Origin: a virus | Length of the DNA stretch: 30,670 nt | Strand: one strand, 5' to 3' | IMG/VR virus record: IMGVR_UViG_3300046009_005233 | Span: 1 to 30,670 of that record | Shown: positions 1 to 30,670 of the stretch, piece after piece | Position numbering within the stretch: the first letter of the stretch is position 1 | Layout of the letters: the number at the start of each line of letters is the position of its first letter | Notes under the pieces: generated by a model | Databases searched by the model: none | What the model saw: only the letters and a program-made list of their open reading frames with translations | What the model was told of the DNA's origin: nothing | Translations under genes and position numbers: made by a program

Positions 1-3000
1 TGGTAATGTGTTTGTTTTATATGAAGCAAACTGTATTGGATCCGCAACTTGTAGTTGACCTGTTACGTAAGAGATATAAGAGTCCACAACTCTTCTCCTA
101 TACCCTGTTGGATTTCCTACTCTAAGGGCAACATCGAAGTCGAGAAACCCTTGTAATTGTGGCATCACATTCGAATATTGATTCTCAATAATTTTATTGA
201 AAAAATCCTCTTGATCGGCATACACACTTGGGATTGGAACCGCCATCAAACTTCTAAACATAGATTGGAAGTTTTTATAAACCTCATTCAAGTCTTGTTG
301 TTCTTGGGAGACGAGTTCATTTACTGATGTAATGATCAACGGATCAGTCTCACTGTTGTTTGGTTTGTAGTTATTCAAAGATTGTGCAAAATTTAAAAAC
401 TCAGTTTCCATTTTGTCAAAAACTGATCTTTCAAAAACCGTAAACATGTCATCAAACTTTGAATAATTACCATTGGTCAACAACCTAAAAGCGTCAACTT
501 TACCAACCGTAGGGATTAAGTTCATGTAAACATCAACTTGTGGTCTTACAATAATATTATTATTGAAATAACCATAGTTTGGCGCTTTCCAAAAAGTTCT
601 AACCGTTCCGTTGTATAAAGAATCGTTAAATGAGAGTTCTTGGGTTAGTTGACCAGCACCATTGAAACACGCTTCATTTACTTCATTGAAGTTAGAACCA
701 AACGAAGGTAAAACAAAGTAGTTTACTCTTGGGGTGGTTGGTGCATCATTACAAACTAACTTACCAGGCTCTGATGGTTCTATCGAACTTGGGACTAAAC
801 AAGAATAGGTTGTGATATCAATAGTTCTAGGTTGACCCGCAATACTTGAGGTACTTTTGAATATATTCGAATCACTTAGGTTTTGTATTTTTAAACCTTT
901 TGATATCGCCTGATTTATTTCCCCATCCGTATATTGTGTGAATAGATCATATCCATTCAAGAAAAAGTTAAAATCATTAACAGTCTTTGGATAAAATCCA
1001 ACGTCCATGTTTGTTATTTTAACACCATCAACAACAAACTCATCTTGTAGTTTTATAGAACCGATTGTTAGATTATAAACTTTTGTCACATCCGAGTTAC
1101 TCGGATCATAGTTATTTGCGTAGTTGTAGTTTGTCCAAATTGGTGATAGGATGTCTGTTTGGAGAGTTCCACTTTGGATGTATGTCTTGTATCTATGCCA
1201 AATCGACCCGTACTTTAAAACCCAAGCATATGGCATTTTGTGAACCGCGCCAAACTTTCTAAAACTCGCAAAGATGTAGTCAAGTTGACTAACCGCATTT
1301 ACATTATCAGGATTTGCTGATGATAGAGACTTATATCTTTCTCTAAATGTGGATAAAGGTAGACTATTAATAAACAAATATGCGGCTTCAACATATGGAT
1401 TCGAAGATCCTTGTTTTTGTTTAGTAACACCATATTGTATTGCATTCACCAAATAAGGTGTATTTAACATCGATGTTGTAACCGTGTTAGGTAATCTTGT
1501 TCCATCTGTGGGAACAATACCTTCAGTTGGCAAATACACGTTTCTTTGTGCATAGAACGAATTAAAACCAATACTTGGTGAAGGTGATATAGGTTTTTTG
1601 TATTCAAAACTAACAACAGGTCTTATTTGAGTTTTGTCGGTTGGGTCCTCAAAATTTGTTATTAAATTTTTTGGTTTGTAAAACTTATAAGTTTTTGTTG
1701 TATTAAATGTTTGATTGACTGTTGGTGTAAATAAGTAGTTATTAAGGTTAGTTGTATTCCACAATAAGTTCGTATACGGATATGTGTCTGTTATTATTGG
1801 AATATTCGTTGAGGTTTCAAGTAACAACTGTTCAACAACACTTGAGTTAGGGAGATTACTGAATGTTGATCGATTAGTAGATGTAATAGTTTCTAATGGT
1901 AAAATCGAGAAACTATTCTGTGTGAAGTTTCTTATGTACGGAGTTACGAATATGTCCCTTATGAATTCTTGATAAGCTAATCCCGTACCTTCATTGGAGT
2001 ATTGTCTCAGTATTGTTGGGTAAGTAAGTGAGTTTAGCGGTGAGTTTTTAAGATTGTATGTAAGTTGTGGATTACTTATACCGAGAGATGAAACAATGTT
2101 GTTCGCCTCTGTATTCGCAATGGCTTCGATTATTGAAGTTTTAACCGCAGAGTTTGATATTCTCGCAAAGTTTGTATAGAAAGAATATAAAAACTGTCTT
2201 TCATAAACTTCATAAAAAAATCTTAACTCCTCTTTGTTCACATATGATAGACCCACCGCAGGAAACTGAATCGCATTTAGGTTAAGTCTTGTCGTCAAAG
2301 CAACTTCATTGTCCTGTGGTGATGGAACTACAGGTGGTAATAATCTCTGAGCAGATCCCTTGAAGAACTCTTCGACAAACTCAACTTCAGGCCATTTGTC
2401 ATACAAATAACCTTTAGTAAGATCCACAATGGCCGGATCACCGGGATATGCTAACTCATACTTACCTTTCTTAGGATCTTCGTTTTCAACAAATATTTGA
2501 GGCCAAGGGTAAATCGGTATTTCAGCGTTTTCTAATGTTGTGTTTGATACATTTGCAGCATATGGAACATAGTCTTTACTGTCACTGTTCAAAATTGAAG
2601 TGTCAGTTCTTAATACAGCCCGTTTTCTTATAGGATCTTCTCTTACTTGCCATGCCTTATAATGAACCTCATCTATTAACCTGATGAACCCTTCTGCGGA
2701 TGCCATGATTACTGCCATGATATTCCTAACGGAAGGAATAAACCCTAATCCTGCGCTGGGTGAGGATATTGTTTCTTTTAATTTTTGAGTAATCTCGGTT
2801 TCAATGTCGTTAAGTTTTTTATCTAACTGACTCTCCATAGATCTGAGAATATTATCAAATCTATTTTGTCCAACAAAAACATAAAAGGGTTGTTTAATTT
2901 CTTTTAAACCATCGGTTGTAACTTCAACTGTTATTGATAAATTTTTTAACTCATTTGATATAAAACTTGTAACCTCTATCTCCGTTGGGTTTACTATATT

Positions 3001-4443
3001 TAACTGAGTTCTCATTGTTTGAACCCAATCAATTTGGTCAAAAGTTACGTCAGGTATTACAACGGTATTATATGTTATAGGATTGTCTATTTGTAAATTT
3101 TTTCCTCTTAACTCACCAAAAGTACGATTTTCATCAAGTCTTGTATTATACTCTGAAATGATTGCTTTAAGTTTACTAACCCCCTCATCTCTACCCCCTT
3201 GATCCAAATCCTTTTTGAATCCATAGATTAAAGAACCCGAATCTTTTAAAACATAAGGTTTAGGGTTTAGGTATTGGACAAACCACGAGATTTTATCTCC
3301 ACGTACTTTGGAAAAGTATTGTCTAAGATACTTTCTATATACTTGACCATCTGTTAAAGGTTGAAAGTCTGCCTTACCTTTATAAACATCCAAAATGTCT
3401 TGTTCAAGTTTTTGTAACTTGTAACCAAGTTGGGCAATTGTATATCTTGGAAAACCTTTTGGAATGAGTCCTTTGACCTCATACTCATCATACATTTCTT
3501 TGATTTTCTGATATCCTCTTGAAGAGACAACTTCCTGTGAAAGGACACTGTCACTAATATCAGAATCACCACCAGTTAAACCCTGATTCAATATTTGACT
3601 TTCTGTTTCACCTCTACTTGTTTCGGTACCAGTAAAACTTGAAGTGACGTTGTATGTTGTGGTGTACATATGGGGTAATGCAATAAGAGTACCCAAAGAA
3701 ATCTCATTCAGTATATTGTATTTATACCCAAAAAACTGACAAGTGATTTGGTAGTTACCACTGAATGAATTGAAATCGGCGGTGAACTTATGAAGGTTTA
3801 ACTGATATCTTATTGCCTGACCATAATAACCTTTGAGTGTAAGATAGAATACGGGGTATGGTAAGTTGAAAAACGCTGCGTATGGGGACTGATCCCCTTG
3901 TTCAAATAAAGCCTTACCTTGAATGTCTTCCATTCTGATAATAACTTCGGGTACAAATGACATATTCGTTTTTACCTCGATTGATGTCATCCCTAACAGT
4001 CCAGGGTCTACCGTTCTCCCTCTTTCATCTGAAACCACAGATTGTTTATAGAATTGTTTACCATCTGTAGTATCAACAATAGTTTCAAACTTTTGTAATC
4101 TTGCATTCTGTGAAGTCGCACCTAAACCAGTCAAATCATCATAAAACCCAACGTTCAAAAACTCATCACCATTTGGTTTTAAAAAATTGATTTTTGCCAA
4201 AGAAATTGTACGGATGTTGTCCTGTGGATTACCACCAATAGCAAGTTTTGTCCTTGGTATGATTTCCGCCTCCAAGTTAGCATACATCACCAAGTTTTCG
4301 TGATCTACGAGTCTTTCCTCAACAATTTGTCTTCCGTTAGTACCTATTTTAGTTGTTTTGTTTGGATCAACTAAAATAATATTGTTATAAGCGGTTTCAA
4401 CATAGATGTTTCCCGAGTTGTCTGCTAATGAGTTACCTGCCAT
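1..4443 (-). CDS. giant baseplate/tail structural protein, partial (C-terminus off window)
   Basis: An uninterrupted reading frame of 1481 codons starts with ATG at 4443 and has no stop before base 1, so the protein is longer than 1481 residues. The start overlaps the end of the gp53-like gene by 11 bases, which suggests translational coupling. The N-terminal ~260 residues are beta-rich, with a stretch around residues 150-250 (VPEVIIRMEDIQG, then YPVFYLTLKGYYG) that reads like a tail or baseplate hub-type domain. A helical, charged segment follows around residues 520-560 (MESQLDKKLNDIETEITQ). The rest is rich in Asn, Thr, Tyr and Phe, typical of phage structural proteins. I recognise no enzyme motif. 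Its position directly after gp53-like supports a baseplate or tail-tip role; the family is not identified. Confidence 0.85.
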   Translation of the reverse strand, partial: MAGNSLADNSGNIYVETAYNNIILVDPNKTTKIGTNGRQIVEERLVDHENLVMYANLEAEIIPRTKLAIGGNPQDNIRTISLAKINFLKPNGDEFLNVGFYDDLTGLGATSQNARLQKFETIVDTTDGKQFYKQSVVSDERGRTVDPGLLGMTSIEVKTNMSFVPEVIIRMEDIQGKALFEQGDQSPYAAFFNLPYPVFYLTLKGYYGQAIRYQLNLHKFTADFNSFSGNYQITCQFFGYKYNILNEISLGTLIALPHMYTTTYNVTSSFTGTETSRGETESQILNQGLTGGDSDISDSVLSQEVVSSRGYQKIKEMYDEYEVKGLIPKGFPRYTIAQLGYKLQKLEQDILDVYKGKADFQPLTDGQVYRKYLRQYFSKVRGDKISWFVQYLNPKPYVLKDSGSLIYGFKKDLDQGGRDEGVSKLKAIISEYNTRLDENRTFGELRGKNLQIDNPITYNTVVIPDVTFDQIDWVQTMRTQLNIVNPTEIEVTSFISNELKNLSITVEVTTDGLKEIKQPFYVFVGQNRFDNILRSMESQLDKKLNDIETEITQKLKETISSPSAGLGFIPSVRNIMAVIMASAEGFIRLIDEVHYKAWQVREDPIRKRAVLRTDTSILNSDSKDYVPYAANVSNTTLENAEIPIYPWPQIFVENEDPKKGKYELAYPGDPAIVDLTKGYLYDKWPEVEFVEEFFKGSAQRLLPPVVPSPQDNEVALTTRLNLNAIQFPAVGLSYVNKEELRFFYEVYERQFLYSFYTNFARISNSAVKTSIIEAIANTEANNIVSSLGISNPQLTYNLKNSPLNSLTYPTILRQYSNEGTGLAYQEFIRDIFVTPYIRNFTQNSFSILPLETITSTNRSTFSNLPNSSVVEQLLLETSTNIPIITDTYPYTNLLWNTTNLNNYLFTPTVNQTFNTTKTYKFYKPKNLITNFEDPTDKTQIRPVVSFEYKKPISPSPSIGFNSFYAQRNVYLPTEGIVPTDGTRLPNTVTTSMLNTPYLVNAIQYGVTKQKQGSSNPYVEAAYLFINSLPLSTFRERYKSLSSANPDNVNAVSQLDYIFASFRKFGAVHKMPYAWVLKYGSIWHRYKTYIQSGTLQTDILSPIWTNYNYANNYDPSNSDVTKVYNLTIGSIKLQDEFVVDGVKITNMDVGFYPKTVNDFNFFLNGYDLFTQYTDGEINQAISKGLKIQNLSDSNIFKSTSSIAGQPRTIDITTYSCLVPSSIEPSEPGKLVCNDAPTTPRVNYFVLPSFGSNFNEVNEACFNGAGQLTQELSFNDSLYNGTVRTFWKAPNYGYFNNNIIVRPQVDVYMNLIPTVGKVDAFRLLTNGNYSKFDDMFTVFERSVFDKMETEFLNFAQSLNNYKPNNSETDPLIITSVNELVSQEQQDLNEVYKNFQSMFRSLMAVPIPSVYADQEDFFNKIIENQYSNVMPQLQGFLDFDVALRVGNPTGYRRRVVDSYISYVTGQLQVADPIQFASYKTNTLP

Positions 4444-4756
4444 AATAGAAGAAATGGTTCTCTACCGTTGTTTTATAGTCTTGTAAAGAAGTTACTAAAG
4501 GATATGGAATACTCAACACTGCACCGTCATAAATGTTATTTTCCAAACCACCAAACTCAGGGTTTGCTTGAAGTATTAACCAACCAAAAAACGGGGTACC
4601 ATAATATTCTTGAGAAACCTTGTCTAATCTACTCACCGCAACTTTATAAACATAAACCTTGTCGGAGGGTTTTCCATTTAGTGTGACAAATGGAACAACT
4701 GTTTGTTGTCCATTTACTTGAAACAAAGTATATCTGTTGTAGTACTGAAATGCCAT
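4433..4756 (-). CDS. gp53-like baseplate wedge protein with LysM-like core
   Basis: This 107-residue protein fits the T4 gp53 / LysM-like baseplate family, small proteins that help join baseplate wedges. The diagnostic stretch is the central segment at about residues 40-72: a Tyr-rich strand, then SRLDKVSQEYYGTPFFGWLI, then QANPEF, followed by a 'GAVLSIPYP' ending. Family members show the same order: D/R-L-D, Y-Y/F-G, W-x-I, A-N-P, G-x-x-L-x-I-P. Its ATG overlaps the stop of the 1683-residue gene upstream by one base (TAATG), and its own end overlaps the next gene by 11 bases, so three baseplate genes are tightly coupled. It is shorter than T4 gp53 (about 196 residues), so essentially only the LysM-like core is present. 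Confidence 0.75.
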   Translation of the reverse strand: MAFQYYNRYTLFQVNGQQTVVPFVTLNGKPSDKVYVYKVAVSRLDKVSQEYYGTPFFGWLILQANPEFGGLENNIYDGAVLSIPYPLVTSLQDYKTTVENHFFYYGR

Positions 4757-7700
4757 TACAAGAGTTGTACTTTACTGGTTATCACATTTCCATTAGCAAC
4801 ACCCCACTTTGAGGTATCGTTGTCGGAGTTGTTCTTGAGACCCAAATTCTTGATTAGTTGAATCTGTGCGTTAGTTGGGGGTGGATTTAATGTTAATCTA
4901 TAAGTTAACACTCTTTTCTTTTCAAGAGTAAATGGCGTGTAGACCAAGTAGATTGGTAGTTTTTCTTTTTCGAAAGCGTTCATGTATTGTTCCGTAACTT
5001 GGTTTTCTTTGACAAAGATCGGTCTCATTTTTGTCTTCCAATAAGCATCAAACTCAACATCGATTGCGGTGTTACCTGGTGTTAACAAGTTAGTTCCAAC
5101 AATATTACTGATGATTGCGTTTTTGAATGTTTCATATTGATTGTCATCTATAACATCTTTGGAAAGTATGTAGTATTCTCTCTTAACAGATTGATCATTC
5201 CACGCAGTTTGTGATGTTGTAAATGGATAAAAAACGTCTTGAGCTAATCCGTCAGCTTGATTTTCAGGTACCGCAAAATATCCTGAATAGTTATCGGATC
5301 CACTAGCCCAATCAAATTTAGTGAATATTGTGGTGTAGAACGCTTGAAGATCTTGAGCAACTTTTTGAATGTCTGTGTTCATTTCAACCCAAGTGTTTGT
5401 TATTCCAACCGACGCAGGTGAAACATCTGTTGTTCCTGATATCGAATAAACAACAACATTACCGTTTGTTTGTTGGAATCCATCAGTTCCTTCACTTGGG
5501 TTGGTTACCTCATAGAAACTAACGGTATTTGCCCTTGCGAGTTGTTGAATGTATTGAGTCTGAGCTTCTGTTATACCTTGGATTATTGTGGATAATGCGC
5601 TAGCAAACTCATTTTGTTTTTGTTTAACATAGACTGTCATATTGTCTTTGACTTGTCTAATAACTTTTTTATTAAAGTTTTTACTTGGATCGCTCAACCA
5701 AACAATAAAGGCATCATTTTCGTTTTTGATGTCATTCAAGTAGTCTGCAAATACTTTGTTAATGACAGTTTCAAAAGATGAAGGTTTACCGTAAAGTGAA
5801 ACGTTTGAACCAGTTCCATTGGCTAGTACCGCCCCGTCGACGTACCTTCTTGTAATGGCGAACGATTGTCTTACCGCATTGTTATACTGTCTTAGAACAT
5901 CTTTATTCTTTGACACAATAGTATTGAAGTATGTCTGTGTACCACCAACCAAATTAGTCATAAAGGATTTATATTCGATGGTTCCCGTTGTTCCAGTTTG
6001 TTGAATATCAGTAGTTAAAATTCTACCAATAGTTTCCAAGTTACTTTGAGGTTGGTTGTTTTCAACTTGGTTAATCGTTGGTGGTGGAACTTCAATGTTA
6101 AGAGCTTGTAAGAACTCTTTATCCAATATCTGATAACTCGTATCCGTTACGTCAGCTCTATCATCGTAAATTTCTGTATTAGCATAGTAGTTGAAACTCA
6201 AGGCATTTTGTAACTTGTCAACAGATTCTTTTAATCCTTGACCCCCAACAAAGTTGAATGAAAACTGTATATTCGCAATCATCGGTTGAACTCCAATACC
6301 CTCAGGGTTTAAATCCAACTCCTCGTATGAAATTTGTAAGTTTTCAGGAACAATTTTAGAATGCCAAAAGTCCCCCAATCTAAGAACCAAAATCGGTGGT
6401 GTACCAAATGAGGTATTAACCGCGTTGTTGTACTGTAAGGTTTGATTTCCTTGCTTATCAACAGATACGGTAGGGATTGTATCACCAGGCCTCATACACT
6501 GTTGTAGAAAGGTTAATCTTGAGTTTAACCCCTCAGGTGTCATTGAGTGAAACGCGGGGTGGAAGAACTTAAGTTTTTCTTTTAAACTATCATACACCAT
6601 TGGTGTTTGTTCTTTAACTACTTCAAAATAGTCACATTCTGTCAAAAGATTTCTAAGAACTCTTTTGGTGATATTATCTCTAAGGACAGTTTCATCGGTA
6701 ATGACTTGTTGGGTTACAGTTTTTCTATCAACGTTCGAACTTACTTGTTCAATAACTTTAGGATCTGTTGGGTCAACTCGAGAAGATTGTTTAACAGGTG
6801 ACGTATCTCTTAGTGTAATATTTTTAATGGCAGTTCTTCTACATGCCATAGCATTTACAGAATATACCTCAGCATTTGATTGTGCTAGTGAATCACCCAC
6901 AAGTCTTGAGTCACATTGGAATGTATTAAAAGATGATGTTCTACTTATTGGTGTTACTGTCGCATTTTCTCCGAGAGTTCTACCAGTGACAAGGTTAAGT
7001 CTTCCCGCACTGAGATACTGACCCAATTGTTGAAACCCTGTAATATATTCAACAACTGAAGTCATCCTTCTTTGTGACAAAGAAATATTATATGTATCAC
7101 TGGCGGGAGCTGAGGCACTACTTTCTAATAGAACTTCAACCAACAGATACTGATTGTTTTTTAACTCACTATTGAGTCTAACCAACATCTCGTCCAATTG
7201 ACTTTTATTATCTTCAATCACCTCTTTAAAGAATAACGCCACCCCTTCTTTGTCGTTTGAGTTATTTTGGTATTCTTGTTTTATGGTTGATGATGTATAG
7301 GCGTTGTAGTAAATTTGATAGGGTTGTACAACCGCATCTGGTTTTGGGATATCGTTGTCGTAGTAATACGCCATCGAAATATACTTCTTGAAATCACCCT
7401 CTCCTGAGTTTTGTGCGGTATTTGTACTTGTGTTAGTGTTATTACCACCGGGAGTTCCGCCAGCTGTAGTGGAATCCACACCAGTTTGGATCGTGTTAGT
7501 AAGATATCTTGTCTCTTCAGTTGTGATATTTTTATACTGAATTTTTTTCTGTATTTCAAACAAGTCGTTTGGATTGATTGTATAATATCTCTGAGCTAAC
7601 TCATATAAGTCATACTTTCTACATCCGGCAAAAAACGAATCCAATATACCATCAACCCTCGAACGAGTTGTTTCATCCGACAAAACTCGGTTAACTATTA

Positions 7701-9807
7701 AATTAAGAACTGATGGATGATCAACAACAATTTTCCACGACAATGAACCTGATCTTGAAGTATTGTTGTAAGTAAACACAGGTTCAGGTCTTCCGATAAA
7801 GTCGGTTGTTTTAAAACCTGATCTTACACTTTCACTGTATGTTAATCCATATGGGGGAAACCACATAACCCTACCACCGTTAGGTCCTCTTTCACAAACA
7901 GGTAAGTCAGCCCAAGTGAAACCTGGTCTATTTGATGTTCTCCACGCTAAGTTCTCAAGTGAGAACATGTATTTTTTAGCATAACCATCGGGTCCTGGTA
8001 TAAGGTTAGTCGATGCCTGACCTCCCTCCATTTTATTTGGAGCGATGTTTAAGTTATAAGTTTTATCTAAAATGGAGTATGCAAACTTACGACCTTCAGT
8101 TGTCATTCCATCGGTTTTCTGTAGATCGTTATATTGAAGATAAGGGGTATCTTTAGTAAAAATCCTACAATACTCAGCACCTCTTTCTTGTCCAACTTCA
8201 CCAATGTATCTGATTACTTTTGAACCTTTAGTGATCTCTTTGTACCCATCATTGAATACTTTAGATACCTGATCTATGGCATTTCCAACGTGTTGTAACC
8301 TTCTACCACCTCTTGGTTGAGAGTCGATGATACGTTGTGTATCATCCATGATAGATCCTTGTTTAAAGGAAAAGTTAGTTGATTCTGTTGGTTGATATCC
8401 TGCTGGACTAAAATCGGGATCCTCAGATACTGCATCACCACCAGGTCCTACGTATTTACCCGCATTCCCTTTGAACTTGGGTGACACCCAAGTAAAACCA
8501 CCCTCAACACTTCCTTGACTTATTAACGAATCGGCATTTGCACCTAATCTGAGTGCTTTACCAGGTCCTTCGTAAAGTTCGGCAATCTCATTAGGTCCGT
8601 AAACAGGTGCTTTAATTTCTCTACCAAACTGATCAACAGGTAAATCACCAACAGGAGATAGTATGTTACTCGGTTCGGTTTTAACAGAACCTATGTAATA
8701 ATCACTGTTCTGTTCACGAGCACCTCTTAAAACACCCGCAACTCTGTCAAATATAGTTCTATCATAACCAGGTTTGAACTGATTAAACTCTAGATTTCTG
8801 AAGAGTAGGGACTTTTGTCCCGTTCCCGTATTTTCCAAAAATAACTCTGAACCACTTTTGGTTGATCCAGCCAACCTAGCAAAAAATCTTCCTATCCCTG
8901 AAAACAAGTTGGCACCAGCGTAGGCACCGGCAATCTGTTGCGTTGTTGACCCTACTCTTGCGGGGGGTTGGAAGTAGTCACCAGGTATTGTTGAAAATGG
9001 GGCATAAGTTCCTGATAATCGGTTGATGATTTGCGCGGCACCACCCACCAAGTTTGGTGAAACCGTAATAGTGTAGTTAGGTTCCAATAGGGGAACCCTA
9101 CCAGTTAAAAGTGCATATACATCCTCACCTCCATTTACGTTCAGAAAATTTGCTCTACCGATAGTTTCTTGTTCTATCTGTCGTTGAATATTTTTTTGAA
9201 CTTGTAACCTATAAAAACCCGATCCTAATTTTGCAAGGTATGAATCACTCGATAATAAACCGTTACTACCTAAAGGATCATTTTGTAGAAATAATGATAT
9301 GGCACTGTACGAAGATGGGTTAAAGTTTGGATAAGGTTGTGCGTTTGTAGTTCTACCGTTATTTTGTTGAAGTATTTCTAAACTTGTGAAGAACTCCGCC
9401 GAATCTAAAAGTTGGTCTGTCGAAGCATACGCATTTAATGGTTTCCATGCACCTTGTATACCAGGAAAACCTTGTAGTGCTGCCTGGTAACCTTGTCCTA
9501 ACTTATCAGCATCATCATACCCATATTCACCCTCATTCGAGTTTGTGTTTTTGAGAGTATTCACATCTCTCACCTGAGTATATCCACCCCACTGACCATA
9601 TTGATTTAGTGGATACAGGTTGTTTGCGAAGGTTGGTACGTCAATCAGTACATCAGGAGAGTCAACAGGAGCCAAGTCCCGTAGGATTGTTTCATAGTTG
9701 ATTGGGGGGTTTGCACCTGTTGGTGATTTTTTATATGGCACCAAGTTTCTTACAACAAGTTTTTTTCTGAAAGTTTCTGAACTTGGAAAATCTAATGGAC
9801 TTGGCAT
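4756..9807 (-). CDS. large baseplate/tail protein with internal OmpA-like domain
   Basis: A 1683-residue virion protein. Two segments resemble tail-tube-proximal baseplate proteins: residues ~645-700 (MWFPPYGLTYSES, then SGSLSWKIVVDHPS) and ~1136-1180 (LRLGDFWHSKIVPENLQISY, then NPEGIGVQPMIANIQFSF). Between them, residues ~805-955 look like an OmpA C-terminal (peptidoglycan-binding) domain: a 'YYYDNDIP' strand, a helix, LLVEVLLESSAS, YNISLSQRRMTSVVEYI (family pattern N-x-x-L-S-x-x-R-A-x-x-V), then GRLNLVTGRTLGENA. The usual Asp of the binding pocket is not obvious in the 'LESSAS' loop, so binding is uncertain. The C-terminal third carries long helical, Gln/Asn-rich stretches. The gene lies 39 bases after the tape measure gene and overlaps gp53-like by one base. 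A TATTTATAAATA element sits just upstream of the start. Role in baseplate: inferred from position and motifs. Confidence 0.8.
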   Translation of the reverse strand: MPSPLDFPSSETFRKKLVVRNLVPYKKSPTGANPPINYETILRDLAPVDSPDVLIDVPTFANNLYPLNQYGQWGGYTQVRDVNTLKNTNSNEGEYGYDDADKLGQGYQAALQGFPGIQGAWKPLNAYASTDQLLDSAEFFTSLEILQQNNGRTTNAQPYPNFNPSSYSAISLFLQNDPLGSNGLLSSDSYLAKLGSGFYRLQVQKNIQRQIEQETIGRANFLNVNGGEDVYALLTGRVPLLEPNYTITVSPNLVGGAAQIINRLSGTYAPFSTIPGDYFQPPARVGSTTQQIAGAYAGANLFSGIGRFFARLAGSTKSGSELFLENTGTGQKSLLFRNLEFNQFKPGYDRTIFDRVAGVLRGAREQNSDYYIGSVKTEPSNILSPVGDLPVDQFGREIKAPVYGPNEIAELYEGPGKALRLGANADSLISQGSVEGGFTWVSPKFKGNAGKYVGPGGDAVSEDPDFSPAGYQPTESTNFSFKQGSIMDDTQRIIDSQPRGGRRLQHVGNAIDQVSKVFNDGYKEITKGSKVIRYIGEVGQERGAEYCRIFTKDTPYLQYNDLQKTDGMTTEGRKFAYSILDKTYNLNIAPNKMEGGQASTNLIPGPDGYAKKYMFSLENLAWRTSNRPGFTWADLPVCERGPNGGRVMWFPPYGLTYSESVRSGFKTTDFIGRPEPVFTYNNTSRSGSLSWKIVVDHPSVLNLIVNRVLSDETTRSRVDGILDSFFAGCRKYDLYELAQRYYTINPNDLFEIQKKIQYKNITTEETRYLTNTIQTGVDSTTAGGTPGGNNTNTSTNTAQNSGEGDFKKYISMAYYYDNDIPKPDAVVQPYQIYYNAYTSSTIKQEYQNNSNDKEGVALFFKEVIEDNKSQLDEMLVRLNSELKNNQYLLVEVLLESSASAPASDTYNISLSQRRMTSVVEYITGFQQLGQYLSAGRLNLVTGRTLGENATVTPISRTSSFNTFQCDSRLVGDSLAQSNAEVYSVNAMACRRTAIKNITLRDTSPVKQSSRVDPTDPKVIEQVSSNVDRKTVTQQVITDETVLRDNITKRVLRNLLTECDYFEVVKEQTPMVYDSLKEKLKFFHPAFHSMTPEGLNSRLTFLQQCMRPGDTIPTVSVDKQGNQTLQYNNAVNTSFGTPPILVLRLGDFWHSKIVPENLQISYEELDLNPEGIGVQPMIANIQFSFNFVGGQGLKESVDKLQNALSFNYYANTEIYDDRADVTDTSYQILDKEFLQALNIEVPPPTINQVENNQPQSNLETIGRILTTDIQQTGTTGTIEYKSFMTNLVGGTQTYFNTIVSKNKDVLRQYNNAVRQSFAITRRYVDGAVLANGTGSNVSLYGKPSSFETVINKVFADYLNDIKNENDAFIVWLSDPSKNFNKKVIRQVKDNMTVYVKQKQNEFASALSTIIQGITEAQTQYIQQLARANTVSFYEVTNPSEGTDGFQQTNGNVVVYSISGTTDVSPASVGITNTWVEMNTDIQKVAQDLQAFYTTIFTKFDWASGSDNYSGYFAVPENQADGLAQDVFYPFTTSQTAWNDQSVKREYYILSKDVIDDNQYETFKNAIISNIVGTNLLTPGNTAIDVEFDAYWKTKMRPIFVKENQVTEQYMNAFEKEKLPIYLVYTPFTLEKKRVLTYRLTLNPPPTNAQIQLIKNLGLKNNSDNDTSKWGVANGNVITSKVQLL

Positions 9808-9813
9808 ACCTTT

Positions 9814-9825
9814 TATTTATAAATA
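9814..9825 (-). promoter_or_regulatory. TATTTATAAATA promoter-like element before the OmpA-domain baseplate gene
   Basis: On the minus strand TATTTATA (9825-9818) overlaps TATAAATA (9821-9814), ending 7-10 bases before the ATG at 9807. It is the only site of the set that also carries the T4 late box in the coding direction. A short AAAAGG lies between it and the ATG and could serve as a weak ribosome binding site. Confidence 0.45.
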
Positions 9826-9846
9826 GGTTTTATTGTATTTTCATTA

Positions 9847-11574
9847 TCATTTTCTCAACGATGTGTTCTGTTTTTTCATCTCCTCTTGAACAACTAATGT
9901 CATTTTCTGTTTGAATGACTCACTGTTGATATAATCTGACAAAGCCTTTGTATCCAAACCTTGTTGTCCTTCAACCCTTATAGTAAATGAACCTCCAAAA
10001 TTAACATTTCTATTTTCTGTTGTGGTTCTCATACCATCCACAGCCTTACCCCCAAGATCTTGGAATTTCTTAAGAGCAGCATCCATATAACTTTCCTCAG
10101 TAGATCTTGGACCACCCTCAAAGTTTAAGTTATCCAAATATGTTTGAACCCTATTCGCAACCTCAGTATTTTCAATACCACTTCTCAATCTTTGGTAAGA
10201 TTGTTCAAGAGCCTCTGTATTTCCTTTACTCGCCTCTACAACCAAAGTTCTCAATTCGTCTCCAACACCTTCGAAGACCTTTCTCATTTCTTGACCTGAG
10301 GGAAGAGCCCCTTCCGTATAAGCACCCCCAACCGCAGTATCAAACAATCTTCTCGAAGCTTCACCTAACCTTATTATTCCTTCCTGTCCCGCCAAAGCAT
10401 ATGCTAGTTGTAACGGTAAAGCTTTGACGTCTCTAGCCATCATGTCAAACGTCCCAAGTTGAGCTCTGGCGATATCCTCCATCGTTTTCGGACGTGTTTC
10501 TTGTATTTCTCTAAGTCTTTCAAACTCATTTTGAGTCAAATCAGTTAGTTTCTTTTGTTCGAGAGTTCCCCTTTCATTTTGTAGTTCCACAAAATATTCT
10601 CCACCGGGACCCATTTTAGCCATGTTGGCAACTAACATTTTGTCTTCTTCCGACGCTTGTATATTAAAGTCAATTTCATTCAACCTTCTATCCATATCAG
10701 AAGCAGCCAAAGCTGTCTTGGTCATATTTTCAAAACTTATATTAGTTTCAGTTGCCAACTCTTTCATCAATCGGATACTGCCAGGGTTAATTTTGAATGA
10801 ATTAGTCTTATCATCGAAATATGTAAACTGCTTTGTCATTTCGATGATTGAATCTTGTAATCCTTGTGGGTCATTAATTGATTTATCCATTAAAACAAAC
10901 GGATCAACTAAGTCACCAGCAGCAACACCTAATCTTTGAAAAGCCGAGGCCATTTTGATTGCCCCGTCAGGGTTCAGAACATCTTCGGCAAACTTTGCAG
11001 TTTCTCTCATATCGTACCTCAGCATTGAGGCTTGAGCGGTCATTTTTGTAAGACCTATAACACCGTCTTCAAAATTGAATCGGTTCATCATATCCATGTT
11101 ACGAGTCATCTCTTGTACGATGGTCGTAGCATTTAAACCAATACTCTGTACATAAAGAATGGAATCTTGCAAGTTTTTACCAACTTGGGATATTTCAACC
11201 CCGGCTTGCGCAAAATTGTTGGTGATTGTTTCAATATCAAAATCACCTAAGGCTTTAGACGCAGCGGTTAACTCTACTATTGTTTCTGTTGTTGCAACAA
11301 TATTTCTTCTAGATCCAGCAGCGATTGCGTTGATGGTGTTACCTATATCTGTAACTTCACCACCAACACGTATTACACCGGCAACACTATCAGAAACCGC
11401 TGTGGAGAACTCCGTAGCACGTAACCTACCCTCAGTAAAAGTTTTGTTAACCTTATTTATTTCATCGTAAAGACGTGAAATATTTTCCGTTAAATTAGCC
11501 GCGGTCGGTATAGCATCTTTCCAACTACCAAACGCTTTACCAATTTCGTCAATATCTCCGGGTTCTAAAGCCAT
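9847..11574 (-). CDS. tail tape measure protein (gp29-like)
   Basis: A 575-residue, almost entirely helical protein with little aromatic content in its first half, many Ala, Glu, Asn and Thr, and heptad-like stretches (for example NLTENISRLYDEINKVNKTF near residue 28 and EEEMKK-like charged ends). It lies directly after the gp26-like gene and its frameshift extension, the classical place of the tape measure in tailed phages. At about 0.15 nm per residue, 575 residues correspond to a tail of roughly 86 nm, close to T4 (gp29, 590 residues). The C-terminal ~50 residues form a separate beta-plus-helix piece (GSFTIRVEGQQGLDTKALSD). Function in setting tail length and leaving through the tube is family knowledge; the assignment rests on position, length and composition, not on a recognised signature. 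Confidence 0.65.
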   Translation of the reverse strand: MALEPGDIDEIGKAFGSWKDAIPTAANLTENISRLYDEINKVNKTFTEGRLRATEFSTAVSDSVAGVIRVGGEVTDIGNTINAIAAGSRRNIVATTETIVELTAASKALGDFDIETITNNFAQAGVEISQVGKNLQDSILYVQSIGLNATTIVQEMTRNMDMMNRFNFEDGVIGLTKMTAQASMLRYDMRETAKFAEDVLNPDGAIKMASAFQRLGVAAGDLVDPFVLMDKSINDPQGLQDSIIEMTKQFTYFDDKTNSFKINPGSIRLMKELATETNISFENMTKTALAASDMDRRLNEIDFNIQASEEDKMLVANMAKMGPGGEYFVELQNERGTLEQKKLTDLTQNEFERLREIQETRPKTMEDIARAQLGTFDMMARDVKALPLQLAYALAGQEGIIRLGEASRRLFDTAVGGAYTEGALPSGQEMRKVFEGVGDELRTLVVEASKGNTEALEQSYQRLRSGIENTEVANRVQTYLDNLNFEGGPRSTEESYMDAALKKFQDLGGKAVDGMRTTTENRNVNFGGSFTIRVEGQQGLDTKALSDYINSESFKQKMTLVVQEEMKKQNTSLRK

Positions 11575-11588
11575 CTAAAGTCTTTTCT

Positions 11589-11596
11589 AATAAATA
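11589..11596 (-). promoter_or_regulatory. TATTTATT promoter-like element before the tape measure gene
   Basis: Minus-strand CCTATTTATTAG ends 14 bases before the ATG at 11574. The 12 bases before and into it (TAAAACCTATTTAT) are identical to those preceding the gene at 9807, which supports a shared function. Confidence 0.4.
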
Positions 11597-11612
11597 GGTT
11601 TTACGAGGTTTT

Positions 11613-11762
11613 TTAATTTTGGTTTTCCTCCAACCATTTATCAAGAAGATATTTACGCATAAATATTGGAATCTTCATAAAGTCGGAATAACTTATATGA
11701 AGAAGTTTTGATAGGTAATAAAACTCGTCTAATTGGCCTTTTCTATAATCAGAAGAAGGGAC
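11613..11762 (-). CDS. probable frameshift extension of the gp26-like tail assembly protein
   Basis: A short frame, +1 relative to the gp26-like gene, is open from 11783 to the stop at 11613-11615. It has no ATG until 22 codons from its end, so ordinary initiation would miss most of it, yet the sequence is protein-like: VPSSDYRKGQLDEFYYLSKL, then HISYSDFMKIPIFMRKYLLD, KWLEENQN. This ending resembles the short helical T part of tail assembly chaperones (aromatic/SD-x-M-x-x-P-x-x-x-R-x-x-L). The zero frame ends nearby at 11749, after GAC TTT TTT CGT CCC TTC TTC TGA. Phe-tRNA slipping from TTT to TTC at 11766-11763 (+1), or a -2 slip on the six Ts, would join the frames. Coordinates assume the shift after 11764. 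The gene order tube / this pair / tape measure matches the G/GT chaperone locus. Confidence 0.6.
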   Translation of the reverse strand, partial: VPSSDYRKGQLDEFYYLSKLLHISYSDFMKIPIFMRKYLLDKWLEENQN

Positions 11763-12492
11763 GAAAAAAGTCGACCCCAAAACCTACATTCACTGTAAGT
11801 TTTTCTCCAGACGGGGCCAAAACAACTCTTTTTAAATCCAATCGAGGTTCATTATCGTTCATAAACTTTTTGATGAACTTTGAGTCTGCGATTGGCATAG
11901 TCTCAATAAATTTCGCAATTTCTCCTTTATCTTCGTTTCCGTTGATTGCGATTATCTCCCTTTGAAGTCTCCATGTTCTTCTTGGAACAGTTCTACCTTG
12001 TGGATACGAATCCGCCATGGCACCGATCTCTGAAATCTGAGAGTAACTCAGAGGTCTCACTTTTACAGTTGTTTGAGACATAGGTAGTTGAACACTGAAC
12101 GTCCCATCTTCAGACGGAGTTTGTCCTTTTATAATATTCAACTCGTCCAACCTAACATTTGATTTGAATGATTTTCCTGTTTGTGGATCTGTTAGGTTAA
12201 GTTCCATGTCAGGTCCAAAAGCGGTGTTTCTCAAAAATATGAGGATAGCTTCGATGTCACCTTCAATCATTTCCTCGGGACGTAAATCACTCTCAAATAT
12301 TTTGTTTCTCAACAAATTGATTGTCATGTCAGTACCCCCCGCCATCAAGATGTTTTCATCCGATGCGGTTAAGTATCCGACTTTGAGTGACTTTTTTTTG
12401 TTTTTATAGAAAACTCCACCTGATGGTAAAGTAACCACGTCGTGTGGAACAGAGAAATCCTGTTGTGAGTATTGTTGTGTATTTTGATCCAT
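11749..12492 (-). CDS. gp26-like baseplate hub / tail assembly chaperone-like protein
   Basis: A 247-residue protein resembling the T4 baseplate protein family that contains gp26 (Pfam T4_baseplate). The visible hallmarks are the N-terminal 'LPSGGVFYKN' at about residues 22-31, 'LTASDENIL' at ~41-49, 'LLRNKI' at ~60, and 'GDIEAILIFLRNTAFG' at ~79-94, matching the family's LPSxG, T-x-x-D-E, D-x-x-x-L-L-x-x-R-x-x-x-F/Y-G layout. The position between tail tube and tape measure is that of tail assembly chaperone G in other phages, and a frame +1 to it continues past its stop (see the extension entry). The start codon lies directly after the T-run of a strong terminator hairpin, without a visible ribosome binding site, so transcription into this gene depends on readthrough or on an unseen promoter. 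Confidence 0.7.
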   Translation of the reverse strand: MDQNTQQYSQQDFSVPHDVVTLPSGGVFYKNKKKSLKVGYLTASDENILMAGGTDMTINLLRNKIFESDLRPEEMIEGDIEAILIFLRNTAFGPDMELNLTDPQTGKSFKSNVRLDELNIIKGQTPSEDGTFSVQLPMSQTTVKVRPLSYSQISEIGAMADSYPQGRTVPRRTWRLQREIIAINGNEDKGEIAKFIETMPIADSKFIKKFMNDNEPRLDLKRVVLAPSGEKLTVNVGFGVDFFRPFF

Positions 12493-12522
12493 AAAAAAAC
12501 CGTAGAGTTTAGCTCTACGGTT
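12493..12522 (-). terminator. rho-independent terminator after the tail tube gene
   Basis: On the minus strand AACCGTAGAG pairs with CTCTACGGTT across a 5-base loop, a perfect 10 bp stem, followed by seven Ts. The T-run ends immediately at the ATG of the gp26-like gene. It should release most transcripts after the tail tube gene and leave reduced readthrough for the genes downstream. Confidence 0.85.
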
Positions 12523-12556
12523 AAAAATATTTTGTTTTAAAGATTTGTAAAGACTA

Positions 12557-13045
12557 TTAGTAAATTAACACACAACGATCCATTCTCAAACTTGCTGTAA
12601 TCGTTGCCAAGTTGTCTTGACTATAAGACAACTGATTGAAGTTAACGTCAGTCAAGAAAGTACCATACATTATCCATTTTTCGACAACAACACCTGTTGG
12701 GTCTAACATCTCTAAGTCGATGTCTTTTTTATAACCCGCAGCATAACCCATACGACCTGTCACAGATTCTGCGTGTAGACGAACCCATTCCATAAGTGCC
12801 TGAGCCGCTGAAGGACCAATAGGATCACGGAATGTGACGGGAATAGGTTCCCAATTAAATCTACCGGCAACGTATGTTGACGTGTTTAAGAATTGGATTT
12901 CGGTTGACCCAATTCTGATGTGTGGACGTGCAGTTGATTCTACAAACCACTCATTAATACCCAAATTCGAGGGGAATCTCAAGATGAACCTGTTTTGTCT
13001 TTTGGGTTCATAGGGTATGGGCATTTTCATTAGTAAATCTGCCAT
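12557..13045 (-). CDS. tail tube protein (gp19-like)
   Basis: A 162-residue protein, matching the length of T4 gp19 (163). It polymerises into the rigid inner tube of the contractile tail. Visible family features are the N-terminal 'PKRQNRFILRFP' strand, 'VESTARPHI' (the P-x-I turn typical of tube proteins) at about residues 36-44, 'WEPIPVTFRDP' at ~65-75, and a C-terminal 'GTFLTDVNFNQLSYS' strand near residue 127. It is followed by a strong terminator, in line with the need for many copies, and preceded by an ACTATTTATAGT promoter-like element and an A-rich leader. The HAD-like gene lies between it and the sheath gene, where T4 has the two side by side. Confidence 0.9.
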   Translation of the reverse strand: MADLLMKMPIPYEPKRQNRFILRFPSNLGINEWFVESTARPHIRIGSTEIQFLNTSTYVAGRFNWEPIPVTFRDPIGPSAAQALMEWVRLHAESVTGRMGYAAGYKKDIDLEMLDPTGVVVEKWIMYGTFLTDVNFNQLSYSQDNLATITASLRMDRCVLIY

Positions 13046-13077
13046 GGTATTTTCTTTCTTTTACTTTTTTATCTTTA

Positions 13078-13087
13078 CTATAAATAG
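13078..13087 (-). promoter_or_regulatory. CTATTTATAG promoter-like element before the tail tube gene
   Basis: Minus-strand CTATTTATAG, followed by an A/G-rich leader (AAAGATAAAAAAGTAAAAG), starts 33 bases from the ATG at 13045. With the terminator on the far side of the gene, it would make the tube a one-gene transcript. Confidence 0.5.
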
Positions 13088-13153
13088 TGAGTTAGTGAAA
13101 AATTTTCTCTTTACTTAATTTTCAAAAATTTTATATCTTAACTAGGCACTTAT

Positions 13154-13978
13154 CTAGTATTCTTTTTTTATTCCTCCTTTAGTAGAGTATGTTTTAATTG
13201 GTTCATCTAGTTTTTCAAAATGTTGCTTCATAGCTTCTACATTGCGTTCATCATCATCTGAAAAGCCTATAGTTGGCATTTTAACTGGAGCAAATTTAAA
13301 TCCTAGATCTTTCTTTAAAAATGCTTTCTTTTGTAATAAAGATGCCATTCCTTTAACATAAAGAACAAAATCTTCCATCGCCCTTACCTTTAACTCTTCA
13401 GGTTTCGCAGCACCTTTCTCTTCACCAAAACTTACAGGGTGGTACTTATTCATTTCTAAGTAAGATTTAATAAGTTCTGTTTCATCCATTTCATCTTCAC
13501 CCGCAAACTCACGATATTTCTTGAGGTTTTTTACAAGCTCATCTTTGTTTAATCCCTCATAGTTTTTGATGATCATATTATAGATGGCTTGTTTAATGGT
13601 GTTTGGGTTGTGACCTCTCGCGGTGATTATCGCAAAAATAGACCCGTTATTTACGGCTTCCAGAAAATCACTCCACGCCGGTCCCGGGTTTGATCTTAAT
13701 GAATCAATCAAAAAATCTTTATCTCCCTTTACAGTAAAATCCCTAAACGGGTCTGAAGAGTATTCGACAACAGTATCCCCTTTGTAGATGAATGGTTGTT
13801 CACCAAGTTTATCTCTCACAAGAGCAAAATCTTCAGTTGAAATACCGATTTCTTCACCTTCATCTGTAAGGGCATAAATCTTAGTTGGCATATGAACAAT
13901 ATTGTCATCCCAATCAAACGCGTAGTATTTTAGATCAGGTGTTCCGTCAACTATTTTTTCTAAGAGTCTTGTTTTCAT
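13154..13978 (-). CDS. HAD-superfamily phosphatase-like protein
   Basis: A 274-residue protein with haloacid dehalogenase (HAD) motifs. Motif I is 'YAFDWDDNIV', with Asp22 as the expected nucleophile and Asp24 as general acid; motif II is 'AIITARGH' with its Thr near residue 118; motif IV is 'IGFSDDDERNV' at ~236-246, supplying Mg-binding acids. A Lys for motif III may come from 'AAKPEELK' near residue 197. Between motifs I and II lies an insert (residues ~35-105) and between II and IV a helical cap-like region. The substrate is not evident; polynucleotide 5' or 3' phosphatases are one possibility because T4-like phages carry such HAD enzymes. The gene sits between sheath and tube, isolated from the sheath by a terminator, so it looks like an inserted enzyme gene in a structural operon. 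Confidence 0.8.
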   Translation of the reverse strand: MKTRLLEKIVDGTPDLKYYAFDWDDNIVHMPTKIYALTDEGEEIGISTEDFALVRDKLGEQPFIYKGDTVVEYSSDPFRDFTVKGDKDFLIDSLRSNPGPAWSDFLEAVNNGSIFAIITARGHNPNTIKQAIYNMIIKNYEGLNKDELVKNLKKYREFAGEDEMDETELIKSYLEMNKYHPVSFGEEKGAAKPEELKVRAMEDFVLYVKGMASLLQKKAFLKKDLGFKFAPVKMPTIGFSDDDERNVEAMKQHFEKLDEPIKTYSTKGGIKKEY

Positions 13979-13992
13979 TTTTGTTTTTGGCT

Positions 13993-14017
13993 AAAAAGGG
14001 GGGTGTTACCACCCCCC
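13993..14017 (-). terminator. rho-independent terminator after the sheath gene
   Basis: On the minus strand GGGGGGTG pairs perfectly with CACCCCCC over the 4-base loop GTAA, followed by five Ts. It begins 7 bases past the sheath stop codon. The GC-only run is striking in an AT-rich region. Confidence 0.85.
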
Positions 14018-14024
14018 AAATATA

Positions 14025-17000
14025 TTAAATATTTTCGAAAGATGCTCCTGTTGGAGTGATCAAGAACTCAATATCGATGAATTCAAGTGCTTTCGTTGGT
14101 TTTAAGTAGATCTTACCTGTCAAAGTGTTTCTATCCAAATCTTCAGGTGTAGAAGCCACAGTAACACGGAAGTCGTATAAACCTCTATCTCTTCTGATAG
14201 CATCCAAGATTGGGTTCACCGAATCCAAGAACTGTTGTCTAACAATCTCGTCATTCTGTTCGAACAATAATCTTACCGCCACAGCTGAAATAAGTTTTCT
14301 TGCTTGTAGAAGAAGACGTCTAACATTAAGTCTATTCAATGCGGTGTCTCTGATTTGAAGTGTTTTGTTACCCCAAATAACCGTACCCACGTCAGAGAAT
14401 GTTGCGATCGGGTTGATACGACCTTGATACAATGTGTCTCTATCTTCCTGAGTCAACTTTAATCTTGCCTTCACAGAGTTAACAAGACCTCTTGTGTAAC
14501 CCGCAGATGCGAACCATGGGAAAGAAATGTTATCTGTAAGTGCCAAGTTTCTACAAACTTGTCCTGTTGCTGGGATATAGATCTGAGTGTTGTTTACCGT
14601 ATCACGTTCTAAAATCCAAGGATAGTATGTTGCCGTGTAAGAAGAATCAATACCGGTTTGATCCAAGTTATCTACGGATTGTTGAGGATAGATGATTTCA
14701 TACTGACTACCTGCATCTGCCGTGTACATGTTATAGTCAGGTGTTGTTGCTATATAAACAGAATCCGCTCTTTCATTTTCTACCATACCAATAGCCAACT
14801 CAACTAAGTTACTGTTGTTTACATAGTCAATACCTGGTGTTGCAAACACGTTAATGTTTGTAGATTCGGGGTTATTGAAAGAAAGAATACCTAACAAGTA
14901 TGCGTAGTAGTCAGTGTTTGCAAAATCTTGAGTATTGTTAGCGACTACGATTCGTTTGAATGTACCATCACCACTAGCCGTTGGGTATCTCTGAGTTTGA
15001 GTCGATCCTTGTAGGAAACCACTCGCACCTAACGCGAATCTGTCTTGGTTAGTTCTAAATGTTCTGTAAGCATCCCATCCATCAAATCCACCTTGGAAAA
15101 CAAATGAGAACTTACGAGAATACAAGAAATAGTATGGGTTTTCTTGCGTTGTTGGTTCTGCATTAAAGTTAGCAACACCACAAATAAACGCGGGTGTTCC
15201 ACTTGTTGCCTGTAAGTTACCAATAGTAATGACCGTTGCACCTGAGTCCATGTGGAAACCTTGAGTTTGGTAGTTCCATGGAATAGATGTTGTCGCAGTG
15301 TTCCAGTCAGTTACAGGATTTTGTCTTCCTTTGTATTGAACAAGATCTGAGTCAACACCAAACTGAGAAGAAATACCAAGATAAGTTCTTCTAACAACAT
15401 CACCGTTAGATGTTACTTGATTGACACCGTAAGGAGAACCGAAAGGAGGATCCCAAATAACTTGTCCTGGAAAATAATACTCATTCTTAATTATTGCAAA
15501 TGGTGAAGGGTTTGAAACACTACCGTACACTCTGTTTTCCAAACCACGGAACCCACAAGGTAATGCATCGATTGGTGCCTCATCAGACATTTCTACCATT
15601 ACAAATGTAGAAACTAAAGGATATTCACCATCAAACGAACCGATTTTTTTACCAACAAAACTATTTGACCCTATGTCTAATGTACAGTTAGTATATTTTT
15701 CATAAACAACAGGGTTTGCATCTGTGTCGAAGAAATCACGAACTAAGACATCAAAAGTTTGATTTGCGAAAGAAATGTTTGCTATAGAAATTTTTACCTC
15801 TGTGTTAGCTGAGTTACCATCAGAAATGGTTCTAAATCTGAACAAGTCAAATACTTTATTACCTCTAAGTTCAGAAACAACCCAAGGAGTGATCGGTGTT
15901 TGATATTGTTCAAGATACCAAGCAATAGATGTTGTTGATTGTTTGACACGTGCTTCGGGTAATGAAACCAAATCACAGTTTAGACCTCTGATGTAACTCT
16001 TATTATAACCATAGTTTAATAAACCAGGGAAAACCTCCTCAACAAAGAGAGGAACTTCGAATCTCGATTTATTAAAGTTAGAAATACCAAGTACTTTAGA
16101 AATGTAGTTAGAATCACCAAGACCCATAGATACGTCAAAACTAAAGTCTTGACCAAGATATGTTACACCTGAAATTTGGAAAGTTGCGTAAGGATTAGAA
16201 TTAACCGCTGAGTAAGGACCCGTGCAAATCATCTGAACATCAGTGAGACCTGTCACTTGATATTGAGGACCATGTTGTAACGCAGAATATTCAGAGATAC
16301 CTCTTGATCTCATTGTTGCAACCACTAAGTTTTGGTATTGGGTGTAGGGTGTTGCACTGTAAATGAAAATTTCACCTGATAAAGTTCCTGCAAAAGTGTT
16401 GGATGCTCCTGTGAAATAGTTTGTGATTTGAGCATTCATTGAGTAACCCGAATAAATTTCAGATGATCCCGAAAAATCAAAGTTTGCATAAAACCATGGA
16501 TCGTTAATACCATCACAAAGTTCGTTGTTCTCAAGATTCAAATTATCAACCCCATACACGTTGTTCAAGTTTGGATATGCACCAAACAGTGCCAAGTAAT
16601 CTGCACTTGGTAAAGAACCGTAGACTACAGATGTGTTACCTGAGATTGCCGTGTTACCTGATACACTTCTTGCAAAAGAATACAAATCAGCCGCAATGGT
16701 AGATGTAGAACCATCATTAAGTGTATATGTTGTACCTGAGTTAACACCTATGATTGCAGGTGCCGATGTGGTAAAACTAAATGAGTTTGTTCCTCCTGTT
16801 GAACTACCTGAGAAATTCACGGTAAATGGTATTGATGATGCCACAGTATCAATATCGATAGTTTCACAATCAGGATTCGCAGTTACACGGATAGACCAAG
16901 ATGGACCCGCGTCATATCCGCTAAGACCTAAAATTCTTGTTACAAAAAGTTGGTTAGACTGTTGGAGATATGCTTTAGCGATGTAGGCTGCTTCATACTT

Positions 17001-17237
17001 GGGGATTTGAGTTCCAATAAATTTTTCAGGAACGGTTCCACCAAAATAAGTTTGGAACTCATCGTAGTTTGTTATAAAAATAGGTTCGAAAGCCGGACCT
17101 TTAAGAGTTTCGCCAACCAATCCTAAGGTTGTTACTCCAACACTCTGTGCCACAAAAGAAAGGTCAGTTTCTGAAGTGTATACACCAGGTGATACGAATA
17201 CCTTTTGGTTAACTTGATTTGTTACTTGAAAGAACAT
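14025..17237 (-). CDS. tail sheath protein (gp18-like), enlarged
   Basis: A 1070-residue contractile sheath protein. The N-terminus has the family signature 'KVFVSPGVYTSETDLS' at about residues 12-27, then 'VGVTTLGLVGETLKGPAFEP' and 'FQTYFGG'. The C-terminus carries the conserved sheath core: 'FSDVGTVIWGNKTL' near residue 945, 'LNVRRLLLQARKLISAV' near 970, and a final 'GKIYLKPTKALEFIDIEFLI' strand region. T4 gp18 has 659 residues, so about 400 residues are extra. These lie in the middle (roughly 120-550), are rich in Ser, Gly, Thr and Asn, and look like added surface domains. A T-run terminator follows. Start at 17237 chosen because MFFQVTNQVNQ leads directly into the conserved signature. Confidence 0.9.
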   Translation of the reverse strand: MFFQVTNQVNQKVFVSPGVYTSETDLSFVAQSVGVTTLGLVGETLKGPAFEPIFITNYDEFQTYFGGTVPEKFIGTQIPKYEAAYIAKAYLQQSNQLFVTRILGLSGYDAGPSWSIRVTANPDCETIDIDTVASSIPFTVNFSGSSTGGTNSFSFTTSAPAIIGVNSGTTYTLNDGSTSTIAADLYSFARSVSGNTAISGNTSVVYGSLPSADYLALFGAYPNLNNVYGVDNLNLENNELCDGINDPWFYANFDFSGSSEIYSGYSMNAQITNYFTGASNTFAGTLSGEIFIYSATPYTQYQNLVVATMRSRGISEYSALQHGPQYQVTGLTDVQMICTGPYSAVNSNPYATFQISGVTYLGQDFSFDVSMGLGDSNYISKVLGISNFNKSRFEVPLFVEEVFPGLLNYGYNKSYIRGLNCDLVSLPEARVKQSTTSIAWYLEQYQTPITPWVVSELRGNKVFDLFRFRTISDGNSANTEVKISIANISFANQTFDVLVRDFFDTDANPVVYEKYTNCTLDIGSNSFVGKKIGSFDGEYPLVSTFVMVEMSDEAPIDALPCGFRGLENRVYGSVSNPSPFAIIKNEYYFPGQVIWDPPFGSPYGVNQVTSNGDVVRRTYLGISSQFGVDSDLVQYKGRQNPVTDWNTATTSIPWNYQTQGFHMDSGATVITIGNLQATSGTPAFICGVANFNAEPTTQENPYYFLYSRKFSFVFQGGFDGWDAYRTFRTNQDRFALGASGFLQGSTQTQRYPTASGDGTFKRIVVANNTQDFANTDYYAYLLGILSFNNPESTNINVFATPGIDYVNNSNLVELAIGMVENERADSVYIATTPDYNMYTADAGSQYEIIYPQQSVDNLDQTGIDSSYTATYYPWILERDTVNNTQIYIPATGQVCRNLALTDNISFPWFASAGYTRGLVNSVKARLKLTQEDRDTLYQGRINPIATFSDVGTVIWGNKTLQIRDTALNRLNVRRLLLQARKLISAVAVRLLFEQNDEIVRQQFLDSVNPILDAIRRDRGLYDFRVTVASTPEDLDRNTLTGKIYLKPTKALEFIDIEFLITPTGASFENI

Positions 17238-17273
17238 AGTTTAGTTTTTTCTTATTCGGATTTATTTATTAAT

Positions 17274-17281
17274 CATAAATA
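17274..17281 (-). promoter_or_regulatory. TATTTATG promoter-like element before the sheath gene
   Basis: Minus-strand AAATATTTATGATT lies 36 bases before the ATG at 17237, nearly the spacing seen for the tail tube gene (33). The region to 17360 is strongly AT-rich and divergent. Confidence 0.4.
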
Positions 17282-17310
17282 TTTGATATTAACACAAAAA
17301 ACTTTACTTC

Positions 17311-17324
17311 TTAATATGTATTAA
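17311..17324. promoter_or_regulatory. palindrome in the divergent region, possible operator
   Basis: TTAATA-TG-TATTAA is a perfect 6-2-6 inverted repeat, 36 bases before the start of the small ribbon-helix-helix gene and 74 bases before the sheath start. Ribbon-helix-helix proteins commonly bind such repeats in their own promoters. The AT-rich composition makes chance occurrence plausible. Confidence 0.35.
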
Positions 17325-17360
17325 TATATAGGCGCCTTATTTTCTGCCTTTTTTATCTTT

Positions 17361-17564
17361 ATGTCTCAGAAAGATCGCCAAGTAAAAAATCTTAAAATTT
17401 CAGTTGATGTCCACGAAGTTTTAAAAAGTTATTGTGACAAGAAAGGTATTAAGATTTATAGATTCTTAGAAAACCTAATTTTAGAAACCTGTTCCAATGT
17501 TAATACACCAAAACAGATCCCCACTAAGAAACAGGAAATTAAAGATATCTACGGGGAAGATTAA
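17361..17564 (+). CDS. small ribbon-helix-helix-like DNA-binding protein
   Basis: A 67-residue basic protein with the layout of a ribbon-helix-helix (CopG/MetJ-type) regulator: a short strand 'VKNLKISVD' at residues 8-16, helix 'HEVLKSYCDKKG' at ~18-29, and a second helix 'KIYRFLENLILETC' at ~31-44, followed by a charged tail. Such proteins bind DNA as dimers through the strand. It is the only plus-strand gene inside the minus-strand tail module. Its stop overlaps the end of the convergent gp15-like gene by 3 bases. A 6-2-6 palindrome lies upstream. Repression of its own or the sheath promoter is inference. I cannot name the family more closely. Confidence 0.7.
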   Translation: MSQKDRQVKNLKISVDVHEVLKSYCDKKGIKIYRFLENLILETCSNVNTPKQIPTKKQEIKDIYGED

Positions 17565-18607
17565 AGTAGTTTTCCTTGGTATAGGATTGTCGCCTCCTCA
17601 CCCTCATCGATTTTTGTAATACTTACCCTGAGAAGATCATTTGTGTTCAATTGTATTCTTTCAAGATCAGACCCATAATAATCACCATTGATAGTCACAT
17701 CCCAAGTTTCCACGTTATCAGAGGAAATTAATGTAAGATTTACAGTGTATTCCACCGAGTCATCAATTAGAGTATCATTGGTTGGTGTGTAGTATAAACG
17801 ATACTCAAATTCATCAGGATTTGGTGGAAAAAACTCATTTCGTCTTCCTTGTTTTACATTAACATCAACCTCAAACATTTGTAAAACTCTTGCAACAGCG
17901 GGTTTTACTTGGAACTCTTCTTCATCAATAAGGTATCCTAACATCGTAAAATCATAACTTTGCATGTAATAGTTTCTTTTGTCGAGGTCGATAACAGACT
18001 CGTCTGTCAAATTATTCATAATGATCGGAACGTATTGACCTTTGATGAAAGTATACGCTTGGCGAGAAGAAAAAGTTTGTAAAACATTTTTGTTAAAAGT
18101 GTTTAATTCTCTCATTCTGTTACAAAGAATTTTCACAGAAAAGTTAATATCTACAGGAACTGGTTGAGGAATGGTATAAACATCATAACCCTTTTGATTT
18201 CCATTCCAAGTTGGTACCGTTGCGTAGTAAAACTGTTTACGATTAGGGATTGTATATTGTGTTGAAGGATTTGTTCCGTATTTTACTTCGGGACTTCTAA
18301 CTACAGTGATAAATGGAAGTTCTACGTTGAAATCGGGATCTTTAAAGTTCCAAGTTTCAGTAAACTGAGACCACCTTTGATTTGTTATAATTTTATCGAT
18401 AACACTAATGTCTTTTCCAGACACGGTCGTCTTTAGTTCGTTTTTTACGAACTCAAGCATACCTAAATCCAAATCCGCGTGTAGAACACTTTTGGGTAAG
18501 TAAGTCCCATCTTTATTAATATATTCCAACAGTTCATGTCGTCTTGCCGAAAGAGTTTTCGGTGGGACAAGATCTATTGTTGGTTTTACTTGTTTAGGAA
18601 ATCCCAT
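17561..18607 (-). CDS. probable tail terminator / sheath stabiliser (gp15-like)
   Basis: A 348-residue structural protein. In T4-like phages gp15 caps the tail and joins it to the neck, and its gene lies between gp14 and the sheath gene; this gene has that place exactly. Features compatible with gp15 are 'PFITVVRSPEVKYG' near residue 98, 'RKQFYYATVPTWNGN' near 121, a 'VPVDINFSVKILCNRMRELN' strand-helix near 149 (cf. the strand and helix in gp15 with R-x-E/D), 'YVPIIMNN' and 'YYMQSYDFTMLGYLID'. The C-terminal ~90 residues (from 'EYRLYYTP') look like a separate beta domain ending in 'DLLRVSITKI'. Its ATG overlaps the gp14-like stop by one base (TAATG). It is longer than T4 gp15 (272). Confidence 0.55.
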   Translation of the reverse strand: MGFPKQVKPTIDLVPPKTLSARRHELLEYINKDGTYLPKSVLHADLDLGMLEFVKNELKTTVSGKDISVIDKIITNQRWSQFTETWNFKDPDFNVELPFITVVRSPEVKYGTNPSTQYTIPNRKQFYYATVPTWNGNQKGYDVYTIPQPVPVDINFSVKILCNRMRELNTFNKNVLQTFSSRQAYTFIKGQYVPIIMNNLTDESVIDLDKRNYYMQSYDFTMLGYLIDEEEFQVKPAVARVLQMFEVDVNVKQGRRNEFFPPNPDEFEYRLYYTPTNDTLIDDSVEYTVNLTLISSDNVETWDVTINGDYYGSDLERIQLNTNDLLRVSITKIDEGEEATILYQGKLL

Positions 18608-19119
18608 TACGTACCAAAGAATTCATTTTTACTTACAGGTGTTGCTAATACTGAACGATAGAACGGTTTGTACCCCCCGTATGTATGTTTATTGTCGGAA
18701 ACAACCTTACCATCATCAGAGACTGAATAGTAACGAACTTTACTTTCTGTTTCATAATAACCCAAGTAATCACCAAAGTTGATGTCAACATTTAGTTGAT
18801 CCAAATAAGACTGATAGATAGAAAATCTCATATTACCTGGTTCATCTTGTCTAATACGGCTATTACCCAAACGTTGATTTGTGGGTTCAAGAATTTGAAC
18901 GTATCCTTTTAGTTCAATCGGTGGAAGAAACTGAATACCACCTTCGGGTACTTCACCATATACATCATCCTGTAGAGTTTTATATCTATCTATTCTATAG
19001 AGTATAACAGTGAAGTTCATATCACCCTCAAGCCATTCCTGACCCATATTAACATCTAAGGTGTAATCTTCACCTCCGAAAAATTTACCTAAGCGTGTGA
19101 TTGGAACTAGTTTCTCCAT
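18607..19119 (-). CDS. probable neck protein (gp14-like)
   Basis: A 170-residue protein if started at the ATG at 19119, giving MEKLVPITRLGKFFGG. An upstream in-frame start at 19236 is less likely because it would run across the divergent promoter region and overlap the helicase gene, and the extra 39 residues look untypical. Similarity to neck gp14 of T4-like phages is by pattern: 'VILYRIDRYKTLQDDVYGE' near residue 36, 'FLPPIELKGYVQ' near 65, and a 'NINFGDYLGYYETESKVRYY'-type strand set near 112, in the order oligomer / Y-G-E / proline-rich strand / G-D-x-x-x-Y. It is coupled to the gp15-like gene by a one-base overlap, as in the T4 13-14-15 cluster, but the gp13-like gene is elsewhere. Confidence 0.5.
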   Translation of the reverse strand: MEKLVPITRLGKFFGGEDYTLDVNMGQEWLEGDMNFTVILYRIDRYKTLQDDVYGEVPEGGIQFLPPIELKGYVQILEPTNQRLGNSRIRQDEPGNMRFSIYQSYLDQLNVDINFGDYLGYYETESKVRYYSVSDDGKVVSDNKHTYGGYKPFYRSVLATPVSKNEFFGT

Positions 19120-19207
19120 TGTTGATATTCCTATATCTATAATTATATTTAAAAGGGAAAATAGTGAAGATTTTGATTTTAAGATATTTTCATCTAAATT
19201 AACCTCA

Positions 19208-20962
19208 ATGAGTGGTACTATAACCATAGAATCCAAAGCGATATCTATTCTTGAAAATTATCAAGGAGCGAACAACTATATCCTAAATCTCAAGATTAAG
19301 TTACAGGTAAACAAAAAGTTTTACCCTACTCGGGCACAATCGGAATACATCATTAATAATCACGACAAACAACCAAAGGTTGCCAAGAAGTGGGTTGTTT
19401 TGGATTCTTACTTTTCGAACAAAATGGCAAACGATAAATTTCTTATTGAGATCCCTGAAAGAATGTGGATTGAAAAACTCTTAGCGGAGAAGGATAAGTC
19501 ATATCATGTTTGGGGTAAATTTTTTGAGAATGATTTATTATCGGATATTTGGGTCCCAAAAGTATCACTGATCAAAGACAATAAAGTCGAGATTAAAGAC
19601 ATTGATTATTCGAAGTATTCCCATCGTCCACCTTTGGAACATCAGAAAATTGCTATTGAATCTCTTTTGAAAAACAAAAAGTATATTTTGGCGGATGACA
19701 TGGGATTGGGAAAAACTACATCCACGATCATTGCATCATTAGAAACAAGTGCCAAAAAAATCTTGATTATTTGTCCAGCATCATTGAAAATCAATTGGCA
19801 AAGAGAGTTTCAACTCTATAGTGATAAGTCAAGTTATGTGTGTGAAGGTAAGCACTATTCTGAAGATGCCGACATTGTCATTATGAACTATGATATCATA
19901 AAAAACTTTCATGATTCAAAAGACAAAAAAAACTCAATCATTTCAAAAACTAAATTTGATTTAGTAATCATTGATGAGGCTCACTACATACAAAACGTGC
20001 AGGCACAGAGAACAAAGCTCATTAATGATTTGGTTAAAGATGTGGATCGTTTGTGGTTGTTAACAGGAACACCGATGACATCTCGTCCGATTAACTATTT
20101 CAATCTTCTATCTTTGGTTGATTCACCTGTTGCTAAAAACTGGATGGCATATGTGATTCGTTATTGTTCGGGATATCAGTTCAAGGTTGGAGCTCGCAAA
20201 GTATGGAATGTTATGGGGGCATCCAACTTGGAAGAATTACGAGATCGTACAACATCCACAGTTCTAAGAAGACTTAAGGAAGATGTTTTAGATCTTCCCG
20301 AAAAAATTATCACACCAGTTTATTTGAGACTTCGATCAAAGATTTATGAAGAACTCATGGGAGAATACTACAACTGGTACGATAAACACCCCGATGAAAG
20401 TAAAAACCTTTCGATTCAATTTACGAAGTTGTCACAAGTTAGGCAAGTTATTGCTGATGAAAAAACTCAACATACTATTGAACTTGCAGAAAATATTATA
20501 GAGCAAGGAAAAAAGGTTATTATTTTCTGTAACTTCACAAAATCTTTACAAACCATTTATGAACATTTTGGAAAACAAGCAGTAAGACTTGATGGGTCAA
20601 TGTCAAAGACCCAACGACAAGATTCTGTTGATCGTTTTCAAGATGACGAAAATATTAAAGTTTTTGTGGGAAACATAAAAGCAGCTGGTGTGGGTATTAC
20701 TCTCACAGCAGCAGAAGCCGTTATTATGAATGATCTTTCTTTCCTACCTTCAGACCACTCACAATCTGAAGATAGAGCATATCGTTATGGACAAAAAAAT
20801 AATGTGTTAGTTTACTACCCCATTTTTGACAACACGATAGAAGGAATTATCTACGACATACTCAATAACAAGAAAAGAATCATTGCAACTGTGATGGGTG
20901 ACACCCAAGATGAAACAAATGTTGTGGAAGAAATTTTAAGAAGTATTGCCGAAAGAAGATAA
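19208..20962 (+). CDS. SNF2-family (SMARCAL1/HARP-like) DNA helicase
   Basis: A 584-residue superfamily 2 ATPase. Motif I is 'LADDMGLGKTTS' at about residues 161-172, motif II 'IIDEAHYI' at ~252-259, motif III 'LTGTPMTSRP' at ~283-292, motif V 'NIKAAGVGITLTAA' near 491-504, and motif VI 'SEDRAYRYGQ' near 520-529, which is the SNF2-type Q-x-x-x-R-x-x-R-x-G-Q pattern. The family remodels or anneals DNA and in phages may do the job of UvsW-type helicases in recombination and fork repair. The ATG at 19208 (MSGTITIESKA) is chosen; an upstream in-frame ATG at 19097 would overlap the divergent gp14-like gene. It leads a plus-strand block with the SOD fusion and gp13-like genes. Confidence 0.9.
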   Translation: MSGTITIESKAISILENYQGANNYILNLKIKLQVNKKFYPTRAQSEYIINNHDKQPKVAKKWVVLDSYFSNKMANDKFLIEIPERMWIEKLLAEKDKSYHVWGKFFENDLLSDIWVPKVSLIKDNKVEIKDIDYSKYSHRPPLEHQKIAIESLLKNKKYILADDMGLGKTTSTIIASLETSAKKILIICPASLKINWQREFQLYSDKSSYVCEGKHYSEDADIVIMNYDIIKNFHDSKDKKNSIISKTKFDLVIIDEAHYIQNVQAQRTKLINDLVKDVDRLWLLTGTPMTSRPINYFNLLSLVDSPVAKNWMAYVIRYCSGYQFKVGARKVWNVMGASNLEELRDRTTSTVLRRLKEDVLDLPEKIITPVYLRLRSKIYEELMGEYYNWYDKHPDESKNLSIQFTKLSQVRQVIADEKTQHTIELAENIIEQGKKVIIFCNFTKSLQTIYEHFGKQAVRLDGSMSKTQRQDSVDRFQDDENIKVFVGNIKAAGVGITLTAAEAVIMNDLSFLPSDHSQSEDRAYRYGQKNNVLVYYPIFDNTIEGIIYDILNNKKRIIATVMGDTQDETNVVEEILRSIAERR

Positions 20963-20978
20963 TAACAAAGGTTTCTAT

Positions 20979-20986
20979 TATTTATA
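20979..20986 (+). promoter_or_regulatory. TATTTATA promoter-like element before the SOD fusion gene
   Basis: CTATTATTTATAAAG ends 15 bases before the ATG at 21002, in the 39-base gap after the helicase gene. Same element and orientation as before the tail genes. Confidence 0.4.
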
Positions 20987-21001
20987 AAGAAATACCTTAA
21001 T

Positions 21002-22528
21002 ATGCAACATTTACAAGAATCGGTAGAACGGGTTGAAAAACAGATTCTACAAGAACAAACAAAACAGGAGTTAAAAGTTTTGATTACAGAAATGAAAAAA
21101 ATAGGGATCGAAAAACTTCCTTACTCCTACTCAGCCCTGAAACGTTTTATTGATCCCGAGACAATGAACGTTCACTACAACAAACACTACAAGGGTTACG
21201 TCGACAAACTAAACACCCTTCTTTCGAAAAGAAAGGGAGATAAAGACCTTGAGAAGATTGTTAGAAATATATCAAGATATCCCAAAGGGATACGAGATAA
21301 CGCTGGTGGAGCATTCAACCACGCACTATTTTGGAACATGTTATCCCCTCAACCTACTGAAGTAGGACCCGAGGTAATGAAGAAAATCAAAAAAGACTTC
21401 GGATCTTTTATGAAATTTAAAAAAGAGTTTGAGGATGTTGCTAAACAACGTTTCGGTTCGGGTTGGGTTTGGTTAGTCCTTACAAACAAAGGAACTCTGA
21501 AGGTTATGTCAACACCCAACCAAGACAATCCACTAATGAACATCATTGAAGGTGGGGGATATCCTTTACTTGGATTAGACCTATGGGAACATGCCTATTA
21601 TTTAAAATATAAAAATAAAAGAGACGAATACATCAAAAACTTCTGGATTGCCGTAAATTGGCCCTTCGTAGAAACTATGTACACAATGAAAACAGAAACA
21701 TCTCTTTTGGAATCCGTAGCCCTCGGAAAACTTTTAAAGGAATCGAAGTCCGAGTCTTGCTCAAGAGTTGAAACCGAAATTTACCGAATGCTATTCAACG
21801 TAAACAAACAAGCAAGAAACATTTATAAGAACACCATCAATGATGTTCTGAAAAAAACTTTTTCCGACAAATACCACACTAAAACTGAGGGTGGTGAAAT
21901 ACCTGGCATCTATAACTTAGAAAAACCGGGAAGATCTGTAATCAACTACATGAATACCAACTATTCAGTTTTTTGTCTTATGGTTCGTGATTTAAACAAA
22001 GTTGTTACAAACTTGGGTGAACCATTGTTAGATTTTACAGACAAGACCCCGGCGGAACAAGTCAGAGAAGTAAAAAGAATGTGTAACTACATTGAGTCAT
22101 TCAGAGAAAGAATCTTTAACCCGGATAGTTCTACATTCAAAAATATTATGAACACCCTTAAGGAAAAAGATTCTATAGGAACAAAGAGAGAAACCTCAGC
22201 GAAAATGGTTATTGAAAACAACCTACCAAATGCTAAAGTTGAAACCACTGCGGGTGCCGGTAAAGAAAAAGATGCTTTCCAAAAAATTGATATGGAAATT
22301 TTTATGGATTCAAAAAAACACACCGCTCAGGTTAAGGGTTTTGATCAACTGGTTCCTGAAGGTAATAAACTTACCGTTACTAAAACAGGTGAAGTAGAAA
22401 AATATAATGTGGATTGGATGGTTTTTATTAGAGGAAAACATGTAATAATTTTCAAAAACAATCCAAATATAGTCCTTGGACAATACGTATTTGACAAAGA
22501 AGACCTACTTTACGATTTTGGTGGGTAA
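21002..22528 (+). CDS. Mn-type superoxide dismutase fused to probable PD-(D/E)XK nuclease domain
   Basis: A 508-residue fusion. Residues ~38-225 form a full Fe/Mn superoxide dismutase: 'LPYSYSALKRFIDPETMNVH' gives ligand His58, 'FNHALFWNML' gives His107, and 'LDLWEHAYYL' gives Asp193 and His197; the pocket residues His62 and Tyr66 are also present. Gly103 and Gln174 (in 'NQDNPLM') are at the positions typical of Mn rather than Fe enzymes. SOD converts superoxide to peroxide and oxygen. Residues 1-36 are a charged helix. Residues ~230-508 do not belong to SOD: after a helical region, 'FQKIDMEIFM' (Asp430) and 'TAQVKG' (Gln443, Lys445) follow a helix with Glu, the layout of a PD-(D/E)XK nuclease (D-x12-Q-x-K). 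SOD is confident, the nuclease call moderate. It lies between helicase and neck genes. Confidence 0.85.
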   Translation: MQHLQESVERVEKQILQEQTKQELKVLITEMKKIGIEKLPYSYSALKRFIDPETMNVHYNKHYKGYVDKLNTLLSKRKGDKDLEKIVRNISRYPKGIRDNAGGAFNHALFWNMLSPQPTEVGPEVMKKIKKDFGSFMKFKKEFEDVAKQRFGSGWVWLVLTNKGTLKVMSTPNQDNPLMNIIEGGGYPLLGLDLWEHAYYLKYKNKRDEYIKNFWIAVNWPFVETMYTMKTETSLLESVALGKLLKESKSESCSRVETEIYRMLFNVNKQARNIYKNTINDVLKKTFSDKYHTKTEGGEIPGIYNLEKPGRSVINYMNTNYSVFCLMVRDLNKVVTNLGEPLLDFTDKTPAEQVREVKRMCNYIESFRERIFNPDSSTFKNIMNTLKEKDSIGTKRETSAKMVIENNLPNAKVETTAGAGKEKDAFQKIDMEIFMDSKKHTAQVKGFDQLVPEGNKLTVTKTGEVEKYNVDWMVFIRGKHVIIFKNNPNIVLGQYVFDKEDLLYDFGG

Positions 22529-22532
22529 TGAC

Positions 22533-22540
22533 TATTTATA
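22533..22540 (+). promoter_or_regulatory. TATTTATA promoter-like element before the gp13-like gene
   Basis: GACTATTTATAGTT lies between the SOD fusion stop and the ATG at 22544, leaving 3 bases. If it acts as a -10 box, the transcript would start at or just past the start codon, so it may instead bind at another distance. Confidence 0.4.
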
Positions 22541-22543
22541 GTT

Positions 22544-23662
22544 ATGTCAGTTATACCAGAACCCGAAAGAAGCAAACTTTACACAAGAGTTAAGCATCAA
22601 CTTGGTGCGCCTCTAAGAAGTGTTGAAATTGAAGATGAGATGATGGACTCATTAATGGAGTTTTCAATTCAAGATTACGAACAATATACATTAGATTGGC
22701 TCATAGAGTCTCAGTGGGTTAACTTGGTTAACCTAAACATGAAAGAACAATCTGTTGCGCGTGCATTGACTACAAGAACACTTAATTTTGAAGATCAGTT
22801 TGCGTATGCATATTCTAAAATAGTTGGACTACAAACCGTAGGTCCTTGGGTTATTAAAAAAGATTACTTTATTTTAAGTGCAAACACTCAGTCTTATGAA
22901 ATTCCAGCGGGTAGAGAAGTAAACGAACTTTTATGGTTCTCGAACAGACCATTACAAAACTTAGCCCTTTGGGGTACAACTGACTATGGATTTGGAGGAC
23001 TTGGGTTAGGGGCTAACCAAGCGGGTTATGCTCAAATGGGAAATGCTGGTTCATATTTTATGATGAGTGGTTTTGACTACTTAGTTAGAGCTCAAGAGGC
23101 GAATATCCTTAATAGAATCCTTGGTAGTGAACTAACTTACAAAATCACAGGGTTACCTGATGGAAAAAAAATGATTACCCTTTACAACGCACCTGGTAGT
23201 AACTTCTCTTGGAGTAACTATTCTCAATACACGGGAAATGCGGTTTGGTATTGGTACTATGATGTTGATGGTGATAGTAGAGAACAATGTTTAAAAGACA
23301 ACCCCGACATTATTAAACTTCCGTCTGATGTTCCGTTAGAAGAACTTTCTTGGGAAGATTTAAATTCACCAGCAAAACAGTGGGTTAGAAGGTGGTTTGT
23401 TGCGTATGTAAAAGAAACCCTTGCGAGAGTTCGAGGAAAATACAGTGGTAATCTTAAAACCCCTGACAGTGAAATTGTGATGGATTATCAATCCTTACTC
23501 ACAGAATCAAAAGATGAAAAATCAAAACTCGAAGAAGAATTAAAACTACGTCTTGAGAGATTGCGTCCTGAAAATCAAATGAAGAAGGAAGCGGAAATTG
23601 CCGAAAACTTAAACAAACAAATGAAGTTTAGGGCGATGCCAAGACAGATCTATGTAATCTAA
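22544..23662 (+). CDS. neck protein (gp13-like)
   Basis: A 372-residue homologue of T4 gp13, which with gp14 forms the neck that closes the filled head and accepts the tail. The N-terminus 'LYTRVKHQLGAPLRSVEIED' (residues ~12-31) matches the gp13 pattern 'L-x-x-x-I-x-R-x-L-G-A-P-x-x-x-V-E-L', followed by a helix with 'YEQYT'. The C-terminal 'KQWVRRWFVAYVKETLARVR' and 'GKYSG', then 'DYQSLLTESKDEKSKLEEEL', is the paired helix region seen at the T4 gp13 end ('NRWVKDYATALAKELNG', 'EARLEKEALREELY'). The middle is Tyr/Gly-rich as in the family. It is longer than T4 gp13 (309). In T4, genes 13, 14 and 15 are adjacent; here gp13-like is on the opposite strand and 3.4 kb away. Confidence 0.8.
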   Translation: MSVIPEPERSKLYTRVKHQLGAPLRSVEIEDEMMDSLMEFSIQDYEQYTLDWLIESQWVNLVNLNMKEQSVARALTTRTLNFEDQFAYAYSKIVGLQTVGPWVIKKDYFILSANTQSYEIPAGREVNELLWFSNRPLQNLALWGTTDYGFGGLGLGANQAGYAQMGNAGSYFMMSGFDYLVRAQEANILNRILGSELTYKITGLPDGKKMITLYNAPGSNFSWSNYSQYTGNAVWYWYYDVDGDSREQCLKDNPDIIKLPSDVPLEELSWEDLNSPAKQWVRRWFVAYVKETLARVRGKYSGNLKTPDSEIVMDYQSLLTESKDEKSKLEEELKLRLERLRPENQMKKEAEIAENLNKQMKFRAMPRQIYVI

Positions 23663-23665
23663 TAT

Positions 23666-24001
23666 ATGGCAGTTATAAAAAATACACCAGCACAAAGAGT
23701 CATTAATGGTAAAATAATAAACACCTCCGAAATTGCGGTCGTGTCTGAACCATTTTATGAAACACACGGAGAAGCCTGTATCGTTATACGAGGAGTTGAT
23801 TATTCCAAAGTAAGATTAGATCACCTATCTACAGATCATACAGTTATCAAAGCGATGACAAAAGTTCTCATCGTACCAGACTATGGTTATATCGACGAAG
23901 AATACGATGAAATGTTAATAGATAAAGGTGCCTGTGTAGAACTCAGGTTCTGTGCTGGAACTTGGTATATTATTTCCTCAGACGGTCTTAAGAACTCGTA
24001 A
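23666..24001 (+). CDS. small protein of unknown function, probably virion-associated
   Basis: A 111-residue protein whose start lies 3 bases after the gp13-like stop, so the two are probably co-translated. It is beta-rich: 'SEIAVVSEPFYETHGEACIV', then 'TKVLIVPDYGYIDEEYDEML', and a C-terminal 'ELRFCAGTWYIISSDGLK', an ending of a kind that occurs at the C-terminus of some phage fibre or decoration proteins. I do not recognise the family. Coupling to a neck gene supports a head or neck role (inference). It overlaps the convergent minus-strand gene by 14 bases, with no hairpin terminator at the junction. Confidence 0.75.
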   Translation: MAVIKNTPAQRVINGKIINTSEIAVVSEPFYETHGEACIVIRGVDYSKVRLDHLSTDHTVIKAMTKVLIVPDYGYIDEEYDEMLIDKGACVELRFCAGTWYIISSDGLKNS

Positions 24002-24275
24002 GGGGAATATTTTTCAAATCATTAACACTGATACTCTGTAAGTTTGTGGTACCGCGTGCCATAGACACAAAAACCCCTTGATTTGACAAATGTTCGAACA
24101 CATAGAACAAGTAATCAGGAATAACCAAATCATGACGTTTAATTGTCACCCCAATATGTTCGGGTGAAAACTCACGAGTAGGTCTACCAACCTTATTTGC
24201 ACTCCCTTTACGAATCAACCAAAAATCGGCATCGGGGTTATTGACCTTTAGATCAACTATATGTTTCAGTTTCAT
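23988..24275 (-). CDS. small protein resembling part of a type I restriction specificity (HsdS) domain
   Basis: A 95-residue protein starting at the ATG at 24275 (MKLKHIVDLKVN); the start overlaps the 3' end of the polymerase gene by 23 bases. The second half, 'LVIPDYLFYVFEHLSNQG' then 'ARGTTNLQSISVNDLKNIPL', follows the C-terminal half of HsdS target recognition domains (D-Y-L-x-Y-x-L, A-x-G-T-T-x-x-x-I-S-x-x-D/x-L-x-x-I-P-I). A full HsdS has two such domains of ~150 residues plus helices, so this is a stand-alone fragment or a different protein built on that fold. No restriction or methylase subunit is nearby. DNA or protein binding at the fork is a guess from its coupling to the polymerase. 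An upstream in-frame start at 24317 would lie further inside the polymerase. Confidence 0.65.
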   Translation of the reverse strand: MKLKHIVDLKVNNPDADFWLIRKGSANKVGRPTREFSPEHIGVTIKRHDLVIPDYLFYVFEHLSNQGVFVSMARGTTNLQSISVNDLKNIPLTSS

Positions 24276-27090
24276 ATTGGTAAATATACTGCTCCCAACC
24301 TTGTTCGGCCAAATCATACATATAATTTTCTGAGAGATCCCGTTTTTCCCAATATTTTACCTCACCATCAGACAAAGTCATTACCTCGTCCAATTCATCT
24401 TGATCCCCAAGACCCATTGGATACCCGTTGATCAACTCACATTGGGTGGTTGTAAAAATACCTCGATCATCAGGATTATTGACTAATAACCCATTTCTGA
24501 TTTCATCTTTAAAACACACCAATAGAGGTTCGATCCTTTTGTTAAATGTGGTGACCGCTCTTGCAACATTGTAGTCACCCGTCATCTCAGGGTTATTTTC
24601 AAGATCTGCAGGATCCAAGATGTAACAGTTAAGTTGAATTCTTGACTCAGTATCCATTAAAGCCTCACCGGTCTTCTTAAAGTGTCTTTCTTTTTGAAGT
24701 TGACTGTATTTCTTGGCGGGTATTTTTTGAACATCACCATGAGACGCCTTTTCACCATTATTTACATACATAATCAAATCCCCCAAGTTTACGTTCATCT
24801 TGTGATGTATGGCAAGTTCCATGTGAGCTTGTCGGGACATCAGAGAACCCGCTTTAGTGGTCTGTGTACAACGAACTTTATAATCCTGTAGTGTTTGTTT
24901 AACCTTAGCCTTTTGAGCGATCTGAGCAAGTGGGATTTGATGGTTGTAAATTTTCTCCAAGTATTCGTAGTAGTGTTCAACAAACTCCTTACCCTTACCC
25001 TCAAGTAACATCTTTATACCCTTGTCCAAAAACTTCTCGATGTAACCCGGTAGTTTCTTTGACTTAATAGAGTTACCCGTGAGTTTGATTTTACCCTTGT
25101 AATCCATAACCGCATAGTTCTTACGAGCAAGGTTAATACACGATGGCCATACACCATCGGTATCCAAAGCCATTTCTCCCCTCATAAAGATGTCATTGTA
25201 TTCTGCAACATCCGCTTCAGGACCTTCATAGACTTTACCAAGTTTCACCTTCCAATTCAATCCACGACCAACATAACTGCGAGACTTTGCACCCTCAGGT
25301 AAAGAAAAGTTCACACCGTCCGTATCCATTACAAGGGGGGTATAACCACGAGCCATAAAGAACTTAATCATTTGACGAAGATATTGACGACCAGTACATG
25401 TGATTTGTTCACCCATATACATGTCTCCCCAGGCAAATACCTGTGGAGCAGAGAGTGCACCGAACATAGAGTTAATAAAGATTTTGATAGGGAGTTGTTT
25501 GTTTCCGTATGATTCAGATTTCTTTCGGTCGGTTTCGTAAAATTCCTCAGCAAGTTCTTTGTATTTGATACGAGTATCACGAAAGTACTTAAGCATACCT
25601 TTCATTGCACCTGTTACGTCACAAGCGGGGAATACATCGTGTACGAGCTGAATAGAGGGGTATAGAGACGAGAAGTCAAGTTTTAGAACATCCTTTGAGT
25701 ATCCGACCTTTAAGAGTCGTGAGAGACCTCCTACGAAGTCTGTCTTACTTTGTTTTGATGGGATTGCGAGGTTGTGTTTGTAACTCCACGCAAGCATAAG
25801 CATCTTCCACAGAGTTGCGGTTCCCATTGTAGATACCCTTTCGTATGTGGTGGGGATCATTGCCGCAAGAAGGAACGATCCTTGGTTGAACTCCTTATCA
25901 ACTTTTAGGGTCTCCTCCAAGTCATCTTGAAGGTATCTTTCGACAATGTCAGCACCATCGGTTAATACATAAGTGTCGGGAAACTTTGTATCTAAATCTT
26001 CAAACGATCCCTTCTTACGGTATTCACCGTTTTTGATGTTGAGCCAATATTCTTCTTTTTCGGTATACATCTTACCGATACTATCGTGGTTGATATAAAT
26101 CCGGTCAGGTTCTTTGGCATTGATAAACTCTGAGATGTACTTAAGACCCGCAGACTTAATGGATGAGTTAATTGCCTGTGCTCGTCTAACTGCGTGGATA
26201 ATATCAATAACGTTATACCCCCAAATAGAAGTCTGCATAAAGTCCTCAACCTCATTTGCGAGTTTCAAAAGGTTTTTCTTTTGAGAGATAGAATGTTCAG
26301 GGTGGAGTGACTTAACAATCTTTCTGATGTCAATCCCCAAGATACGACAACGTTCGAAAATCCAATACCAGTCAAAGTTGGCTGAGTTGTACCCACCGAT
26401 GATACTTGGTTTTAGTTTATTGATAATATCAAAAAACTCTATAATACCTTTCTTTTCATCTTCTTCATTGATACACTCAATAATCTTATTGTACCCCTTA
26501 TTAGTACGAATACCGATCATGAAGATACGACCGTCCTTTGGTTCGAGTGAGGTTGTCTCCAAGTCATATACCAAACGAGTTACCTCATCATAATCCTCGT
26601 ATCCCTTGAATAGTCGTTTCTCTTTTGAGATGAAGTATTGCTCAACAGGGGGGAGAATAAGGATTTTTTCACGATACTTATCTCCCCATGGATCTGCACC
26701 ACCATCACGGAAAAACTGAATAAGATGACGATAACCTTTCAAAGATTTAACCATGTAGGTGAGACCCTTTTCCATACGTTCATCACCTTTTGTATCTAAC
26801 TTGGTGATAACGATACCGTGTTTGGTCATCGCCTCTTTCTGTGTTGCCTTGGAGTTTCCGTAGAAGTTCAAACCTCTTAGGTCTCCAACCCAACAGAATG
26901 GGATGAAGGTATCTTTTCGAATCTCTTTTCCCTTACCAGGTATTTCTTTGATTTTATAAATCGAGTCCGACGCGTAGTCAAACTCTACAGCCACGATAAA
27001 CTCTTCGGGGTCATTACCTTCCAAGAAGGCACTAATTTCTTCAGGTGTAGTCATACTATCAGTTTTACCGAGTGACACATTTTCTTCCAC
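24253..27090 (-). CDS. family B DNA polymerase with proofreading exonuclease (gp43-like)
   Basis: A 945-residue replicative polymerase. Exonuclease motifs: 'VYDLETTSL' (ExoI, ~174-182), 'GYNSANFDWYW' (ExoII, ~233-243) and 'YLQDDLEET' (ExoIII, ~384-392). Polymerase motifs: 'LKLDFSSLYPSIQ' (A, ~469-481), 'IKIFINSMFGALSA' (B, ~532-545) and 'VMDTDGVNFS' (C, ~585-594) with both catalytic Asp. All catalytic residues are present, so it should be active; no intein or split. The length is close to T4 gp43 (898). The frame opens at a GTG at 27090; an ATG at 27054 (MTTPEEISAF) is an equally good start, giving 933 residues. A 6 bp hairpin covers the GTG. The downstream TRD-like gene overlaps the stop codon by 23 bases. 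Confidence 0.95.
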   Translation of the reverse strand: MEENVSLGKTDSMTTPEEISAFLEGNDPEEFIVAVEFDYASDSIYKIKEIPGKGKEIRKDTFIPFCWVGDLRGLNFYGNSKATQKEAMTKHGIVITKLDTKGDERMEKGLTYMVKSLKGYRHLIQFFRDGGADPWGDKYREKILILPPVEQYFISKEKRLFKGYEDYDEVTRLVYDLETTSLEPKDGRIFMIGIRTNKGYNKIIECINEEDEKKGIIEFFDIINKLKPSIIGGYNSANFDWYWIFERCRILGIDIRKIVKSLHPEHSISQKKNLLKLANEVEDFMQTSIWGYNVIDIIHAVRRAQAINSSIKSAGLKYISEFINAKEPDRIYINHDSIGKMYTEKEEYWLNIKNGEYRKKGSFEDLDTKFPDTYVLTDGADIVERYLQDDLEETLKVDKEFNQGSFLLAAMIPTTYERVSTMGTATLWKMLMLAWSYKHNLAIPSKQSKTDFVGGLSRLLKVGYSKDVLKLDFSSLYPSIQLVHDVFPACDVTGAMKGMLKYFRDTRIKYKELAEEFYETDRKKSESYGNKQLPIKIFINSMFGALSAPQVFAWGDMYMGEQITCTGRQYLRQMIKFFMARGYTPLVMDTDGVNFSLPEGAKSRSYVGRGLNWKVKLGKVYEGPEADVAEYNDIFMRGEMALDTDGVWPSCINLARKNYAVMDYKGKIKLTGNSIKSKKLPGYIEKFLDKGIKMLLEGKGKEFVEHYYEYLEKIYNHQIPLAQIAQKAKVKQTLQDYKVRCTQTTKAGSLMSRQAHMELAIHHKMNVNLGDLIMYVNNGEKASHGDVQKIPAKKYSQLQKERHFKKTGEALMDTESRIQLNCYILDPADLENNPEMTGDYNVARAVTTFNKRIEPLLVCFKDEIRNGLLVNNPDDRGIFTTTQCELINGYPMGLGDQDELDEVMTLSDGEVKYWEKRDLSENYMYDLAEQGWEQYIYQYETETYS

Positions 27091-27100
27091 ACCATGTGGA
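27086..27100 (-). promoter_or_regulatory. hairpin at the polymerase start, possible translational operator
   Basis: TCCACA-TGG-TGTGGA (read on the minus strand, complement of TCCACACCATGTGGA) is a perfect 6 bp stem with a 3-base loop over the GTG start at 27090. T4 gp43 represses its own mRNA through a hairpin near its start, but that loop is 8 bases, so this is only an analogy. Confidence 0.3.
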
Positions 27101-27120
27101 GTTTGTCTTACTCATTCACC

Positions 27121-27128
27121 GATAAATA
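27121..27128 (-). promoter_or_regulatory. TATTTATC promoter-like element before the polymerase gene
   Basis: Minus-strand TATATTTATCGG lies 30 bases before the GTG at 27090 and 66 before the ATG at 27054. Same core element as before the tail genes. Confidence 0.35.
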
Positions 27129-27154
27129 TACAAAACAAAGTTGTGTTGTCAAAA

Positions 27155-27550
27155 TCAACAACAAGGAGATTCCGCAATAAAACTATCTTCTACGTTAATA
27201 TAAAGTTGTTCTCTGATGGGAACTATAAGATTACCTTGTTGTGTACCTAACAAACCACTTTGTTTGATTAGGAACTGACCAACATACCTACCAGGTGTGT
27301 TTGTGTCCCTTGAGGTAAATTGATAATAAATGTAATATTCAGTCGGTGCACCGTCTGCTTGTATAAGACTGACTATCGAGCAGGGTGAAGAAACTATCTT
27401 GGCAATACCTGTTGCCTCATTAATCATAGTAAAATAGATAGTAGACAGTTCCAAAGTTTCCATCAACTCTTGGTATCCCGCTCTACCATCTTTTACCACT
27501 TGCATTTTTAATACAGGTAAAGTCGCATTTTTTCTAATAAAAAACTCCAT
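27155..27550 (-). CDS. BppU N-terminal-like phage structural protein
   Basis: A 131-residue beta-rich protein. 'FFIRKNATLPVLKMQVVKDG' at the start, 'YFTMINEATGIAKIVSSPCS' in the middle, and 'YYIYYQFTSRDTNTPGRYVG' with 'QFLIKQ' near residue 90 match the layout of the N-terminal domain of phage baseplate upper protein (BppU/DUF2479-like): a basic-kn-x-x-P opening, a short F-x-M ...G-x-x-K, and Y-x-x-x-D-T-x-x-x-G-x-Y-x-G-x-F. Such domains anchor receptor-binding or fibre parts to the baseplate. It is a lone domain without the usual fibre. It ends in ESPCC. The gene lies between the glycan gene and the polymerase, away from the tail module. The start is preceded by a TATTTATC element 5 bases upstream. 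Confidence 0.55.
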   Translation of the reverse strand: MEFFIRKNATLPVLKMQVVKDGRAGYQELMETLELSTIYFTMINEATGIAKIVSSPCSIVSLIQADGAPTEYYIYYQFTSRDTNTPGRYVGQFLIKQSGLLGTQQGNLIVPIREQLYINVEDSFIAESPCC

Positions 27551-27555
27551 ACAAA

Positions 27556-27563
27556 GATAAATA
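27556..27563 (-). promoter_or_regulatory. TATTTATC promoter-like element before the BppU-like gene
   Basis: Minus-strand AGTATTTATCTTTGTATG: the element ends 5 bases before the ATG at 27550. The same bases contain TATCTTTG, which fits the Bacteroidota -7 consensus TAnnTTTG; either reading puts the transcript start near the ATG. Confidence 0.4.
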
Positions 27564-27568
27564 CTTTG

Positions 27569-29944
27569 TTAGGACTCTTTTCTTAACTTACCGTCGTAGA
27601 AATCAAATCTATCATGTTCCGTTGGTGTTAGTAGTAACATTGCGGGATTTAGGTTTCCTTTTACGGTTTCTTGGTACATGTAACTCATCCAAGTTTGTTC
27701 GAATGGGTGAGCCCACTTTTCAGTTAAGAACATTTTTTTGTTTCCGTGACGGGTCACAACTTGAGGCCAATTACAGTAGTATATTTCACCATCCACAAAT
27801 GGTATACCCTTATGAGTTCTAATATGTTTGAATAAAGTTCTTGGTGCATTTGGATCTTGTCCTTGAACTGGAAGTTGTGACTTTTCGGGCCATCTATGTT
27901 CACGATAAACTTGTGGTACATTATACCAAGACCACTGAACACCATTGTCACCATAAAACTCTGAATAGTTGAATTTTAAGAAATCGTAATGATGTTTTTT
28001 GGTAATCTCTATTGTTGAGTTGTACAAGTCAGGGACATATCTGTTAAATCCGTTTCTACAAACCTCTCCTTTTTTGGGGAAGAAAAACATATCATCTTCA
28101 AAAAAGAAATAAAAATCAAAACCATTTTCATCAGCATGTTCCGCAATCCATTGTCTACCACCACAGATACCCAAATTGTCCTTTTTAATGTGTTCAAAAC
28201 CATGTTCAACACACAACTCTTTGTACTTTTCAGTTGTTGTTAAATCTGATGAGTTGTCCAACAAAAACTTTTTTGGTTTGGTAATAAAGTTTTCATCATA
28301 AGCGTACATAGATTTGATTAAAGTTTCAAACTGTTTTGGACTATTGAAAGTTATGACATACAAGGCAGCATTTTCTTTTTTTAAATCGTCATTGACAGGA
28401 ACTAAGTTTTGTTTGTTTTTTCTCACTAACCTATCGTTTTTAAGATCTTCGAAAAACTTACCAAATAAACCATTACCTTCTATCTCAAAATAATCCACCA
28501 TATCTGAGTGTTTGTAGACCATAATAGAAAAGAGAGATTCCTCAGTTCCCATTAATCCTTGAGACAGTGTTGATGACATAAGACCCCAATATATTCCGTT
28601 AATATCCCCAATAGAGTCCTTAGGTCCACCAAAAAATCCTCCTCTACCAACTAATTCAACTTTATTACCCGTAATTTGATTTATTTTCGGAAAACTAAAT
28701 CCGTGTATTTCGGTGCTTGCCTCATAGGGAAAACAAACAAATGAAAACTTGTTAATGTACTTTGGAAGTTTATCCAAAACTTTATCGTGTGTAAAATAAC
28801 CAGGATGAACTGTGTTTGTTAATCCAGCATCAATCCAAAACAAATGTTCTGAGTTCCACGGATCCATTAACTTAGCATCATGTAGTAAAAACATTTTTGA
28901 CATAACAAGTGGATTGTACATGTCTAGTTTAGCTTGAGTTGAATCTCTTAACCAACCCGACTGATTTAACCAATCTTCACTTGTTCTTATTTTTTGTATT
29001 TTGTCATAGAAGTCATTCTTAAACCAATCTTGACTACGGGCAACAAATAATGTGTTCTCAGGATTACGTCTAACCATAACAAAAGAACGTAATTCTTCGT
29101 CACCGTAAATTATCATTGGGTTATCAACTTGTAGAAGTTGTTCAAATTTTTCAAGGTAATGGTCAAAAGTTCTTGACCAACCCTCAGTCAAAGAATCTCT
29201 TCTAATGTTCCAAAGTCCTGTTACTAAAGTAATTTTCTTTGTGGTTTCTTCAACTTTTTTCACCTCTAATACGGGAGATTCCAATTCGTTATAAACTTCT
29301 TGCGGACAAGCAATAAGATCCTGTCCAACAAATTCAACATGATATTTGTGTTGAGATAATTTCTCTAAAGATGTTTGTTGTTCTTCTAATGATAAATTTA
29401 CCCATTCCATTCTAATCAACATTGGACGGTATTTTTCAATATCCAACTGATCAAATATTTTAAAATCGTGTCCTTCAGTATCAAGTTTAAAAACATCAAA
29501 ATTTGTAATGTTGTGTTTAGAAAATAAGTTTTCCAAAGTCATACATGGTACATCAACAAGTTTTCCATACTTTTCAACAACTTCTTTATCACCTTCTGAA
29601 CCCAAACCATTTTTTGGTGGATAAACAGCACTCATACCGTAAAAACATTGATGTACAGAACCCGAATCTATCGCACCCTGATCAATGGTTAACATTTGTA
29701 TTGATCCGTTATAAACGGATATTGCCGCGTTTTCAAAAATGTTTTTCCCGTTGTTTAAGTTGTTTTTAAGTCTTTCGTATAGATATGGAATTGGTTCCAC
29801 GTACAAACCCGAAAAATCGTACATACCGCTATAACCTGCGAGTTCATCAAACATCAACCCATCCATGGCTCCGATGTTTATTGTAAAAAGTTTTTCTCCT
29901 TTACGACCTTTCTCGTGGAGAATTCTATCAAAAATATCGCTCAT
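27569..29944 (-). CDS. three-domain glycan enzyme: FkbM methyltransferase, YibB/HtrL-like, glycosyltransferase
   Basis: A 791-residue fusion. Residues ~1-215 are an FkbM-type SAM methyltransferase: 'TINIGAMDGLMFDEL' (SAM-binding loop), 'GLYVEPIPYLYERLKNN', 'NAAISVYNG', 'VPCMTLENLFSKH' and 'DVFKLDTEGHDFKIF'. Residues ~235-510 resemble the HtrL/YibB family: 'TLVTGLWNIRRD' near 236, 'MIIYGDEELRSFVMVRRN' and 'LFWIDAGLTNTVHPGYF' near 366-382. Residues ~522-700 look like a GT-A glycosyltransferase: 'ALYVITFNSPKQFETLIKS', 'KKFLLDNSS', and 'FYFFFEDDMFFF' (~613-622) with an E-D-D-type metal motif. FkbM enzymes methylate sugars, so the protein probably builds or modifies a surface glycan, host or virion. 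The upstream YibB-like gene overlaps it by ATGA, so the two are co-translated. Substrates unknown. Confidence 0.85.
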   Translation of the reverse strand: MSDIFDRILHEKGRKGEKLFTINIGAMDGLMFDELAGYSGMYDFSGLYVEPIPYLYERLKNNLNNGKNIFENAAISVYNGSIQMLTIDQGAIDSGSVHQCFYGMSAVYPPKNGLGSEGDKEVVEKYGKLVDVPCMTLENLFSKHNITNFDVFKLDTEGHDFKIFDQLDIEKYRPMLIRMEWVNLSLEEQQTSLEKLSQHKYHVEFVGQDLIACPQEVYNELESPVLEVKKVEETTKKITLVTGLWNIRRDSLTEGWSRTFDHYLEKFEQLLQVDNPMIIYGDEELRSFVMVRRNPENTLFVARSQDWFKNDFYDKIQKIRTSEDWLNQSGWLRDSTQAKLDMYNPLVMSKMFLLHDAKLMDPWNSEHLFWIDAGLTNTVHPGYFTHDKVLDKLPKYINKFSFVCFPYEASTEIHGFSFPKINQITGNKVELVGRGGFFGGPKDSIGDINGIYWGLMSSTLSQGLMGTEESLFSIMVYKHSDMVDYFEIEGNGLFGKFFEDLKNDRLVRKNKQNLVPVNDDLKKENAALYVITFNSPKQFETLIKSMYAYDENFITKPKKFLLDNSSDLTTTEKYKELCVEHGFEHIKKDNLGICGGRQWIAEHADENGFDFYFFFEDDMFFFPKKGEVCRNGFNRYVPDLYNSTIEITKKHHYDFLKFNYSEFYGDNGVQWSWYNVPQVYREHRWPEKSQLPVQGQDPNAPRTLFKHIRTHKGIPFVDGEIYYCNWPQVVTRHGNKKMFLTEKWAHPFEQTWMSYMYQETVKGNLNPAMLLLTPTEHDRFDFYDGKLRKES

Positions 29945-30670
29945 ATATCAAGTTCTTTTTCAAATAAGTGCACAAAGTGCGTTAAATTTTTTATTGATTC
30001 GTTGTCAAACACAGGTGTTTTTTTCCAATAATCATCATGGTACCAAGTGTTAAATACAAACGTTTTAAAGTTTTCTGGTTTATCTTGAACAATAAAAGAT
30101 ATCATCGCTTCGTGATTAATAATATGATCATTGTTTAAAATGTGATCTCCTAAAGTTTCGAACTCAGATAAAAACCATTTCATTTTTGAAATATGACCAC
30201 CAAGAATACCACCTACAGAAATACTCCTTTGTTGATAAGGTTTCCCAACCACCTTAGATGCAACACTCATATTGTGTGAAAACATGGTGTTAGAACAGTT
30301 TAAAAGTTTATCACCAATATATGAATTTATTTTTTGGAACAGAGTTGGTTGAAATAAATTCAGATATGAGTAACACTCGAATGTTCTTGACATCCCATCA
30401 CATTTATCTTGGTGTGGGTTGTATTTGTCTAAAAATAAACCCGGATGTGAAAGTCCAATATCAATCCAATAAATGTAGTCGTAAGTCTCATCATACTCCT
30501 TAGATAAGATATGAAACTTATTCCAATCGATCTCATGATAAAATAAAAAGTTGTTGGTACGAGTTTTTATATCGATCATTTTTTCACTTTTGGGGTAATC
30601 CTTTAAGTTTGAAACTTTAATAACCACATTAGAAAGTTCAAATTTACTACAGTGTTCAATTAACAAATCT
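29941..30670 (-). CDS. YibB/HtrL-like glycan-associated protein, partial (N-terminus off window)
   Basis: The reading frame is open to the right edge of the window, so the N-terminus is missing; a TTG at 30666 is only an internal codon as far as can be seen. 'YDYIYWIDIGLSHPGLFLDK' corresponds to the 'FWIDAGL' region of the YibB-like middle domain in the next gene, and 'RSISVGGILGG' to its 'VGRGGFFGG', so both belong to one family and may be diverged relatives. HtrL/YibB proteins occur in LPS core loci and are regarded as glycosyltransferase-like. The stop overlaps the next start as ATGA, so the two work together. Role inferred: glycan synthesis or modification. Confidence 0.7.
   Translation of the reverse strand, partial: DLLIEHCSKFELSNVVIKVSNLKDYPKSEKMIDIKTRTNNFLFYHEIDWNKFHILSKEYDETYDYIYWIDIGLSHPGLFLDKYNPHQDKCDGMSRTFECYSYLNLFQPTLFQKINSYIGDKLLNCSNTMFSHNMSVASKVVGKPYQQRSISVGGILGGHISKMKWFLSEFETLGDHILNNDHIINHEAMISFIVQDKPENFKTFVFNTWYHDDYWKKTPVFDNESIKNLTHFVHLFEKELDI

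Follow-up and report, generated by a model that had tools for sequence, protein, structure and literature searches.

Comparative evidence for a probable programmed +1 frameshift in a gp26-family tail gene of a T4-type phage module

The window analysed here is a stretch of 30,670 bases, the virus record IMGVR_UViG_3300046009_005233, and a T4-type tail module is encoded on its minus strand. Our interest centres on a gp26-like gene (11749-12492, minus strand), which runs from an ATG start to a TGA stop and specifies a short, G-like product of 247 aa that matches PF12322 at 27.6 bits, above the curated cutoff of 24.5, and phrog_150 with an E of 1.1e-10. Its upstream neighbour is a gp19-like tail tube protein (12557-13045, minus strand; phrog_4542 tail tube, E 3.8e-25), and the module also includes a tail sheath protein (14025-17237, minus strand; phrog_23 tail sheath, E 6.2e-55). 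Downstream, an ORF of 575 aa (9847-11574, minus strand) stands where a tape measure gene would be expected, an assignment made on position only: it matches nothing in PHROG or Pfam, and BLAST against the tape measure of Flavobacterium phage immuto gave no match. Annotated tape measure genes occupy the corresponding downstream position in immuto, SP-15 and LIS04.

Other parts of the window are harder to name. Beyond the tail module, on its downstream side, two large ORFs (1-4443 and 4756-9807, both minus strand; 1481 and 1683 aa) are without a PHROG match, as is a 274-aa ORF between tube and sheath (13154-13978, minus strand), while 4433-4756 matches a baseplate wedge family. A 791-aa ORF (27569-29944, minus strand) has weak matches to phage glucosyltransferase and methyltransferase families, and could possibly be a fused glycosyl/methyl transferase.

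At the end of the gp26-like gene a second reading frame, displaced by +1, is open over 56 codons from stop to stop (11613-11783, minus strand) and overlaps the end of the gp26-like frame. The part that would be added as a T-like extension (11613-11762, minus strand) comprises 49 codons and a TAA; joined after codon 243, it would give a predicted fusion of 292 aa. The junction reads GTC GAC TTT TTT CGT CCC TTC TTC TGA, in which the putative slippery site TTT TTT C (11763-11769, minus strand) is followed by GT, making CGT the A-site codon, and the zero frame ends four codons later. Among the 9,196 codons of the whole window, in-frame TTT TTT C occurs only twice, and so does in-frame TTT CGY. A sequence-only reading of this locus had claimed an overlapping +1 frame of about 50 codons at the end of the gene, a TTT TTT C within the overlap with the zero frame ending four codons on, no useful start codon, and a G/GT-like gene order. 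The first two of these claims held, the third held for the window, and the fourth held across relatives, with the upstream tube clear and the tape-measure ORF recognised by position.

How well is this arrangement conserved? A first search for relatives, with patterns placed mostly away from the junction, yielded 36 viral contigs, and the +1 extension is kept in all 34 that reach the junction, at identities from 100% down to 25%. A second search took the junction motif itself as its pattern, which skews the loci that it finds towards retention of the zero-frame motif; it returned 580 candidate relatives, the best 80 of which were retained. Both searches together provide 112 loci at >=50% identity, and in 112/112 the +1 frame is open, the core TTT CGY CCY is present and both frames are kept. 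Measured on the extension downstream of the zero-frame stop, pN/pS is 0.22 in the +1 frame, versus 0.82 and 1.99 in the other two; the extension alignment has no stop in the +1 frame, versus 204 and 219 in the others, and its substitutions fall 32/14/54% on codon positions 1/2/3. Comparison thus shows two conserved coding frames, and the pN/pS of 0.22 shows that the extension is under purifying selection. Sequencing error, a pseudogene or chance were each considered as the origin of the second frame, and are ruled out by its conservation across relatives together with the pN/pS. Indeed, an indel, which would have refuted the sequence-only reading, was seen in none of more than 100 contigs.

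Conservation is also strict where a slip would be placed. Among 49 nonredundant genes, TTT at codon 243 and CGY at codon 244 are each invariant (49/49), and in the rest of these genes CGT and CGC together make up only 6% of Arg codons, with AGA at 74%. Dual coding is of course responsible for part of this invariance. In five loci a +1-frame stop directly precedes ACT TTT TTC, and because of this the shift is confined to about seven codons. Within that stretch only TTT_C, at codon 243, gives perfect re-pairing of the P-site tRNA (UUU to UUC) in every sequence, while TTT_T at codon 242 re-pairs perfectly only where codon 242 is itself TTT. A further observation that would have refuted the sequence-only reading is loss of the slippery site with the frame kept; TTT_C is retained in 112/112, and variation is limited to the preceding TTT, which becomes TTC in one clade (L012-L019) and in L097, giving TTC TTT in place of TTT TTT with the extension retained. 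A re-pairing site of the UUU_C type with a restricted A-site codon is what a +1 frameshift of this class calls for, and in this respect the locus qualifies, although the slip and its direction remain inferred. UUU_CGU is the shift site of influenza PA-X, where +1 shifting has been demonstrated, and the same paper predicted a class of +1 signals built on UUU_C (PMC3498833). For the window group, the predicted tryptic peptide crossing the junction of the +1 fusion is LTVNVGFGVDFFVPSSDYR.

Just upstream lies an RNA stem-loop (11774-11817, minus strand), built from a 6-bp outer stem, GCCCCG/UGGGGU, and a 9-bp inner stem, and ending 4 nt before the T-run. The Gly codon preceding the site is GGG in 49/49 genes, versus 9% of Gly codons elsewhere, an invariance that neither coding frame explains; its pairing partner, a CCCC located 12 to 13 codons upstream, is just as conserved, and the second stem is enclosed between the two. 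Six hairpin pairs change on both sides, and there are 48 double-change cells versus 14.9 in shuffles, a value reached by 0/500 shuffles. Every covariation measure falls when the partner is displaced by 1 to 3 columns, with the -3 slide retaining some signal, as expected from codon periodicity. In the window, the fold of this region reaches -17.3 kcal/mol (z -3.1), and RNAalifold, unaided, predicts the outer stem only. Comparison therefore shows a covarying hairpin; that it stimulates the +1 slip is likely, but is an inference. According to an earlier report, a hairpin that re-forms behind the ribosome stimulates +1 shifting and mimics an internal Shine-Dalgarno duplex (PMC6321510). No common conserved 5' hairpin was found in the distant +1 phages that we examined, and some of the -1 phages described below carry 3' stem-loops (Atu_ph07, z -4.0; S-CAM8, z -2.4).

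One neighbouring element remains puzzling. Codons 228-230, TCA GGA GAA (11803-11811, minus strand), are almost invariant, with GGA in 49/49 genes; they resemble a Shine-Dalgarno sequence (AGGAG) and are also the 9-base complement of TTC TTC TGA at codons 246-248. Covariation supports neither a Shine-Dalgarno-like nor a pairing use, leaving the conservation unexplained. We make no claim for a pseudoknot around the site formed by 9-bp pairing of UCAGGAGAA (codons 228-230) with UUCUUCUGA (246-248): dual coding already fixes the 3' side, and no compensating change is visible by eye on the 5' side.

One objection is that the small ORF is a separate gene, reached by re-initiation or from a weak start near the junction and coupled to gp26 translation. 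A normal start codon in relatives would have told against the sequence-only reading, and an ATG does lie in the +1 frame near the junction in 81/112 relatives, for which a separate small protein is not excluded; likewise, TAATG overlaps in the more distant Vibrio D510, Cygsa01 and LR756511 make re-initiation possible there. However, 20/112 have only GTG or TTG as a +1-frame start and 11/112 have no ATG, GTG or TTG at all. In the window, the +1-frame ATG (AATGTAG) runs at once into TAG, and a single TTG is the only start-like codon of that frame before the conserved part. Since those 11 relatives lack starts and the window ATG meets a TAG, independent initiation cannot be the common mechanism. 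The separate-gene model also gives the conservation of TTT_C, GGG and the hairpin no role, and T4 gp51 carries both parts as one chain. We consider this alternative very unlikely.

Two further rivals turn on the T-run itself. A -2 frameshift would also reach the extension, adding one extra Phe (DFFFV, as opposed to DFFV for +1); six T residues would let Phe-tRNA step back two bases, and -2 shifts have been reported for phage Mu (PMC5009743). In the TTC TTT clade and in L097, however, a -2 slip would require Phe-tRNA to pair with UCU, whereas +1 on UUU_C re-pairs perfectly, and the extension is kept nonetheless. The sequence-only proposal of '+1 (or -2)' is therefore narrowed to +1, and there is little to recommend the -2 route. 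Alternatively, RNA polymerase might slip on the run and alter the mRNA while the ribosome keeps its frame, and most members do have a homopolymer run; but this run is only six long, and a C interrupts it in one clade that retains the extension, leaving this explanation all but excluded.

Programmed +1 frameshifting in a gp26-family gene, yielding short and long tail chaperones, is thus the reading that we favour, and we hold it to be very likely (a probability of roughly 0.88) on comparison only, with no protein or reporter data. The sequence-only interpretation as a whole is in this sense supported by comparison and not by experiment. Most ribosomes would finish the 247-aa gp26-like short form. 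In a fraction of them, the Phe-tRNA in the P site would slip from UUU (11764-11766) to the overlapping UUC (11763-11765) with the uncommon CGU/CGC codon still unread in the A site, probably aided by the RNA hairpin re-forming just behind the ribosome. The slipped ribosomes would then read on in the +1 frame and add a small helical domain at the C-terminus, giving the long form of 292 aa. In architecture, the long form would be the counterpart of T4 gp51 and the short form that of gp26; by inference they would also be the equivalents of GT and G of lambda-like phages, with the tape measure protein and the tail tube as their putative targets. We infer, and have not seen directly, that ribosomes slip here, in which direction and how efficiently they do so, that the products serve as chaperones and that the hairpin plays a part.

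Structure prediction gives only a modest hint of a chaperone role. Folded separately with AF2, the short product reaches pLDDT 84 and pTM 0.79, and the extension alone is predicted as three helices (pLDDT 90). Comparing the short product with solved structures, VIA-align places B. subtilis YqbN first (3klu; Z 5.7, 83 residues, 3.6 A), which we take to be a prophage tail-chaperone relative, and the HK97 tail assembly chaperone next (2ob9; Z 5.3, 93 residues, 6.0 A). The third-ranked match has a Z of only 2.5. Both leading matches point to tail chaperones, albeit at modest Z values (<6), and the fold alone suggests that the protein belongs by descent to the G family. Among predicted viral structures, those matching the short product are gp26-like baseplate hub proteins. 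A sequence search of solved structures with gp26-like and gp51 profiles returned chance-level matches only, and a fold search with the extension gave one chance-level match.

The split gene is by no means confined to the window group. A +1 split is found in Microcystis phage Mel-JY01, immuto, Bacillus phage SP-15, Listeria phage LIS04, Rhodothermus phage RM378, Streptococcus phage vB_SagM-GXN1 and LR756508, and a -1 split after T_TTT_TTC in Agrobacterium Atu_ph07, the cyanophages S-CAM8, S-RIM8 and P-HM2, Vibrio Bakedbeans, Stenotrophomonas DLP6, Acidovorax ACP17 and Aeromonas Aeh1. A joined CDS is annotated in none of the database records that we examined, where the extension tails are either missing or listed as short ORFs (for example, SP15_046, immuto gp038 and the 30-aa P-HM2 'gp51'). 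Three loci are without a canonical shift site, CBA120 (L139, 1980-2200), Vibrio D510 (L142) and Cygsa01 (L130); here the tail is in the -1 frame, with ATT TTC or CTT TTC instead of the heptamer, and CBA120, unlike the other two with their TAATG, has no ATG at the overlap. In cyanophage S-SCSM1 (L127, 2160-2374) the tail is in the +1 frame despite a -1 heptamer, T_TTT_TTC, a mismatch for which an indel or re-initiation is possible. The gp26-like protein of Atu_ph07 (L044, 2447-3286) also has a weak match to phrog_1854, 'PmgB-like head morphogenesis' (E 0.005), in keeping with a proposal that PmgB of P1 is a tape measure chaperone (PMC9024508).

These split genes invite a fresh look at T4. There, gp26 (208 aa) matches PF12322 from end to end, and gp51 (249 aa) matches it over residues 1-201, after which comes a tail of 48 residues; the former has the short architecture and the latter that of the long form, a gp26-like domain plus tail. 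Along phrog_150, which has a length of 282, the matches of most short products end at 232-235, that of T4 gp51 spans 13-280, and fused proteins reach 274 (Mel-JY01), 276 (S-CAM8) and 281 (Bakedbeans), with the fused window protein extending its match to 245 only. Cyanophage-type tails align with the gp51 tail (probability 94%, E 1.3e-7; phrog_634, E 9e-30), and the window-type extension does so weakly in hhalign (probability 4.8% alone; 76%, E 2e-5, with pooled families). Whole-length hhalign of the fused family against gp51 found no global match; the link to gp26 and gp51 rests on PF12322, phrog_150 and a direct tblastn match of S-CAM8 gp26 to T4 gp26 (E about 3e-6). Comparison on these grounds shows that the short form is homologous to gp26 and gp51. 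T4 has two separate, divergently oriented genes and the window a single gene with a putative frameshift, so that T4 seems, by inference, to encode as two genes what its frameshifting relatives make from one. The sequence-only reading had noted neither the conserved 5' hairpin nor the use of a -1 shift in T4-like phages, nor that gp51 shares the architecture of the fusion.

The cyanophages add a further case. Their gp51 was described as about 20% of the usual length and without the first 200 residues (Sullivan et al. 2010, PMC3037559), a truncated gene in that account. This small ORF, right after gp26 and similar to the C-terminus of gp51, equals the -1-frame extension, and we reread it as the frameshift tail of gp26. 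The same paper has gp51 missing only in Aeh1, but Aeh1 does carry a -1-frame tail of gp26.

A bolder reading, which we consider somewhat more likely than not, takes in the gp26 family as a whole. In this view the family would supply T4-type and jumbo myophages with their G/GT system and would have begun as a single frameshifted gene (-1 on T_TTT_TTC or +1 on UUU_C), replaced in T4 and its close kin by the paralogous 26 (G) and 51 (GT), with the +1 shift of the window group driven by a conserved 5' RNA hairpin and UUU_CGY. Few recoding events are conserved as widely as those of frameshifted tail chaperones, and G-T frameshifting has been described as widely conserved in long-tailed phages 'except T4' (Atkins et al. 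2016, PMC5009743). If the reading is true, T4 becomes a derived case inside the rule, its frameshift replaced by a second gene, which would explain both this reputation as an exception and the short 'truncated gp51' of cyanophages. It would also suggest a role that can be tested for gp26 and gp51, whose function is unclear, put right gene calls across many T4-type records, and provide a case from a bacterial virus in which +1 frameshifting on UUU_C has an RNA stimulator upstream. The guess at a chaperone function is already in circulation, since a T4 review names gp26 and gp51 hub assembly chaperones (PMC3004832) and the Acinetobacter phage AM101 record annotates both as 'tape measure protein assembly chaperone'. 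We found no description of frameshifting in the gp26 family in the open-licence literature searched; subscription journals lay outside that search, and a prior description is not excluded.

Of the known systems, the nearest parallel for the shift site is influenza A PA-X (UCC_UUU_CGU, PMC3498833), which shares UUU_CGU, the re-pairing of UUU to UUC and the +1 direction. PA-X, however, belongs to a eukaryotic virus and has no recognised stimulator, whereas the window comes from a bacterial virus, and its group has TTY as the preceding codon and carries a conserved upstream hairpin. For the system as a whole, the natural comparison is with lambda G/GT and its counterparts in HK97, P2, Mu and SPP1. 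The window family differs from these in belonging by sequence to PF12322 (T4 gp26) and to no G family, and in a putative shift on UUU_C with a 5' hairpin, for which the ratio of products has not been measured; with no protein data, that the pair works like G/GT, in ratio as in function, is inferred. There are also likenesses: two frames overlap in the interval from the tail tube to the tape-measure position, a -1 or a +1 shift, depending on the phage, would add an extension at the C-terminus, and the predicted fold of the short form bears a modest resemblance to the HK97 chaperone.

Follow-up and report, generated by a model that had tools for sequence, protein, structure and literature searches.

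A superoxide dismutase–nuclease-fold fusion conserved in uncultured T4-like phages is a candidate precursor of virion cargo

Why should a phage carry a superoxide dismutase (SOD) fused to a nuclease-like domain, directly before a neck gene? The window (the whole 30.7-kb stretch of viral DNA analysed here) contains such a gene. A first-pass annotation, made from the letters alone, read it as an ORF with an SOD half and a second, nuclease-like half, and both are borne out, the SOD by Pfam and homology and the C terminus by fold. The features on which the argument draws are as follows, with an arrow marking each proposed cut.

19220–20962, + strand: SNF2/UvsW-type helicase gene upstream of the fusion (start uncertain; longest ORF from 19097)
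20979–20986, + strand: late-promoter-like box TATTTATA, 23 nt before the fusion ATG
21002–22528, + strand: SOD–PD-(D/E)XK nuclease fusion gene, ATG start, 508-aa ORF
21002–21091, + strand: residues 1–30, variable helical N-terminal segment, the proposed propeptide or capsid-targeting segment
21089–21091, + strand: Glu30, P1 of proposed prohead-protease site N (ITE↓M in the window)
21107–21685, + strand: Mn-type SOD (SodFM1), residues 36–228, with ligands H58, H107, D193 and H197
21686–21757, + strand: variable linker, residues 229–252, bearing two proposed cleavage sites
21710–21712, + strand: Glu237, P1 of proposed site A (LLE↓S)
21740–21742, + strand: Glu247, P1 of proposed site B (LKE↓S)
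21758–22129, + strand: mostly helical middle region, residues 253–376
22130–22525, + strand: PD-(D/E)XK nuclease-fold domain, residues 377–508, with E397, D424, D430, Q443 and K445 invariant
22533–22540, + strand: second TATTTATA box, before the neck gene
22544–23662, + strand: neck/head–tail adaptor gene (phrog_211, E = 2e-11), adjoining the fusion in all loci checked

The two halves of the fusion

The fusion matches Pfam Sod_Fe_C (E = 3.9e-39, 133.2 bits against a cut-off of 20.9) and Sod_Fe_N (E = 2.5e-20, 73.2 bits, cut-off 27), both above cut-off, and the closest solved SOD relative is S. aureus SodA (5n56, E = 3.8e-58 across residues 36–228). We compared 48 phage copies of the fusion, each <85% identical to the others. 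All 48 keep the metal ligands (three His and one Asp: H58, H107, D193 and H197) and the second-sphere Mn-type residues G103 and Q174, and 47 keep the XD-2 residue G191. The four ligands and Mn-type outer-sphere residues seen in the first pass are thus shared by relatives, the ligands without a single loss. A C-terminal water-coordinating Gln and a Gly at XD-2 are indicators of Mn preference (PMC10172142); on this pair, a strong indicator and not proof, the fusion SOD is predicted to be a SodFM1 enzyme that prefers Mn. With bacterial SodA/SodFM1 (S. aureus 5n56; Sphingobacterium 6gsc) it shares the full domain, all ligands and the same Gln and Gly at about 43–49% identity, but sits inside a 508-aa phage protein, behind a 30-aa leader and ahead of a 280-aa C-terminal extension.

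The first-pass remark that a phage-encoded SOD is unusual needs softening, given reports of SODs in freshwater phages (PMC6802176) and stand-alone SODs in cultured jumbo phages. The latter (PA5oct, MIJ3 and Vibrio phage 2.275) are, like the fusion, phage-encoded Fe/Mn SODs, but are 182–189 aa long, unfused and 27–29% identical to the fusion SOD. SODs 44–48% identical to the query also occur in records named as phages of Staphylococcus, Enterococcus, Salmonella, Listeria or Escherichia; these records are partly very short or unannotated, and probably represent host DNA in the phage collection. Such matches (Staphylococcus phage 'Kay', Salmonella and others) look like host contigs and were left unused.

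Structure prediction, the check proposed for the C-terminal half, returned a confident model of residues 249–508 (pLDDT 91.7, pTM 0.86). Its four top-ranked fold matches in the PDB are the four chains of I-Ssp6803I (2ost), a PD-(D/E)XK homing endonuclease, with probabilities of 0.99–1.00 and modest E-values (best 1.8e-3, hence no solved fold match below 1e-3); the restriction enzymes BstEII and BsaWI follow with weak scores. Even this best solved match is distant (11–13% identity, TM about 0.25 of the query), and the fusion differs from it in having no intron context and an additional helical middle region. DSSP gives the order H377–407, E411–415, H422–427, E431–435 and E438–446, placing D430 just ahead of the core strands and Q443-x-K445 inside them, so that the PD-(D/E)XK helix–strand order is present. 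All 48 sequences keep E397, G420, D424, D430, Q443 and K445; the middle region has its own invariant residues (C253, G302, E307, S312, N315, T319, C325, D330 and N332). Because the model retrieves PD-(D/E)XK enzymes first in the PDB, the D-x12-Q-V-K arrangement picked out in the first pass (D430-x12-Q443-V-K445) is not a chance motif, and by this modelling the C-terminal part is a PD-(D/E)XK nuclease fold; a different fold, which would have counted against the first-pass reading, was not what the search returned.

Curated nuclease families in Pfam, PADLOC and NCBIfam gave no sequence match to the C-terminal part. Divergent PD-(D/E)XK members commonly lack a curated family match, and such a match is no strict requirement for membership. 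Matches of the C terminus to Pfam PgaPase_1 and to a PDB Nucleoprotein were discarded as sub-threshold noise. An uncultured marine phage has the same middle-plus-nuclease fold in a protein of 1113 aa (A0A8D9CCA0 in BFVD; TMq 0.85, 17% identity), so this module occurs in other settings.

Distribution and kinship

Searching other phages for the fusion, as had been suggested, gave at least 349 IMG/VR contigs matching the whole-protein query and 494 matching the C-terminal profile, with none in cultured phages. Every intact copy checked has both domains, and the C-terminal part is joined to an SOD in all 198 loci examined (two escaped the regular expression, and an SOD was recognized on reading them). 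Neither a stand-alone nuclease nor a stand-alone SOD variant turned up in the clade, among 198 C-terminal matches and 77 neck loci. One copy (L070, 865–2266) is divided into two ORFs by an apparent frameshift, through sequencing error or decay. The fusion lies directly upstream of the neck gene in 77 of 77 assessable loci, a 78th being cut off within the fusion. It seems to belong to the core genes of a widely sampled, uncultured clade of T4-like myoviruses, which makes a marginal role unlikely.

A scan of species genomes of bacteria and archaea (about 85,000) with patterns from SOD stretches turned up no fusion; a free nuclease relative would escape such patterns. A bacterial origin was considered and rejected: 55 genome loci matched, all within the SOD (residues ~5–240) and none in the C terminus. 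Three C-terminal queries likewise gave no tblastn match among the 50,697 phage records searched. Judged by major capsid protein (MCP), the named phages closest to the clade are an uncultured one of 484 kb, Microcystis phage Mel-JY01 and Flavobacterium phage immuto; these three records have neither the SOD nor the C-terminal part, the A2 search among them having had no positive control. In UniProt, A0A6J5L953 ('superoxide dismutase [uncultured Caudovirales phage]', 501 aa) matches the C-terminal model with TMq 0.91 over 254 columns and, judged by that structural match, evidently belongs to the same protein family; it is filed under the SOD name only, and no text on a nuclease part or cleavage sites was found for it.

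Candidate prohead-protease sites and the head-gene setting

T4 gp21, the prohead protease, cuts after L/I-X-E (PMC9026906). We propose that three conserved sites of this type, newly described here from the alignment, flank the SOD, with cuts after E30 (site N), E237 (site A) and E247 (site B). In 38 aligned sequences, site N has L, I or V at position 28 and Glu at position 30 without exception (LQE↓G, LHE↓A or LTE↓T in relatives). Site A retains E237 in 36/38, L, I, V or M at P3 in 38/38 and a small P1′ (Ser or Thr) in 34/38, and site B retains E247 in 37/38, with Ser, Gly, Thr, Ala or Gln at P1′. Just four triplets in the 508-column alignment are conserved as (L/I)-x-E: these three and the catalytic WEH of the SOD. 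E237 and E247 are the top two conserved columns of the variable linker, whose mean entropy is 1.99 bits against 0.74 for the SOD, and strict [LI]xE[AGST] matches occur there at least once in 46/48 and at least twice in 34/48 sequences (shuffles that preserve composition give 7.3 and 0.4). Sites lie on either side of the SOD, with S. aureus SodA (199 aa) aligning to residues 36–228 between them. AlphaFold pLDDT falls below 50 at residues 1–5, 19–42 and 234–249; with confidence lowest at the latter two stretches, the sites look exposed.

Not all sites conform to the strict T4 pattern, since P1′ of site N is usually Met and that of site B is Gln in some relatives; a few members (LTEI, LIQE) have lost or moved site A, and one (L080) has done so with site B. 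A strict orthologue count over three genomes omits the fusion because P1′ falls outside A/G/S/T in two of them (G002 and G009), where the relaxed L/I-x-E holds. The motif is also short, and across the proteome of relative G001 [LI]xE[AGST] is near chance (143 observed, 132 expected; G002 is somewhat above), which leaves room for the glutamates to be conserved for other reasons, such as helix capping, dimer contacts or a host protease, their likeness to gp21 sites being accidental. We consider this very improbable: P3 and P1 are kept while P2 varies, P1′ is small at site A, the pattern recurs three times around one domain, and strict matches in the linker lie far above those in shuffles.

A protease of the gp21 type is known from relatives, the window being a fragment without the gene. 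A gp21-type Peptidase_S77 is encoded in 7 of 17 long relatives (G001–G005, G009 and G011; the others are possibly fragments), with a PHROG match to head maturation protease. In three divergent genomes, conserved [LI]xE[AGST] sites are most numerous in a scaffold-like (4) and a core-like (3) protein adjoining the protease gene; neither has a family match, and these labels therefore rest on position and composition. The MCP has two, including LINE↓AS near residue 60. The T4 capsid protein loses 65 residues, and T4-type MCPs are processed near that position.

The promoter-like element mentioned in the first pass is the TATTTATA box. Of 48 non-redundant loci, 39 have it exactly within 80 nt upstream of the fusion and 7 more have it with one mismatch, against a chance expectation of about 0.016 per 80 nt. 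It lies in sense orientation within 60 nt upstream of about 20 genes per genome (G001, G002 and G009; in G001, 22 sense against 5 antisense before genes, 33 sites in all). Most are structural, and portal-like, scaffold-like, tube, baseplate and neck genes are among them. We take the box to be a variant of the T4 late box TATAAATA; it looks like the clade's late promoter, and its presence upstream of both the fusion and structural genes supports late expression of the fusion alongside these. The neighbouring neck gene named in the first pass is confirmed by its phrog_211 match.

Could the fusion nonetheless remain in the cell as one uncleaved bifunctional late enzyme, its SOD guarding the infected cell and DNA from superoxide while the nuclease processes DNA or tethers the SOD? 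Freshwater-phage SODs have been proposed as a defence against ROS (PMC6802176), jumbo phages encode their stand-alone SODs amid genes for chaperones, proteases or translation and not amid head genes, and the fusion is never split, save for the probably frameshifted copy. This reading leaves unexplained, however, why E30, E237 and E247 and their aliphatic P3 residues are conserved in otherwise variable segments, and why the gene constantly adjoins the neck gene behind a structural-gene promoter box; we judge it unlikely. Alternatively, the protein might be packed into the head and stay intact, or be cut at its N terminus only, with the SOD guarding packaged DNA against oxidative damage and the nuclease fold serving as a DNA-binding anchor. 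PD-(D/E)XK domains can function in DNA binding, and the late promoter box and head/neck context fit this packaged form. A pure anchor would have no need of E397, D424, D430, Q443 and K445, invariant in 48/48, and the linker sites are conserved too; this alternative seems to us still less probable than the uncleaved enzyme.

A proposed precursor of two packaged enzymes

The conserved (L/I)xE sites that flank the SOD suggest a separable precursor, and they make unnecessary the first-pass idea that the fusion couples metal delivery to a nuclease. Of the first-pass readings, the Mn-type SOD, the PD-(D/E)XK fold and the guess at a virion protein gained support from homology, a confident fold and context, and that of a single bifunctional enzyme lost ground; judged from sequence, the interpretation moves from a fusion enzyme to what is probably a virion polyprotein. 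Both domains with intact active-site residues, the conserved sites, the relatives' protease, the late-promoter-like box and the synteny were all found by computation. The reading we favour, and hold to be probable, is that the fusion is packaged in the head as a precursor, which the prohead protease divides into two free enzymes that are delivered with the DNA.

We infer packaging, cleavage, delivery and enzyme activity as follows. Expressed late, the fusion would enter the prohead as a precursor, and the T4-gp21-type protease would cleave it there on the C-terminal side of (L/I)-x-E. With cleavage at Glu30, Glu237 and Glu247, a propeptide of 30 residues and a spacer of 10 would be lost. The products would be a free Mn-SOD of 207 aa (residues 31–237), a usual length for SodA, and a free middle-plus-nuclease fragment of 261 aa (residues 248–508). 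Both enzymes would stay in the mature head and enter the host along with the DNA. Their roles there are conjectural: the SOD might reduce superoxide at the start of infection, possibly countering a burst that arises from infection or defence, and the nuclease might act on DNA, for example the host's or a competitor's. Were this so, the virus would have an SOD of its own before phage gene expression. Whether SOD and nuclease form a natural virion 'cargo polyprotein', made as one precursor, freed in the head by the maturation protease and injected with the genome, we regard as evenly poised.

The closest precedents are the internal head proteins of T4 (IPI, IPII, IPIII and Alt), whose capsid-targeting propeptides are cut by gp21 (PMC9026906, PMC9958956). 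The fusion resembles them in being a late gene of a T4-like phage with (L/I)-x-E sites, in the gp21-type protease of its relatives and in its proposed delivery with DNA. It differs in that T4 internal proteins have one mature domain after a short propeptide, whereas the fusion has sites on both sides of a metabolic enzyme and would release two enzymes. Its N-terminal segment does contain a helix, but this is not recognizably like the T4 capsid-targeting sequence (CTS), a comparison made by eye alone. Polyvalent proteins of phages and plasmids also combine disparate enzyme domains in one injected polypeptide, some of them proposed to be released proteolytically (PMC5512222); in the fusion, the proposed cutter is a trans-acting prohead protease and not an embedded peptidase. 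The text of that survey makes no mention of SOD or superoxide.

Engineering has turned T4 into a carrier of nucleases joined to the CTS or to IPIII, and adding calcium let a packaged staphylococcal nuclease cleave the DNA of its own phage (PMC9026906), from which it follows that a natural nuclease cargo would need restraint. Such restraint might come from dependence on a metal, from modified bases or from an enzyme that stays inactive until released. The clade encodes thymidylate synthase and at least one carbamoyltransferase, so DNA modification stays possible. In G001, a confirmed carbamoyltransferase, a similar second ORF and thymidylate synthase lie at 149732–151405, 151408–153012 and 165358–166413; by their sequence, these genes are possible agents of DNA-base or sugar modification.

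If the favoured reading is true, the principle of T4 internal proteins, so far a matter of single anti-restriction or host-modifying proteins, would extend to a two-enzyme precursor with a metabolic enzyme, and viruses would have a new route for delivering an antioxidant enzyme. Superoxide would then trouble these phages at infection or in the free virion, beyond the late infected cell. Conserved prohead-protease sites in late genes would reveal hidden virion cargo from sequence alone, by a test applicable to any T4-like phage.

Three further observations concern proteins of the clade. Beside the prohead protease lies a gene for a 235-aa protein (L092, 17815–18519; G001, 112812–113519) with six [LI]xE[AGST] motifs (1.0 expected), three of them conserved in divergent relatives, and no PHROG or Pfam match; it is likely a core or internal head protein. 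The tail sheath protein of the window (14025–17237) is unusually long at 1070 aa, known sheath families matching its C-terminal third only. Finally, several small and otherwise different proteins (G001 105382, 125705 and 126638; G009 11489 and 17438) have a common N-terminal tag, MKK(I/V)(I/V)(R/K)LTE(S/T/G)D(L/I)...; as its LTE↓S is reminiscent of prohead-protease sites, the tag may serve for capsid targeting and mark further virion cargo.
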